This document shows positions 1 through 53,915 of a DNA stretch of 53,915 nt, piece after piece. This DNA is from a virus, in the IMG/VR virus record IMGVR_UViG_3300035702_000343, positions 1-53,915 of that record; one strand, written 5' to 3'. How positions within the stretch are numbered: the first letter of the stretch is position 1; each line of letters starts with the position of its first letter. Position numbers and translations under genes: made by a program. The notes beneath the pieces are model-generated. The model was given only the letters and a program-made list of their open reading frames with translations. It made no database searches and was not told the DNA's origin.

Positions 1-157
1 GAGTTACTCCAACCCCCTCTAAAACCTCTCATTTTGGGCTTTGCGAGATGTTTTGTTTTAGTCCTGTTAAAACTATTTCTGACGGTTCAGAAATGTCGTC
101 GTCTTGATCGCTTTTAAATATCTGGCCTCTAGAAGAAATAGTTAATACCCTGGCGTC
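1..157 (-). repeat. Direct repeat copy 2 inside fibre gene
   Basis: Bases 1-157 match 721-877 with only two mismatches (128-129), which change one residue (Arg in this copy, Ile in the other). The copies lie 720 bp apart, a multiple of three, so the repeat keeps the reading frame. The repeat may continue past the left window edge. Confidence 0.9.
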
Positions 158-1753
158 ATCCCCAGGATCTCCCTTCTCCCCTTGTTTACTCTTACTGTAA
201 CTCAGGGTTTTGTTAAAAGTTGTACTAGTACCATTATAATAAGCTGTGATAGTAACAGTAACAGATGCTGTGTCTCCACTCATTGCAGTGAATGTATCAA
301 GCTCTCCGGTACTATGATTTATGTTGCAGCTTATCCCTGTTTGTGTTTTATTTGTTATGCGGTAAGTACCATCTGTGCCGCTTCCAGCAGAGTCATAAGT
401 AAATTGTTGAGTACCTCTATAAAGTAAGAACCCTGTATTAGCTCCCGAGTAATCTCCAGACTGTATAGTCCCTGATGAGTTTGCTGGAAAGGTGTGATTT
501 TCGTTCTCAACCAATAAGGTCCAAGCATTCGTACCTTCTTTAACTCTTGCAATAGTCACTTCATCAAAAAGCTCTCCAGACTCATAATCAGAAGACGTGT
601 CTGCATCTATATAACCACGAATTCTAACAAGAGTGTTAGTATCCATATCAGATGCTGTAAGCTTAATTACATCTATTTCTGTAGAGTTTTGGGTTATGGG
701 GGTATTGGAAATGTCTCTAAGAGTTACTCCAACCCCCTCTAAAACCTCTCATTTTGGGCTTTGCGAGATGTTTTGTTTTAGTCCTGTTAAAACTATTTCT
801 GACGGTTCAGAAATGTCGTCGTCTTGATCGCTTTTAAATATCTGGCCGATAGAAGAAATAGTTAATACCCTGGCGTCTACGCCTGAAGGTGCTTTATAAA
901 CAGTCTCGCCAACACCTACATTATAGGTAGTTCCGTCTTCAACGTAAGTAGCGTCTCATTGGGCTGTATAGAGATCAGAGGAGTTAAAGTATGAAGAGCT
1001 TGTAATAGTTACTACTCCCGTAGAAGCGTTTACTGATACGCCCGATGGAGCTGCAGGCGAGGAGGTAAAAGTAAAATCCGTGTCGTTTTCTACATCTATA
1101 ATGTTCCCGGCGATGGCGAAGTTTGGAGTAAGTGTGATACTGGACGGGTTATACTCGTCTAGTTCTTCATTATAGGTAACAACAAAAGAAGAGGCGTTTA
1201 CCCAAGCCGTAAATCCAAATCCGTCTGTAATATCGGCGATTGTTATATGGTCATACTCGTTTTGACCATCGTAAGCAAAAATAGTTATAGTAGAGGTAAA
1301 GAAGTCAGAGTCAATAGTCAGGTTATACCCGTCTGTCGAAACTACCCCGGTGTCAGTGTCCTCTATTAAATTGTAAACCCCGCCAGAGGATTTTGTATAA
1401 AATTTAATATCTCCAGTAGAGAGTATCTCCTGTATACCATTTTCTGCCAGACCTACAATTTCAAAAGAAAGCTCCCCTATGCTATTTCTTATGACTGTTC
1501 CGTCTATAGGTCGTATATAATATTGTTCCAGAACTTTATTGGCGGCAACTATTATGTCTTGCCAATCTTCTTCGGTATAGTTCCCCCCAAAAAAACGGAG
1601 TTGGTAATTCCCCGAGTTTAGATTCTCAAAATAAAATTCTCCAGACTCATCAGTTACATCTACATCTACCCGGATATTGCTATTGTTGTAAACAACAACT
1701 TCTATACCTTGATAGGGTCGATCTTTAGGGAGTCTTCCTCTATAAGATGGCAT
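1..1753 (-). CDS. Tail fibre / appendage protein, 3' end outside window
   Basis: The gene starts at ATG 1753 and runs off the left edge, so at least 584 residues are visible. Three in-frame TGA codons (956, 749, 29) are read as Trp; without that the gene breaks into pieces. The N-terminal 80 residues look like a carboxypeptidase-regulatory / Cna-B type beta-sandwich (GIEVVVYN, DESGEFYFENLNSGNYQLRFF). The remainder is Ser/Thr/Asn-rich beta-type sequence with a short collagen-like KGDPGDD segment, typical of distal virion fibres. A block of about 52 residues occurs twice, 240 residues apart. It is the last visible gene of the baseplate series. The fibre role is inferred from composition and position; the receptor is unknown. 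Confidence 0.6.
721..877 (-). repeat. Direct repeat copy 1 inside fibre gene
   Basis: This is the partner of 1-157. Both copies encode the same block (DARVLTISS, QIFKSDQDDDISEPSEIVL, then LKQNISQSPKW). Near identity at the DNA level points to a recent duplication or gene conversion rather than an old protein repeat. Confidence 0.9.
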
Positions 1754-1767
1754 TTATTAACTTAACT

Positions 1768-4254
1768 TTATGATAGATTATTTACAACTTTAGGACGCCC
1801 AGTAACGATGATTTCTCCCTTTATACTACAATCATTATTAGGGTCTGAGGAATCCGGATCTCATGCATCAATGACAAGTTTTCTAGTTCCGTCCGAAAGT
1901 ATACTTATTGGCAAGTCTGTAGCCTGTATAATTGTTTCTTCTTGGAAAGAGGGAACTTCTAACATAACTGCACTACTCTCTACTCCTTTTTGGTATACCC
2001 TAATTATACCCGGGTCTACTTGTGTGGCCCCCGTTACTGCATGGGGTATAAACTCAAGCTTTGTCACAATATAGTCTGCATCTATAGCAGACTCAAATAT
2101 TTTCCTATCTTGTTTAGATACCCCTGTTCTTAAGATCGTGGTAGTCGTTAGGCCAGTTGTATCATCAATAGTAACTTTATGTGTCCCTGTATTAGTATAA
2201 TCTCATGCCCTTGATATATGATAATCAGAGCCTACAACTGGGTCTCCGCCTCCGTCTAGAGCCGTTACTGTTCTTCCTCTAAGGAAATCTTGTCCAACAT
2301 ACATCTGAGTACCTGTCTGATCTTTATAAATAATATCTGCGTTGGTTCCAGTTATAGTAGAGATTTCAATGTCTATTACTTCAATATCTACTTCGGTATT
2401 CGCCAAAACGTTATCTGTGGGATAAATTCCTCCTCCCCCAGAAGTGACTTCCTTTATAATAGGATCGCTAACCGGGTAACCGTTCTGTAAAGCTCTTACC
2501 GCTACGGAAAATTTAGTAGGTTTACCAGAAGAGATATGAAGTGTCCTAGTTTGAATGACTTGTCTCTCTATTTGATCTGTATCTAAATTATCGAAGCTAG
2601 TAGAATTCAAATCTACTTGTGATGAATAAAGTATTTCGAAAGAGTGGGCTGAGTTAGGGAGATCTCCCGCATCTCTCCACCCTGATATTTGTACACTAAA
2701 CCCCTGTGCGTCTGCCGATGCTGTAAAAGCTCCAAGGGTGGAAATAGGTGGTAAAGCATTTTCAAATAAGGAGTCGTAGTTAACGACAGCTTGCCCACCA
2801 GATGAGTGATCAGGATCATAAGATCCAGCCTGCATCGTTTTAATAGCACTAAGGCTTCCTAAATTAAGGGCTTGTATAGAAACGGTATAACTCTCATCTA
2901 GAGTTAATTTCATTGTAAAGCTCGGATTTAACCTAAAAGCTTTATTTAATCTTTGTACAAAGCTATAGCCCTCATTAGAGTCTACTTGTAATAAATACTC
3001 ATTTACGTTGTCATCTATTATCCTGGCAGATGTTGATGGTGTAGTATCATCCTCTGATGAAGGATCTCCCTCTACTGTAAGTTCTACTTTATCTGCTGTA
3101 CTCCCTGTCCCTACCGCTGTGATTTTATAGGAATTTGTAGTCTCGGTAAAATATAAATTTTTGCCAACTACATCACCAGAATTAAAAGTAAAGGTTTCAT
3201 TATCATAACTTAGCTCTGAAACTTCAACGGTTGTAGAGGTTATAGTGTCTACAGCTAGCGCGTCATAATTTCATTTAAATGACACTAAACTATTCTTTTC
3301 CTCATGATTTGGACTAGGGGTAATATCATATATTCTTAAATTTGATGGTGTTGTTAAAGACCCATCTCCCGTAACCGCCGGCTTTCCATCTATGTAAAAA
3401 ACAGATGCTGTAGTACCTTGTAAATTAGTACTCTGCTCATTCCCAGATGTAAATGTTAAGGTATCTAAATTTAGTGTGGCTGTCGTAATCTCTGAATCAG
3501 AAACTCCGCTAACCGGTAATAAGGTTCTAAAACCTACACCACCATTAAAATCTACTTTCCCTGAAACCCCGTTATTTCCTGAGTTATCTCTGTCTTTAAA
3601 GAAAAATGCACCTTCATCAAATATACTGGTCGACAATAATAACCTGGTATCCTTTCTCAAGTCAGCTACCCGATAATCCCCTGACGTAGTAGTGTCATAA
3701 GATGATAGTCCCGCTGCAGAGGCATCAAAAGTTCCGGTAGAGTCCCATACAGCAGCCACTATAATTTGATCTGTAGATAGCGAACTCTTAACTGCTGCTA
3801 GATCTGTTGTAATCTCTTGTAAACTTACTGATACAGAGTCTGAGAAAACGGTCTTTCTGTTCAGGGACTCCGACCCGAGCTTGTCAAATACAAAAGCATT
3901 TACAGCTTTAACTGGGTCACTCCCTGCCTCTGCATAAGTAAGCTTGACGGCGTACCCTTTATTTGCATTAGAGGTTACTAGGTTGTCTGTGGTCAAAGAA
4001 CTTGTAATGTTTATATAGTTGCCTGCCGTTGTTAAGGCCTTACCCGAAGCTACACTTACTGTAGCATTTGAAGATATGAGCGTAGTTTCAAACTCTGGAC
4101 CCACTAGACCATTTGATATAGCAACATTTAGCCCCATAGATCCAAAGATCTCAGAAACTCTCTTCTTTAGGTTTGAAAAAGCTTTTGTTTGTACGCTATC
4201 TACTAAGTTCTCGAAATTTATTTGTGACCCATTGGGTGCTTTTATTCTATCCAT
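1768..4254 (-). CDS. Virion / baseplate-associated protein with fibronectin type III-like domain
   Basis: This is one 828-residue gene after reading TGA at 3271, 2203 and 1861 as Trp; it ends at TAA 1768. It starts MDRIKAPNGSQINFENLVDS. The middle contains a likely FN3 sandwich (GFSVQISGW, AHSFEILYSSQ, KFSVAVRALQNGYPVSDP). The rest is beta-rich and threonine/serine-rich. It lies between the J-like/FN3 baseplate genes and the fibre gene and is cotranscribed with them, so a baseplate-periphery or fibre-attachment role is likely. No enzymatic motif is visible and I do not recognise a named family for the N-terminal 250 residues. Confidence 0.6.
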
Positions 4255-4293
4255 AATGCTTAAATATACTTATTTGGTTTACAGAAATCCAAT

Positions 4294-5691
4294 TTAGTTT
4301 GTTGTTTCTTTTAAAAGAATTCCTGCAGGGATTGCTATTTTTTTGAATGTTTCAATTATCTCTGTGTCGGGGGAAAAGTTTACTGCGTTATTTAGATTAA
4401 CAGTTAATCTAGGTTCTTCTTCACTAGTTACTAATCCATTTATCTTAGTTGAGTCGGTATAATAGTCATCTACCGTAATACCCTCACACAACAGATCAAA
4501 TCTTTTTACTGAATTACCGTTAGAAAACACGTGTGTATTGCCTGAGCCTATGTCATACTCATAAACACTCTCCCCACTTACTGTTAGAAATTCATTAGTA
4601 ACGTCAGTTACAGTACCATCTTCATAAGCGAACGGGTAGTCCTGTGCAAATCCGTACAGTTTTTTGATATTGGACAATGTGGGAGCCTTTCTTAAGTGGT
4701 AAGAATATCCTCATGTTCAAAATCTTAAATGTTCAGCATACTTTATTCTTTTATCTTTATAGCTTAGCCCCGAAAATCCTTTAAGGTGTGGCTGATATTT
4801 TAAGTTTTCTAATAAGGTTATGGGGTTACTCTTTCCAAATATTTTAAAATAAAACTGATTTAAAATAGGGGACAGGGTTATGATTGTTTTTGCAGAGTAA
4901 TCATTGTACTTAATATTTCTACCTAAATCAGTTTTTAGAGTAACTTGTGAGGCATCTAACTTTAAGTAGGAAAGATCTTGGACACTGTACTCAGTTCCCT
5001 CAGTTAGAGTAGTTTCTGAAGACTCTTCTACAAGTTCCGGTACCGACATATGGATATAATCTCCCGGAAGCTTATACAAGTAGTAAGTCTCTGCGGTAGG
5101 AGCTGACTTTGGGCCTTCACTGCCATTGCTAAAGGATAAAGAATCGTCACTAAAACTTGTTGAGGCAGTGTTACCTAGTAACTTATGATTTTTTATAGAC
5201 CTTCCGTACACATTGTAAGAGTCTGCACCTGTTACAGCGTCTCAGCTCACAGATATTGCAGAAGTATCCGGGGACTCGGCCTCAGTCACATAAACCTCTT
5301 CAGAAGCTATACTCTCCCCCTTAGAATTCAATGCACTGATTCTATAAGAATATACACCGGTACCTACGTCTCCTTTCGTAACCGATACATTTTCAGGGCT
5401 CTCTAAGAATACCTTAGTTACATTAGTGAGGTCCCGCCCATCTGTATTTAAGTCGTGAGTAATTATCTTAAATTTCTGGTACAGTAGTTCATGTGCCCCC
5501 TTCATGAACTTAAAATACTGGATAAGATCACTCTGATAAAGAGAATAATAGGCGCCCTCAGTAGTTTTACTTTGAGCTTCCCAATAATTCTCAAACTTTC
5601 TTTTAGCTAACTCAGGTAGCGATTCAAAAAAAGTCCCTAAGAGTTTTCAAACTATATCGGGGTTTGTATCCGTATTAGATAGATTAAACAC
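4294..5691 (-). CDS. Baseplate-associated protein with FN3 domain
   Basis: The gene is 465 residues with in-frame TGA at 5647, 5242, 4717 and 4711. The junction at 5242 is one of the best proofs of recoding: it restores ISVSWDAVTGADSYNVYGR, the canonical start of an FN3 strand pair. I chose the GTG at 5691 as start because the N-terminal sequence FNLSNTDTNPDIVWKLLGTF is protein-like and the next ATG (5505) would drop it. The GTG overlaps the end of the J-like gene by 8 bases, which suggests translational coupling. It may be the next wedge/arm component outward from the J-like protein. The role is inferred from position. Confidence 0.6.
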
Positions 5692-8600
5692 GTGTTACTC
5701 CTATTAATGTTTCTGTATCTGCATAGAACCTGGAAACATCACCAGTGGGCAATGTGTAGGTGTCAGAGTCTAGCGTGTAAGTTGTGTTAGACCCGTCTGA
5801 CTTATATTGTTTTACTTTTATTGCGATGTTCGTAGATACATTAGTTGCTCCTGCTGTATACAGGGTATTAATTAAGTCACTTTTTTGCAGCTCTCCATCC
5901 TCAATAGAGTTGATGTAATTCACTAATCTCCGCTTAGCGATGGCTAGGTCTAAACTCCCTGAATACTCTAAAGAAGTTATACTAACTACAGCTGGTGGCA
6001 TTGCCTTCTCTTTTATAGATACTGCAGGATATCTATTTTCTGGGGAGTTTAAGTATGTGTTAATACCCGGCCCTGAATCTCATGCTCTATAAATGACTGT
6101 TATAGATGTACCATCTGCTTCATCTGAAAAAGCTACTTTATACTCGTTGTCAGGACCAAAGGTTTCTCCCGGTTTATTATTAAAGATACTATACTCCGCG
6201 GTTGGATAAGCTATTTGGGAATTAGTTTCCCTAACTTCTAATATATCCTGTATATAGCCATCAGTCACTAAAATCTCTCCATTACTTATAGTATAAGTTG
6301 CGGATTTTTCCAGCATGTCTGTCGGTGCATGGCAATAAACATCTATTGAATTCCCTAAATGATACTTACCTGCATTCGGATTAGATAGTTGTATGTAATA
6401 ACTTTGTAGAGTATGATCTGTGTTATCTGAAAAAGTTGTTCCAAAATTGGCTGCAGAGGCTGCAACATAGATATAGTTACTGGCATCCATATAAGTATTT
6501 AGGGCACTAAGGGTGTCACTTATCTTTAAATTTTCAGGCGACTCTGCTATTGTTTTAGTGTGTGTCCCTAATAGTTCCCATTGAGATGCGGTGTCATTTC
6601 AAATAACTGCCTGTGTCCTACTGTTACCTGTATCATTGTCTGACGCGTACTGTTCTGGATCATATCCTACACCGTAATAATCTACACCAAAAGATGCACT
6701 CGCACTACTTCATTTAGAAGTGTCTATCTTAAACTTGAACATGTGCATAGGAAATATCTCTGCAATAGTTTTTACGTAAGTTCTTTTTACAGTTCACTCA
6801 TAACCTTTTGTTTGTCCTACGGCTATCCCAAAGTTACCCCGGGTTGAATCTAAACTATCTACATTTGAATTACCTGTATTTAAAGTCTCTCCCGCAGCCG
6901 GTACATAGTTTGGGAACGTGGCACCTTTGTTTAATATAAGATCATAAGTTTCTTGGGTACCTGGTCGCATTCAGACCTTTGTACCTAAATTTTCTTTTAT
7001 TTCGATCTTGAAATCATAATCTGTGTCCTTCTCTATCCAATATTTGGCTCTTTGTAAGTATTGGTTTATACCATTAGTAGCGTCAAAAATATTATTTACG
7101 CCAATTATTACTTCCTCATCCAGCGCATTGTTATCCACTAAGTATGTGTTATATAACCAATAAGCTTTGTTTGCCTCATCAGATATATTCCCAACTAGAT
7201 TTTCTTCTACTGGATCGGTTCCATTAAAAAAGCTTTTAAATTTTTCAATGTCCGCTTCTTTTTGGGCCGTATCAGAGCCGTAATCATCGGCATCTAAACG
7301 TAGTAAAAATGAGGGCTGTTTTCTTCAAGCGAGCCCGTATCCATCATGAGCCATAAATATAGTGTTATTTCTTAACACTGTGATGTAGCACATTTCACCC
7401 ATCTCAGAAGAATCCGTTGTTTGTATAGTCGTTTCAACGGAAACGCCGGTATGTTTATTTATAGGTTTGTGTAGTATTGGAGCTAGATTAGCTATTTGCT
7501 CCTCGCCTAATATACTTCTGAGAGTAATTACTGCACCGTCTAAAGAAAACTCCTGGTCAACTATTTCTCTTGAGTTTGCATCCTCTAACGTTTTTAACAC
7601 ACTGCTTAACTCATCGAAGGTAACATTGATTTGTTGTTCAGAGTCCTGCCCTGTGGGAGTTCTCCCCAAAACAACCGAACTTCCAGATAATCTTATCTCG
7701 TCTGGCCAGATCAAGAGGTTATCAGTCCTGGATCCATCATTTTTTAAAAACCCATTAAATCTTTCTTGGTTCCAGTTCTCTATGGTAATAAGTTGATACT
7801 GATCTTTCTCAGCTTTTAAGGCATCATTAAGCTTTCTAAGGCCTTTATATTGCTCATTGTTAAATTCCGTTTCTCATGCATTTATAGATGGAAAAACAAT
7901 GTTAGGGTTTTCACCACTAACAACGCTTTGAGAGAAATTGTCTACAAAGGCCTGATGCCCCTTTGAATATACTTCTGTAGCTTGTCCGCTGACTACATAT
8001 TCAAAGTTCTCTACGGTATTAGGAGTTAAAGAGTTATAAGAAAGAAGATCTCTGACCATCAAGGCATCTCCTGACCCAATTACTTTTACAGTCTCTATCG
8101 CTGAATCTTGGGCTTTTACGTTGGATTCAATGACTGACTCGCTAGCTAAAGTAGAGGTTTTTACTGAATTTAAAATTCTAGTATAATATTGAGAATTTGT
8201 CTCTCGAGCTGTTCCCCCACTAATGCTTGAAGATACCTCTATTCGTTGAGGGCTTGGAGATACCCCGTTTTTAGATTTTAAAATTGTTTTAGAGCTTAAA
8301 GCACCATCGGCGGTTTTACGAACACTTCTTATACTTATCTCAGCAGTTGAGTAGTAACCGTCCACATCATAAGTTTGGCTCATCGCAAATTTAGTCCCGG
8401 TATACTTATTTATAGTCTCATATTCGTACCCGGTATCCTCGAAATAAAAAGTAGTATTAACAGGAAGATTTAAAGACACTGGTTCACTAAAATACAATTT
8501 TATTTTACCCGTATGGTAGTCACCCTCAGTTCTAGTCACCAGAAAGTTAGCACCTATTGCATCCAATTCCTCTTCTGTAAGCTTTGTGGGATCTTTTATA

Positions 8601-8761
8601 GTTAAATTATTAACAATCCGATTATGTTCAGATTGGTAATTTGAAAAAAGAGTTGAAACCGGACTTATAAAAAGATCTCTAAAATTAGAACCTTCTCCAA
8701 GGTCTATTTCTGGATCCAGCTCTGCTATTTGTTTAATTAATAAGTTTGTTAAGTCTACCAT
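5684..8761 (-). CDS. Baseplate J-like wedge protein
   Basis: This gene is 1025 residues after reading seven TGA codons (7874, 7325, 6971, 6794, 6710, 6599, 6080) as Trp. The first 290 residues follow the baseplate J / T4 gp6 / Mu gp47 pattern: a short helical start (VDLTNLLIKQIAELDPEIDL), GSNFRDLF, LTEEELDAIGANFLVTRTEG, then beta-rich segments and GGTARETNSQYYTRI. The C-terminal 100 residues (SLDLAIAKRRLVNYINSIEDGELQKSDL) also resemble the end of J-type proteins. A roughly 650-residue insertion sits between them, so it is much longer than a typical J protein (about 300-400). It follows the gp25-like gene, the usual order for wedge genes. Confidence 0.8.
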
Positions 8762-8762
8762 T

Positions 8763-9188
8763 TTATGTTACCGAAAATTTGTTTGTTACACCGTCTTCTG
8801 TTATGACCTCTATCTGAACTATTCAAGCCCCGTAAGCTACGTCCAAGTCTACTTCAATTAAGTTTAGGGCCCTTAGTCTTTCTTGTTTCCTCAGAGATCT
8901 ATCTAGAATTTGTTTTTGTTTTATCTTTTCTTCTATGTTTTTTAGCAGTACAGGAAAAGCTTCTTTAACTTGTTGTTCTTGGCTAAAATCTATAGCTCTA
9001 AACAAGTTATAAAAATTTTCTCCGAATTCAGGGCTAAACTGGTTGCTGCCCTTTGCAGTTAAAATTCTTTTGACTATATCTTGTACTAATTTGTCCCTCC
9101 CAGAAAGCGTACCATTTTTTGGGCTTCAATTAAATGTAAACTCTTTTGTTGAAGAATCAAAGTCTATTAGTCTAACATCTTTTTTCAT
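8763..9188 (-). CDS. gp25-like baseplate wedge protein
   Basis: This 141-residue protein starts at ATG 9188 and ends at TAA 8763. Two TGA codons encode Trp21 and Trp122. It fits the GPW/gp25 family in size and layout: an N-terminal strand, GRDKLVQDIVKRILTAKGSNQFSPEFGENFYNL (the family's limit-of-GEN-like part), a long charged helix, and a C-terminal beta hairpin. Members connect wedge proteins to the hub and seed sheath assembly. The ATG overlaps the stop of the upstream gene (TAATG), and the J-like gene starts immediately downstream. Confidence 0.8.
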
Positions 9189-11293
9189 TAACTAGGTCCT
9201 AAGTTTAGCATGGCTCCAATTATCTCTTTTTTGTTTTTAAGTCTGTTTATTGACTGCTCGCTTTTTCTTGTAAATTTCTTAGCCTTTTCAGGATCTAAAC
9301 CTATTACTTCGGCAAGCCTTACAGAGTCCTCAGAAACCTCCTGAGACTCTTTTGATTTACAAGCTAAAAATTCTGTAATATCATCAGAAAGAGCTAATCC
9401 GGCTTGTATCCCATTTAACAGTTTGCTGAGATCTCCTCTTAAAAGCTGATCCGCTAAATCACCTGAAAGTGGAGAGAATCCTAAAGAGTTTATAAATGCT
9501 TCCCAAGCAGGTTTTATAACTGAATTAAAAAGAGGGTTGGTATCAACGCTTCTTATAAAAGCTTCACACTTTAATCTCTCTTGCTCGTCTCGATCTCTCT
9601 GCGTCTTTAATAAAAGTCTTATACTTTGTAAAGCTGCGATGGTTCTTCTTCTTACGTCAGGACTAACAACTAAAAATGGGGTTGCTCCTAAAACTTGTAA
9701 TTTACTTTCTGAAATTTCTGCGATCAAATCACTTTCACGGGGAACCTCTTCAAATTCTCCTGGGCTAGTTTCTTTAACCGTTCTATTTAATATATAAGTT
9801 CTTAGCTCCTCATACAAGTCTAAAGACCTGTCAAATTTATTTCCTATCTGCTCTGCTGTGGCAGTTGTACCACTACCAAACAGAATTGGACTTTCCCCTG
9901 AGGAATTTGCCAAGGTTTTAGCTATATTTAATTTAACTATCCATTCAATTTTACTCTCTCCTAAGTCTGCTTTTCCACTTACTCCAGAAAACTCCCCTCT
10001 CCTACTTAATACATCCTCCATACCACTGTCTACGTCTTTTAGTTTAGATACTGCTGGTCCTAAAAATGTCCTTAATATCCCAGTTTCATATCCGACTGTT
10101 TCTATCCATTGGTCCATTAGGAGTACGGAAGTTTCTTGTACTTTTACTATCCTACTTTCCGTAGCGTGGTTAATATCTTTTGAAGAGTACTTTGCGACAG
10201 TTTGTGCGTCCTCGAGTTCTAGATAATCAAAGACCGAATCTATAGAGCTTTTAATGTTGTCTGTAATACTGGCCATCTTTCCACCCTTTAACCTAGATAA
10301 GTTAGATTGTATTACTTTTGAGTCTTTTAAAATAACACTTTGTATAGGAAGGTGCCTACCTATACTATGTATGTATTTTTTAGTAAACCTGGAAGTTGAG
10401 TATTTTATAAAAAAGTCATTCACTCCGGGCGTGCCAATAAAGGCTAAAAGATATTCTTTTATTTTTCGCTTCCCTTCATCTGTTACCCCTCCCGTATCAT
10501 TGATATACTTGTCTTTTAATATACTTACAGAGTTCTTGAAGTATTCTACTATTCCTAATGGGTGCGGGATTTGAGCAGAATCGGTTACCTTGTTTGTTGG
10601 TATTAAAGGTAAACCGTATCGTCGATTGAGTCTATTTAGCTCCTTTTGGAAATCAGGACTTAAGAGCTGGTCACCTGCTAATTTTCTAAGCGCCTCATCT
10701 ATTTCGTAAACGGCGCTGTCTAGGGAGTTTTGGTTTATACTGCCTGATCCTGTTCGGTATCAAGCTGCATTCTCTATTTTTGAATATTCAGCACCTAACA
10801 ATCTTAATGCTGCTTTAACGTTTTGATGTGCACTTGTTACATCATTTAGAAGAACGTCCTGACTATTTGAATCTACCTCTTGTAGAGACTGCAACATGTC
10901 TAAAAGTTCCTCGATGTCAAATAATAGGTTATTTGCTAATTTTTCCCTTCTCTCCAAAACCTCTTTGAGTGCTTTAGCAGCTAAATACTTTAACATAATT
11001 TGAAACCCGGCAACCATATTTAAGGCCAAGCCTACGGAAGCAAGCAAACCACCTACAATATTACCTACAACAGCGGATAGCAAAAAGGAGGATAAGTTAG
11101 TTGCTAGGGCAGCAGTAAGCTGTCCCATTAAAGCAAATAGAGTAACTATAAAAGGCCCAAAGCTTTGATTAGCTAGATCTTTTATGGTATCTTCAATCTC
11201 TTCTTCAAATTCGTCTAGTATTTTCTTGACCGCTTCCGATAAGCTTTGTGGCTCGCAAGGGTCTGCGTTAAGAAGGTTTAATAAATTAGCCAT
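9188..11293 (-). CDS. Virion/baseplate protein with hydrophobic segment, unknown family
   Basis: The gene is 701 residues, with TGA at 10760 read as Trp. Residues about 45-105 are strongly hydrophobic (FIVTLFALMGQLTAAL, FLLSAVVGNIVGGLLASVGL), enough for two membrane-type helices; this is followed by long charged helices (LKEVLERREKLANNLL) and a mostly helical remainder. It sits between the sigma-like gene and the gp25-like wedge gene in the tail operon. Such hydrophobic stretches in a virion operon could insert in the host membrane at infection or be buried in the baseplate; this is inference. No family recognised. Confidence 0.55.
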
Positions 11294-11296
11294 TTA

Positions 11297-12016
11297 TTAT
11301 AATAAGTCCTTTATCTCTTTGGATAGAGCTACCTTTCTTTTACGTAGTTCTGTCTCTGTTAGGTTTAACTTTTGTTTGATTTCTTTTGCTGTTATTTTGG
11401 GCGTTCCCCCCATTCCAAAGGTATATTCTAATATCTTTTTATCTACGGGACTTGCATCAAAGTATGCAAACTGCAGAGCTTCTTTTAGCTTCGGGTCTGT
11501 TGTGTCAGGCTGTATATAAAAAGAAAAGCCACCTTCATCAGGGTCAGTAGACGGTATTTCCATGTGAAGATCTTTTCTCTGTTCACTTTGTATCCTCTCT
11601 ACTTCTGCCTGGGAGATATGCATGGCGTCAGCCAATTCTTCTACAGTGGGTTCTCGACCTTTCTCTGTCTCTAAGTTAGCAAAAATTGTTTTATACTTTC
11701 CTAACATAATTACTCGAGGTTCGGGAATATACCCTACGTTTTGATTCTCAGCAGTGAAACGATACAGCTTTTGTAAGTAATTTGTAACGTGCGTATTTAT
11801 CTGTGTACCTTTGTTAGGATCATAAGTGTCTAAGGCTTTAGACGCTAACCGCTTACCCTCTAACTCTAGAGCTTCGTAAGGGAGACCGCTAGCCTTGTAC
11901 TTACCTACTTGTCCCCGTATAAGGGGTGTGAGAGATTTAATTAATTTTTTCTTAGCCCCTTTGTCCCCTTCTTGTAATTCTTTATATAGTTCAAACTCGT
12001 CTTCTTTTCTTCCCAT
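11297..12016 (-). CDS. Sigma-70 family factor embedded in tail operon
   Basis: This 239-residue protein has sigma-70 architecture. Residues 10-95 resemble region 2 (ELQEGDKGAKKKLIKSLTPLIRGQV, ALDTYDPNKGTQINTHVTNYLQKLYRF). Region 3 follows at about 97-145 (YIPEPRVIMLGKY, REPTVEELADAMHISQAEV). A C-terminal helix-turn-helix like region 4 follows (ITAKEIKQKLNLTETELRKRKVAL). Sequence similarity to region 2.4 of primary sigmas is weak, which suggests altered -10 specificity. Location inside a late structural operon suggests it is made late, possibly to sustain or switch virion-gene transcription. It is distinct from the RpoD-like factor at 25900. The sigma call is good; the target promoters are unknown. 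Confidence 0.75.
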   Translation of the reverse strand: MGRKEDEFELYKELQEGDKGAKKKLIKSLTPLIRGQVGKYKASGLPYEALELEGKRLASKALDTYDPNKGTQINTHVTNYLQKLYRFTAENQNVGYIPEPRVIMLGKYKTIFANLETEKGREPTVEELADAMHISQAEVERIQSEQRKDLHMEIPSTDPDEGGFSFYIQPDTTDPKLKEALQFAYFDASPVDKKILEYTFGMGGTPKITAKEIKQKLNLTETELRKRKVALSKEIKDLL

Positions 12017-12017
12017 C

Positions 12018-13142
12018 TTAAATAGTTATTTGTTGTTTAATGTTTTGCAGAGTATTCCTAATCTTTATGGCTAAAGATAGGAAATTTGCTACGGTATTAA
12101 AAGACTCATTTGTCTTAAACATGTTGTCAGCCGCCCCATTAGTCACCTCTTTAAGGGTAGACTCTGAAAACTTACTTAGGATAAAAGTAGTCTCCGTACT
12201 TTGGTTTTTCTCTCCAGATATAAAGTCAGCAAAATTATTTATTCTTTCACTCACATCTTGCTTAAACTCGTTTAGAGAAGATTCGTCGTCCCCATAAAAA
12301 TTTCTAATCAATGTGTTAAAATCTGTTATTCCAATACCACTGTAGTTGACTACCCTCTCAGCTATGTTGAATTTTAAAGTCGAGCCAGTGGTTATGAAGG
12401 ATGTAAAAATATCCAGATCCGTTATTAAATTCTCTTCAAAAGCATTTAAATAGGATTGTATATTTGACAGCCTTTCAGCATCTTCTTCTGAAAGTGTTAT
12501 ATTCTCTACACTGTAATTTTTTTCTAAATCATCAGAATCAAATAGGCCTGGTAAATTTTGTGTATGTCTAGCGATGACCCAAGACATTTCAAAAAACCCT
12601 AACTTATCATTGTTTGCGTTGTAGTTAACATTGAAGTTAAGGGGATACCCGTATACTAAATGATTGGCTATTTTCATTACCGCGATATTACCGGCCTTAA
12701 CAAGCTCTGTGGCTCTCATATGTCTGTTATATAGCTGGGTTATAGAGCTTTGCTGCATACCTCGTGAAGGGTTTTTAGACTTTGGCCAGTCTACTGCTTT
12801 CCCTGCGAATCTATATACTCGGGCTGTTTGTCCAAAAAACGATACATTAGTACTTCCCAGTGTTTCTTGTATCTGTGCTTTCTCTTGGAAAGACATGTTA
12901 AAGTTAGACAAGAAGAAAAAGTTTGTAATGTATTTTATTTCACTACTATCTCCTGCGTCTAATATCATTAGTGTTGCACCAGCAGGTATAGATGAGTGGT
13001 TAATATACTCCTCTAAATCTTCGGGTGCTGATTTTGACGAAGATATAGGAAATAATTCTGACCCAAATCCAGAAAACCCAGCGGCTGCGCTTAGGGGATC
13101 ATTTCAGTTAAATGCTGGTGAGGAGTCTTCAAATTGTGACAT
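12018..13142 (-). CDS. Tail/baseplate structural protein, unknown family
   Basis: The gene is 374 residues. It starts at ATG 13142, where it overlaps the hub gene stop (TAATG), and has one TGA (13104) as Trp13. The N-terminal 60 residues are low-complexity and Ser/Pro-rich. The segment GNIAVMKIANHLVYGYPLNF with the aromatic run after it resembles beta-rich peripheral tail proteins, and the C-terminal half is helical. Its place directly after the hub gene suggests a hub-proximal or tail-adaptor role. I do not recognise a named family. Confidence 0.5.
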
Positions 13143-15781
13143 TAGTTTAATAGGGTTAGATTATCGTTTCCTAGAGCATCATTTGTTCTTAACTCTTTTA
13201 ATAAGGCATCTCTTACTTGTTTTCTGAACGCTAAGTTGACGTGAGCTCTTCTCGTTAAATTATAAGGTTTGAAAGCTTCTTTATCAAATTGAATGACAAA
13301 GTCAACAGTGCCAGAATCCTGGGTAGCGGATCCTAATTCTTTCCTGAGATCTTCTAATTCTTTAGAAAGCTCCTCAAACTTTTCCTGCGCCTCGATGAGC
13401 GCATTATAGGCATTTTCTCTTAAAGCTAGCTCATTTGGTTTCCCTAATGATAGTAATGTGTTAGTATATTTTCTATCATCAAAAAGGGCCTCAGCTTCAA
13501 GTATAGACTGTTTATAAGAATTTACTTCTTGTTGAAGCTTTACCTCCCGCCGTCTCATCTCTTCTTGGTCTCCGTTATCAATTATTTTCTGCGTAGTTCT
13601 GCCTTGCGCCTCCAATATTGAATCTCTTATTTTAAGACCCGCCTCAGTCCCTCTAAAAATAGAAATAGCATCTTTATAGTTTGATTTATTATCTATGTCG
13701 GATGCAGTGTCTATACCAATTGATGCAAAATAGTCTGCCTTACTTATTATAGATCTTGAAGTCTGGGAATTTATAAAGTCTTTTAGTGCGCTGCCTTCTT
13801 TAGGTATTTCATTATAAATACCTATGTACTTATAAATTGCCTCGTAAATATCCCGAGTATAGGCTCCACTATTTCTTAAATTGTTACCGGTTTCAGGAGA
13901 TAAGTCTGTGGCTATCCTGTTTTGTATATCACCACTGTCGTCACGTAAAATGTCTAAAATACTGTCATATGTGTCTACAAATTGTTCCTGCTTCTCCATC
14001 TTTTCCAGAGCATCAACGCCCTTAGAGAAAGCTTGCTCGTCTTCTGCGTATTGTTTAAAAATACTACCCTTCGAAGATAGCGTCCCTCTGCGTAAATATG
14101 GGTACAAGGTCTTGCCAATCTCTCTAAAGTCATATACGCTTTGGTCAAAAAGATATGAGTTTATGTCAGTATAAGGATCCAAAGTGAAGTCGTTGATAGC
14201 GTCTTCAAAATCTTCTTCTGTAATATCTTTTAGATCGTGCACTGTTCTTACTGCCCTCATTGTTATGGATGTCGAGGCGTAGCCTTGTGAAGAGACTGAG
14301 AGCGTTTTTGCTGCTATAACCCCTGTAAAGGATGGGCCCTTGTCCGGTTCAATGTAAGCTCCGGGTAACCCTACCATTGAGTAAGGAGTATATACTGCGC
14401 TTATAGACATATTTCTGGTGGCCATTCTAGCCTGTTGGTGAGCATTTAAAGTAAGTTCATTTAAAGGTTTTTTTATCTTGGATTGGTATTCCTCTTTTTG
14501 TGCCTCCTCTAAAGATTTAGTCTCTCCTATAATATCTTGTTTTTCCGTTTCTACAAAAAAGGAAGTTTGATTAACTACATTAGGTGTTATTCCACGGTAT
14601 GTTTCCTCTGAAGTTAATCCAATAGTGTTTTGGTCTATACCGTCCTGTGTAATATTTAGTTTAGGCTGTACAGCAAACGGTTTAAACCCTTTTGTAGAGC
14701 CAATGATACCACTTTGCATAACGCTGTGTACCTCACTGATGGTTCTTGTAGGCTCCGATAAAAAATTTCTTGAAAAGTTTATTTTACTAACTTGTTGTGG
14801 AAAAAGTAAATTACATTTTATAGGAGGAGAGTTTTCCATGTTAGGTAAAAAATATCCTCTTATGGGCGCTGATCTTTCTACATTCCCAGATTGAAATTGA
14901 AGAGATCCTGTATAAGTAGAAGGAGCTACTAAAGTATAGTGAAACACATTTAAGAACTCTACCACGGCCTCCATGAGTTTAATTGTCCCACCGTTTTTAA
15001 GAGAGAACTTAGATTCGGAAAGAGTGAAAAAATTCTCTATCAAAGCTTTTCTTTTAAAGGCTTCAATTTTTCCTATGTTGGGGGATGTAAAAATAGATTC
15101 TCTTATATTGAAGGAGTTCGAAACAAGTCCATAAAACATATCATACTCTTCAAACTTTTTAAGGAAGAAATCTATAAAAAGTTCTAGATCTCCTCCGCTT
15201 ATTTTATCATCACCTATTAATTTACTAATTTCATCTACTAACCCACTAAAAACTGTAAGCTTTGGCTCTCCCAGAGAATCATACTTCTCAATAGGATCTT
15301 CCTCTTCTCCTGCTTTTGTCTTATCTTGAAAATTAGAGTTGGTTTCCGGGGTGTCATTTTCTAGCTCCTTTTCTGTACTATTATAGTACTCGTATAAATA
15401 GTCACCCAGAGCATCTCCCCACTCCGCTGTCACCATAGAATCTTTTGGTCGCGCAGTCACTGATTGCCACTGAGATAATAAGGACGTAGCTTCAAATGAT
15501 ACCGCCCTCGAGGATCCTGTCTTACTATAGTTTATTTGTCTTATTTCTCCCTCGAATAATAAAATTTTATTAGCTGTGTTCTCTGGCTCGGGCCCAAATA
15601 TCTGAACTATGGTACCACCTAATACTCTTAAGCTACCGCTGTTGGCGGGGAATTGTACAGTCGCAGAGGGGAAGTCTCCCTCAATCTCCCTAATATTAAA
15701 TGAGGAAAAGGGAACTTGTATTCCCTCTAAGTAAACTTCAAATCCTGTATATTCTTGAAACGTTGTTTGTGTGTCTGACAT
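13142..15781 (-). CDS. Baseplate hub protein (gpD/gp27-like)
   Basis: This 879-residue protein is encoded without any TGA codon, although Trp is present as TGG. The N-terminal 110 residues match the first beta barrel of late-control-D / gp27-type hub proteins: FEVYLEGIQVPFSSFNIREI, PSATVQFP, VQIFGPEP, LLFEGEIRQINYSKT, FEATSLLSQW. It is larger than minimal hubs (about 350-400 residues) because of a mid-protein extension and a C-terminal coiled-coil (LIEAQEKFEELSKELEDLRKEL). It follows the tape-measure gene with 8 bases between, the usual order. The hub joins the tail tube tip to the wedges. Confidence 0.65.
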   Translation of the reverse strand: MSDTQTTFQEYTGFEVYLEGIQVPFSSFNIREIEGDFPSATVQFPANSGSLRVLGGTIVQIFGPEPENTANKILLFEGEIRQINYSKTGSSRAVSFEATSLLSQWQSVTARPKDSMVTAEWGDALGDYLYEYYNSTEKELENDTPETNSNFQDKTKAGEEEDPIEKYDSLGEPKLTVFSGLVDEISKLIGDDKISGGDLELFIDFFLKKFEEYDMFYGLVSNSFNIRESIFTSPNIGKIEAFKRKALIENFFTLSESKFSLKNGGTIKLMEAVVEFLNVFHYTLVAPSTYTGSLQFQSGNVERSAPIRGYFLPNMENSPPIKCNLLFPQQVSKINFSRNFLSEPTRTISEVHSVMQSGIIGSTKGFKPFAVQPKLNITQDGIDQNTIGLTSEETYRGITPNVVNQTSFFVETEKQDIIGETKSLEEAQKEEYQSKIKKPLNELTLNAHQQARMATRNMSISAVYTPYSMVGLPGAYIEPDKGPSFTGVIAAKTLSVSSQGYASTSITMRAVRTVHDLKDITEEDFEDAINDFTLDPYTDINSYLFDQSVYDFREIGKTLYPYLRRGTLSSKGSIFKQYAEDEQAFSKGVDALEKMEKQEQFVDTYDSILDILRDDSGDIQNRIATDLSPETGNNLRNSGAYTRDIYEAIYKYIGIYNEIPKEGSALKDFINSQTSRSIISKADYFASIGIDTASDIDNKSNYKDAISIFRGTEAGLKIRDSILEAQGRTTQKIIDNGDQEEMRRREVKLQQEVNSYKQSILEAEALFDDRKYTNTLLSLGKPNELALRENAYNALIEAQEKFEELSKELEDLRKELGSATQDSGTVDFVIQFDKEAFKPYNLTRRAHVNLAFRKQVRDALLKELRTNDALGNDNLTLLN

Positions 15782-15789
15782 TTATTTTA

Positions 15790-18700
15790 TTATCTTGCTG
15801 GGTTTTTTTCTGCATCTACTACTCTGATTGCATTTCCGCCATTTATTGTTGCGAAGGCGCTATCTAACCTATCCATTACACTTTCTACGCCCCTTTGTTG
15901 CATACTAAAAAATTTCTGAAGATGTTCTGAGGCACCCTCCCATTTCAGGTTTGACATAATATGAGATCCTTGAACCTTACCAACACTTTCGCTTACAGCT
16001 TCCATTAATTCTCCGATTTCCATAGATCCTTTAATTCTGCCCTCTAACTTGTTTCTGTCTAAACCGGCGGCCTCTAATTGATTTAGGACGTCGGACGGAT
16101 TACCTAAGACTCCCTCTATAGTTAAATCTTCACCTGAACCTATTTTTGCTAGCTGTGATAATTTTTTATAAGCAAAGCTTTCTAATCCTACATCGGTGGG
16201 GACTGCAAATCCTAACTGGTTGGCAAGTTCTCTTGATTGTTGCGTAATGTTTGCCTCTAATTGGTATGCACCACCTGCTCCATATAACGCTGCTGCGGAC
16301 GCAACGCGGTCTCCGTGATGTCTGGATATAAACCTGGCGATATCTCTATCTTGTGCGTTACTTAGTTGCGAAACATCTATTGCTCCTGATCTCGTTATTT
16401 GCTCGGTTAACACTCTCTGTCCCTGTTCAGTTAGACTACCAATTCTACTTTGGGCAGCCCCTTCAAGCAATAATCCGCTAACGTTTCCTAAAGCAGTTTC
16501 CTGTAAATCTGCTCCATGACTAGTCATGCGTTCCGCGGTCATACCTGATTCAGCTAATGACCTCCCCCTAGAGATGACTTCAAGCTCCCTTTGGTCCATC
16601 CCCATTACACCATCTTTAGCCATCTGGTTGAGTACAGCACTTTGTATGCTAGAATCTACGTTCTCAAAAGCTCCTCCAACCATTTGGCTTACTTCCGTAT
16701 CTATTAGAGTTTCAATTTGATCTCTAGGGACTCCTTTAGCACTTAACTCTTCCCGTCTTTTTTGATAATGCATAGTTAGTGCAAAATCATCTCTGGTGCT
16801 TTGCACTGATCCGCCAGAAAATGTATCTGATCCTAATCTCTCTGCTAGAAGTGCATCTCCTTTTGTGATTGCACTTTTGTCAAAACCTCTAGCGAATTCA
16901 AACTTATTTCTGAAGGTATTAAAATCACCCTCCCCATAAGTTCCGCTCTGTCTTAATTGATCAAAAACAGTTTTGGCTTCTATTTTTGCAGAATCTCCAA
17001 AATCAAATCCCGTCCCCATAGCTTCGAAACCTTTTGAGCCTCTTATTCTTTCTAGAGCTGCTCTTACTGTTGCTGGTTGTCTATCTATGCCCATTCGTAG
17101 GGTGTCGTTTTTTCTATCCATACGTCTTTCAAAATAGTCTGACGTACCATCTATAATATTCTCATATAAGTCTTCTGAAGCATCTACCCTCAGAAAATTA
17201 GCGGCACCTGCCCTCATTCTTCCGAACCAGGACACATCCTCGCTAGCCGCCATAGTGTCACTAATTTCTCTTGTGATCATTCCTATTTCTTGGCTCACAG
17301 CGTCATTTGCGCTCACGTCTTGTGCCATCGATATAAAACTTTGTGCTTGATTAGCGCTTACTCCATACATATTCATCATTGCGCTTGTTAAAACTTCTCT
17401 ATTAACTGTCCCGTCTCCGTTAGCTAGGTTTGTTTGTTTTACAAGCTCCATTGCATTCATAAATGGCATCGATTGTTGCATCTGCTCTGGCAATGAAGCC
17501 ACTAGCTGTGCTTGTTGAGCCGGTAGACTTATCATTCTTCTAGGGTCCCCGGAAAAATAATTTGAAGAAGCTCCTAACATATCTTGCATACTATCTCCTG
17601 GAATAGAGCCTCCTAAAAGCCCAGAGGTATATAGCATTCCTTGGCCACTCATCATAATTCTATTTGTGGCTTCCATATTAGAAAGAGCAAAAGACTGTGT
17701 TCCTCCCGCCTCGTGTATTAATTGTCTAGTCACGGGGTCAGCCATTTTTAAACGCTCGGCCTGCATTAAACTCTCTCTTGCCATATCAAAGGCGACATTA
17801 GACCCTACCCCTGTGCCTCTCATCATCTCTACACCCTGCATACCGAACTTGCTTACACCTACTGCTCCCAAACCTGTAACTTCTCCTTCGTAAGCTAGCT
17901 GGGTTCCTACGGTATCCATCTCTCGGGTAGTTGCTACCATTTCCTGCTGTAGTTGGGCCATTATTTGGGCAGCTTCACGTTGAGTAGATCCTATTTTATT
18001 TGCAAAATCTCTAGTGTTCTCAATCACTCCCTGCAATACCTGATCCATTTCCTCATAATTAGATACTCCAGAAAATCCACCTGCTTGTGCAAAATCAGCT
18101 ACGTTAGATTCTAAATACTCCATACTATACCCCTCGGAAAATCCTTCTGCGGAGTATGCTTTATCTTGTAGCCTGCCCGCCATACTTCTGGCGTCGTCTA
18201 TAGATAACTTCCCAAAACTATCACTAGCTATTCCCTTAAAAGCTCTGGCTAAAGATTCTCGTTCCTTTGCCTGTCTTGCCGTTACTGCAAATCCGAGGTC
18301 AGCAAAAGCCCCCACTGTACTACCTATAACAGCTCCCCCGAATCCGCCTACTATTGCTCCGCCTACTGCTCCGGCCGCCATGAATCCGTTACTTGTTATA
18401 AAGTCTGAAGTCATATCCGACATATTAAGAGCTGCTTGGTCTCTATAGTCACTCATAAAAGCTCCAGCAGTGTTAGGGTCGTACCCTCTGTAGAAAGGAT
18501 TATATAGAGCGCTAGCTGATTGGAAAAAACCTTCTGGCCCTGTCGACATTGAGGGAGGCATAGATGATATACTTGGATCAATAGGTTGTGATATCAAACC
18601 TATTTTTCGCATATCCTGGTTAAATTTATTATAGCCTAATCTTAGATATTCTGCGCTACTATCTAAGAAAGAGGTGCCCCCAGACATCTGATCAACAGCA

Positions 18701-18918
18701 CTCCCTACGGGTGGTTGAGCAGGCATTTGAACACCTGGCATTCCGTTGAGTGCGGCTAAAGCCTGTCCAGAAATTACATCAGAGGCTTGTGGGATTCCGT
18801 CTTGGGAGTAAGCCAGAGATCCCATAGTTAAGTCAATTTGTTGCCTTATACGCTCTAATTGTTGCGAAAGGTCTTCTTCGTTTAGTCTAACGTTGTACTT
18901 AACTTCTTGTTCTGCCAT
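15790..18918 (-). CDS. Tail tape measure protein
   Basis: The protein is 1042 residues, mostly helical, with a Gly/Ala-rich hydrophobic stretch near residues 180-210 (GAVGGAIVGGFGGAVIGSTV) of the kind found in tape measure proteins. It lies directly downstream of the frameshifted tail-chaperone pair and upstream of the hub, the conserved place for this gene. No TGA codon is used in over 3 kb. Tape measures set tail length and pass into the host envelope on infection. By the usual 1.5 angstrom per residue rule a tail of about 150 nm would be expected; that number is inference. The start overlaps the chaperone ORF by about 20 bases. Confidence 0.75.
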   Translation of the reverse strand: MAEQEVKYNVRLNEEDLSQQLERIRQQIDLTMGSLAYSQDGIPQASDVISGQALAALNGMPGVQMPAQPPVGSAVDQMSGGTSFLDSSAEYLRLGYNKFNQDMRKIGLISQPIDPSISSMPPSMSTGPEGFFQSASALYNPFYRGYDPNTAGAFMSDYRDQAALNMSDMTSDFITSNGFMAAGAVGGAIVGGFGGAVIGSTVGAFADLGFAVTARQAKERESLARAFKGIASDSFGKLSIDDARSMAGRLQDKAYSAEGFSEGYSMEYLESNVADFAQAGGFSGVSNYEEMDQVLQGVIENTRDFANKIGSTQREAAQIMAQLQQEMVATTREMDTVGTQLAYEGEVTGLGAVGVSKFGMQGVEMMRGTGVGSNVAFDMARESLMQAERLKMADPVTRQLIHEAGGTQSFALSNMEATNRIMMSGQGMLYTSGLLGGSIPGDSMQDMLGASSNYFSGDPRRMISLPAQQAQLVASLPEQMQQSMPFMNAMELVKQTNLANGDGTVNREVLTSAMMNMYGVSANQAQSFISMAQDVSANDAVSQEIGMITREISDTMAASEDVSWFGRMRAGAANFLRVDASEDLYENIIDGTSDYFERRMDRKNDTLRMGIDRQPATVRAALERIRGSKGFEAMGTGFDFGDSAKIEAKTVFDQLRQSGTYGEGDFNTFRNKFEFARGFDKSAITKGDALLAERLGSDTFSGGSVQSTRDDFALTMHYQKRREELSAKGVPRDQIETLIDTEVSQMVGGAFENVDSSIQSAVLNQMAKDGVMGMDQRELEVISRGRSLAESGMTAERMTSHGADLQETALGNVSGLLLEGAAQSRIGSLTEQGQRVLTEQITRSGAIDVSQLSNAQDRDIARFISRHHGDRVASAAALYGAGGAYQLEANITQQSRELANQLGFAVPTDVGLESFAYKKLSQLAKIGSGEDLTIEGVLGNPSDVLNQLEAAGLDRNKLEGRIKGSMEIGELMEAVSESVGKVQGSHIMSNLKWEGASEHLQKFFSMQQRGVESVMDRLDSAFATINGGNAIRVVDAEKNPAR

Positions 18919-19689
18919 TTCTGTATTTTAATAAGTCGTTTTTTAATTTAGGACCGGCTCCTACCTCTGCATCAGAATCACCGGCTTTCATTTTGATCTC
19001 TCTAGGTTTACCGTCAGGTCCTCTAAAGAGTTGCGTGTATATTTTCTCCATGTCTGCCTTAGTCTTTGCTTTTTCCTTTTCTCTTCCTGGGTATTCGAGA
19101 TCCATAAGCTTCTCTACTAAGTTATTATAAGCTTCTACTTTTTCCTGGTTAGTGGTATCTAGGGTAGAAGCTTTTGCTACTATAAACGTTCGGAGCATTT
19201 CTTTTTCTTGCTCCTGTTGCATCATCTGTAAAAGTACTCTTTCTCTTACTGAGCCTTTTCTTCCGACGTCGATGCCTTTTGCGAGGGCTCGGGCGCGTCG
19301 GCCGGCTCGTCCCCCTTTGAAAAAACATCATCAATATTCTCTACTTCACAGGCTTCTTTAATAGCCTTTTCTAATTTCTGTTGCTCCTTTACTGCCTTGT
19401 CTAGCAGTGCAACACTTTTACCTTGTAAAAAGCCTTCCCATTCATCCCAACTATCGAACTTCTTACCATTCCAATTAATAAGAGTTTTACTTAATAGTGA
19501 GTAGGCATACCTCTGAACGAATTGCCTATCGGTTGCTTTATTTTCTCTGAGTTTTTTTAAATCCCCTTCTAAGTGATACTGTGATGTGTAATCAAGATTC
19601 TTTACTGTTATTTTATATTTACCTAGTTCGAACGTATGTTTGGTTGTATCGCTCTCAAAAAGATCCTCTAAGATTTTTGCTTTATCCAT
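18899..19689 (-). CDS. Tail assembly chaperone, -1 frameshift fusion (gpGT-like)
   Basis: The predicted fusion is read from ATG 19689, shifts -1 at AAAGGGG (19312-19318), and continues to the stop at 18899, giving about 263 residues. The -1 frame is open from upstream of the slip site all the way through, although the downstream part also has its own ATG at 19225. The C-terminal part is charged and helical (EKVEAYNNLVEKLMDLEYPGREKEKAKTKADMEKIY). Long-tailed phages commonly encode a short chaperone and a rarer frameshift extension just before the tape measure gene; together they coat the tape measure during tail assembly. The call rests on position, overlap and a consensus heptamer, not on sequence similarity. 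Confidence 0.6.
19246..19689 (-). CDS. Tail assembly chaperone, short form (gpG-like)
   Basis: This 147-residue protein is the zero-frame product, ending at TAA 19246. It is acidic at the end, with a helical core (WEGFLQGKSVALLDKAVKEQQKLEKAIKEACE) and a flexible Asp/Glu/Pro-rich tail. It is the first gene of the leftward tail operon and lies just before the tape measure. In other phages this short form is made in excess over the frameshift form. Codon content includes TGG for Trp and no TGA. Confidence 0.65.
   Translation of the reverse strand: MDKAKILEDLFESDTTKHTFELGKYKITVKNLDYTSQYHLEGDLKKLRENKATDRQFVQRYAYSLLSKTLINWNGKKFDSWDEWEGFLQGKSVALLDKAVKEQQKLEKAIKEACEVENIDDVFSKGDEPADAPEPSQKASTSEEKAQ
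19312..19318 (-). other. Programmed -1 frameshift slippery heptamer AAAGGGG
   Basis: On the minus strand the zero-frame codons are TCA AAG GGG GAC, so the heptamer A-AAG-GGG has the standard X-XXY-YYZ form. Both tRNAs can re-pair after slipping (AAG to AAA, GGG to GGG). The GC-rich stretch just downstream (19270-19311) is unusual in this AT-rich genome and could form the stimulatory structure. Confidence 0.6.
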
Positions 19690-19717
19690 TATTTTTAGTT
19701 AAGTTGTTTGTTTAAAA

Positions 19718-19733
19718 TTACCCTTTAAGGTAA
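19718..19733. promoter_or_regulatory. Palindrome in divergent intergenic region
   Basis: TTACC-CTTTAA-GGTAA is an inverted repeat between the divergent tail-chaperone and helicase genes (intergenic 19690-19821). It could be an operator for either direction. No other copy was noticed. Confidence 0.35.
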
Positions 19734-19774
19734 CTCAAAATGCTTTCATAATCAAGAGCAGACCAGTATTTTAA

Positions 19775-19791
19775 TTGGTATAAGAACAATG
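19775..19791 (+). promoter_or_regulatory. Extended -10 element, copy 1 (helicase promoter)
   Basis: TTGGTATAAGAACAATG, one of five plus-strand copies of a TGGTATAAGAATNATG element. The TGnTATAAG core looks like an extended -10 box. It lies 31 bases before the helicase ATG and is followed by a weak inverted repeat (GAG..CTC) and an AT-rich stretch. Confidence 0.55.
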
Positions 19792-19821
19792 AGACACATA
19801 GACTCACCATTAATTTAAATT

Positions 19822-21198
19822 ATGATTAATATAGAGATAAAAAACACAGGAAAAATAAAGGGAATAAAGTCCCTACCAAGAGAGGTGGTAGAGAGTCTCA
19901 GAAATGAATTTACTATCACAAACCCAATGTTCTCAAAGAAAAAGGCATTGGATCTTAGTATATTTGGAACCCCACAATATTTGAATTACTATTCTTCTCC
20001 TGACCGGGACACTTTAGAGGTGCCTGTTGGAGGGGTTTCCAAAGCCATTGAAATTCTTTTAGCTTCTGGTGTGGGGCTTACAAAAGATGATATTATTGAC
20101 AACCGCACCACAGCTTACAATCCAGACTTTTTTGATAATGTTGAATTTCATGCTACTCTAAGAAGTTACCAACAAGACATGGAAGATGCTTGTATGAACA
20201 ATAATTCAGGCGTTATACAAGCAAAAACAGGTTCTGGGAAAACGGTGGTTTTCGTTTCTTACGTTGTAAAAAAGAAGCAAAACACTTTAATTTTAGTTAA
20301 TACAAAAGAGCTAGCTGCACAAACTGTGGAAGCTTTTGTTAAGTTTACTAACCTAGAAGAAGATGATATTGGATTCATAGGTTCTGGCCGGTATGAGCCT
20401 AAACCTATAACTGTTGGAATACTGCAATCTATTGTTCAGTTGAAAGGTAAAGAGCTTTCAGAAGTTCAGCAATACTATGGTCAGCTCATAACTGATGAGA
20501 CGCATATTATTGCCGCGGAGACTTATTATAATGCTGCTGCTCGACTACCATTTAAGCATAAATTTGGATTCAGTGCTACTCCTCAACGAGAGGACGGATT
20601 AACGCAGGTTATATTTTGGGCAACTGGTGATATTATCCATGTTGTTCCTGACAAAGCCCTAAAAGATTATTTAATTAAACCTACTTATAAAAAGATAAGA
20701 ACCAAATATTATTTCCCACTATTTGATACATCGGAATTTCAAGCGATGATAACTGACATTGGAAATAATGGTCCTAGAAATGAACTTATAAAAGATACAT
20801 TTTTAGAAATAGGGGACGACAGGCCTTCTGTATTCCTATGTGACAGGGTTGAACAGGTAGAACTATTACATGAGTTAATACCAAACTCTATTATGCTTAC
20901 CTCGGCCGTAAAAAAGAAGGATAGACCTAAAGCTATGGCCAAGTTAAGAAGCAAAGAAAAACTTCATGTTATTTCTACCTTCGGTTTATTTAGTACCGGG
21001 ATTGATGTCCCCCATTTGGAGGTGTTGTATTTATGCTCACCTAAAAAGTCATTTATAAAATTAAAGCAGGCTGCAGGTCGTTTGATGCGATTGGCAGACG
21101 GGAAGACTGAATCACTTATTGTTGACTTTGTTGATGAGGGGGTTTGGTTATTAGCTAATCAGTGGAAAACCAGACATAAAATTTTAACTAACTTATAA
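19822..21198 (+). CDS. SF2 DNA helicase (UvsW/DEAD-type)
   Basis: This 458-residue ATP-dependent helicase has motif I AKTGSGKT (134-141), motif II DETH (225-228), motif III SAT (251-253) and motif VI QAAGRLMR (about 420-428), with a TGIDVPHL motif V region before it. The two RecA-like lobes fill the protein after an N-terminal domain of about 110 residues. The layout matches T4 UvsW-type helicases that remodel recombination and replication forks. It is the first gene of the rightward module and is followed closely by recombination genes. All Trp codons are TGG. No Shine-Dalgarno sequence precedes the ATG. Confidence 0.85.
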   Translation: MINIEIKNTGKIKGIKSLPREVVESLRNEFTITNPMFSKKKALDLSIFGTPQYLNYYSSPDRDTLEVPVGGVSKAIEILLASGVGLTKDDIIDNRTTAYNPDFFDNVEFHATLRSYQQDMEDACMNNNSGVIQAKTGSGKTVVFVSYVVKKKQNTLILVNTKELAAQTVEAFVKFTNLEEDDIGFIGSGRYEPKPITVGILQSIVQLKGKELSEVQQYYGQLITDETHIIAAETYYNAAARLPFKHKFGFSATPQREDGLTQVIFWATGDIIHVVPDKALKDYLIKPTYKKIRTKYYFPLFDTSEFQAMITDIGNNGPRNELIKDTFLEIGDDRPSVFLCDRVEQVELLHELIPNSIMLTSAVKKKDRPKAMAKLRSKEKLHVISTFGLFSTGIDVPHLEVLYLCSPKKSFIKLKQAAGRLMRLADGKTESLIVDFVDEGVWLLANQWKTRHKILTNL

Positions 21199-21200
21199 TC

Positions 21201-21575
21201 ATGTCAAAATACGACTTTTCGGAAATAGAGCCAGAGAAAAATGACTCAGAGCAAGAAGAAGACCCAAGAACAAATTTTAGAATTACAAAGTCCTGTTCTA
21301 ATTGTAGATACTTTTTTTACACTGGAGTGAAGAGCCGTCGGGGTTATTGTAAATTAACTAATATTAAGCACATGAATATAGGAGCATTCCACAGGACAGA
21401 CACAGACGCTATTGCTGAAGAGCATGGATGGCCTCCCACTCACTGCACAAATTTATGTGACAGACATGAGATAAGAGGACAAAAAAGCTTTGTAAGGTAT
21501 CCCGAAAAACATACAGGTAAGAAATTTAACATAGACGGGAGTTTAAGAGATGATATTATTGATATCGATGATTAG
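21201..21575 (+). CDS. Cys-rich protein, possible metal-binding
   Basis: This 124-residue protein is not recognised. Its first 25 residues are acidic. Cysteines are spaced CSNC (33-36), C at about 49 and THCTNLC (82-86), with nearby histidines, which suggests a zinc or iron-sulphur site. It starts two bases after the helicase stop and overlaps the resolvase start (ATGATTAG), so it is cotranscribed with recombination genes. A DNA-repair accessory role is possible but unproven. Confidence 0.55.
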   Translation: MSKYDFSEIEPEKNDSEQEEDPRTNFRITKSCSNCRYFFYTGVKSRRGYCKLTNIKHMNIGAFHRTDTDAIAEEHGWPPTHCTNLCDRHEIRGQKSFVRYPEKHTGKKFNIDGSLRDDIIDIDD

Positions 21576-21915
21576 CATACTAATCCTCTGGAAAGAGGTT
21601 TTAGAGATAATAGACGAGCATAAAAAGAAATATTCAAAATTACTATCCCAGAAAAAATCTAGTGAGGTTGTTTTAGGCCAAATTTCAGAGCAACTTGCTC
21701 CCTTCCTAAACACCTTCCCAGTTGATGATCCACAGAATCTGGCATTTTTAGGAATGCCTTTAGATTATGTTTACTTTGGTAATGACAAGATAGTTTTTAT
21801 TGAAGTGAAGAGTGGGAAATCAAGACTAAGTACAAAACAAAGAAGATTACGGAATCTTATCCGTGATGGTAAGGTGGAATTTATTATTCACCAAATACCA
21901 AAAAAAGTAAAATAG
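21568..21915 (+). CDS. Holliday-junction resolvase-related endonuclease (Endonuc_Holl type)
   Basis: This is a 115-residue protein from ATG 21568, chosen over an in-frame ATG at 21550 because it overlaps the upstream stop compactly. The sequence follows the family described as endonucleases related to archaeal Holliday junction resolvases: a short hydrophobic N-terminus, a helix, ISEQLAPFLNTFPVDDP, LAFLGMPLDYVYF, IVFIEVKSGKSRLSTKQRRLRNLIRDGKVEF. The D..(E-V-K) pattern in LDYVYF and FIEVKSG is the PD-(D/E)xK catalytic core. It presumably cleaves branched DNA made by the neighbouring helicase and recombinase. Confidence 0.8.
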   Translation: MISILILWKEVLEIIDEHKKKYSKLLSQKKSSEVVLGQISEQLAPFLNTFPVDDPQNLAFLGMPLDYVYFGNDKIVFIEVKSGKSRLSTKQRRLRNLIRDGKVEFIIHQIPKKVK

Positions 21916-21918
21916 GTT

Positions 21919-21949
21919 TTGACCTTAATTAAATTATTACTATCTTTGT
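21919..21949 (+). promoter_or_regulatory. Bacteroidota-type promoter before exonuclease gene
   Basis: TTTG (-33 box) is followed by exactly 19 bases and TATCTTTG (-7 box), matching the Bacteroidota consensus TTTG-N19-TANNTTTG. It lies about 25 bases before the exonuclease ATG at 21978. It probably allows early transcription by the host RNA polymerase with its own primary sigma. Confidence 0.65.
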
Positions 21950-21977
21950 CTCGTTAATTTTAAACGAGAGAAAAAGA

Positions 21978-22622
21978 ATGAACACACTAACCTTCGATAT
22001 CGAGACAATTCCCACACCAGATGAGGAATTAAGTGATATCCAAAAAGAGGAGATACAAAGGAAAGTAGATACGTATCTCAAAAGAAACCCTTCGGCAGAT
22101 CCAATGGATGCGAAGGGCCTTATAATGGGGACTTCCCCATATTTTGGAAAGATAATTGTTATAGGCGTTCATAAAGTTACGTCACTGACCACAAAGTCCT
22201 TTGCCTTGACCGGTAATGAAAAAGACATTCTTGTTAATTTTTGGAAAGAGGTTGCCGGATTTTCTGGTGTATTTGTTTCCTACAACGGACTGTCTTTTGA
22301 CGTTCCCTTCATAGTAAAAAGAAGTATGAAGTATGGATTGTCGCCCAGTAACAAAAGATTTTTAAAGACATATAGATATAGTCAAGATACACATTTCGAT
22401 GCAAAGGATGTTATCAGTGATTACGATCGATACGCATCGCCAACCCTTCACTTAGCTTGTGATTTATTAGGCATCGACTCTCCAAAAGAGGGCGAGGTCA
22501 AAGCTGATCAAGTGGCTAAGGCATACGAAGAAGGCAAGTTACAACAGATTGCTGATTACTGCGTAAGAGACGTAGAAGCAACCTATAAAGTATACAAAAA
22601 ATTAAAAGGTATTTGGGTATAA
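21978..22622 (+). CDS. DnaQ-like 3'-5' exonuclease (PolB-exo type)
   Basis: This 214-residue DEDD exonuclease has ExoI DIET (7-10), ExoII in YNGLSFDVPF (about 102-111) and ExoIII in YCVRDVEATYKVY near the C-terminus (DEDDy type). It resembles stand-alone exonucleases related to the proofreading domain of family B polymerases. The DNA polymerase in this window is family A with its own exonuclease domain, so this enzyme may serve recombination or repair. A Bacteroidota-type promoter lies just upstream, and an extended -10 element overlaps its stop codon. Confidence 0.8.
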   Translation: MNTLTFDIETIPTPDEELSDIQKEEIQRKVDTYLKRNPSADPMDAKGLIMGTSPYFGKIIVIGVHKVTSLTTKSFALTGNEKDILVNFWKEVAGFSGVFVSYNGLSFDVPFIVKRSMKYGLSPSNKRFLKTYRYSQDTHFDAKDVISDYDRYASPTLHLACDLLGIDSPKEGEVKADQVAKAYEEGKLQQIADYCVRDVEATYKVYKKLKGIWV

Positions 22623-22630
22623 GAATAATG
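22615..22630 (+). promoter_or_regulatory. Extended -10 element, copy 2
   Basis: GGGTATAAGAATAATG overlaps the stop of the exonuclease gene and lies about 50 bases before the RecA-like ATPase ATG. It matches the repeated element except for G instead of T at the extended position. An AT-rich stretch (TTTATTTTAAATT) follows. Confidence 0.5.
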
Positions 22631-22680
22631 ATCCCGGACACCTTTATTTTAAATTAAGAAACAGAGAGAAAAAATAATTA

Positions 22681-23604
22681 ATGTCACTATTTCAAAAAGC
22701 AGAACCAGAAGCGCCTCGACTAAAAATGTACATCTACGGGGAGACGGGAACAGGTAAGACAGTTACCGCACTGAACTTTCCATCGCCGGCAGTTATTGAT
22801 GCCGAAGATGGTACTTTACATTATGGTAAAGAATTCGACTTTCACAAGATTAGAGCAAATGATCCAGCAGTTATTCACCAAGCTCTTGACGAGCTTTTGC
22901 AAGACCCTGGAGATTTTAAAACTCTAGTCATTGATCCTATGAGTGTTGTTTATGATCAAATCATTCGCATCAAAGAGGATCGTATGAAAGCCAGAACTGG
23001 TAACATGAACTACGAGCTACAGCCTCTTGATTACAAGAGTGTTAAAACAGAAGTAAAAATTCTTATGAATAAACTACTGGCTCTAGACATGAATGTTATC
23101 GTTACAGCCAGAAGTAAACCTCTGTACGCAGAGGGAGAGTTCATGAAGAAAATTGGACAACAGCCTGATGGACACAAAAACATGCCTTACATGTTTGACG
23201 TTGTTCTTGAGCTTTACATCGCAGAAGATGGAGAGACTCGTATGGCCAAGGTAACAAAAGATCGGACCAATACACTTCCTCATGAGTTTATATTTTCTTA
23301 TGACTCATTCGTAGAATACATGGGACTTGATGTCCTTGAACGAGACGCTGATGCAGCTAAACAAAAGGAATCTATTAATACAACCAATAAGCGTACCAAG
23401 CAAATCGAATATAATAACGAGCAGATTTTTACAGCCGGTATAACCGCTGATACTCTGTCAGAGCTTGAAAAGCTATTGGAAGACGTAGACCCTAAACAGT
23501 TAAAAGAGATTTTGATGGAGCAGTTTGAAGTCGATAATCTACTAGATTTGACAAAGAAGAATTCTGAGTCATTTTTAGACGCTGTGAAAAACGAGCTGAC
23601 GTAA
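22681..23604 (+). CDS. RecA-like ATPase (Sak4/AAA_24 type recombinase)
   Basis: This 307-residue P-loop ATPase has Walker A GETGTGKT (20-27), an acidic VIDAEDGT strand shortly after, and Walker B TLVIDPM (81-87). The compact core followed by a C-terminal helical tail matches phage Sak4-type proteins, shortened RecA/Rad51 relatives that promote single-strand annealing with an SSB partner. The next gene is a DUF669-type ssDNA-binding candidate, the usual partner, which strengthens the call. All Trp positions avoid TGA. No Shine-Dalgarno sequence is seen. Confidence 0.75.
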   Translation: MSLFQKAEPEAPRLKMYIYGETGTGKTVTALNFPSPAVIDAEDGTLHYGKEFDFHKIRANDPAVIHQALDELLQDPGDFKTLVIDPMSVVYDQIIRIKEDRMKARTGNMNYELQPLDYKSVKTEVKILMNKLLALDMNVIVTARSKPLYAEGEFMKKIGQQPDGHKNMPYMFDVVLELYIAEDGETRMAKVTKDRTNTLPHEFIFSYDSFVEYMGLDVLERDADAAKQKESINTTNKRTKQIEYNNEQIFTAGITADTLSELEKLLEDVDPKQLKEILMEQFEVDNLLDLTKKNSESFLDAVKNELT

Positions 23605-23609
23605 AGCAA

Positions 23610-23632
23610 GACAACTAGTGACAACCGACAAC
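23610..23632 (+). promoter_or_regulatory. Cluster of GACAAC motifs
   Basis: GACAAC occurs three times in 23 bases (23610, 23620, 23627) between the ATPase and SSB-like genes. The same hexamer appears before other early genes (25425; 29453 and 29469). It may be a protein-binding site; this is inference from repetition only. Confidence 0.3.
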
Positions 23633-23674
23633 TGAAAACGTAATTAAAACCATAAAAAACAAATTTACGTTTAG

Positions 23675-24139
23675 ATGAAATTAAACTTTAATAAAGCAAG
23701 AGAGAATTCAGGCGGAGACTTTAGTGTAATACCTGAGAACCGTTATGACCTAGTAATAGATTCAGCAAAATCAACTGAATCCCGGGTTAAGAAAACACCG
23801 ATGTTAGAGCTAAAGATGACCATTTTAGGTCCTAGCTTTGAAAATCGCAAAGTTTGGAAAAGCTTCGCATTAACTCCTCCAGCAATGATTTACCTTATCA
23901 ATTTCTTAAAAGCTTGTGGGCTAGAAGAACTAGCTGAGCGAGATGAGGTTGAGGTTGGAGACATTATCAATGAAGTCCCGGGTAGTAAAGTGGGTGGATT
24001 CATTTCTATCACTACCAACCCGAATTCAGGTAAGGAGCGTAACGAGGTGGAAAACTTCACCGAGTATACAGGTTCCACTGAAGGGGCTGCACCGGCCACT
24101 GCTACTAATACCGGAAAGAAGAAACTATTTAACAACTAA
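23675..24139 (+). CDS. ssDNA-binding protein candidate (DUF669-type)
   Basis: This 154-residue protein has a beta-rich body (YDLVIDSAKS, PMLELKMTILG, KVWKSFALTPPAMIYLINFLKACG, VGGFISITTNPNSGKERNEVENF) and a flexible Thr/Ala-rich linker with a short conserved-looking tip (KKLFNN). The body resembles phage DUF669 proteins, which act as single-strand DNA-binding partners of Sak4-type ATPases. It directly follows the Sak4-like gene and is closed by a strong terminator, making a two-gene recombination unit. Confidence 0.65.
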   Translation: MKLNFNKARENSGGDFSVIPENRYDLVIDSAKSTESRVKKTPMLELKMTILGPSFENRKVWKSFALTPPAMIYLINFLKACGLEELAERDEVEVGDIINEVPGSKVGGFISITTNPNSGKERNEVENFTEYTGSTEGAAPATATNTGKKKLFNN

Positions 24140-24145
24140 ACACAC

Positions 24146-24171
24146 GAGGGGCTTCGAGCCCCTCTTTTTTT
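24146..24171 (+). terminator. Rho-independent terminator
   Basis: GAGGGGCTTCGAGCCCCTC hairpin followed by TTTTTTT, just after the SSB-like gene. The next gene starts a few bases after the T-run. Confidence 0.9.
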
Positions 24172-24175
24172 ATTT

Positions 24176-24682
24176 ATGCCAGGCGGAAGAGAACTAGAAA
24201 AAAGAGCGAATAAGCTCAACTTAAAAAAACGTTTAAATAAAGAGGCCCTTATCTTACAGATACCGGTGCCTATTATTATGACTAAAAACGGGATCGTTCC
24301 TAAACAGTCAACTGTTGACTTCGCCGGCTTAATAAAAGGTGGAAAGTTTATTGCATTCGATGCAAAGGAAACAAAAGTAAAAACTCGATTCGACTTATCT
24401 AATATCCATCAACATCAGTTAGAGTACCTGATGATGGTTAGGGAGCTAGGCGGCTTAGCCTTCTTTTTAATCTGATTTAAATCTCTCTACAACGAGGACG
24501 CATTTATTGTCCCCATTTCTGTTGTAGAACACTTTTGATTCGTAAGCGAAAGGAAATCTATTCCTTTTGAGGATCTTAAGAAGCACTCTAAACTAGTCAA
24601 AGTAGATTCATATTTAGACTTTTTAGACGATGAGAAATTTTTAAAAGACTTATTTAATGAGCAAATTCACGGAAGTACTTAG
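24176..24682 (+). CDS. recU: RecU-type Holliday junction resolvase
   Basis: This 168-residue protein is recovered by reading TGA at 24473 and 24530 as Trp; the stop is TAG 24682. The core matches RecU: VDFAGLIKGGKFIAFDAKET (catalytic D, D/E, K), KTRFDLSNIHQHQLEYL, GGLAFFLIWF and VEHFW. The second Trp falls where RecU proteins have a conserved aromatic residue, which supports TGA as Trp. It is the second junction-resolving nuclease in this module. It begins right after the terminator and overlaps the next gene by 26 bases. Confidence 0.85.
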
Positions 24683-24986
24683 CAAATTAGAGCCGGGGAC
24701 TATTATATCTATTCGAGTAAAAAAGGGCACAGAGCCTACGAATGGAGAATTTCATAATATATCTCCCGAGGGTGTTGTAGAATTAGGCACCATGGTACTT
24801 GGTACAAAGAAGCAAGTACGACAAACATACGACAGTATATCAGAGATGTTTGGAGGTTATGTTCCTAATAGAACTTATCTCCACGTTGACGATATCAAAA
24901 ATATAACTATATTGGAAAAATATGCCAAGAAAGAAAGTAAAGATAAACGTCAAGAAACTGACGAAGACAGCTGAAATACCGAATAA
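24657..24986 (+). CDS. Small beta-barrel-like protein, unknown
   Basis: This 109-residue protein ends at TAA 24986 once TGA 24972 is read as Trp; the last residues are DSWNTE. It resembles small beta-barrel proteins (TIISIRVKKG, GEFHNISPEGVVEL, KNITILEKY) with a charged C-terminal tail. The reading frame overlaps both the RecU gene (26 bases) and the dUTPase gene (65 bases), so the three are tightly coupled. If TGA were a stop here only four residues would be lost, so this codon is weak evidence for recoding. Function unknown. Confidence 0.6.
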
Positions 24987-25368
24987 AGCGAACCCTACCG
25001 ACGCTGCATTTGATATTTATGCTGACCAGTCAGTTAAGATAGCAGGAAGAGGAGGCCGCCTTGCGGTCAGTACTGGTATCGCTCTAGAAATAGAGGATAA
25101 ATATTATGTACAACTAAGAGAAAGAAGTGGGTTCAGTTTAGAATCTGCTGTATTTTTAAAAGGAGGCGTCATTGACTCTGGCTACCGCGGTGAGATAAAA
25201 GTTATCTTGCAGAACAATAGTGAATTCCCGGTTGATATCGAGAAGGGTCAAAAAATTGCCCAGTTCACTATTCACAGAGTTGAGAATGTTGCCTTAAAAG
25301 AAATTGAAGAATTTGAAGACGCTGACACCGATCGTGGTGAAGACGGATTTGGTTCCACGGGGAAATAA
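24922..25368 (+). CDS. dut: dUTP diphosphatase
   Basis: This 148-residue trimeric-type dUTPase has all five motifs: AAFDIYA, RERSGFSLE, GGVIDSGYRGEIKVILQN (with the catalytic Asp), KGQKIAQFTIHR, and the C-terminal P-loop-like DRGEDGFGSTGK. It hydrolyses dUTP to dUMP, keeping uracil out of phage DNA and feeding thymidylate synthesis. It is longer at the N-terminus than minimal enzymes by about ten lysine-rich residues. Confidence 0.95.
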   Translation: MPRKKVKINVKKLTKTAEIPNKANPTDAAFDIYADQSVKIAGRGGRLAVSTGIALEIEDKYYVQLRERSGFSLESAVFLKGGVIDSGYRGEIKVILQNNSEFPVDIEKGQKIAQFTIHRVENVALKEIEEFEDADTDRGEDGFGSTGK

Positions 25369-25400
25369 CTCCGACTACCACTATGAGATACCTTTTGTTC

Positions 25401-25431
25401 CGTTGTTATGTGCAGTTTTAAATTGACAACG
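25401..25431. promoter_or_regulatory. Inverted repeat in leader of hypothetical gene
   Basis: CGTTGT (25401) and ACAACG (25426) form an inverted repeat with a 19-base spacer, in the 74-base gap between dUTPase and the next gene. The right arm contains the GACAAC hexamer seen before other early genes. Confidence 0.3.
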
Positions 25432-25442
25432 AAATAAAGAAA

Positions 25443-25817
25443 ATGAGAGAAGACATATTAAATATCGGAGTTAGTAACTCCTCCAAGAGAAAATTAAAGA
25501 TAACTAAAATACACAAGAAGTGGGTCACACTAAAAGGCGGGGAAACTACAGAAAAGATAGTAATGCATGCTGTAGATGCCAGCCAACCTAAACATATTTT
25601 TAAGATTAGCGATTGCTACGTCTTAGATAGAGATGGGGAACCAAAGATTACTGGATTATGGTTTACATTAGTAAACAACGAAATAAGCCAAGAATCTTCT
25701 TTAGCGAAGACACTAAAACGTTATGAGGCGGAAGTACTCGGCGAAATGATAGGGAAGACTGTGGAAGCAGCTCCTGACAAAAAGAACTATTTAGTTATTG
25801 TATCCTGCGATATGTAG
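25443..25817 (+). CDS. Hypothetical early protein
   Basis: This 124-residue protein is mostly beta then helix (KRKLKITKIHKKWVTLKGG, PKHIFKISDCYVLDRDGEP, ITGLWFTLVNNE, SLAKTLKRYEAEVLGEMIGKTVE, NYLVIVSCDM). It has its own leader and a terminator directly after it, so it is a single-gene unit. No family recognised. Confidence 0.55.
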   Translation: MREDILNIGVSNSSKRKLKITKIHKKWVTLKGGETTEKIVMHAVDASQPKHIFKISDCYVLDRDGEPKITGLWFTLVNNEISQESSLAKTLKRYEAEVLGEMIGKTVEAAPDKKNYLVIVSCDM

Positions 25818-25822
25818 GGGTT

Positions 25823-25858
25823 GGGGGAGAGCTGATAAAGCTCTCCCCTCCCCTATTT
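25823..25858 (+). terminator. Rho-independent terminator
   Basis: A strong hairpin GGGGAGAGCT-gataa-AGCTCTCCCC, extendable by AGGGG/CCCCT, followed by TATTTTAATTTT. It separates the hypothetical gene from the sigma-polymerase operon. Confidence 0.85.
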
Positions 25859-25899
25859 TAATTTTCCAATTTACATTAAGATTCACTATATTAAACGTT

Positions 25900-26700
25900 A
25901 TGATTAGCAAATATATTAAAGACATAAAAAAGCATGACCCTATTCCTACTCGAGAAGAAGAAATAGAGTTATTTAAAAAAGCAAGGGCCGGAGAACGATG
26001 AGCCTATGAAAAGTTAATAAATTCAAATCTTAGATTTGTTTTTCAAGTCGCAAAATATTATCAGGGAAAGGGATTACCTCTTGAGGATTTAATTGCGGAG
26101 GGTAATATGGGGTTATTAAAAGCTTACGAGCGTTTTGATCTGGAAGTTGGTGTTAAGTTTATTTCTTACGCCGTATTCTGGATAAAACAGAGTATACTTA
26201 GTGCACTGTATTCACACTCAAACACGATTAGAATACCCCTTAACAAACTTATAAATGTTTCTAAAATAGCAAAAATAAAAAAAGAGTTAGAACAACAACT
26301 ATTACGTGAACCAACTCTATCCGAATTACAAGACTATATAGAAGATCCTTCCCTTAAAGATGATGTTCATCACTTACATACTATAATAAGTTTGGACGTG
26401 CCAAGAACAGAAATGGGTGAAGCGGATCTACATGAAGTTTTAGCCAGGGATGATGAGAACTTAGAGAAAAAACTAGAAGAGTTCAGAGAAGAATTTTTAG
26501 ATGTAATTTCAAATTTCCCAAAAAGGGAGAAAAAAATACTCTGTATGTATTATGGAATAAGATATACCAGAACATATAATCTGCGGGAGATTGGCCTAGA
26601 ACTTGATTTGACAAGAGAGAGAATCAGGCAAATAAAGGACCAGAGTTTAAATAAATTAAGAGAGAAGCCGGAAGGCAAAAAATTGATAGAATACTTATAA
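25900..26700 (+). CDS. RpoD-like sigma factor
   Basis: This 266-residue primary-type sigma starts at ATG 25900, with one TGA (25999) read as Trp34. Regions 1.2-2 are clear: YIKDIKKHDPIPTREEEIELF, then LINSNLRFVFQVAKYYQGKG, LEDLIAEGNMGLLKAYERFD, VKFISYAVFWIKQSIL. Regions 3-4 follow (IRIPLNKLINVSKI, REPTLSEL, LREIGLELDLTRERIRQIKDQSLNKLR). The region 2-3 wording is very close to the Bacteroidota RpoD, in both length and motif choice, which supports the host inference. It should redirect host RNA polymerase to phage promoters, possibly the extended -10 elements. The UGA at codon 34 makes full-length protein depend on UGA decoding. Confidence 0.9.
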
Positions 26701-28608
26701 ATGGAAAACATTAAATATATTGATGCTCCTAGCAAGGTAGACGATGCTCTTACAGAGCTACATGGATACCCTGAGCTAGGTTTCGATACAGAGACTACAG
26801 GCCTTGATCCCTTAACGGACAAGGTTTTGTTGTTACAGGTAGGTACGCCTACTGTACAGTTTGTGTTTAATGTTCACGAAATTGGACATGAAAACACAAT
26901 GCGGGTATTACACCTACTAAAACAATCAGAAGTAACAAAGGTGGCACATAATGCTAAATTTGATTACACTATGATCAAGAGTAACTACGGTGTAGATTTA
27001 CCAAACATAATTTGTACTATGATTGGATCTATGTTACTTACAAAGGGGATTGTTTCGGCAGACAATAGCTTAGATGGTTGCCTTACTAAATATCTAGGTA
27101 TGAAGATGAATAAGGCCAAACAGAAATCATTCATCGACATGAAGGTTGGAGACTCTTTTACATGGTCCCAAATCCTATATGCTGCCAAAGACGTTGAAAT
27201 GATTATACCTCTGAAAAATAAGATTGTAGATCTTTTAAACGAAAGAGGTATGAAACAATTGTCTGAGCTTGAGTTTGAAACTGTTCGGGTTTGTGGCGAT
27301 ATGCAACTTAACGGGATTTACTTAGACGGTAAAAAGTGGTTAGCATTACTTGATGATGCGAAGGCCATGTCTAAGAAAGCAAAAGCTGAGCTAGATGAAC
27401 ATGTAAAAGATCACGCTCAGTTGGACATCTTTGGGGTTCCTACTGTCAACTATGCTTCACCCCTCCAATTAAAGCCGCTGATCGAAAAGATTACAGGGAA
27501 AGCATTGGAGAGCACTGGAGTAAGAGACTTAGAAAGAATTGATCATCCTATGGTAAAAAGTCTTTTAAATTTTAGAGAGGCTCATAAAAAGGTAACAACT
27601 TACGGTGCCTCATTTCTTCAAAAGCATGTTCATAAAAAGACTAAAAGAGTTCATTCTAACTTTAAGCAGCTAGGAACTGATTCGGGACGTATGTCCTCCT
27701 CAAGCCCTAACATGCAAAATATACCAAGTGCTCAGAAGTATAGAAGCTGTTTCACTAATCAGAAGCCCGGTTATAAAATAATAAGTGCTGATTTTTCAGG
27801 TCAGGAGCTTAGACTGTTAGCACACATTTCTCAAGAACAGGCTTTTATAAAAGCCTTGAACGAGAACAAAGATTTACACTCTTATAGCGCATCATTAATT
27901 TTCGGTGTACCTTACGAGGACTTCTTTTATTATGGTAAGGATGGCATAAGAGAGGCATGTGATGATAACGACAGTTTAGATCCTTTTGAACTATCTTTAG
28001 ATTCGAATCAAAATGATATGGTTGTAGATAATGTAGGTGATCCTCTTATTCGTCCTGAGATGAAGAAAAAGTATAGGACACCTTGTAAGAGTATTACATT
28101 TGGTCTTATCTACGGTATGGGAGCTAGTAAGCTAGCTGATACATTAAAGATAACAATTGCAGAGGCTAAAGAACTTATAGGGAAGTATTTTGATACATTC
28201 CCTACTATTAGGGATCTTTTGGATAGACTAACACAAGAGGCAATGGCTCGTAAGTACGCGTATTCCCCGCTAGACGGACGCCGTCGTATCTTTAGTGGTA
28301 TAGACTGGGACCATGGCGGTAAGGTCGCTCACATGAAAAATATAGCAAAAAATCAACCCTTCCAAGGCGCGGGTGCATCAGTAACCAAGTTAGCGCTTTG
28401 CAGAATGAAACACAGAATAGATTCTACTGGTTGGGATGCTAAGATTATAAATGTAGTACATGATGAGATTCTTATAGAGGTTTTAGAGGAGCAAGCAGAA
28501 GAAGTTGCAAAAGCCCTTGAAGAAATTATGAAAGAATCATTTAATTTTTATGCACCAGACATTCCAATGGTAGCAAAAGCAGAAATAGCAAACGAATGGA
28601 GACACTAA
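26701..28608 (+). CDS. polA: DNA polymerase I (family A)
   Basis: This 635-residue polymerase starts immediately after the sigma stop. An N-terminal 3'-5' exonuclease domain is present (FDTETTGLD at 28, AHNAKFDYTM, YAAKDVEMI), without a 5' nuclease domain. Polymerase motifs are A DFSGQELR (364-371), B KSITFGLIYG (463-472) and C VVHDE (585-589). An insertion of about 45 acidic residues (roughly 410-455) lies between motifs A and B. It is the probable replicative polymerase, coexpressed with the sigma factor. All Trp codons are TGG. Confidence 0.95.
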   Translation: MENIKYIDAPSKVDDALTELHGYPELGFDTETTGLDPLTDKVLLLQVGTPTVQFVFNVHEIGHENTMRVLHLLKQSEVTKVAHNAKFDYTMIKSNYGVDLPNIICTMIGSMLLTKGIVSADNSLDGCLTKYLGMKMNKAKQKSFIDMKVGDSFTWSQILYAAKDVEMIIPLKNKIVDLLNERGMKQLSELEFETVRVCGDMQLNGIYLDGKKWLALLDDAKAMSKKAKAELDEHVKDHAQLDIFGVPTVNYASPLQLKPLIEKITGKALESTGVRDLERIDHPMVKSLLNFREAHKKVTTYGASFLQKHVHKKTKRVHSNFKQLGTDSGRMSSSSPNMQNIPSAQKYRSCFTNQKPGYKIISADFSGQELRLLAHISQEQAFIKALNENKDLHSYSASLIFGVPYEDFFYYGKDGIREACDDNDSLDPFELSLDSNQNDMVVDNVGDPLIRPEMKKKYRTPCKSITFGLIYGMGASKLADTLKITIAEAKELIGKYFDTFPTIRDLLDRLTQEAMARKYAYSPLDGRRRIFSGIDWDHGGKVAHMKNIAKNQPFQGAGASVTKLALCRMKHRIDSTGWDAKIINVVHDEILIEVLEEQAEEVAKALEEIMKESFNFYAPDIPMVAKAEIANEWRH

Positions 28609-28609
28609 A

Positions 28610-28903
28610 ATGATAAAAAGAGAAGAAGTTTATAAAGCACTAGACAGTGAAAGAGACTACCAAGATGTTCGATGGAAGGAAAATCCCGGGCAACCAGAAA
28701 CAAGGGAATCTTTAGATAGGAGCATAGACGAGTTTTCTACCTATATTATGGCTTACGCACAACAGTTACAAAATGTATGTGCTTCCACAGATGACCCTAC
28801 TGTTAAATTAGACTTTGTTAGAAAAGTTGGTGGGTTATCAGTAGCCTGCATGGAGGCTCATGGAGCCCCTTTAAGAGAAATACCAGAAGGGCTACAAGAA
28901 TAG
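28610..28903 (+). CDS. Conserved phage protein, possible MazG-like pyrophosphatase relative
   Basis: This 97-residue protein has an ERDYQDVRW motif near residue 14 and FVRKVGGLSVACMEAHGAPLRE at the end. Both are typical of small all-helical phage proteins loosely related to MazG-like nucleotide pyrophosphohydrolases. The usual metal-binding ExxE pair is not obvious to me, so catalytic activity is uncertain. It follows polA by one base. Confidence 0.5.
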   Translation: MIKREEVYKALDSERDYQDVRWKENPGQPETRESLDRSIDEFSTYIMAYAQQLQNVCASTDDPTVKLDFVRKVGGLSVACMEAHGAPLREIPEGLQE

Positions 28904-28907
28904 TACT

Positions 28908-29498
28908 ATGAGAAGATTATCAGAAAAAGTAAAAGATTTTGCAATTAGAAGGCATAATTGGGTTAGACAGGAATACGGAAAAGGTGTTCCATACTCTGTT
29001 CATCTAGAAATGGTTGCAGACTTCGCAGAGAAATTTTCATATGTCCTGTCTGAGGAGGATAGGGATCTTGCAGTCGCCGCAGCCTGGGGACACGACTTAA
29101 TAGAAGATACGAGAGTAACTTATAATGACTTAGGAAAGTTGTTTGGGTGGAAGTTTGCTGAAGTTGTTTTCTGCTGCACAGAGCAGAGAGGACGTAACCG
29201 GGAAGAAAGGCATGGTGAGGCTTACTATGACCTGTTATCTAAGAACTCTATTGGCAAATTTGTGAAGCTGTGCGATATCTGTGCAAATTTCTCTAATTCT
29301 AAAGAGAATAGTAATTCAATGTATAAGAAGTATAAAAAAGAATTTCCTAAGGTAAAGGAAAATTATACAAAGAAGGTGAGTACGAACCTATATGGGACTT
29401 TTTACATTCTCTCTAAAAGCCGGTTTTTCCGGCTTTTTTTGTACCCTATAGTGACAACAAGGCTACTTGACAACAGAAAACAAGACTTATACGGATAA
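28908..29498 (+). CDS. HD-domain protein, (p)ppGpp hydrolase-like (MESH1/SpoT type)
   Basis: This 196-residue protein has the metal-dependent HD pattern of SpoT-type hydrolases: FAIRRH near 12-17, PYSVHLEMVADF, AAAWGHDLIEDTRVTYNDL (HD about 61-64, the ED loop after it) and FVKLCDICANFSNS (distal Asp). No synthetase, TGS or ACT domain is present, so it looks like a small stand-alone alarmone hydrolase. It could lower host (p)ppGpp during infection. The last 30 residues are encoded across a terminator hairpin and are lysine-poor and hydrophobic, so the true end may be non-conserved. Confidence 0.7.
   Translation: MRRLSEKVKDFAIRRHNWVRQEYGKGVPYSVHLEMVADFAEKFSYVLSEEDRDLAVAAAWGHDLIEDTRVTYNDLGKLFGWKFAEVVFCCTEQRGRNREERHGEAYYDLLSKNSIGKFVKLCDICANFSNSKENSNSMYKKYKKEFPKVKENYTKKVSTNLYGTFYILSKSRFFRLFLYPIVTTRLLDNRKQDLYG
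29416..29441 (+). terminator. Terminator overlapping 3' end of HD gene
   Basis: AAAGCCGG-tttt-CCGGCTTTTTTT is a classic hairpin plus T-run located about 60 bases before the HD gene stop at 29498. Transcripts ending here would lack the stop codon. Confidence 0.8.
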
Positions 29499-29593
29499 AT
29501 TACTTAACATTCAACTTGAACACTAAATAGTTTCTGCTTAAGTTTTATCCAAACGCACAAAACAAATTAAAGAGAGAATACTAAAATATAAAT

Positions 29594-32250
29594 ATGAAAT
29601 TAAATAAAGCAAGTAGCATTCTAAGTGACATAACAGTACACATGAAATACGCACGTTACTTAGATGACAAAAACCGGCGAGAGATATGGGATGAGCTCGT
29701 TGACAGAAACGTGGAAATGCACGTTAAAAAATATCCCAAATTAAAAGAAGAAATAAATGATGTTTACGACAGATTTGTAAGAACAAAGGTGGTCCTCCCC
29801 TCGATGAGATCGATGCAGTTTGGTGGAAAGCCTATCGAAATTAGCCCTAATCGGGTTTACAATTGTGCTTATTTGCCTGCGGATCACATAGATTCTTTTG
29901 CAGAAACTATGTTCCTTTTGCTGGGTGGCACAGGAGTTGGGTACTCTGTACAAAAACACCATGTAGAAAAGCTGCCTAAAATTATTCATCCGGATAGTGA
30001 TAGAACCAGGCGATACTTAATTGGTGATTCAATCGAGGGTTGGGCAGATGCAGTTAAGATCCTATTCAAAGCATACACCGGTATAAACCGAAGTAAGCCT
30101 GTATTTGATTACAGTGATATACGTCCTAAAGGGGCTAGACTAGTTACTTCTGGTGGTAAAGCTCCCGGTCCGGCGCCTTTAAGAGAATGTCTGGTTAAGG
30201 TTGAAAATATCCTTTCCAACAAACCTAACCGTAGTAAGCTTCAACCGATTGAGGTACATGATATCATGTGCCATATAGCTGACGCAGTTCTAGCAGGCGG
30301 TATACGAAGAGCTGCTATGATTTCTCTATTCTCTGCGGACGATGACGAGATGTTATCTGCAAAGAGTGGTAGCTGGTGGGAGAATAACCCACAACGTGGT
30401 AGAGCTAATAACTCCGCAGTGTTGATGAGAGACAGACTGACTAAAGATTACTTTATGTCAATCTGGAAACGAGTAGAAGACAGTGGCTCAGGAGAGCCTG
30501 GAATATACCTTTCCAATCATCGTGATTGGGGAACAAATCCGTTGACCTATGCATAATGCGGATTTAAAACCTTCTCTGATCGACTTGGAAGCCGGCAATA
30601 CGGCGACAGGGGGCAAGCAAGGGTCAGAAGATTCTGTGCAGCCTGAGAGACTGAGCGAGAAGGGCGACTACAGTGTTTATTGGATACACACCAATAAACA
30701 CAAGGATATTTATTGTGAAGGTTATGTTGGCATCACTATAGACACAAAGTCTAGAATGAGATCGCATAAAAAGAACAAGAAAAAATCACCAATTGTTGAC
30801 GCTATAAAATCTTATAGTTGGGAAAACCTAGAGATAGAAATTATAGAAGAAGAGTTGACAATGGAGCGGGCTTTAGAGATAGAGGGGAATTACAGGCCTA
30901 GGTTAAATATAGGCTGGAATCTTCAAAAAGGTGGAGAGCTTGGAGTAACGTCTGACTGGTATAATAACCCAGTAAACAAAGAAGCGCACTCTAAGGCTAC
31001 ATCTATTGGAACTAAAGCTGGCATCCAAGAAAAAGATAGTACAGAGGAAAGATCTAAAAGAGCTAAAAACAGTTGGTTAAAGAATGCCGATAGTTATAAA
31101 GGCAGTTGTAGAGGATCTAAAAATGGTAAAGCAAGATTAAATGAAGAACAAGTATTTGAAATTCGTTTTAAGCTTATACCAGAAGGCCTCAGTAATAAAG
31201 AGATAGCAAAAGACTTTAATGTAAAGCCTTACGTTATCCAATTTATTCGTACTGGCAAAACTTGGAAACATGTCGTATGCGACAGTCCAGCGCACAAGTA
31301 GGTATTTTGCTATAACCTTACAGTGTGACGGTTGTGAGATAGGATTAAGGCCCTATCAATTTTGTAATCTTGTTGAGATGAATGCTAACATTCTCGAGAC
31401 GCAAGAAGAATTAGACGAAGCTGCTAAGGCTGGAGCTTTTATAGCTACGCTGCAGGCAGGGTATACAGACTTCCACTATCTACGTGATGTATGGAAGCGA
31501 ACTACCGAGAAAGACGCATTAATTGGAGTATCTATGACAGGTATCGCTAGTGGTAACGTTATGAGTCTTGACATGGCTCAGACAGCTAAAGCTGTTAAAG
31601 CGACCAATGCTGAGATTGCTGAGATTATTGGTATTAAGAAAGCCGCTCGAACTACATGTGTCAAACCTGCTGGAACAACTAGCCTTGTATTAGGAACTAG
31701 TTCTGGTATTCACGCATGGCACAATGATTACTATGTTCGTAGAATGCGTGTTGGTAAGAATGAAGCTATATATACTTACTTAAGTATTAGACATCCGGAA
31801 CTTATTGAAGACGAGCATTTCAGGCCACATGATACTGCTGTGATTTCTGTACCACAGAAAGCACCTGAAGGCGCTATTCTAAGAACTGAGTCCCCATTAG
31901 AAACCTTGGAAAGAGTTAAAAAGGTTAGCCAGAGCTGGATATCTACTGGATACCGAACAGGGCAAAATGGTCATAATGTTTCCTGTACTATTTCACTGAA
32001 AGATGATCAGTGGAGAGACGTAGGTAACTGGATGTGGAAAAATCGGGAGCATTACAATGGAATTGCTGTGCTTCCTTATGATGGTGGTAATTATAAACAG
32101 GCTCCTTTTGAGGACTGTTCTAAAGAAACTTATGAGGCTATGTTAGAGTCCCTTGATAAAGTTGACCTTACACAGGTAATAGAATCCCAAGATGAGACTG
32201 ATCTTAGTGGAGAGATTGCTTGCGGGGGAGGGGCCTGCGAAGTAGTTTAA
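29594..32250 (+). CDS. nrdJ: Class II (B12-dependent) ribonucleotide reductase, intron-split
   Basis: The gene has two exons, 29594-30542 and 31331-32250, joined in frame to 622 residues. Exon 1 holds the substrate-binding and N-terminal barrel (LPSMRSMQFGG, VYNCAYLPADH, GGTGVGYSVQ). The splice falls inside the catalytic loop and restores DWGTNPCCEIGLRPYQFCN, the expected NrdJ active-site signature. Exon 2 has the PAGTTSLVLGTSSGIHAWHN loop and a C-terminal redox pair CGGGAC. The enzyme converts ribonucleotides to deoxyribonucleotides using adenosylcobalamin, so it works without a small subunit or oxygen. Placement after polA and dUTPase fits DNA precursor supply. Confidence 0.9.
30543..31330 (+). 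mobile_element. Group I intron in nrdJ
   Basis: The 788-base intron boundaries are set by several agreeing signals. Exon 1 ends ...AAATCCGT, which pairs with GCGGATTT (30558-30565) to form P1 with the required U-G at the splice site. The intron ends in G (31330). A P7 candidate pairs GACTG (30649) with CAGTC (31283). Ligation restores the exact NPCCEI codons. A GIY-YIG endonuclease ORF fills the loop between the two P7 strands. Confidence 0.8.
30549..31301 (+). CDS. GIY-YIG homing endonuclease (intron-encoded)
   Basis: The ORF is 250 residues. The first 40 are read through the intron core and may not be translated; a downstream start cannot be ruled out. The GIY-YIG module begins at about residue 41 (YSVYWIHTNK, CEGYVGITIDTKSRMRSHKK), with a downstream Glu (ALEIEGNYRPRLN). 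The C-terminal part has a NUMOD-like DNA-binding segment (SRGSKNGKARL) and helix-turn-helix (LSNKEIAKDFNVKPYVIQFI). It should promote spread of the intron into intronless nrdJ. Confidence 0.8.
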   Translation: MHNADLKPSLIDLEAGNTATGGKQGSEDSVQPERLSEKGDYSVYWIHTNKHKDIYCEGYVGITIDTKSRMRSHKKNKKKSPIVDAIKSYSWENLEIEIIEEELTMERALEIEGNYRPRLNIGWNLQKGGELGVTSDWYNNPVNKEAHSKATSIGTKAGIQEKDSTEERSKRAKNSWLKNADSYKGSCRGSKNGKARLNEEQVFEIRFKLIPEGLSNKEIAKDFNVKPYVIQFIRTGKTWKHVVCDSPAHK

Positions 32251-32251
32251 T

Positions 32252-32269
32252 TATGGTATAAGAATTATG
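32252..32269 (+). promoter_or_regulatory. Extended -10 element, copy 3
   Basis: TATGGTATAAGAATTATG starts two bases after the nrdJ stop and is followed by a small hairpin CAGGA-caagct-TCCTG and TATTTTAATTT. A full terminator lies only 35 bases further (32303), so a transcript starting here could be a short RNA or needs readthrough to reach Hsp20. Confidence 0.55.
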
Positions 32270-32302
32270 CAGGACAAGCTTCCTGTATTTTAATTTAATA
32301 GT

Positions 32303-32336
32303 AAAAAGAGCTACTTTAACGAGTAGCTCTTTTTAT
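32303..32336 (+). terminator. Rho-independent terminator after nrdJ
   Basis: AAAAAGAGCTAC-TTTAACGA-GTAGCTCTTTTT, symmetrical with A-run and T-run, so it could act on both strands. Confidence 0.9.
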
Positions 32337-32358
32337 TTATATTCACATTTAAAAAGCA

Positions 32359-32432
32359 CTGTCAAAAAGGCAGTTTATCTGTCAAATAGAGATGACAGGA
32401 TGTCATAAATGCACTTTGGCATTTAGTTTGCA
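32359..32432. promoter_or_regulatory. Inverted repeats upstream of hsp20
   Basis: The leader holds CTGTCA-aatagaga-TGACAG (32380-32399) and AAATGC-actttg-GCATTT (32407-32424), plus an extra CTGTCA at 32359. Two palindromes next to a stress-type gene suggest operator sites, but the regulator is unknown. Confidence 0.4.
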
Positions 32433-32474
32433 AGACAAAAAGAAAACTGAAAACTCAAACTAAAACTAAAAAAT

Positions 32475-32834
32475 ATGTATTTTATGAAAATTGGAACCCA
32501 CGACAAAAGTATAAGTGATCTTTTTAGACTCGGAATAGATTTGATGAATGAGCCAATATTTTCGTCTTTCGTAGATGAGAAAATATCAGTTAACTCGGAG
32601 GATGAGTCGGCTACTATATCTTTAGCAGTTCCCGGGTATGACAAAAAAGATTTGAAACTAACTATTCAAAAAAATAAGCTTTTTATCTATCTAAAAAGCG
32701 AGTTGTTTAAAACCTACTTTCTTACAAAGTCTGTTGATAAGGAAAGCATTGATGCCACCCTAAAGAACGGTTTATTAAAAATTACATTTGATAGACAAGA
32801 AGCACCTGATGAAGAAGAAATAAATATTAACTAA
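32475..32834 (+). CDS. Small heat-shock protein (Hsp20/alpha-crystallin)
   Basis: This 119-residue chaperone has the alpha-crystallin core: ATISLAVPGYDKKDLKLTIQ, NKLFIYLKSE, YFLTKSVDKESIDATLKNGLLKITF. The N-terminal arm is short and the C-terminal extension is acidic without a clear I-x-I/V motif, unless INI near the end serves. It holds unfolding proteins until ATP-dependent chaperones act. In a phage it may protect newly made virion or replication proteins. It has its own palindrome-bearing leader and its own terminator. Confidence 0.9.
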   Translation: MYFMKIGTHDKSISDLFRLGIDLMNEPIFSSFVDEKISVNSEDESATISLAVPGYDKKDLKLTIQKNKLFIYLKSELFKTYFLTKSVDKESIDATLKNGLLKITFDRQEAPDEEEININ

Positions 32835-32837
32835 ACC

Positions 32838-32858
32838 AAAGGCCTTCGGGCCTTTTTT
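32838..32858 (+). terminator. Rho-independent terminator after hsp20
   Basis: AAAGGCC-ttcg-GGCCTTTTTT, a UUCG tetraloop hairpin, three bases after the Hsp20 stop. Confidence 0.9.
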
Positions 32859-32861
32859 ATT

Positions 32862-33170
32862 ATGTTTGAAACTGTATTAGACCCTGATAAAGTCCCTAAA
32901 TGGTTCATCGATTTTTTCATCGACTTGAACGTTAAGGTAGACTTAGAAAAATTACAAGAGTTCAATGTTGCTTATGCCACGGAAAAAATAAACGAGGTTG
33001 AAAGACAGGCTACTTGTATATTAAACCCGAGTACCGAGGTCATCTATATAATCGCAAAGCAAACGACTTATGAAGACCCGATTACTCCTGAAATAGAAAC
33101 TTTTTTATTCGAAACAAATTTAAATAAGCTACATGGCAAAATCAGAAAAAACGGAAAGAAAACAAGTTAA
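32862..33170 (+). CDS. Hypothetical protein
   Basis: This 102-residue protein has an N-terminal aromatic segment (KVPKWFIDFFIDLNVKVDL), a central strand (TCILNPSTEVIYIIAKQTTYED) and a basic tail. It begins immediately after the Hsp20 terminator. It overlaps the next gene by 38 bases. No family recognised. Confidence 0.55.
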   Translation: MFETVLDPDKVPKWFIDFFIDLNVKVDLEKLQEFNVAYATEKINEVERQATCILNPSTEVIYIIAKQTTYEDPITPEIETFLFETNLNKLHGKIRKNGKKTS

Positions 33171-33432
33171 AGAAAGTGGTATTTTCTATGAAGCTTGGAC
33201 AAAAAAAGAATTGGAACAAAACCCTATAACAGAAAAACATGTCGGAGCCCCTATTAGCGTAGCGAGTGATCCCAGGAAAAGAAAATACATCTTAGAGAAA
33301 ATCCATAAACCTGGAGAAAAGATGTATCCTGATGGGGGGTATGAAATTGATCACCCAGATTTTGTCTTTAGTCAAAGCCTCTTCTTAGAGGAAGCAAAGT
33401 CTTTTAAACCTAAGAAAAAGAAGAAAAAATAA
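33133..33432 (+). CDS. Hypothetical lysine-rich protein
   Basis: This 99-residue protein is rich in Lys and Glu with a C-terminal run of lysines (FKPKKKKKK). The middle has GAPISVASDPRKRKYILEKIHKPGEKMYPDGGYEIDHPDF. A nucleic-acid binding role is possible from charge alone. It overlaps the previous gene and is followed by extended -10 element copy 4. Confidence 0.5.
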   Translation: MAKSEKTERKQVKESGIFYEAWTKKELEQNPITEKHVGAPISVASDPRKRKYILEKIHKPGEKMYPDGGYEIDHPDFVFSQSLFLEEAKSFKPKKKKKK

Positions 33433-33439
33433 ACTATAT

Positions 33440-33456
33440 CTGGTATAAGAATTATG
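33440..33456 (+). promoter_or_regulatory. Extended -10 element, copy 4
   Basis: CTGGTATAAGAATTATG followed by AAGAAGC-acaaa-GCTTCTT and TTTTTTAA. It lies about 50 bases before the next ORF and would drive the hypothetical gene plus the NAD kinase. Confidence 0.55.
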
Positions 33457-33507
33457 AAGAAGCACAAAGCTTCTTAATTTTTTAACTTAAACTTAATCTA
33501 CAACATT

Positions 33508-33930
33508 ATGTTTACACTTATTTCATACTCCGACGCCGGTTATTCTTTGATCCACCAATCAGGAGATTTCCAGGAACTAGAGAACATTCAACAAGATCCT
33601 AGTATCTTAAATTTGGATGGTCTTTTATTGAACGATAACCTTCTTTCTTTAGGTGGCATTTGTGGATCCCTATCAATGGGAGACGGGGATGACTTTGAAG
33701 ATGTTACAGGGTTCGAGGAAAACTCTCATCTTTTTATTTTAGATCAGGAATTTATTGAGTATCTAAAATCTTGCGAAGAGGACTCTGAGGATCTAGAGCT
33801 TTGTGAGATGTTAATGACTCAGTATCCTGACCCTCATATGTTGAAAGATACGCTCCACTGTAATATAGCTGCATGACAGCATGTATTATCTTTAACCCTG
33901 ACTCAGATGAGTCAAGGTTGCACAGGATAG
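33508..33930 (+). CDS. Acidic hypothetical protein, end uncertain
   Basis: The ORF runs 122 residues to TGA 33874-33876. With TGA as Trp it continues 17 more residues to TAG 33930. It is strongly acidic (GDGDDFEDVTGFEEN, SCEEDSEDLELCEMLM). The TGA overlaps the NAD kinase ATG as ATGA, the arrangement normally seen when TGA is a true stop, so this is the one gene in the window where TGA might still terminate. The added residues (QHVLSLTLTQMSQGCTG) are not obviously protein-like. Function unknown; it is coupled to the NAD kinase. Confidence 0.5.
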
Positions 33931-34727
33931 AAACCGTACTAAGTCTTTTATATTTCAGGGTTGATGCTATTGCATTGGCCCCGGAGTATAAAATTAGAGA
34001 AGACTTTTTAGGTGGTAAAGCTTTTATTGCAAAAGACGAACAACACGCATTAGTGAATTCTGATGTGGTTATTTGCTTAGGAGGTGATGGCACAGTTATC
34101 TATACTGTCCATATGTTAGCAAAATATGATTTGCTGAATAAACCGGTTATATCAATAAATTTGGGTAACGTTGGTTTTATATGTCCATTTTCTTACGAGG
34201 ATGTTCTTAAAGGACTTGATATGGACATGGATATACAAGAGCGTAGCCTTCTTGAATTAAAGACAGGGGCAGCTAGACAACCAACCGCTTTAAATGAAAT
34301 CTATATAGGGAAACCTGATATAGAAACAACTGTTCTGACTTTTAAAATATCTTTTAATGACCAAGTAGCTACATTTAGAGGAGATGGTGTAATACTAGCC
34401 ACATCTACAGGGTCTACTGCATACAATTTTTCTATGGGAGGTCCTATAATTTCCCCAGAAAGAGGAGCTAATCTCGTGTGCATAACTCCTACTGGTTGTA
34501 TAGATGCTAGTGTTAAGCCTATAGTCATGAAATTAGACCCACTGAATTCTTTGACTATAGAAACCTCAGAAGAATCTTGTGTCCAATGTGACTCAAGAAC
34601 TATAGGATATTCAAAAAACCACGAGGTGGAAGCCTCACTTGAGAGTCTCTTTCTTAAAACTCCTAAGAGTTTTAATTATTTTGACCTGCTTGAAAAAAAG
34701 TTAGGTTGGGGTAGGCTTTCTAAGTAA
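33873..34727 (+). CDS. nadK: NAD kinase
   Basis: This 284-residue protein has the diagnostic motifs of NAD kinase: GGDGT (70-74), INLGNVGFICPF, LNEIYIG and DGVILATSTGSTAYNFSMGGPIISP (the NAD-binding loop), and ITPTGC. It phosphorylates NAD to NADP, raising NADPH supply. The N-terminus ACIIFNPDSDES fits the family, so ATG 33873 is a good start. NAD kinase is uncommon in phages; it may support thioredoxin-dependent ribonucleotide reduction or shift NAD pools away from NAD-consuming defence. It is encoded with TGG-only Trp. Confidence 0.9.
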   Translation: MTACIIFNPDSDESRLHRIETVLSLLYFRVDAIALAPEYKIREDFLGGKAFIAKDEQHALVNSDVVICLGGDGTVIYTVHMLAKYDLLNKPVISINLGNVGFICPFSYEDVLKGLDMDMDIQERSLLELKTGAARQPTALNEIYIGKPDIETTVLTFKISFNDQVATFRGDGVILATSTGSTAYNFSMGGPIISPERGANLVCITPTGCIDASVKPIVMKLDPLNSLTIETSEESCVQCDSRTIGYSKNHEVEASLESLFLKTPKSFNYFDLLEKKLGWGRLSK

Positions 34728-34798
34728 CTTTACTGTACCAATTAAAATCTTTTTTGCATTTTTACTTTTAATATGGTAACTTATTTAAAAGTAATCAA

Positions 34799-34871
34799 GG
34801 GCCTATAACTCAGATGGCAGAGTACCAGCCTTTTAAGTTGGGAGTCGCAGGTTCGATCCCTGCTGGGCCCA
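34799..34871 (+). tRNA. tRNA-Lys (anticodon UUU)
   Basis: The cloverleaf is complete: acceptor GGGCCTA/TGGGCCC, D arm ACTC..GAGT, anticodon stem CCAGC/GTTGG with loop CTTTTAA, T arm GCAGG-TTCGATC-CCTGC, discriminator A at 34871. The CCA end is not encoded. It decodes AAA/AAG, which are frequent in this AT-rich, Lys-rich genome. It lies between nadK and the tmRNA. Confidence 0.95.
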
Positions 34872-34960
34872 CACCCGTTAGGGGTTATGTCTTCTGCCGT
34901 GGCACTTAATGAGCGTTACGACGTCATTAACTTGCCAAGCTTATAAAAATTTTATACCTT

Positions 34961-34979
34961 ATTGGTATAAGAATAGTGC
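34961..34979 (+). promoter_or_regulatory. Extended -10 element, copy 5 (tmRNA promoter)
   Basis: ATTGGTATAAGAATAGTGC lies about 70 bases before the tmRNA 5' end. The box sits in an inverted repeat (TTATACC-ttatt-GGTATAA), and a hairpin TGCTG..CAGCA with TTTTTAATC follows. Confidence 0.55.
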
Positions 34980-35153
34980 TGAGGAACACATACAGCATTT
35001 TTAATCAAGCAAATGATAGAAAACAGTGTTCCGATGACGCAACTTGGGGGTGTTCTGGATTCGACTGCTCACAAAAAGTTAAAACTACAATCTGGCTCGT
35101 AGACTACTACCAAACAGTTAAATTGAACTGACAAAAATCAATCACCTAAAATA

Positions 35154-35201
35154 GCTGGCTTTATTGGCTCAGCTAAGACTCAACCAGCAATAGCTGCGTA
35201 A
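35154..35201 (+). CDS. tmRNA tag peptide AGFIGSAKTQPAIAA
   Basis: Reading from resume codon GCT 35154 to TAA 35201 gives a 15-residue tag ending AIAA, close to the usual ALAA proteolysis end. The stretch AAAATA before the resume codon fits known sites. The tag is unlike the short GE-NNYALAA-type tags I know from Bacteroidota, so the phage would mark proteins differently. The exact resume codon is inferred. Confidence 0.65.
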   Translation, partial: AGFIGSAKTQPAIAA

Positions 35202-35398
35202 AGTTCGTTCTACCTGATGATAATAGGGATAGTAAACTTAGGTTTACAGAGCGTCATAATTATCAGAACAGGTGTGGTGACCTTAAACACTCTCAGATAG
35301 TATAGCTTACCGACTGCCACTGAGTAAACAAAAGGCTAAAATAGCAAAATGATTGTACAATAGTTTTAATGGATGTGCTGTAGGACCGGAGTTCGACT

Positions 35399-36135
35399 CA
35401 AAGGGTCACTATATAGGTAACTATATAGATAAAAATTGGATGAATTGCTGGAAGGCTAAGTATTTATATAAGTATATGCTAATCAGCAGCGAAGTCGTGA
35501 GTACACTCACGAAACGTTCAGAGACTACTGGAGAACTTTAGAGTTCTTAATTACCAGCTAGAGCGTCCAACTCCTCGCTAAGAGGATGATGATATAGTCC
35601 GTAATCTCTCGGAAACGGGAGGCAAATCAGAAAGTTTACCACGATCAGCTAATCTATGATGATTAGGGCACAAAACTGTTAAGTTTTTTAGTGAGTTATT
35701 ACCTCCTTCTTTTCTAGGAGTTATATGATGGATATCACATTGATCTTCATTCCAACCGCATATAAAACATGACAGGTTTTTGTCTGTGCTAATTTTCAAG
35801 GCTTTATAAACCTTTCGCTGAATACGTGGACGCTGATTTGATAATTTATTATTTCTGTAATGCCTTGATTTGCATTTACCAGAACAGAACTTTGCATTGT
35901 GTGCTTTTGTAGTAAATTTATTTTTACAAACTACACAATCCTTTATTACTGTTTTTCTGCCGTCATTTCTATTTTTTGCCGCGCAGCTTCTGGAACAAAA
36001 TTTAGCATTACCTCTATTAAGCTCCTTTATAGGAGCCAAAAAATTACTGCCACACCAATCACAAATTGTTGTTTTATGTTTCATAAGATAATATATAAAC
36101 GGTGGGCATGAGAAACAAATAAATTATAACATTAG
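35399..36135 (+). mobile_element. Group I intron in tmRNA T-arm, with antisense HNH gene
   Basis: The intron is 737 bases. P1 is GACT (exon, 35395-35398) with GGTC (35404-35407), giving a U-G pair at the splice site. P7 strands are GACTA in TTCAGAGACTAC (near 35520) and TAGTC in GATATAGTCC (35591-35600), both close to the phage group I consensus. The last base is G and ligation restores a perfect 5-bp T stem. It sits exactly between the T loop and the 3' strand of the T stem, so unspliced RNA cannot fold its tRNA-like domain. Confidence 0.85.
35578..36084 (-). CDS. HNH endonuclease, antisense within tmRNA intron
   Basis: This 168-residue protein has two Cys-rich zinc modules (CDWCGSNF, CSRSC; CVVCKNKF, CSGKC) and a C-terminal HNH nuclease (CFICGWNEDQCDIHHITPRK, NLTVLCPNHHRLAD). 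It reads on the strand opposite to the intron RNA, and its last codons lie antisense to the P7 region. A leftward promoter-like TATATTATCTT lies before the ATG. The likely role is homing into intronless tmRNA genes. Confidence 0.8.
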   Translation of the reverse strand: MKHKTTICDWCGSNFLAPIKELNRGNAKFCSRSCAAKNRNDGRKTVIKDCVVCKNKFTTKAHNAKFCSGKCKSRHYRNNKLSNQRPRIQRKVYKALKISTDKNLSCFICGWNEDQCDIHHITPRKEGGNNSLKNLTVLCPNHHRLADRGKLSDLPPVSERLRTISSSS

Positions 36136-36189
36136 CTCCGCACCTCCACCACACGGTTAAGTGTAACCCAAGTTGTAGATTGCATGTTT

Positions 36190-36226
36190 AAAGGGAGCCT
36201 CTTTATTGAGGTTCCCTTTTTTTATT
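36190..36226 (+). terminator. tmRNA terminator
   Basis: AGGGAGCCTC-tttatt-GAGGTTCCCT followed by TTTTTTATTT, 39 bases after the tmRNA CCA. Confidence 0.9.
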
Positions 36227-36244
36227 TAACTTTAATTTTATCCC

Positions 36245-36517
36245 ATGATTAAAATTTTAATATTTGCTGCTCTTGTAATAGGAGCTGCCTGGCTTATTTT
36301 TATAAAGATACCCGAGATTGTGGGTTCTGGAAAAAAGAAATCAAGTTCTGAGAATTCTTCTGATGAAGGTTTATTAAATAAGCTTACAAAAGAAGAGCAA
36401 AGAGCTCAAGCCGCTAGACAAGCCTTACTCGACGAGGCAGAACAAAAAGACGCTGAAGCTACCAAAACACAGGCTGAAGCAGACACGGTGCGTAAAGCAC
36501 TACAATCGTCACAATAA
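36245..36517 (+). CDS. Small membrane-anchored protein
   Basis: This 90-residue protein has one N-terminal membrane helix (IKILIFAALVIGAAWLIFI, residues 2-20) and a charged, helical C-terminal part rich in Gln/Ala/Glu (RAQAARQALLDEAEQKDAEA). The orientation suggests an inner-membrane anchor with a coiled tail. It could be a spanin-like or accessory lysis protein, but nothing specific shows this. It is followed by a second small membrane protein. Confidence 0.55.
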   Translation: MIKILIFAALVIGAAWLIFIKIPEIVGSGKKKSSSENSSDEGLLNKLTKEEQRAQAARQALLDEAEQKDAEATKTQAEADTVRKALQSSQ

Positions 36518-36536
36518 CCCTTAATAAAATAATACT

Positions 36537-36722
36537 ATGAAAAAGAATAATAAGACAAAATTTACACTTGTATTGGTCGCAGTTGCTGCTATACTTGTTG
36601 CCATTTTTGGTCCGGCTATGGTAGAAGACGTACCTAACGGCGAGATTGTGGTTAACCAGGTACCTGTTTCAGGTGACATCGAAGTCTGGTCAGACCCAGG
36701 TTTAAAAATTGACGATGAATAA
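36537..36722 (+). CDS. Short protein resembling truncated SPFH/prohibitin N-terminus
   Basis: This 61-residue protein has an N-terminal membrane helix (FTLVLVAVAAILVAIFGPAMV) then VPNGEIVVNQVPVSGDIEVWSDPGLKIDDE. The segment after the helix looks like the first strand of phage or bacterial SPFH-domain proteins, but the domain ends there, so it is either a decayed remnant or a small protein using only this part. It is the last gene of the rightward module. Confidence 0.5.
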   Translation: MKKNNKTKFTLVLVAVAAILVAIFGPAMVEDVPNGEIVVNQVPVSGDIEVWSDPGLKIDDE

Positions 36723-36783
36723 ATTGATCCAACCGGGTCAATTGTAAACCAAAGTTAGTAGGTTGGTTTATGGGTTAAGGGTA

Positions 36784-36807
36784 GGGAAGGGCTGAAAAGC
36801 TCTTCCC
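36784..36807 (+). terminator. Hairpin at end of rightward module
   Basis: GGGAAGGGCT-gaaa-AGCTCTTCCC lies after the last rightward gene. The following T-run is interrupted (GATTCCTTATCTATTTTTC), so termination may be weak. Confidence 0.55.
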
Positions 36808-36853
36808 GATTCCTTATCTATTTTTCTTTTTAGCTTAGGATTTTATATACAAT

Positions 36854-36880
36854 AAAAAAGCCCGGCACTTGGCCAGGCTT
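36854..36880 (-). terminator. Terminator of leftward head-tail operon
   Basis: On the minus strand AAGCCTGGC-caagt-GCCGGGCTTTTTT forms an 8-bp stem followed by T6, directly after the tail tube gene. It separates the convergent modules. Confidence 0.85.
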
Positions 36881-36901
36881 TCATGTAAGTATTTGGGAGT
36901 A

Positions 36902-37603
36902 TTAAAGCCCAGATGCATCCAAAGGTTTGACCCTGGAAGCTGATAGGGTTACATTCTCTGCAAGAACAGTAGCGTTAGCGCTAATCCCAAAAGAATGGGA
37001 TTGAATATAACACTTCTCTAAATAAACACCTCCATAAGGCTCTCCATCCATATCAAAAAGTACAAATCCTAAACCTAACGGTCTATTGAATATTGCAGAG
37101 CCTAAGTTGCCCCAGAATTTTCCTGGGTTAGCATTTTGACTCTCCGATTGAGTATCGATAATACCTGAATCCGGGTATGGCATGGTTGGATTATTTAAAG
37201 AGTGGCTTGAACCGCTTCCAAAATCTGCTGATGAGGGAACAGTCGGTGTCCCACCATCGTTTGACTCTCTTTCGTACATTGCATAAAAAAGAGACGGGCC
37301 ATCGAATAAAACTCTACTTAAAGAAGCTCTTACTCTTACCCTAGCTGGAATGAAGAAAGGTGTTCTACCTCCTATCTCAAATATTTCATTTAATTGTTTA
37401 TTTTGCTGTAGCTGTGCACTCTGTACTAACCCTATTGGGTATAAAGAGGCCGCAGACCCGGATAAAACCGGAGGTCCACTAACAATAACAGCACTCTCGC
37501 CAGAGAGATACGCACCATTCAGGGCACCTTCGTGCTCGTCGGGCTGTACATTCTGTTTATTTGGAAAGTTAGCTTTCCAGTTTGATAGATTTTCTAGTGA
37601 CAT
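36902..37603 (-). CDS. Tail tube protein
   Basis: This 233-residue protein lies directly downstream of the sheath gene, the normal place for the tube. It has a beta-rich pattern with FIPARVRVRASLSRVLFDGPSLFYAMY, LGLGFVLFDMDGEPYGGVYLEKCYIQSHSFGISANATVLAENVTLSASRV, consistent with T4 gp19-like tube folds. A Shine-Dalgarno sequence AGGAG is placed seven bases before the ATG. No TGA codon. Confidence 0.75.
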   Translation of the reverse strand: MSLENLSNWKANFPNKQNVQPDEHEGALNGAYLSGESAVIVSGPPVLSGSAASLYPIGLVQSAQLQQNKQLNEIFEIGGRTPFFIPARVRVRASLSRVLFDGPSLFYAMYERESNDGGTPTVPSSADFGSGSSHSLNNPTMPYPDSGIIDTQSESQNANPGKFWGNLGSAIFNRPLGLGFVLFDMDGEPYGGVYLEKCYIQSHSFGISANATVLAENVTLSASRVKPLDASGL

Positions 37604-37620
37604 TTATTTTCTCCTAAGTA

Positions 37621-39225
37621 TTAAAATTCTAGAGTTATTTTTATGTAATTAACTGGATAAAGCGGTGTTATCGCCAGATCCACTTTTATAGTGTCTGGTT
37701 GAACTTCATCTTGGTATACATTTAAAACGTCAACAGCTCTTACATAGCCTAGATCTACAAGTTCGTTTCCTGCACTTACTATCGCAGCCCTAAGCTGTTT
37801 TAAAAACCCATCTGATATTACAAATTTCCCAATTAAAGGTGACACTAGGTCCCTTATATATTTGGAAGCGTAATCAATTTGAGTAGTAATAGATAACTCT
37901 CTAGTTTGAATTGTTGTTGCGTTTGTAGACAACTGGTGTCTATTTATAATAGCTCCTACTCCCCTCTCTTCTAAAATCCAGGTACCGCCTTCTGCGATAG
38001 TATTTAGCTGTGATTTATTAAAGTGGTCATTACTCTTATAAAGCATAGAGAATCCATTTATTCCGCTGTTTGTTAATGGCTCTTCTGGCCTCTTACCAGC
38101 TACAGCACCTACAAGGGCTGCACCAAAATAGTATCCGGGTACCGGATAATAAACTGTTACGAAATCAATATCATTTGCCTTTAAAGTAGTAATTGCTGAA
38201 GAAGTTATCTCACTAAAAGCTCTAAACTTGGTTGATCCTGCAGTAACATTTGTTACGAACTTAGGCTTTAAACTAAAAGTTGATCCAAAAACGGCTTGTA
38301 TGAAAGAGTCTGAAAGAGTGCTTACATGAGCTCTTGTTTCAACATACCCCGCGTCTGGGTGTATAGAAAAGAATCTCTTTTCGCCTGACGCTGCACTGAC
38401 ATTTTGGATAGCTTGTGCTACCTCTTGTTTTTCAGAATTAGTAGCCGGTGTAGTTTCTTCTGGGGAGTAATCTACTCTTTTGGAAACAAAGGCGATACGT
38501 TCTTTCCCCTCAGCGGGTACTGACATCGCATTACAATGCGTTGCAAACTTATCCGCCTCAGATCCTACTCTAGTTAAAGGTGCTATTGCATAAACTTTTT
38601 CTTTATTTTCAAGAGCTGTTACCGCGTTTGAAAAGCTAGATGAATCACCGCCTGTACCTGGATCTACTCCAAGAATATTTGTGCTTACTCCTCCATTTGA
38701 CATGGCCAGAGAAGCTCCATAAGCTAAAGGGTTCCAAGGAACCGGTTGTCCAACATAGTCTATAATGTCTTGAGCCTCAATTACTTTCTGATAGTTATTA
38801 TTTAAATCTGTTCTTTTTGCTAAAAATCCAACTCTTACATTGGCTTTATCAGCATTGTCTACATCGAACCCAGAAATATCTGCTGTAATTGTGATATTCT
38901 CTCCGGATACGGTAAAATCTGTGTCCTTCACTAAGTGTTTAACTGAACCGATAGTGCCGTTTGGCCCCTCAGTCCTAATGAGGTCTACAATAACTGTGTC
39001 CTCAATATAATCTGTATGTGAAGAAAATGCACTTCCAGAAACTACGAGCTCACTTCCATCATACGATGTCGTATATATAGAACTATTCTCATTATCGTCT
39101 CTCTCAGGATCTTGCCAGTAATAGCCGGGGCCTACAACACAAGATTCTAAGGTAGGATCCGGTAATGGGAAACTAGCTGTCTTCTGGACCTGTCTTACTG
39201 TAGCAGCAGGTTTTGTATATGCCAT
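37621..39225 (-). CDS. Tail sheath protein
   Basis: This 534-residue protein matches contractile sheath proteins by the conserved C-terminal half: GINGFSMLYKSNDHFNKSQLNTIAEGGTWILEERGVGAIINRHQLSTN, ITTQIDYASKYIRDLVSPLIGKFV, FLKQLRAAIVSAGNELVDLGYV. It forms the contracting tube around the tail and shows that the phage is a myovirus. A strong Shine-Dalgarno AAGGAG sits seven bases before the ATG. All Trp codons are TGG. Confidence 0.9.
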   Translation of the reverse strand: MAYTKPAATVRQVQKTASFPLPDPTLESCVVGPGYYWQDPERDDNENSSIYTTSYDGSELVVSGSAFSSHTDYIEDTVIVDLIRTEGPNGTIGSVKHLVKDTDFTVSGENITITADISGFDVDNADKANVRVGFLAKRTDLNNNYQKVIEAQDIIDYVGQPVPWNPLAYGASLAMSNGGVSTNILGVDPGTGGDSSSFSNAVTALENKEKVYAIAPLTRVGSEADKFATHCNAMSVPAEGKERIAFVSKRVDYSPEETTPATNSEKQEVAQAIQNVSAASGEKRFFSIHPDAGYVETRAHVSTLSDSFIQAVFGSTFSLKPKFVTNVTAGSTKFRAFSEITSSAITTLKANDIDFVTVYYPVPGYYFGAALVGAVAGKRPEEPLTNSGINGFSMLYKSNDHFNKSQLNTIAEGGTWILEERGVGAIINRHQLSTNATTIQTRELSITTQIDYASKYIRDLVSPLIGKFVISDGFLKQLRAAIVSAGNELVDLGYVRAVDVLNVYQDEVQPDTIKVDLAITPLYPVNYIKITLEF

Positions 39226-39242
39226 TTTTTATCTCCTTATTT

Positions 39243-40013
39243 TTATTTTATTTCATTTTGTTTCTTGCGCTGCGTTGCTTTCGCACCTCGAGATAGCGCT
39301 ACGGCTAGCCCTACCGGGGCCGACACGGTAAACAAGGCTGTATCAACAGCTGCTTCTTGCAGTCGTTTTGACTGCGGTTTGTTTTTATTGCTAAGAGCAT
39401 AAGAAGCTGCACCAATACTGGCCCCACTTCCTCCTAACGCTATCGAAACGGGCGTCAGTCCTTTACGTTTTCTAACGATAACTGAGTCCCGGTTTGTGGT
39501 GCTAACCACTTTACGATCTTTTAGAAATTTGGACTTTGTCTTTAAATAAGACTCACCATTTTTCTTGTACACTACTGGATTGAAAACCTCTTTATGTAAA
39601 TCTCCTTTAAGCTGTTCTTTGGTTAATTTACCGAAGTTTTTTCCAACCTGTGTAGTACCTCCGATCATGCCTTTCCCTTTAACGTCTTTTGTGACTTTTA
39701 AAAGAGCGTCCGCTGTATTTCCTAGAGAAGTTCTAACTGCTGTACCTGCAGAGGTATCATGCTGCATCTTTGGTATTTTAATATTCTTTGGTATGTCTTT
39801 CGACACATTCTTGACAGGGTCTTTGAACCGTGCCATATATTTTCCGGCATCCCTGTAATCGACTTTTGATTTTTCTCAAACAGTACTACCGTACTCTTTC
39901 ATATTTTTTAAGATAGGTGACTTCGATTTAACCGCGTGGTTAAAAGCCTTTCCTGGGCTTTTTGCGCCCCTTATATAATTTAGAGATTTAAATAATCCCT
40001 TTACTTTACTCAT
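39243..40013 (-). CDS. Virion protein with hydrophobic C-terminal part, unknown
   Basis: This 256-residue protein is obtained by extending through a TGA (about 39878) to ATG 40013. The N-terminal two thirds are very basic (KFLKDRKVVSTTNRDSVIVRKRKG). The C-terminal part has two hydrophobic segments (VSIALGGSGASIGAASYAL, ALFTVSAPVGLAVALSRG). It sits between the connector-type genes and the sheath. Similar basic proteins with Gly/Ala segments occur in this operon (47535, 52662), perhaps packaged or internal proteins. No family recognised. Confidence 0.5.
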
Positions 40014-40883
40014 TTAATTTTCGTTAATTATTTCTGTTCCAGTATTGTCTGCTGTAAATCTTTCAAAAAGATTATAATATCCATATATTTTTCCATTATC
40101 CGGGACTGTATATAATCTATTACTTCCGGTGACAGTAATCAAGTTTATATCGCTTTTTTCTTCCAGTGTTACGGCGTCTATGTAGTCTATGGTCAGATTT
40201 AGTTGACTACCTGGGTCATTTACCAATTCGATTTGGACACCACTTGGAGTAACATGGAAATCTATTCCTTCATACAACTCATCCTCTCCGTTGTAGACTC
40301 TACAGTTATACATACGTTCTCCTAACCTCACTGTTTCTTGTCTTTCCACATTAAAAGAGATGTCTACGTTTGCTACTTCTATACCGCCCGCTGATAATTT
40401 TAAAGTTTGTTCTCTTCCCAAGGTTAGGCCGTTCATGGTATGTATACCTTTGTCTTGTTCCTTAAACCACTCTCTATGCGCCCACAGCTGTATAAAAATA
40501 TCATTTGCTATTTCATCAGCAATGTAGTGCCTTTTTGCCATGACTCTTAGATTTATATTAGATCCCCAGGTTTGGGTCAATTTGTAGTTATTTTGTCTGG
40601 AGCCGCCGGATTTAGAATAAAATCTCCTCTCTAGTCCTGAGTCTCTGGAATCATTGTTTGGTAATGCCTCGGATCGATACCTACCAGTTAGCCCTATAGG
40701 GCCACGATCTATTATTACCGTTGGTCTCATAGCTGCGATCCCTAATTCAGTTGCATACTTATCGGCTACAATAATCTTTGTGTTTTTAGGATTAATGTCC
40801 CATTTGTATTTCGTGTGTCCACTAAAATAAGTTTGTATAAAAGATAAAAATACTTTTTTAATCCTCAACGACGGTGTAATCAC
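40014..40883 (-). CDS. Neck / tail-completion structural protein, unknown
   Basis: This 289-residue protein starts at GTG 40883, overlapping the small upstream gene by 26 bases. It is beta-rich, with YNCRVYNGEDELYEGIDFHVTPSGVQIEL and LNLTIDYIDAVTLEEKSD near the end, and helical DEIANDIFIQLWAHREWFKEQD in the middle. Between head connectors and sheath, phages usually encode neck and tail-terminator proteins; that is the basis of the call. No named family recognised. Confidence 0.5.
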   Translation of the reverse strand: MITPSLRIKKVFLSFIQTYFSGHTKYKWDINPKNTKIIVADKYATELGIAAMRPTVIIDRGPIGLTGRYRSEALPNNDSRDSGLERRFYSKSGGSRQNNYKLTQTWGSNINLRVMAKRHYIADEIANDIFIQLWAHREWFKEQDKGIHTMNGLTLGREQTLKLSAGGIEVANVDISFNVERQETVRLGERMYNCRVYNGEDELYEGIDFHVTPSGVQIELVNDPGSQLNLTIDYIDAVTLEEKSDINLITVTGSNRLYTVPDNGKIYGYYNLFERFTADNTGTEIINEN

Positions 40884-41010
40884 GTGCTACTTCTGCTCCT
40901 TCTTTTTTAATCTTATCTTCTGCTTTTTCTTGTTCTACTTCAAGAGCTATTTGTGACAATAAATCTTTGTCCCTTACCTCATTTCTCTCTCTTTCTACTT
41001 TTTTAATCAT
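40858..41010 (-). CDS. Small charged protein (50 aa)
   Basis: This is a 50-codon ORF (MIKKVERERNEVRDKDLLSQ...) that is helical and highly charged. The ATG overlaps the stop of the preceding gene as TAATG and its end overlaps the next gene start, so it is a genuine link in a coupled series. Function unknown. Confidence 0.6.
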   Translation of the reverse strand: MIKKVERERNEVRDKDLLSQIALEVEQEKAEDKIKKEGAEVARDYTVVED

Positions 41011-41807
41011 TACCTATAATCCTCGATTGAGTATTCATAAATTTCATCGTCTATGTGTATGACACTTAATTGTGCTTGCTGTTCTATGACTACTCCTAAT
41101 AGTTCCAGGGTTCTTACTCTTTGTATAAAAAATCTTTTATCTGTTTTTGCGTCAACTACAACATCACCTGCTTCTAGTGGGGGACGGTTCAAAGTAGTAA
41201 ACATGACATCACTAGGATAAAATTCTCCTCATAACCCTATGTCTTTTACCTGGGCTGCTGGGGTTACCATTCCTCTAACTTTTTGCGGTTTAAAATACCC
41301 CTCTCTTCAACCGGTTCCCCAACAGTTACAATCTGAACATACGTCTGTAGTCTGTTTAAATAATACTGGGTCCCAGGAAACCTCGCAACGAGTTCCCCAT
41401 GTCCTTCTTTTTAAAAGGAAAAAATCTCTACCGCTCTTTTTTCTAAGAACCAGATCTTTCTGCCTTCATATTTTTAACCACTTTAAATTAGGTCTTTCGT
41501 TATTAAGGTAGTAATAATCTGTTATGGAGTTTTCCTGGGTATCAGTGTTTTCTATCTTTAGTTTGTAGTACCACTGTCTTGTCCCGTGTGCTAATCCGCT
41601 GGGAGTAAAGTCTTCGTAGACATATGTGTTTGCAGATATGCCGGAATCTATAAGGTTATATTCGGATAAGTTGTTTGAAGGGGCCTGTGAGACATAAATA
41701 GATACTTCATAATCATTTAAGTCTTCCACAGTATCTTTAAAGGCTCACTCTAGGTCTAGTGAGTTTGGCTTGTTTCTAAATACGGAGAGTTTTTCTAAAG
41801 CTATCAT
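41010..41807 (-). CDS. Structural protein with FN3-like domain and zinc-knuckle
   Basis: This 265-residue protein is rebuilt through several TGA codons, including 41466. The N-terminal 100 residues look like an FN3-type sandwich (LDLEWAFKDTVEDLNDYEVSIYVSQAP, TRQWYYKLKIENTDTQ). The middle has a Cys cluster (CSDCNCW with C near CEVSWDP), suggesting metal binding. The C-terminal part is a compact beta unit (EAGDVVVDAKTDKRFFIQRVRT). It lies in the connector region. TGA is used for Trp at least four times, one of the highest densities in the window. Confidence 0.6.
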
Positions 41808-41812
41808 AAGGA

Positions 41813-42295
41813 TTAACTAAGGCTATCACTGTATTCGCTATAAGCCCCACCATATCCTCCATCAATATTTTTGGCTCTTTTAAAGGCTTGAGCGGCTCTC
41901 ATAAAACGGGAAATAAGCATATTAAAAAACACGGTGTATCTACCATACTTATCTTGGTCTTTTACAGTTATTCCACCAGAGTCATTGTATGATAAAACAT
42001 TCCTTGCGCTTAGTATCCCTTTGGATATTAAAACATTTAGAAAAGCTCCGTCCCTTAAAATAGTTCACGGGATTTCTGATATTTTTTGAAAATGTAAAGA
42101 GGTAGGCTCAATTTCGTAGTTCATCTGTTCAAACACATCTTGCAATGCATAATAAAGTTCAATATCTGTATTTTCTTGGGCCTCTGTAAGATCATTCAAT
42201 TGTTCGGTATCCCCTAGAAACTTTCTTAATCTATCAACCCTGCCCTGCATATCTGCGGGTACTGAGGAGGCACTTAATTCGGCGTTCGTTAACAT
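41813..42295 (-). CDS. Head-tail connector-type protein
   Basis: This 160-residue protein has TGA at 42065 as Trp. It is helical, starting with LRKFLGDTEQLNDLTEAQENTDIELYYALQDVFEQMNYEIEP and ending with ISRFMRAAQAFKRAKNIDGGYGG. Size and the helical pattern fit head-tail connector proteins that dock under the portal. The position between capsid and tail genes supports it; sequence identity to a family is not claimed. Confidence 0.55.
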
Positions 42296-42323
42296 AATGT
42301 ATTGGTTTTTTATTTAATATACT

Positions 42324-42917
42324 CTATATCTTTAGATTAGTCAACTCTGTATAGAGTCCAAAACCTTCAGTAAGGATAGTTTGTGGACGTAACTTCTGTT
42401 TTAAATAAATTTCAGCCGTATCAGGGTTAAAAAGATATCCATGTTCCCAATCTGAAATAAGTAAAAATTCGATCAGTAGATCCTTGTTAGAGTATTGGTT
42501 GTGAAGTGCTTGCTTTATCTCTTCGAATCTTCTAAATCTGTAGGGTGATGTTGCTGCATATATCTGTTCCATTTTTTGATGATTACAAATGTAAAGAATA
42601 ACATCTAATGCGTTATTTCCATATAGATCAAACTCGTCTAAGAATAAAAAATGGGGTCTCTTACTTGTTAGTTTTCTATCTAGTTGTGGCTCTGGATAGT
42701 TTATATCAGATATCTGTATGTAAGTGAATTTATTACGAAGGGGTATGAGGTCAGGGTTGTTTGCCAAGAACTCTTTGTCTCTTTGAATTGATATAAACAC
42801 AAATTTATCTGGGCTTTTCCCGGGATTATGTGCTAAGGACTCTAAAAGTTTGGAAACTAGTAGCTTGGTTTTTCCTGAATCTCTGTTACCTAGGTACAAA
42901 TTTAAAATATCTGTCAT
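42324..42917 (-). CDS. P-loop ATPase of unknown role
   Basis: This 197-residue protein has Walker A GNRDSGKT (10-17) and Walker B HFLFLDEFD (about 91-99), with TSPYRFRRFEE after it. The fold looks like a small zonular-occludens or AAA-like ATPase. It lies between the connector and capsid genes but has its own promoter candidate and follows the capsid terminator, so it is expressed separately. Possible roles are DNA packaging assistance or a moron-type function. Confidence 0.65.
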   Translation of the reverse strand: MTDILNLYLGNRDSGKTKLLVSKLLESLAHNPGKSPDKFVFISIQRDKEFLANNPDLIPLRNKFTYIQISDINYPEPQLDRKLTSKRPHFLFLDEFDLYGNNALDVILYICNHQKMEQIYAATSPYRFRRFEEIKQALHNQYSNKDLLIEFLLISDWEHGYLFNPDTAEIYLKQKLRPQTILTEGFGLYTELTNLKI

Positions 42918-42946
42918 GTACCAAAGATAAATAAAAAAAGGCAGAC
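42916..42946 (-). promoter_or_regulatory. Bacteroidota-type promoter for P-loop gene
   Basis: On the minus strand TTG and TATCTTTG are about 20 bases apart, immediately before the P-loop ATPase ATG; the T-run of the capsid terminator fills the spacer. An initiation site this close to the ATG implies a very short or leaderless transcript. Confidence 0.45.
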
Positions 42947-42965
42947 TCGCAATGAGACTGCCTTT
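42936..42965 (-). terminator. Terminator after major capsid gene
   Basis: On the minus strand GGCAGTCTC-attgc-GAGTCTGCC with one mismatch, followed by TTTTTTT, just after the capsid gene. Confidence 0.85.
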
Positions 42966-42987
42966 AAATATCTACTAGTTAGTAGGA

Positions 42988-43890
42988 TTAACTTAAAGTT
43001 AAGCTAGCTACTGACTTAGTGTTTGCGATAATCATACCGACTGACTCGTAAGCCGACCAGCTGATTATGTTTCTTTTCTTGTCGATGTCGAATTTAGTAT
43101 CATTCATGATACAGAACTCACCCATGAATTCCGGTGAAGTGAACGCATAGATTTTGTTATTTAACAAGTCTGTCTTGTTAGATACAATAATCTTACGTCC
43201 GAACAGTGTAGGGTACTTGTACCCGTTTACTGCAATCTCGCCTTTCATACCACCGTCACCAAAGGTTCCGTTAGTATTGTTGTCGATGATTAATCGGTTG
43301 AACATGAGTTGATCCATTAGCAAGTACTCAGCACGTAGCTGGTTTGCTTCAATCTTTGCGAAAAGATTACGGATCTCTGTTTCTGGAATGGCTTCCGAGT
43401 TATAACTAGCATTAACGTTATTACCTTCTACAGTAATCGCTGCGTCAACGTGCTTTAAGAAAGCAACGTCCTCTTGTTTCTGGATGTCCAGAACAGAGTT
43501 ACGCTCAATTACCTGGGTAATAGGCATTCTGTAAGCAAGAAGTTCTTGCTCTGCTTTTTGGAATAGTTCGGAACTGATTTCGTGAAATTTCAGCTCTACT
43601 CTTTTTCCTTCTACGTAGTTAGTTGTTGGCTCACCACGGAAGTTAATGAACATTGCCTTAGACTCTGGTTCTAATTCAATGATTTTAACTAGGCCGTCAT
43701 GGTTTACAGAAACCTGTAAATCTGCCTTAGTAACGTATTGAGGTGGTAAAATCTTTCTTGCGAAAGAAACCTCACGTAGTTTTTCACGGACAAATGCTGC
43801 AGATTCTGCTGCAACCTTTTCCTTTCCTTCTGGTGAATCTAAATTGTGAACGAATAAATCGTTAAATTGTCGTGCGTTGTGTGTATCCAT
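42988..43890 (-). CDS. Major capsid protein (HK97-fold candidate)
   Basis: This 300-residue protein is preceded by decoration and scaffold-type genes and followed by a strong terminator. A helical N-terminal arm (AAFVREKLREVSFARKILPP) leads into a mixed alpha/beta body and ends with RNIISWSAYESVGMIIANTKSVASLTL, typical of HK97-type capsid proteins. Codon choice differs from neighbours (more C-ending codons), as expected for the most abundant protein. Shine-Dalgarno-like AGGAGG and AAGGA precede the ATG. Trp is TGG only. Confidence 0.75.
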   Translation of the reverse strand: MDTHNARQFNDLFVHNLDSPEGKEKVAAESAAFVREKLREVSFARKILPPQYVTKADLQVSVNHDGLVKIIELEPESKAMFINFRGEPTTNYVEGKRVELKFHEISSELFQKAEQELLAYRMPITQVIERNSVLDIQKQEDVAFLKHVDAAITVEGNNVNASYNSEAIPETEIRNLFAKIEANQLRAEYLLMDQLMFNRLIIDNNTNGTFGDGGMKGEIAVNGYKYPTLFGRKIIVSNKTDLLNNKIYAFTSPEFMGEFCIMNDTKFDIDKKRNIISWSAYESVGMIIANTKSVASLTLS

Positions 43891-43912
43891 TTTTCCTTAT
43901 TTTAACCTCCTA

Positions 43913-44356
43913 TTATAGCGTTACGAATTCAATTACAGTACTATCTGCTTGTAAGTGACGCTCTGTATGAGGCGCTTTGGTGCACACGGCTACCGCGGTG
44001 TTGTCACCTTTTGTTGCTGTTTTCAGCTTTCCGTCGGCATCCACTTCTAGTGGGTCACCTGCGGAAGGTGTTCCGGTGTATTGGTCTGTTGTAGCGCGGT
44101 ATTTTCCAACTAACACAGTAAGTCTGCGTGAGCCAGGGATCGCTGTTACATCTGGAGACCATCCGGCTGTTCCATCTCTATTTGACTCAGTGAAAACCTG
44201 CATTGCATGAATATCACCCGCCGTTGGAAGCGCTAGTAAGTCGCCTTCTTTAACAACCCAAGTACCTGTTACGGCAACGCCTGAAGCTACTAGGTTATCT
44301 GGAGCTTCCACATCGAAACGATTTATCTTATTTAAATCGGTTTTTAAACGAAGCAT
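43913..44356 (-). CDS. Capsid decoration protein candidate
   Basis: This 147-residue beta-rich protein (LVASGVAVTGTWVVKEGDLLALPTAG, SRRLTVLVGKYRA, SAGDPLEVDADGKLKTA, AVAVCTKAPH) lies directly upstream of the capsid gene. Length, beta content and position fit capsid-cementing proteins. The codon use is as enriched in C as in the capsid gene. Shine-Dalgarno AAGGAG ten bases before ATG. Confidence 0.6.
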   Translation of the reverse strand: MLRLKTDLNKINRFDVEAPDNLVASGVAVTGTWVVKEGDLLALPTAGDIHAMQVFTESNRDGTAGWSPDVTAIPGSRRLTVLVGKYRATTDQYTGTPSAGDPLEVDADGKLKTATKGDNTAVAVCTKAPHTERHLQADSTVIEFVTL

Positions 44357-44385
44357 TTATTTATTTCTCCTTATTTTATTTAATT

Positions 44386-44745
44386 TTAGTAATCTTCTAA
44401 AAGGCTATGAAAAAATTTATCTTCCGCTGTTGCAGGGGTAGCAAGTTCATCACTTAGCTCTCCTAGCGAGCTGCCTAATTTCATGGAGTTAGACCCCATT
44501 AACTCAGCAGCCTTTTCGAAAGTTTTTAATTCATCAGCCGATTTGTCTGAAAATTCATTAAACTTGTCTTCAAACTCTTCCACCGGGAATTGTCCCAGCT
44601 TTAAAAGCCTCAGCGCCAGACCTGCAGATGACTTAAGATGAGCAACTTTTTCTTGTAAACCAGAAACCTGGTTTTCAAGTTCATCGCGTTCATTGCTTAA
44701 AGTCTCTAAGGCATTTGCTGCTTTTTTAAATAGTTCTTTTGACAT
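44386..44745 (-). CDS. Coiled-coil scaffold-like protein
   Basis: This 119-residue protein has a long N-terminal coiled coil (ALETLSNERDELENQVSGLQEKVAHLKSS) and an acidic helical end. It is part of a set of three small acidic genes before the capsid, a pattern that suggests assembly or core proteins. No family recognised. Confidence 0.5.
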   Translation of the reverse strand: MSKELFKKAANALETLSNERDELENQVSGLQEKVAHLKSSAGLALRLLKLGQFPVEEFEDKFNEFSDKSADELKTFEKAAELMGSNSMKLGSSLGELSDELATPATAEDKFFHSLLEDY

Positions 44746-44759
44746 AGCTTAATTAGTTG

Positions 44760-45086
44760 TTAGTTAGCGCTGTCCTCTTCCAAGGCTGCTTTAAAACCGG
44801 CATACATAACTTGGCCAGCTTCATATAATTCAGCTACTTTTTCTCTTTCAATAGCTTCCTCGATTTCGGCTTCGATCTTAGCTTCCGCTAATTTCATTAC
44901 CTCATCTTCGGTATAATTTCCCGCTCCTTTCTCTTCTGCTAGTTGGCCTTCGGCCCACTCTGCATACTTCTGAAGCTCTTCAACCTGATCGTCAACTTCT
45001 TCTTGACTTTCAGTAGAAGCACTTTTTTCTACTTCTTCAGCAGCGGCTTCTTTTTGCATATTCTGGAATGTTTCCCAAATACTCAT
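44760..45086 (-). CDS. Acidic helical protein, scaffold-like
   Basis: This 108-residue protein is rich in Glu and Ala (EEVDDQVEELQKYAEWAEGQLAEEKG, EAKIEAEIEEAIEREKVAELYEAGQ). A Shine-Dalgarno AGGAG lies ten bases before the ATG, inside the end of the preceding gene. It probably belongs to the prohead core. Function not shown by any motif. Confidence 0.5.
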   Translation of the reverse strand: MSIWETFQNMQKEAAAEEVEKSASTESQEEVDDQVEELQKYAEWAEGQLAEEKGAGNYTEDEVMKLAEAKIEAEIEEAIEREKVAELYEAGQVMYAGFKAALEEDSAN

Positions 45087-45091
45087 ATTAT

Positions 45092-45694
45092 TTAGTTCTC
45101 CTCTTTATCATTAAAGATTTTATTGTGAAATTTTGTTAAGAATTCCGGTGAGACTACAGAAGCTTTTTTAGTTCTTTCGTCATAGCCATCATGGCCTACG
45201 GAATTTTGATTTTTAGCCTCTGCGGCTACAGTCACAGGAGATTCCTGTGGTAAAGAAACACTCGAAATGGTTGGAACAACCATATCCATATTAGAAGCAG
45301 GCATGATGCCTAGAGCAACAAGCTCTGAGTATAAACTGTATGCTGCAACTTTTCCGAAGTCTGCTGCCATTTTGGCCCAGGTTTCTTCGTCAATCATTGA
45401 AGCCGTATTTTTTTCTTCAGCTGTTTTTTCAGATGTTACTTCTTCCTCAGTTTCTTTAGTACTTTCTTCTGCTTCTGCTTCTTTAGTAGTTTCTTCTTCA
45501 GAAGAATCTTCGCCTTCTACTTCTGCGTCAGCAGAAGCTTCTTTGCTAGTTTCTTCTTCAGTAGAATCTTCTTCGGTTGCAGAGGCCTCTTTAGTAGTCT
45601 CTTCTTTGTCAACGATGTTCTTTACAAAAGTATCTTCGGCTGTTTTTTCAGCTTCAGTTAGTTCGTCAAGAAGATTTTTTACATTTAGTCCCAT
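45092..45694 (-). CDS. Acidic repeat protein, prohead core candidate
   Basis: This 200-residue protein has a first half of degenerate Glu/Ser/Thr/Ala repeats (STEEETSKEAS, SSEEETTKEAE) and a structured second half (WAKMAADFGKVAAYSLYSELVALGI). The best Shine-Dalgarno in the window, AAGGAGG, lies four bases before its ATG. Acidic, repetitive and abundant-looking proteins next to the protease are typical of scaffolding cores removed during capsid maturation. Confidence 0.55.
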   Translation of the reverse strand: MGLNVKNLLDELTEAEKTAEDTFVKNIVDKEETTKEASATEEDSTEEETSKEASADAEVEGEDSSEEETTKEAEAEESTKETEEEVTSEKTAEEKNTASMIDEETWAKMAADFGKVAAYSLYSELVALGIMPASNMDMVVPTISSVSLPQESPVTVAAEAKNQNSVGHDGYDERTKKASVVSPEFLTKFHNKIFNDKEEN

Positions 45695-45703
45695 TATACC
45701 TCC

Positions 45704-47533
45704 TTAGGAAGTTGTTATTTCTTTAAAAATTAAATTGATTGTTTCCGGTTGAAGCCCGGCTGTTTTCTTTTTACCAAAAAAGCCGGACGGCTCTAGTGGA
45801 TTCTTTTTCTTTACGCTTGATGTGACTTTACCTACTGATTTGCCCATCCCTTTAAACATTAGTCCTGCTCCTGTTGAAGCTGTAAGACCTGCAATGAGGG
45901 GGTGTTTTCTAATGAAATCTTCAGTATTAGATAAGCCATATCCTTTTCGTGCTTTAAGTTCGTTTTTGGCTGATGCGTAATATGTCAAAGGAACTCCTAC
46001 TAACATTGACCCCATCATAGGTCCAATTTTAGCAGCTTGTTTATTTAGCGGCTGATCTTCCAAAATACGTTCTTGCATTTTTGTTACTCCAACCGCTAAC
46101 CCTGCTCCTATACCAGGAGCAATTCAAGGGTGTTTACTAACCATTTTCATGAATTCTGAAGAATTAGCAGACTTACCGAACAATCTGGCATAACCTGCAT
46201 ATAAGGCTCCAAGAGTTGTAAAGGCAGCAACTGGATTGTGTACTCCACTTGATGCCGGTTCTGGTTCTTCGTCCATTAAAAGCTTTTTAATAAAAGATCT
46301 TTCGACCTCTTTGTTATTTGGCATAATGGAAACCAGAGGATCGCTCAAAGATGCGCTCTTCTCTAAAATTCTATTAATAATAAATGGTTTTGTCAAGGAA
46401 TATCTTGAAATATTCCCAAGTATTTCGTTTGCGACCTTCTCGTTCATGTAATTTATACCTACATCATCGATTTCTTCAGCCGTATCCTTTATTGTAAAAT
46501 ATTGTCCTTGCTTTTCTAACTGATCGGCTAATTGTTTTTCTCCGATGCAGTATAAAGCTAATTTTTGAAAATCTTCTTTGTGTGGTAGAATACGTAGTCC
46601 CATAAAAGTACTAAGTACTTCATTTAAAGGGTACTGGGAAAGTTTCTCTATCTCTTCTTGTTCAAGGCGGGGTGTGGTGTTTTTTATAAGTGCAGAGGGG
46701 TCTTCTTCTATATTCTCCATCTGTGCGGGAAGATTTTTTGTTATTTCTCCTCCTTTACTAAAAGCCGACATCTTATTTCCTTCTTCTCATGACGCTGCTT
46801 TATTCATACCTATGTCCGAGATAGCCTCTTTAGTTTCTAATGTATCTGAGGCCAATTTAAGTTGATTACCTTCTGGATCAAATGTTGCCATAAATGCTGC
46901 AACCGGGTCTGCTGGAATAACTACTATAGAAAGATCAAAAAATCTTGGTCGGGTATTTATAGCACAAACTCTCCTACCGTCCGGCAGGATCTGGCCCATC
47001 TGGGTCAATAAGTATTCACTGTAATCTGATCTAGTTTTAGCCTTCTTGCCAGTGATGGAGCAAACATCAAAAGGAACTTTACACCCCATAGATACTTTAG
47101 GTAGCATACCGTTGCTAATACCTTTTCTTATATTAACTACGTCTGGATGAGCCTTCTCTAGTCTTACAACAACTTCCACTCTTTTCATTCGCGGGTTGTA
47201 GTGTGAAAAAAGGACTTTACCCATAGATTTTTTAGGGTCTTTGTTTACATGGTTCTTGTAAACGTGCCCATACTGTTCAAAAGTTTTATGATATTTTTTG
47301 AGAGCATCTTCAGGAAAGAAATCACCGTTACGATTAGGTCCATAATATTCCCCTGCTGTAAGAGCGTTAACAAGAGCATAAAGATAGCCTCGTTCTCTCT
47401 TTAGTTTAGATAAAAATTCCGTAATCGGACCATCATAGGATGCCGTCTTTTCCATAACTTCACCCTCCTCAACAATACTGAAGATAGGGTAGTCATAGTC
47501 GCCTGAAATGTATTCAGCTCTTTTTTCTATCAT
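45704..47533 (-). CDS. Prohead protease fused to scaffold-like region
   Basis: TGA codons at 46787 and 46124 join three fragments into a 609-residue protein. The N-terminal 220 residues resemble prohead serine proteases: LTAGEYYGPNRNGD, YGHVYKNHVN (candidate His 90/95), GMLPKVSMGCKVPFDV (candidate Ser 148), FFDLSIVVIPADP. The remaining 390 residues are helical, with two hydrophobic Gly-rich stretches (AFTTLGALYAGYARLFG, IAPGIGAGLAVGV). Fusion of protease and core on one chain occurs in other phages, often with self-cleavage. The active-site assignment is by pattern only. Confidence 0.7.
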
Positions 47534-47534
47534 A

Positions 47535-48065
47535 TTACATGAACAGGGTTGAACCGGCTAGTAATCCTGCAATACCGGGATCTTTTGTTTCTCTATTGTT
47601 TTGAGCGTCTCCCTCAATCTTGTTAAGAGTAGAGTATGTGTCAAGTGGTGGTCCTCCAAAGGAGTCAACACTTTTAGCTTGGATATTCTGTGATATAAAG
47701 GATCCAGCAGCTACTGGGTCCTTGGCTAAGTGAGGTGCATTGTGGTAAAGTGTGTCCCATAAACGTGCAACTTCTTCAGGTGACTCATTTAATAGTCGTG
47801 GATTAGATTCCATCATTTTTTTGTAGTACGATGGCTTCATCATTTTTGAACCTAGTCTTTCGCCAGCTTCTATTAATTTTTTAACAAATTGGTTTATTAG
47901 TAAGGCAGCTCCTAAAACACCTACAACCTTCATAGCGTTTTCATACCCCGCAAAATCCATTTTGCGTGCTTTGTCTCCCGCCAATTGTAATGTTTTGACA
48001 TTAGCGTGCTTATTGATATAAGCTTTGGCTGCTGCCCTTTTGATCATCTCTTGTCGTTTACTCAT
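47535..48065 (-). CDS. Virion protein with one hydrophobic helix, unknown
   Basis: This 176-residue protein has a basic N-terminus (SKRQEMIKRAAAKAYINKH), a hydrophobic stretch (AMKVVGVLGAALLINQFV, about 44-61), then a helical C-terminal part. It is coupled to the protease gene with a one-base gap. The repeated style Lys-rich start plus hydrophobic helix is shared with other genes here. No family recognised. Confidence 0.5.
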   Translation of the reverse strand: MSKRQEMIKRAAAKAYINKHANVKTLQLAGDKARKMDFAGYENAMKVVGVLGAALLINQFVKKLIEAGERLGSKMMKPSYYKKMMESNPRLLNESPEEVARLWDTLYHNAPHLAKDPVAAGSFISQNIQAKSVDSFGGPPLDTYSTLNKIEGDAQNNRETKDPGIAGLLAGSTLFM

Positions 48066-48066
48066 T

Positions 48067-49002
48067 TTAAATATCTTTCCTCTTAGCGTTTTTTTGTATT
48101 AAGTTGTTGAGCTTTTCCCCATCTAGTTCGGTATACTGTGCTAATTTTTCTTTACCTGCTAAAAACTCCATGATGTCGGTTAGGCCTGTTGAGGTCAACC
48201 CTACTTTAGCCCGTCTACCTACCTTCTCTATCGGATCGTCGCTTTCTTCTAAAGTATCTAAAGCAGCTTGTAAGTCACCTGCCACTTTTAAAAGACTGCT
48301 TATTTCCCGATTAGCTTTCTTGGCTTGCAGAAATAATTCATTTTCCGGGTTTATCCTTTTACCTGCTAGCTTACTAAAATCTTTTTCTTCTAAAGTGATG
48401 CCATCTTTTTTCAAGTCTCTTTGTAGGCTATCTATAATATAGTCTCCAAATTCCCCAGCCTGTTTGATGAGATAAGTTAAGGACTCGGTGGACACGCCTG
48501 ACAGGGCCGCTTGCTTTACTTCGGAGTACATTGGGGGTAAGGTATTGTTCACTCGAATGCCTCCCTCTAAGCAGCGATTTGAGAGTAAGTCTACAGATTC
48601 TCTTCGAGTCTGTGCTTCTTTAAACATTTTAGCGTAATCTGCGCGCTTCTCAATAGGTTCTCGTTCTCCAAAAAACTCTTCCAACTTAGCTGTTTTATAA
48701 AAAGACTTTTGGGGCGGTTTCTCGTAATCTGAGATTAGAGTTCCTCGCTTTTCTGAGGTATTTGCCACTTTTTCAGGATCGGCTACATTGAATTCAATGT
48801 AACTATCCTCCCCGGAAGCCTGTTTAATGAGACCTAGGTGGGTTTTAACGTTTGCAATTTCTGCTACTCTTGAGATTTGGTTTGGATTTAGCCCATAAGT
48901 TGAAGCAACTTTATCAAGCCCTTCAGTTAGATCCTTACCATTAGTCAGGTAATCCTGAGCTATTTTTTCTCCGATTTCTTTTAATTCGTTTGACTGCATC
49001 AT
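48067..49002 (-). CDS. Structural protein, possibly portal-associated, unknown
   Basis: This 311-residue, largely helical, soluble protein (EIGEKIAQDYLTNGKDLTEGLDKVASTYGL near the start, ANREISSLLKVAGDLQAALDTLEESDD near the end) lies between terminase and the protease. No portal motif is visible to me; the portal gene may be outside the window. Function unknown. Confidence 0.45.
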   Translation of the reverse strand: MMQSNELKEIGEKIAQDYLTNGKDLTEGLDKVASTYGLNPNQISRVAEIANVKTHLGLIKQASGEDSYIEFNVADPEKVANTSEKRGTLISDYEKPPQKSFYKTAKLEEFFGEREPIEKRADYAKMFKEAQTRRESVDLLSNRCLEGGIRVNNTLPPMYSEVKQAALSGVSTESLTYLIKQAGEFGDYIIDSLQRDLKKDGITLEEKDFSKLAGKRINPENELFLQAKKANREISSLLKVAGDLQAALDTLEESDDPIEKVGRRAKVGLTSTGLTDIMEFLAGKEKLAQYTELDGEKLNNLIQKNAKRKDI

Positions 49003-49039
49003 GTCTTAATATATTCCTCAGTATTATTACTGTCAAGTT

Positions 49040-50602
49040 TTATTGTAATAAATGTCCTACGCCCATGTGCATTGCCGCTGTAACTACAGCAAAGATTGAA
49101 GAGTGCACAAAGTCATCTGGACCTATGTTTACAAATTTTTGTTTGTTTTTCTTTTCATCGTACTCTATAACGATATTTTGCAAGTCTTTTGCAAAAGGTT
49201 CGGTATCTTCCCATTGTGGTAAAAGAATTTTTCCTGTCTTTAGTAGATGGAAAAATCGAGTCATGATATAATTTCTGTTAAGTGTATAAGCCGGCATTTT
49301 AGGATTATACCTAATAACCTCTTTTTGTGGATCTAAATGCTGGAACTGTAAAACCTTTTCTATTCCCAGTCTAGATTTAAAGACTGAGTTAGGTGCTTCA
49401 CCCATCCCATAATCTGCTGCTAAAAAAGCGCAATTTCATTTCTTCATAAGTCTTGGAACTTCCTCATGTATAAAGGAATATTCTGCTTCCTTACCTAAAA
49501 ATTTCTTAGCGTAAACAATTTGTATCTTTCCTTCTCTTTCTTGTGCAATAGTAATTACTGTGTGGGAGTTTTCTGAGTTTACGGGGCCATAATCAATTCC
49601 CATTATACTCTGTCTACCTTTAGATTGTTTATCAGGCTCTCCAGTCATCTCAAAGTTAGGGTTGCAAGCGTCTACAATTTGCTGTGTAGTAATCGGTATA
49701 GATCCTGCGTCATACTCTAGTCCTAGGGTCTCATTATAGAAGAGGGCCTTAGAAACGTTTTCCATTTCATAAATTACATCTTTATCTCAGTTTACCCAAG
49801 GAGAGTGCGCAAAGTGAAGCAGGCACACTCGATACCCCTCCATATCGGGCATCTTGTTTTTATTGGTGAATGTAGATACCCATTCTCCTTGAAGCTGTCG
49901 GAGATCCATAGGTGTTCCACATTTTTCACATATTAAAGCTGTCCTTCCAATATTCTCAGGACCTAAGATATTCCAATGATTACAAGCATCACATTTTATA
50001 ATGTATTCGTATTGAGTACTCTTAAATCAAAGATCGGCTAGAGTACCCTTTGTTCTTTTTGGGGTTCCGGCATAGATGGTGTTCTTAATTTCAGAACGTG
50101 CCATTGTTTTTCTAATAACTGTGATAACGTCTTTAAGTAAATCCTGGGTCTCATCGAAAAGATTTATGTCAGCAGATATCCCTCGAACACGATCGGCATT
50201 TAGAAGAGCATATCTCATATTGATCACTGACCCGTTTGCAAATTCTTTCTTTAGAACCCTTTGTACTCTGTTAGGGTCTAAGAAATTTTGCTGTATAATA
50301 GGTGAGGTATCAATTACCGGTTGGATCTTATCACGTGAAAATTCCTCTGTCTGATCTTTGGCCGGAGATACATAAAGTTGTCTAAGGTAAGGTCTCATCA
50401 AGGCCCGGGTAAGAAGCATGTTGGCCAAAGTAGTTGACTTGGCAGTCTGACGAGAAAACTTCATAACAATATCCTTGGCAGGGGTGTTATAAATCCTGCG
50501 CATATGTGGATAATCGTCCAATGAAAACTGTTCTCCACTGAGCATGAAAAAGTTCTCAGCGAAGTCGGACATTGTAAGTGATACTACTTTCTTTTTAGAC
50601 AT
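49040..50602 (-). CDS. Terminase large subunit
   Basis: This 520-residue protein is rebuilt from three fragments with TGA as Trp (50027, about 49787, 49436). The N-terminal ATPase has Walker A SRQTAKST (50-57) and Walker B INLFDE (to 151). A zinc ribbon CDAC..CEKC (204-230) lies between the domains. The C-terminal RNase H-like nuclease has the acidic residues GIDYG, LAADYG and DDFVH. It packages DNA into proheads and cuts it. The upstream gene order, with no small terminase recognised, is compatible with a headful packager. Confidence 0.9.
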
Positions 50603-50603
50603 A

Positions 50604-50627
50604 AAACAAAGGGGGCTTAGTGCCCCC
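50604..50627 (-). terminator. Hairpin after bS21 gene
   Basis: On the minus strand GGGGGC-actaa-GCCCCC followed by TTTGTTTT, just after the bS21 gene and overlapping the terminase start. It may limit readthrough into terminase. Confidence 0.7.
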
Positions 50628-50633
50628 GATTAG

Positions 50634-50828
50634 TTATAAATTTTCTCTTTGTAGTCTTTTTGCTTTTTTCAATCTTTCTCGGCGGGCTTCAGAAGGTTTG
50701 GTATAAAATTGGTTATCTTTATACTCGTCTAAAATTCCTGCTCTCTGTACTTTATTTTTAAAAATACTTAATGCTTTTTCTAAATTATGGGGACCGTGTA
50801 CTTCTACGGAAACTCTATTAACGCTCAT
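50634..50828 (-). CDS. rpsU: Ribosomal protein bS21 homologue
   Basis: This 64-residue basic protein matches bS21 along its length: VSVEVHGPHNLEKALSIFKNKVQRAGILDEYKDNQFYTKPSEARRERLKKAKR. The pattern AL..FK..V..AGIL.E......Y.KPS..RR is diagnostic. bS21 sits next to the anti-Shine-Dalgarno part of the 30S subunit. Phage-encoded copies are known and are thought to replace the host protein to favour phage mRNAs. The start overlaps the nucleotidyltransferase end by three codons and a terminator follows. Confidence 0.9.
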   Translation of the reverse strand: MSVNRVSVEVHGPHNLEKALSIFKNKVQRAGILDEYKDNQFYTKPSEARRERLKKAKRLQRENL

Positions 50829-51648
50829 TTAATGTTCTTCAATCTTTTGTTTCTTTTAATTCTGTGAATAGGTTACCAAAGGGTCCGTGTTCAATAAACT
50901 TGAATACTATGTTTTGCTCTGATTCTCTACCTATCCCTCAGCCTGTAGAATAAGAAAATTTACGGCCTTTGTCAATGTTTGAAACAAACTCGTATAAGTC
51001 TTTGTACCCCTCAGATACTTCCCTCTTCTTTCTCTGAATCGATTCATAGGTTATTAAATCTCCGGGAGATTTGCGTGCTCTTCTTAGGGCTTCTAAATCT
51101 TTTTTATCATTCTCTAACTCAACGGCCATTCTCTCAAACTGCCTTGCTACTGACCGAGCTACAACGAGCTCTGCCCAGTACTCATCGTTAGGATCTCTTA
51201 TTTCATTATAATTCCCTGGGTCTCTAATCCATCTGTCTGATACAATAGAATAAACACCAAAATCGGTATCGCTCATACTTTCTTCTGAATCTTTATTCCA
51301 AGGTGTTAGAAAGAAGTTTATGACGTGATTCGTTCCCGGTATTCTTTTATTATTAATCTTTTTTGTGGCCTTTGTCTTTTCTTTGCTCGGATCAAAGGGA
51401 TCCACCAAAACCATAATGTCTACATCAGAGTTACCCGTCCACTTGAATCCAGTAATTGATCCCAGAACATACAGATCTTTAATATGGTCTAAGGGTACCA
51501 CTTTTTTAATCTGATCTATTACGATGCGTTTTACACTCTTTTTCATTTTTTTATCAGAGTCTCATACGCCGGGAGCTAGTTGATCTTGTACGGGGTCTAG
51601 TATTCCCGCTAGTTTACTTCAGATCAGAGATGTGTTTTGGTCTTTCAT
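50818..51648 (-). CDS. Nucleotidyltransferase-fold protein
   Basis: This 276-residue protein uses TGA as Trp several times (including about 51607, 51563 and 50938). The start at ATG 51648 restores SLIWSKLAGILDPVQDQLAPGVWDSDKKM, a leader seen in related phage proteins. The Pol-beta type motif is LGSITGFKWTGNSDVDIMVLV (Gly-Ser at 63-64, Asp pair at 75 and 77). Such enzymes transfer nucleotides to RNA, protein or drugs; the substrate is unknown. The C-terminal part is helical. Confidence 0.7.
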
Positions 51649-52435
51649 CTTCCTCTTCTATATCTGCTATTGTTTTAATTTTGAATTCAAAGTTCTGTAT
51701 AAATTTGTTTCCACGTTCTGCTTTGTCCTTCTCGTGATCTTGTATTCGATCATGGTATCTTAGTAGAAGTGTTGCCCATTTTTGAGCTAGCTCTGGTCTT
51801 ATTTTACTGTCTTCTTTAAACTTAAAATAAGAATCATTCACTACATCTTTTAGCATGATCCCGAAATCTTTTTCAGGGGTTGCTCCTAACTTCCACATAA
51901 GGTAAGGCTTGTCTCCTTTTAGAGCTATTTTATAAAATTTTGATAACTGTGTATTTTCTATGGTCCTTACATAGTCTTGTCGCTCTTTTAATGTCCAGTC
52001 TTCCATATCGAAAAAATACTTTATGAAGATATTTATATCTTCTACGCCATATTGCCTATTAAAGTCTGCCGATTCTAAAAGATCTATATCTTCTTTGTCT
52101 ATTCCAGCAACGCACATAGAGGTTACTAGCCTAAACATTAAGGGATCATTTATAAGGTCAAACGCATTTTTTACAGGATGCATTTTTTCCGGGGTATTGG
52201 TATGTGTTAGGTGGGCATACATGTCTAATACTCCTAAGTCCCTAATCCAGTCTATGTTAACTGGTTCAGTTCCCTTAAAGTAGTCCGGCATTTCGTCCCG
52301 TAAAGTATTCATAACAATAGCTATGGCCTTTTTATTGTACTCGAGTCCATACTTCTCCAACTCTTCTTGAATTCGATCAAGAGTAAATTTGGAGACAACT
52401 AAAGCTTCTATGAATTTAAGGTGTGGTATTTTCAT
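51614..52435 (-). CDS. Conserved phage protein of packaging region, unknown
   Basis: This 273-residue, mostly helical protein has an N-terminal helix-turn-helix-like start (KFIEALVVSKFTLDRIQEELEKYGL) and a long body ending in charged helices. It lies two genes upstream of terminase. A DNA-recognition or small-terminase-type role is possible from the N-terminus and position but not shown. No TGA codon. Confidence 0.45.
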   Translation of the reverse strand: MKIPHLKFIEALVVSKFTLDRIQEELEKYGLEYNKKAIAIVMNTLRDEMPDYFKGTEPVNIDWIRDLGVLDMYAHLTHTNTPEKMHPVKNAFDLINDPLMFRLVTSMCVAGIDKEDIDLLESADFNRQYGVEDINIFIKYFFDMEDWTLKERQDYVRTIENTQLSKFYKIALKGDKPYLMWKLGATPEKDFGIMLKDVVNDSYFKFKEDSKIRPELAQKWATLLLRYHDRIQDHEKDKAERGNKFIQNFEFKIKTIADIEEEDERPKHISDLK

Positions 52436-52438
52436 TTT

Positions 52439-52669
52439 TTATGTTGCTATGGATATAAACAGTCTTAGAGTTTCCTGGTTAGGTACTGAAGAGAATTCCC
52501 CTATTTGTATGGGTGGTTCCCCATCTACATATAATGTCATCATCCCGTCCTCTTCTCCTATCATTTGTTCGGCGTCTAATCCAAACACATATTCAATGAG
52601 GTCTTGTGTCTCATTTGCAACTTTATTATAATAGGAGGTTCCGGAATGTTCAATTAGGATCTTATTCAC
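52439..52669 (-). CDS. Small hypothetical protein
   Basis: This 76-residue acidic protein starts with GTG 52669, overlapping the preceding gene stop. It is beta-type (DGMMTLYVDGEPPIQIGEF). No family recognised. Confidence 0.5.
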   Translation of the reverse strand: MNKILIEHSGTSYYNKVANETQDLIEYVFGLDAEQMIGEEDGMMTLYVDGEPPIQIGEFSSVPNQETLRLFISIAT

Positions 52670-53306
52670 TATCTCTTACGTAAGTATTATTTGTGTAGCT
52701 GGGTGCATTTGCTCTTGCAATTTCTAAGGCCTTTTGATGTTCCCTTTGCTTAATTCTCGCATTTCTAACCTTTGGATAGTGTCTAGCTAGATCTCTAATC
52801 ATCTTCTCTTTAATGTTGTTCTCAGCGATTGCTGGTCCAATTCCTAAAGTAAGTGGTCCCATCCATTTTCTATTTCTAAGAGAAAAGTGTTTTTTACTCT
52901 CGTCCTGGATTTTATCCCGGGCCATCGCCTCTAGCTTATCATCAAAATAAATGCCTAAAGAATCTTCAATATCTTCTACTCCTAGTGAGGCTTTTTTAAG
53001 TATTTTATAAGCTGCCTTTTTGTGTTTTCCTTCTACTTTACCTACCTCATAAGCACCTACGCCCAAAGCGGTCGTTTGTACTGCTTTGTTTTTAGATAGG
53101 TCTCGGGCTTTTACAGCTCCTCGCATAACATCCATTTTAGAGGGTGCTTTATCCATTAAGTAGTTCTTTGTCTTTTCCGTTGCCTTTAGCATATCGCGCT
53201 TTGTTGGGGTATTTTTTGGAACAATACTTTTAATACGGCTCATTAACCCTCTTAAAAAGTTAGCGTCCTTGTGCATTTCTCCTAAAAATCCGTCTAATTC
53301 GTTCAT
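52662..53306 (-). CDS. Basic virion-type protein, unknown
   Basis: This 214-residue protein is very lysine- and arginine-rich, with a central Gly/Ala segment (QTTALGVGAYEVGKV) and a second one (GPLTLGIGPAIAEN). It resembles in style the proteins at 39243 and 47535. It could be an internal, DNA-associated virion protein. Function unknown. Confidence 0.5.
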   Translation of the reverse strand: MNELDGFLGEMHKDANFLRGLMSRIKSIVPKNTPTKRDMLKATEKTKNYLMDKAPSKMDVMRGAVKARDLSKNKAVQTTALGVGAYEVGKVEGKHKKAAYKILKKASLGVEDIEDSLGIYFDDKLEAMARDKIQDESKKHFSLRNRKWMGPLTLGIGPAIAENNIKEKMIRDLARHYPKVRNARIKQREHQKALEIARANAPSYTNNTYVRDSE

Positions 53307-53307
53307 T

Positions 53308-53915
53308 TTAATTTATCCTTAATTTGTTATTTGAGGGGTTCATGTTTCTCAGAGTAGGTATATTTTTAAAACCCGAGTTTAATTCTACAGCTTTTTCTAA
53401 ACTTGTTGTAGTAGCTTGTGGCTTTGAGGAAAGAGCTCCTATAGTTGTTACATTTCCTCCTAAATAAGATTTACTCTTTCAACCGGATTTTGAACTGGCT
53501 CCGATCATGCCTCTTACAAAATTAGGGATCCTTTTCGCTGCTGCTGATCAAAACCCCTCTTTCTTTAATTCTTTATGATGTAACTTGTATTTTCGTGATC
53601 CAAAAGCCCCTGGACGGTTTAAAACTGTTTTTCTTATATGATCCATAGCTTTTTCTGTCGGCATTGGGTCAGCCTCTCTAAATTCATTTTCGGTATCAGT
53701 GTGAGAAAGTTGTGTCATTTGCCCGGGGTTCATATTTTTGTGTTCTTTCATACTTCCCCCATTTTTTTCTAACTTATCAGCTACTGCCGTAAATACTGGG
53801 TATCCAATTGCGCCTGCTGCTATACTTTTTACAAGTCTGGGTGTAACTCCACTATAAAGACCCTTCAATCCTTTTACTTTTTGCGTCTTTATTTTAGACG
53901 TTATCTTTTTTAGCT
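53308..53915 (-). CDS. Basic virion-type protein, 5' end outside window
   Basis: The frame is open from the right edge to TAA 53308 with TGA at 53548 and about 53480 read as Trp, giving at least 201 residues. It is basic, with a hydrophobic stretch (SIAAGAIGYPVFTAVADKL) and a Ser/Gly-rich C-terminal part. It is the first visible gene of the right-hand leftward operon. No family recognised. Confidence 0.5.

Follow-up and report, generated by a model that had tools for sequence, protein, structure and literature searches.

The window analysed here, a viral record of 53,915 bases, carries on its minus strand a tail operon that includes a gene for a sigma-like protein (Table 1). The ORF has an ATG start and a TAA stop; it lies one nucleotide beyond the stop codon that precedes it, and 3 nt separate its end from the start of the following ORF. 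An earlier reading, made from the sequence only, had placed the gene between two tail genes, and the annotation bears this out, with g879 and g374 upstream and sheath-initiator-like and Baseplate_J genes downstream. Between 19.8 and 34.9 kb the plus strand carries replication-type genes, for a helicase, an exonuclease, an AAA protein, a second sigma, PolA, parts of a ribonucleotide reductase and NAD kinase, together with tRNA-Lys. At 29594-31301, a fragment of a class II ribonucleotide reductase gene precedes a gene for a GIY-YIG homing-type nuclease.

Under the standard code, TGA interrupts the second sigma and many structural genes. When TGA was taken as a sense codon, the tail operon resolved into long, closely packed ORFs with TAA or TAG stops, and in 15 TGA columns aligned with standard-code homologues, Trp made up 26 of 45 residues and Phe/Tyr 10 of 45. 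Because Trp predominates in these homologues and sense TGA yields the long ORF chain, the window phage reads TGA as Trp, which also explains why an in-frame TGA breaks the second sigma ORF when the standard code is applied. In-frame TGA codons were many in the minus-strand structural genes (window 1768-53868) and very few on the early side (one in the second sigma). The same reassignment is common to the relatives G002, G006, G041 and G042, and other sigma-family members do not have it; in locus L011, no long ORF in a 20-kb stretch terminates at TGA.

Table 1. Genes and promoter-like elements of the window.
Feature	Position	Strand	Evidence or remarks
Baseplate J-like protein	5684-8761	-	1025 aa, 7 internal TGA; Pfam PF04865 5e-6; PHROG 6
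Sheath-initiator (gp25-like) protein	8763-9188	-	Pfam PF10934 4e-4; PHROG 975 baseplate
g701, tail-operon protein	9188-11293	-	directly downstream of sigma; one internal TGA
Tail-operon sigma factor	11297-12016	-	239 aa; PHROG, Pfam, phmmer, AlphaFold, Foldseek
g374, tail-operon protein	12018-13142	-	upstream of sigma, 1 nt gap to sigma start; 374 aa with TGA=Trp
g879, hub-type tail protein	13142-15781	-	family includes Arash gp8 (phage lysozyme domain)
g1042, structural protein	15790-18918	-	family includes Arash gp4 (in virion)
Element GGTATAAGAA	19777-19786	+	before helicase gene 19822-21198
Element GGTATAAGAA	22616-22625	+	before AAA-domain gene 22681-23604
Second sigma, canonical RpoD-like	25897-26700	+	267 aa with TGA=Trp; directly upstream of polA; Pfam r1.2, r2, r3, r4
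Family A DNA polymerase (polA)	26701-28608	+	early-side gene; Pfam 9e-84
Element GGTATAAGAA	32255-32264	+	after 31270-32250, before 32475-32834
Element GGTATAAGAA	33442-33451	+	before 33508-33930
Element GGTATAAGAA	34964-34973	+	downstream of tRNA-Lys gene
Sheath	37621-39225	-	recognisable with TGA=Trp
Capsid	42988-43890	-	recognisable with TGA=Trp
Terminase	49040-50602	-	recognisable with TGA=Trp

Two sigma factors in one phage

The tail-operon protein matched PHROG 351 'RNA polymerase sigma factor' (1e-18, residues 4-238), aligned to RpoD/SigA chains in phmmer (2e-13, residues 18-228) and gave a Pfam match to Sigma70_r3 (6e-9). AlphaFold, run with 31 family members, produced a model with a mean pLDDT of 86 and a low pTM of 0.46 that leaves the domain packing uncertain, and the leading Foldseek matches of this model were all sigma subunits of bacterial holoenzymes (SigA/RpoS/RpoD; E 3e-10). 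These results confirmed, by profile similarity over regions 2 to 4, that the gene product belongs to the sigma-70 family, as the sequence-only reading had claimed. That reading had looked to profile searches for regions 2 and 4 in particular; whole-protein profiles do cover both, but region-level Pfam support was uneven. Region 2 was not reported by Pfam alone, the Pfam 'region 4' match (residues 120-144) falls within region 3, and the C-terminal HTH gave only a weak match to HTH_11. The assignment of sigma2 and sigma4 rests on whole-protein profiles, pairwise alignment and the predicted fold.

The family is divergent in the regions that bind promoter and core. The canonical aromatics of region 2.3/2.4 and the core-binding DLIQEG motif are absent from it, with THVxN...R...QN in place of TYAxWWIRQ, and in region 2.2 the DLIQEG aspartate is replaced by A, V or L, whereas the second sigma retains the canonical motif. 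These canonical features are typical of group 1-2 sigmas and not of every sigma-70 member. Sigma-70 factors direct a core polymerase to initiate at specific promoters, and the tail-operon protein may do likewise.

The second sigma beside polA is a separate RpoD-like protein, as previously noted. Second sigmas of this kind vary: those of Salmonella phage Arash and the window are unlike in domain make-up, and a second region-2-type sigma passed Pfam in many, not all, of the genomes with the polymerase and the tail-operon sigma.

Co-inheritance of the tail-operon sigma and a phage RNA polymerase

Profile searches found 60 loci of the tail-operon sigma family in IMG/VR, together with Arash and three Vibrio phages. 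The carriers are uncultured phages of 140-210 kb and these four isolates, and the 44 non-redundant loci span a GC content of 33-67%. The gene lies between hub-type genes and the sheath-initiator and baseplate-J genes in about 40 of the 44, and this conserved gene order supports the earlier proposal that the sigma is made with structural proteins. An alignment of the family held 59 sequences. Residues that are invariant and specific to the family cluster in region 2.3-2.4 (T75, H76 and R86), with P67 and P123 also invariant. When genome contigs were searched with a 5-row sigma alignment, ten loci were found, only one of them close. A family member (33%) was seen on an 81-kb contig (L354) of the isolate genome of Desulfovibrio sp. 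An276, and another contig of the same genome (C89) carries a baseplate-J gene of this family; together they hint at a host for one subclade.

Records that carry this sigma and reach 138 kb or more nearly always encode an RNA polymerase as well: beta and beta' were found in 26 of 27. The sigma locus of the exception, G003, matches that of the polymerase-bearing G002, and the G003 record is probably incomplete. In an independent test of the converse, all 15 contigs of at least 163 kb that were picked by beta' alone carried the sigma, while none of six control phages (T4, RB49, phiKZ, AR9, RHph_TM30 and YerA41) did. A baseplate-J gene lay within about 10 kb of the sigma on the same strand in 11 of these 15 contigs; in the other four it was 18-60 kb distant or encoded on the opposite strand, and the sigma was kept. 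The sigma therefore tracks the polymerase more tightly than it tracks the tail operon.

At the sensitivity used, each genome had one polymerase set. In Arash, Gp206 and Gp216 were identified as beta and beta' by Pfam and phmmer (Rpb2_6, 3e-56; Rpb1_5, 9e-16). The beta' clamp region, which is the sigma2 docking site in bacteria, is recognisable and divergent in this phage. The closest complete relatives of the window (G001, G002, G006 and G007) encode a single fused beta-beta' protein of about 2,020-2,060 aa. No polymerase gene was found in the 54-kb window fragment; by comparison with these relatives, the window phage presumably has one. Interruptions split beta and the N-terminal portion of beta' in five other genomes (G029, G035, G022, G031 and G033); G029 has insertions of up to 3 kb, and G033 and G035 each have an in-frame TAA.

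Virion proteins of Salmonella phage Arash

Arash (OQ632216; PMC10585845) encodes a 31% identical orthologue of the tail-operon sigma, Gp10, in the same slot of its baseplate operon, and differs from the window in using the standard genetic code and in having beta and beta' on two genes. The published description lists Gp10 as RpoS and does not connect it with promoters, a lineage or a packaged holoenzyme (PMC10585845). In the same work, Gp10 was detected in sucrose-gradient virions with 100% coverage and 24 unique peptides, along with beta (Gp206, 128 unique peptides) and beta' (Gp216, 40 unique peptides), and the other Arash sigma, Gp196, is missing from the virion mass spectrometry table. 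The sequence-only reading had suggested that the sigma might be packaged in the virion, and the presence of the orthologue, and not of the second Arash sigma, in purified virions favours this idea. The mass spectrometry comes from one distant relative, with a sigma 31% identical to that of the window; by analogy, the window phage would also package its sigma and inject it.

The Arash authors noted that enzymes in their virion preparations could be carry-over, the spectra were searched against phage proteins only, and enzymes are numerous in the table, some of them identified by just 2 unique peptides (PMC10585845). Spectra per residue were dropped as a measure of stoichiometry, and unique peptides were used instead, because proteins with 2 unique peptides also give hundreds of spectra. 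Per residue, unique peptides numbered 0.10 for Gp10, 0.10 for the major capsid protein, 0.08 for beta, 0.07 for beta', 0.04 for the hub and 0.002 for DNA primase, the last of which is likely a contaminant.

These data bear on the idea of a late sigma, similar to T4 gp55, that serves late genes and whose presence in virions is carry-over or incidental. Its place in a late operon and the many enzymes in the Arash data, including those with 2 unique peptides, fit this idea, but Gp10 has the peptide density of the major capsid protein and Gp196 went undetected. Moreover, the promoter-like element described below is on the strand opposite the structural genes, with none before the tail operon in the window, and the T4 late promoter sequence TATAAATA was not enriched (0-3 upstream regions per genome). 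We consider a purely late role unlikely. T4 gp55 is, like the protein studied here, a small phage-encoded sigma that redirects transcription; it acts at TATAAATA late promoters with host polymerase, whereas here the candidate site is an early-side GGTATAAG and the sigma is a virion protein. T4 gp55 also depends on gp33 and the sliding clamp, and neither of these is annotated in Arash.

A sigma-derived protein could also serve as a structural part that tethers the packaged polymerase or caps a part of the tail and reads no promoters. The constant position of the gene, flanked by baseplate hub and sheath initiator genes in about 40 non-redundant loci, and the detection of the orthologue in virions are in line with such a use, but region 2.3/2.4 is the most conserved part of the protein (T75, H76, V77, R86 and Q92), as promoter reading predicts, and the four polymerase-picked contigs with a distant or opposite-strand baseplate-J gene retain the sigma all the same. 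We regard a solely structural use as very improbable.

Two further Arash genes were noted. The tail operon has a second gene of polymerase origin, that of the virion protein gp7 (L003 7425-8105), which has a domain like the zinc-binding region of the phage's own beta' (gp216 residues about 222-312); short matches of this type were seen in about ten related genomes. An SNF2-type helicase, gp217 (L068 17261-18679), adjoins beta' and was found in virions with 38 unique peptides; it is possibly a RapA-like partner of the packaged polymerase.

A promoter-like element and the proposed use of the two sigmas

An unsupervised k-mer search upstream of genes picked out a promoter-like element, (T)GGTATAAG(A/T)A, that is strand-specific and occurs in most of these genomes, mainly before early-type genes; 'early' is inferred here from gene content. 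It was among the top upstream 8-mers in Arash (core TGGTATAAGTAA), D69 (TGTTATAAG) and G006, G002 and G007 (GGTATAAGAA), and was later found in G014, G026 and G009 and, as TGGAATAAGA, in G001. The window offered too few upstream regions for a k-mer search of its own, and the element was recognised there after the relatives: five exact copies of GGTATAAGAA were present where 0.21 were expected, and every one was on the plus strand. Counts by strand (+/-), made with a reversed-pattern control, were 5/0 in the window, 0/15 in G002, 1/14 in G006, 18/0 in G026, 1/20 in Arash, 0/41 in G029, 0/30 in G035 and 33/1 in G033, and the six control phages named above had 0-1. In nine genomes, each 86-92% coding, about two thirds of the sites on the early strand nevertheless fell between genes. 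The element and the tail operon do not occupy opposite strands in every genome, G013 being an exception. The element was not found in several distant members with sigma and polymerase (G016, G032, G038, G040 and G050-G052), and among the papers listed by a literature search none had described it as a phage promoter.

In sequence, the element resembles an extended -10 (TGG TATAAG); it carries a G at -7 and has no shared -35. Host sigma-70 prefers T at -7. The element and the tail-operon sigma are common to Arash, D69 and the window clade, and in G001 the -12 base is relaxed, yet the second sigma of that genome keeps the canonical WIRQ motif. We infer that the tail-operon sigma, rather than the second sigma or the host sigma, probably reads the element. 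A correlate was sought at residue 83, the position of sigma70 Q437. The prediction set beforehand, which paired H83 with A at -12, did not hold in G009. In a looser pattern, K/Q/R83 accompanied T-12, and G/H83 accompanied non-T in 4 of 5 genomes (Fisher 7e-4). This association was drawn up post hoc and is uncorrected for phylogeny; when examined last, G043 fitted the loose pattern and not a G83-only rule. A second promoter-like class, TTG-N17-TATATTTAA, was observed in upstream regions of G006, G002 and G007 (TTGACA in G007). It is similar to the sigma-70 promoters of hosts and may be served by the second sigma; in the window it was not significant.

The earlier reading had assumed host RNA polymerase as the partner of the sigma. 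In such a scheme, the injected sigma would redirect the host enzyme to GGTATAAG promoters and the phage polymerase would work with something else. The sigma2-3-4 layout is recognisable, like that of host sigmas, and known jumbo-phage polymerases operate without a recognisable sigma. Yet the tail-operon sigma and phage beta/beta' co-occur in both directions and are packaged together in Arash, its region 2.2 has lost the aspartate of the core-binding motif that the second sigma keeps, and the element is nearly constant across phages of different hosts. The host enzyme is thus a doubtful partner, and the phage polymerase is the likelier one.

Taken together, we favour, at a probability of roughly 0.7, a model in which a late-made sigma, packaged in the virion with the phage polymerase, starts early transcription from (T)GGTATAAG(A/T)A and the second sigma serves later promoters. 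The tail-operon sigma would be made late together with the baseplate proteins, enter the virion with the phage-encoded multisubunit RNA polymerase and be delivered with the DNA, where it would at once start transcription of early and replication genes at the extended -10-like sites. The second sigma beside polA would be made during infection from the early side and take over for later promoters, which would be the kind of cascade that the earlier reading had suggested. Both the phage enzyme as core partner and this temporal order are proposed rather than observed. The earlier suggestion that the sigma acts at the next infection is consistent with these results, if indirectly, because the phage polymerase is co-packaged and co-inherited with it and the element lies mainly before early-type genes, in the window on the other strand. 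The broader proposal, that this lineage ships a complete sigma-70-type holoenzyme (its own beta-beta' and sigma), switches sigmas on one polymerase where phiKZ switches polymerases, and uses one early element across unrelated hosts, we hold at even odds.

In phiKZ and AR9 (Chimalliviridae, AR9-like), as in the model proposed here, a multisubunit phage polymerase is packaged and injected for early transcription. Those phages carry two sets of polymerase genes, and no sigma can be recognised in them by sequence, a pattern that was not seen here, where each genome has one set, always with the tail-operon sigma and usually with two sigmas in all. Their Gp68 and Gp226 are structural or functional sigma analogues that belong to the non-virion enzyme. 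The mReC phages (Weinheimer and Aylward, 2020; PMC7481178) are Caudoviricetes with recognisable beta and beta', mostly metagenomic, as are the relatives of the window, and sigma is not mentioned in that paper. A further mark of the mReC lineage is a deep-branching position in the polymerase tree. The capsids do not support equating the two lineages: mReC capsids match PF07068 and neither the window's nor the Arash capsid does, so identity with the mReC lineage is not established. Reviews (PMC7598289; PMC7824862; PMC13282480, 2026) describe polymerase-encoding jumbo phages as having no recognisable sigma homologues.

A lineage with a bona fide sigma, a near-bacterial polymerase, a short conserved promoter-like element and the isolate Arash makes the question of how virion polymerases find early promoters testable. 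If true, the model would provide a one-polymerase, two-sigma alternative to the two-polymerase phiKZ model, and the combination of sigma, beta/beta' and GGTATAAG offers a simple signature for recognising such phages in metagenomes.

Follow-up and report, generated by a model that had tools for sequence, protein, structure and literature searches.

What a 737-base interruption is doing in the T-loop of a phage tmRNA gene, and whether the phage could still obtain a complete tRNA-like domain from that gene, is the question raised by this locus. The window, by which we mean the whole stretch of DNA analysed, is the 53,915-base virus record IMGVR_UViG_3300035702_000343 (IMG/VR); its genes for a tail sheath, a family A DNA polymerase and a helicase agree with the phage origin put forward in an earlier note on this DNA. 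The description of the phage as recoded in the same note found no support, as the 29 long open reading frames picked for inspection (translation table 11), which stop at TAA (21), TGA (7) and TAG (1), give no sign of a changed code. The window also has a phage NAD kinase-like gene (33873-34727) and encodes a protein (29594-30556) that contains the insertion domain of B12-dependent ribonucleotide reductase.

The tmRNA gene occupies positions 35046-36151 on the plus strand in the standard order, preceded by a tRNA-Lys gene (34799-34872) and followed by a terminator-like stem-loop with a T run (36190-36219, plus strand), which is a weak feature, one being found against a mean of 1.2 in shuffled sequence. 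The 5' exon (35046-35398) contains the 5' acceptor strand, the mRNA-like part, the 5' T strand and the T-loop. The acceptor strand GGGGGTG (35046-35052) pairs with CACCTCC (36141-36147) over seven base pairs, including G3-U70, the pair that in tmRNA directs charging with alanine. The tag frame (35154-35201), read from the sequence as GCT...GCG followed by TAA, encodes AGFIGSAKTQPAIAA, its first codon being assigned from a similar AGFIG frame in a second viral contig (L005, below), and it ends, as expected of a tmRNA, in small hydrophobic residues ahead of the stop. The 5' T strand CGGAG (35387-35391) is followed by the T-loop TTCGACT (35392-35398), while the 3' exon (36136-36151) consists of the 3' T strand CTCCG (36136-36140), the 3' acceptor strand, A36148 and an encoded CCA (36149-36151). 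The acceptor stem, CCA end, tag frame and T-arm recognised in the earlier note are therefore all confirmed, as is its observation that the T stem forms only without the intervening 737 bases: CGGAG adjoins its partner CTCCG solely when 35399-36135 is taken out, whereupon the tRNA-like domain is complete.

The interruption has the properties of a group I intron. The Rfam model RF00028 matches the plus strand at 35383-35622 with 88.4 bits (cut-off, 50; E value, 2.6e-21) over its full length (positions 1 to 253), so that the catalytic core with P7 is represented, and the predicted intron (35399-36135, plus strand), inserted after T-loop nucleotide 7, is exactly 737 nt long and ends in G. P1 is formed by GACUC (35395-35399) and GGGUC (35403-35407), with U35398 at the 5' splice site paired to G35404; in both the window and L005 one P1 pair is absent (C-A). 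The U-G pair, the terminal G and the length agree with the junction 35398/36136 proposed earlier, at which the tmRNA precursor would be expected to splice.

Covariance models, named in the earlier note as a check, were applied to the host gene as well. The Rfam tmRNA model RF00023 scored 36 bits on the interrupted gene, below its cut-off of 47 (E value, 1.8e-12); the match (35054-35400) runs to the T-loop and then drops the 3' strand, as an interruption at that place predicts. On the L005 gene, which has a near-identical intron, the same model reached 52.6 bits, above the cut-off. ARAGORN called no tmRNA in the window gene, either from the unspliced or from the spliced string. SmpB was not found in the 53,915-base window, itself a fragment, or in eight other records, most of which are also fragments.

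Within the intron, as the earlier note had stated, lies an endonuclease gene (35578-36084, minus strand), antisense to the intron and encoding an HNH homing endonuclease of 168 amino acids, identified by Pfam HNH (PF01844; 30.9 bits against a cut-off of 21.4; E value, 2.9e-7) and by phrog_1271 (3.1e-23). The HNH motif is intact, D117, H119, H120, N141 and H143 being invariant in an alignment of six members that has 42 invariant columns. The C-terminal residues RTISSS are encoded on the strand opposite the 3' strand of P7, and the protein and the ribozyme thus share DNA; the RTISSS ending recurs in the other HNH members, in the variant forms WTISSP in L013 and RTISSP in L158. Only 5 of 24 HNH relatives from a scan of viral contigs adjoin a group I core, which indicates that the family is not tied to the tmRNA site. 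By its sequence, the window protein would be expected to cut an intron-free target and so to support homing.

An indication of mobility comes from L005, a 21.7-kb viral contig in which a different tmRNA gene is interrupted at the same base by an intron of 737 nt. The two introns are identical at 735 of 737 positions, while the aligned tmRNA 5' exons share 50.8% identity (20 shuffles: mean, 45.6%; maximum, 52.9%) and the flanks 48 to 50%. One T-stem pair, whose two bases are separated by the intron, shows a compensated change, being A-U in the window and G-C in L005. Given such identity of the introns, the simplest account would be that the entire intron was recently transferred between phage tmRNA genes that are unrelated to each other. 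L005 has a second open reading frame with HNH-like motifs, noted by eye (3575-4015), which ends 6 bases before the 5' end of its tmRNA. A sister contig, L003, is identical to the window over 35001-36190; the spacer between tRNA-Lys and tmRNA is about 490 bases in L003 (12289-12774) against 50 unaligned bases in the window (34888-34937). No intron-free sister of the window tmRNA was found among the seven loci returned by a scan for the AGFIG tag, of which L005 and the sister contig (L028) were real and the other five were chance matches.

Further genes were sought with sequence patterns, blast and HNH-profile searches, and at least 22 viral-contig or phage genes, including that of the window, were found in which a group I intron interrupts the tmRNA T-loop; the sister contig, the cr4_1-like locus L022 and L010, whose splice sites are unsettled, are not part of this count. 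The arrangement, which the earlier note had called unusual, fairly deserves that word and is not unique, since there are at least 21 further T-loop introns on viral contigs, 11 of them with an endonuclease. Altogether 12 of the genes carry an endonuclease open reading frame, antisense in every case, and the remaining 10 have short introns. The endonuclease is of the HNH type in 10 of the 12 and of the LAGLIDADG type in L017 and L042, as typed with Pfam for the window, L004 and L017 and by alignment or motif for the others. Half of the endonuclease-bearing genes are in standard order (window, L005, L004, L016/L175, L017 and L042) and half are permuted (L008 cr4_1, L009 cr118_1, L013 cr1_1, L035 cr55_1, L015 and L158). 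Their introns measure 669 nt in L042, 703 to 766 nt in ten genes and, by subtraction, 838 nt in L175. RF00028 was above the cut-off in all 11 endonuclease-bearing loci scanned (all but L042); the cores of L009 and L017 were absent from scans at gathering score and were recovered in a later RF00028 scan. Among the standard-order endonuclease-bearing genes, RF00023 exceeded its cut-off in L005 only, with 36 bits in the window, 34.8 in L017 and 24.5 in L016; at the limits used it gave no match in L004 and L042, the tmRNA identity of which consequently rests on the acceptor stem, T-arm and tag as read by hand.

The ten short introns fall into two sets. Those of L074, L085, L087 and L091 (contigs of 57 to 330 kb) are 236 to 257 nt long, leaving no room for an endonuclease, and lie in T-loops of tmRNA genes that match RF00023 above the cut-off (84 to 103 bits). 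A near-uniform group of six loci (L038, L069, L105, L119, L142 and L149) has introns of 222 to 223 nt, inserted, as read, after loop nucleotide 2; this group may be bacterial DNA, five of its records being only 4 to 10 kb long. With regard to the yield of the searches, a T-loop/P4 pattern gave four loci, two of which (L006 and L007) had neither an Rfam intron nor a tmRNA at gathering score. A P1-anchored pattern gave five viral loci, all five read as tmRNA introns, plus seven genome contigs, with L019, L020, L021 and L023 being chance matches. A motif screen, which 13 of 14 known positives passed, was applied to 115 other loci with a looser pattern (among the matches listed); 16 passed, comprising L042, L074, L085, L087, L091 and the six-locus group, all tmRNA T-loop introns on reading by hand, L137, which is another group I intron by motif, and L046, L054, L092 and L109, which look like chance. 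The phage group I introns L011 (in psbA by annotation), L012 and L014 have no tmRNA context. A tree of the intron cores was set aside, its key nodes being weak.

Several neighbouring observations stand apart from this set. In L010 (LR756501, a 735-kb phage; 2128-2720) a weak tmRNA match of 21.1 bits abuts a 96.1-bit group I intron, and the locus was excluded from all counts because no firm assignment of its splice sites was reached. The cr4_1-like tmRNA-intron region of L022 (MSGT01000071) is on a contig of 100 kb that is assigned to a Sphaerochaeta metagenome-assembled genome (MAG) and is perhaps misbinned phage. The viral contigs L169 (tmRNA at 3586-3972), L171 and L172 have uninterrupted tmRNAs with the 24-residue tag AKTAKYKGHISARVSLVEETASVA near HNH genes.

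The structure predicted for the joined exons was examined in 14 distinct rows (13 viral, 1 bacterial), from which L024, L035, L022, L091 and L003 were left out as repeats, L010 as unsettled, and the six-locus group and L074 also. The 12 pairs of the acceptor and T stems are formed in every cell, and 8 of the 12 show two-sided changes. Over all 17 pairs, 99.2% of cells are paired, compared with 43 to 55% when slid by one to three columns. Because pairing was among the criteria by which rows were recognised, the paired percentage is inflated, the two-sided changes being less affected. The observed covariation score was reached in 0 of 500 shuffles, the count of two-sided pairs in 1 of 500 and the count of pair types in 18 of 500. 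G3-U70 occurs in all 14 rows, as does the splice-site U-G pair, its U being loop base 7 in 11 rows and base 6 in L013, L085 and L042, and exon base 6 co-varies with its intron partner (C-G, U-A, A-U, U-G).

The same kind of intron is found in genes of a different layout. In L008 (2505-3390), L009 (2507-3320), L013 (2418-3250), L035, L015 and L158 the 3' tRNA piece lies upstream of the 5' piece, as in permuted tmRNA genes, and each combines this order with a group I intron and an antisense HNH gene. The first four belong to Crassvirales, and no tmRNA is annotated in the stretches of cr4_1, cr118_1, cr1_1 and cr55_1 examined; L015 (first 8000 of 11005 bases) and L158 are left unclassified, as their best-listed DNA matches among phage records, to crAss-like phages or Dulem virus 42, cover at most 18% of the query. 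Four relatives are intron-free and have an unbroken T-arm. In crAss-like cr10_1, cr50_1 and cr52_1 the tmRNA is annotated, and ARAGORN calls it as permuted; their tags include GNTSYVTDYTRLVA. The Bohxovirus relative has neither annotation nor call and scores 70.6 bits with the permuted-tmRNA model RF04321. This model was above the cut-off in three of the four intron-free relatives (41.3 bits in the fourth) and in none of the six intron-bearing permuted records, cr118_1 giving 21 bits at the place; likewise, ARAGORN called a permuted tmRNA in three of four intron-free relatives versus no tmRNA in the four intron-bearing crAss-like loci. The joined exons of cr1_1 read GAGGGTTCGATTCCCTC, as in cr50_1, and the tag of intron-bearing cr4_1 reads GNTSYVMDYTRLAA.

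The gene anatomy, the ribozyme core and its boundaries, the covariation across the intron and the conserved endonuclease, together with the almost identical introns of two unrelated tmRNA genes and the intron-free relatives of the crAss-like genes, point to a phage tmRNA T-loop invaded by a mobile, selfish group I intron that removes itself and homes by means of its antisense HNH endonuclease, and we hold this explanation with high confidence. The sequence of events would be as follows: (i) the precursor RNA folds the ribozyme, and the 737 nt after U35398 are removed in a two-step reaction initiated by guanosine; (ii) joining of the exons produces an intact tRNA-like domain; (iii) the rebuilt domain, by virtue of G3-U70, would be aminoacylated with alanine and act with host SmpB in trans-translation; and (iv) the HNH protein would cut the same T-loop in tmRNA genes that lack the intron, and repair would copy the intron in. 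For such a selfish element, splicing would render the insertion harmless and homing would allow its spread among co-infecting phages.

The same features could be read in other ways. It follows from the structure that unspliced RNA, in which the strands of the T stem and the acceptor stem are not neighbours, would be inactive, and the earlier note had taken this to mean that splicing could regulate ribosome rescue, the phage timing it to one stage of infection; riboswitch control has been proposed for one published tmRNA of a marine phage, according to the available part of PMC9004378. We consider such a switch highly unlikely, as no riboswitch family is present in the region at Rfam gathering score, and as the 735/737-identical intron in two unrelated tmRNA genes and the intron-free crAss-like relatives suggest a mobile element that can be dispensed with, not a tuned switch; a regulatory role of splicing is possible, with nothing here calling for one. 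The low Rfam score, the ARAGORN miss and the failure to find a phage SmpB in the window fragment would also suit a tmRNA pseudogene in decay that simply harbours the intron. This is highly unlikely in view of the fully paired acceptor and T stems with their compensatory changes, the presence of G3-U70 throughout the 14 rows, the open tag frame and the identity of the gene in L003. The latter contig is perhaps from the same sample as the window and hence may not be an independent witness against an assembly chimaera that joined the intron wrongly to the tmRNA; it shares the junctions yet differs just upstream, and the same design with other introns occurs in other phage records, so that a chimaera is scarcely credible.

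Beyond the window, we are inclined, with a good deal less assurance than for the self-removing intron itself, towards a general picture in which a phage-borne set of homing introns of group I, each with an antisense endonuclease, has specialised on the tmRNA T-loop and enters both standard and permuted genes. In the permuted cases a working tmRNA would then depend both on self-splicing and on removal of the permuted spacer, two RNA processing steps unrelated to each other. The introns may also be weapons in competition between phages, in that they would cut the tmRNA gene of a rival without an intron.

Introns of bacterial tmRNA genes are well documented. A 2025 survey (PMC11915505), which cites Williams 2002 as the first report of group I introns in bacterial tmRNA genes, covers, in its available part, 97,179 tmRNAs, 79 from phages, and 883 with an intron; it describes no tmRNA intron above 700 bp, and 36 with an endonuclease gene, LAGLIDADG alone being named. 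A 287-nt bacterial tmRNA intron is cited as self-splicing in the accessible portion of PMC2729099. The bacterial introns, as far as the survey text at hand describes them, resemble that of the window in being of group I, in the T-loop, with U at -1 and a terminal G, and differ from it in that the latter is in a phage, is 737 nt long and has an antisense HNH gene. The window site, after loop nucleotide 7, corresponds by our inferred numbering to 'position 8' of the survey, reported in that text from Saprospiraceae only. Two bacterial tmRNA introns, L024 (Saprospiraceae) and L018 (Bacteroidia MAG), share the insertion site and P1 design of the window, with cores 60% and 63% identical to it, and differ in their lengths of 334 and 253 nt and in having no ATG open reading frame longer than 62 codons.

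On the phage side, PMC9004378 reports, in its main text, tmRNA in 402 of 18,146 phages, with 133 unique genes, 53 of them in two pieces; these genes, including permuted ones, are phage-carried like that of the window, and the word intron does not occur in that main text. The group I introns of crAss-like phages (PMC7886860) are likewise accompanied by endonucleases, but reside, in the text at hand, in protein genes, and the main text does not mention tmRNA; the word is also absent from the available text of PMC12386605 and PMC10136315. We found no paper on phage tmRNA introns in the openly accessible literature, the supplementary intron lists of PMC11915505 lying outside the search, and the phage setting, the antisense HNH gene, the length and the permuted hosts appear to be new within the literature searched. 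The most surprising part is the permuted gene with an intron, a form absent from the classes given in the accessible text of the survey, namely standard, permuted and intron, with no combined class.

To conclude, since ARAGORN and, for several genes, Rfam miss intron-bearing tmRNA, current counts of phage tmRNA genes may be too low. The pair formed by the window and L005 appears to record homing in nature from one tmRNA gene to another, unrelated one, and the crAss-like phages of the gut add a permuted-plus-intron form to the known tmRNA gene forms. Phages as carriers of tmRNA introns offer a possible route by which these introns have entered many bacterial phyla.
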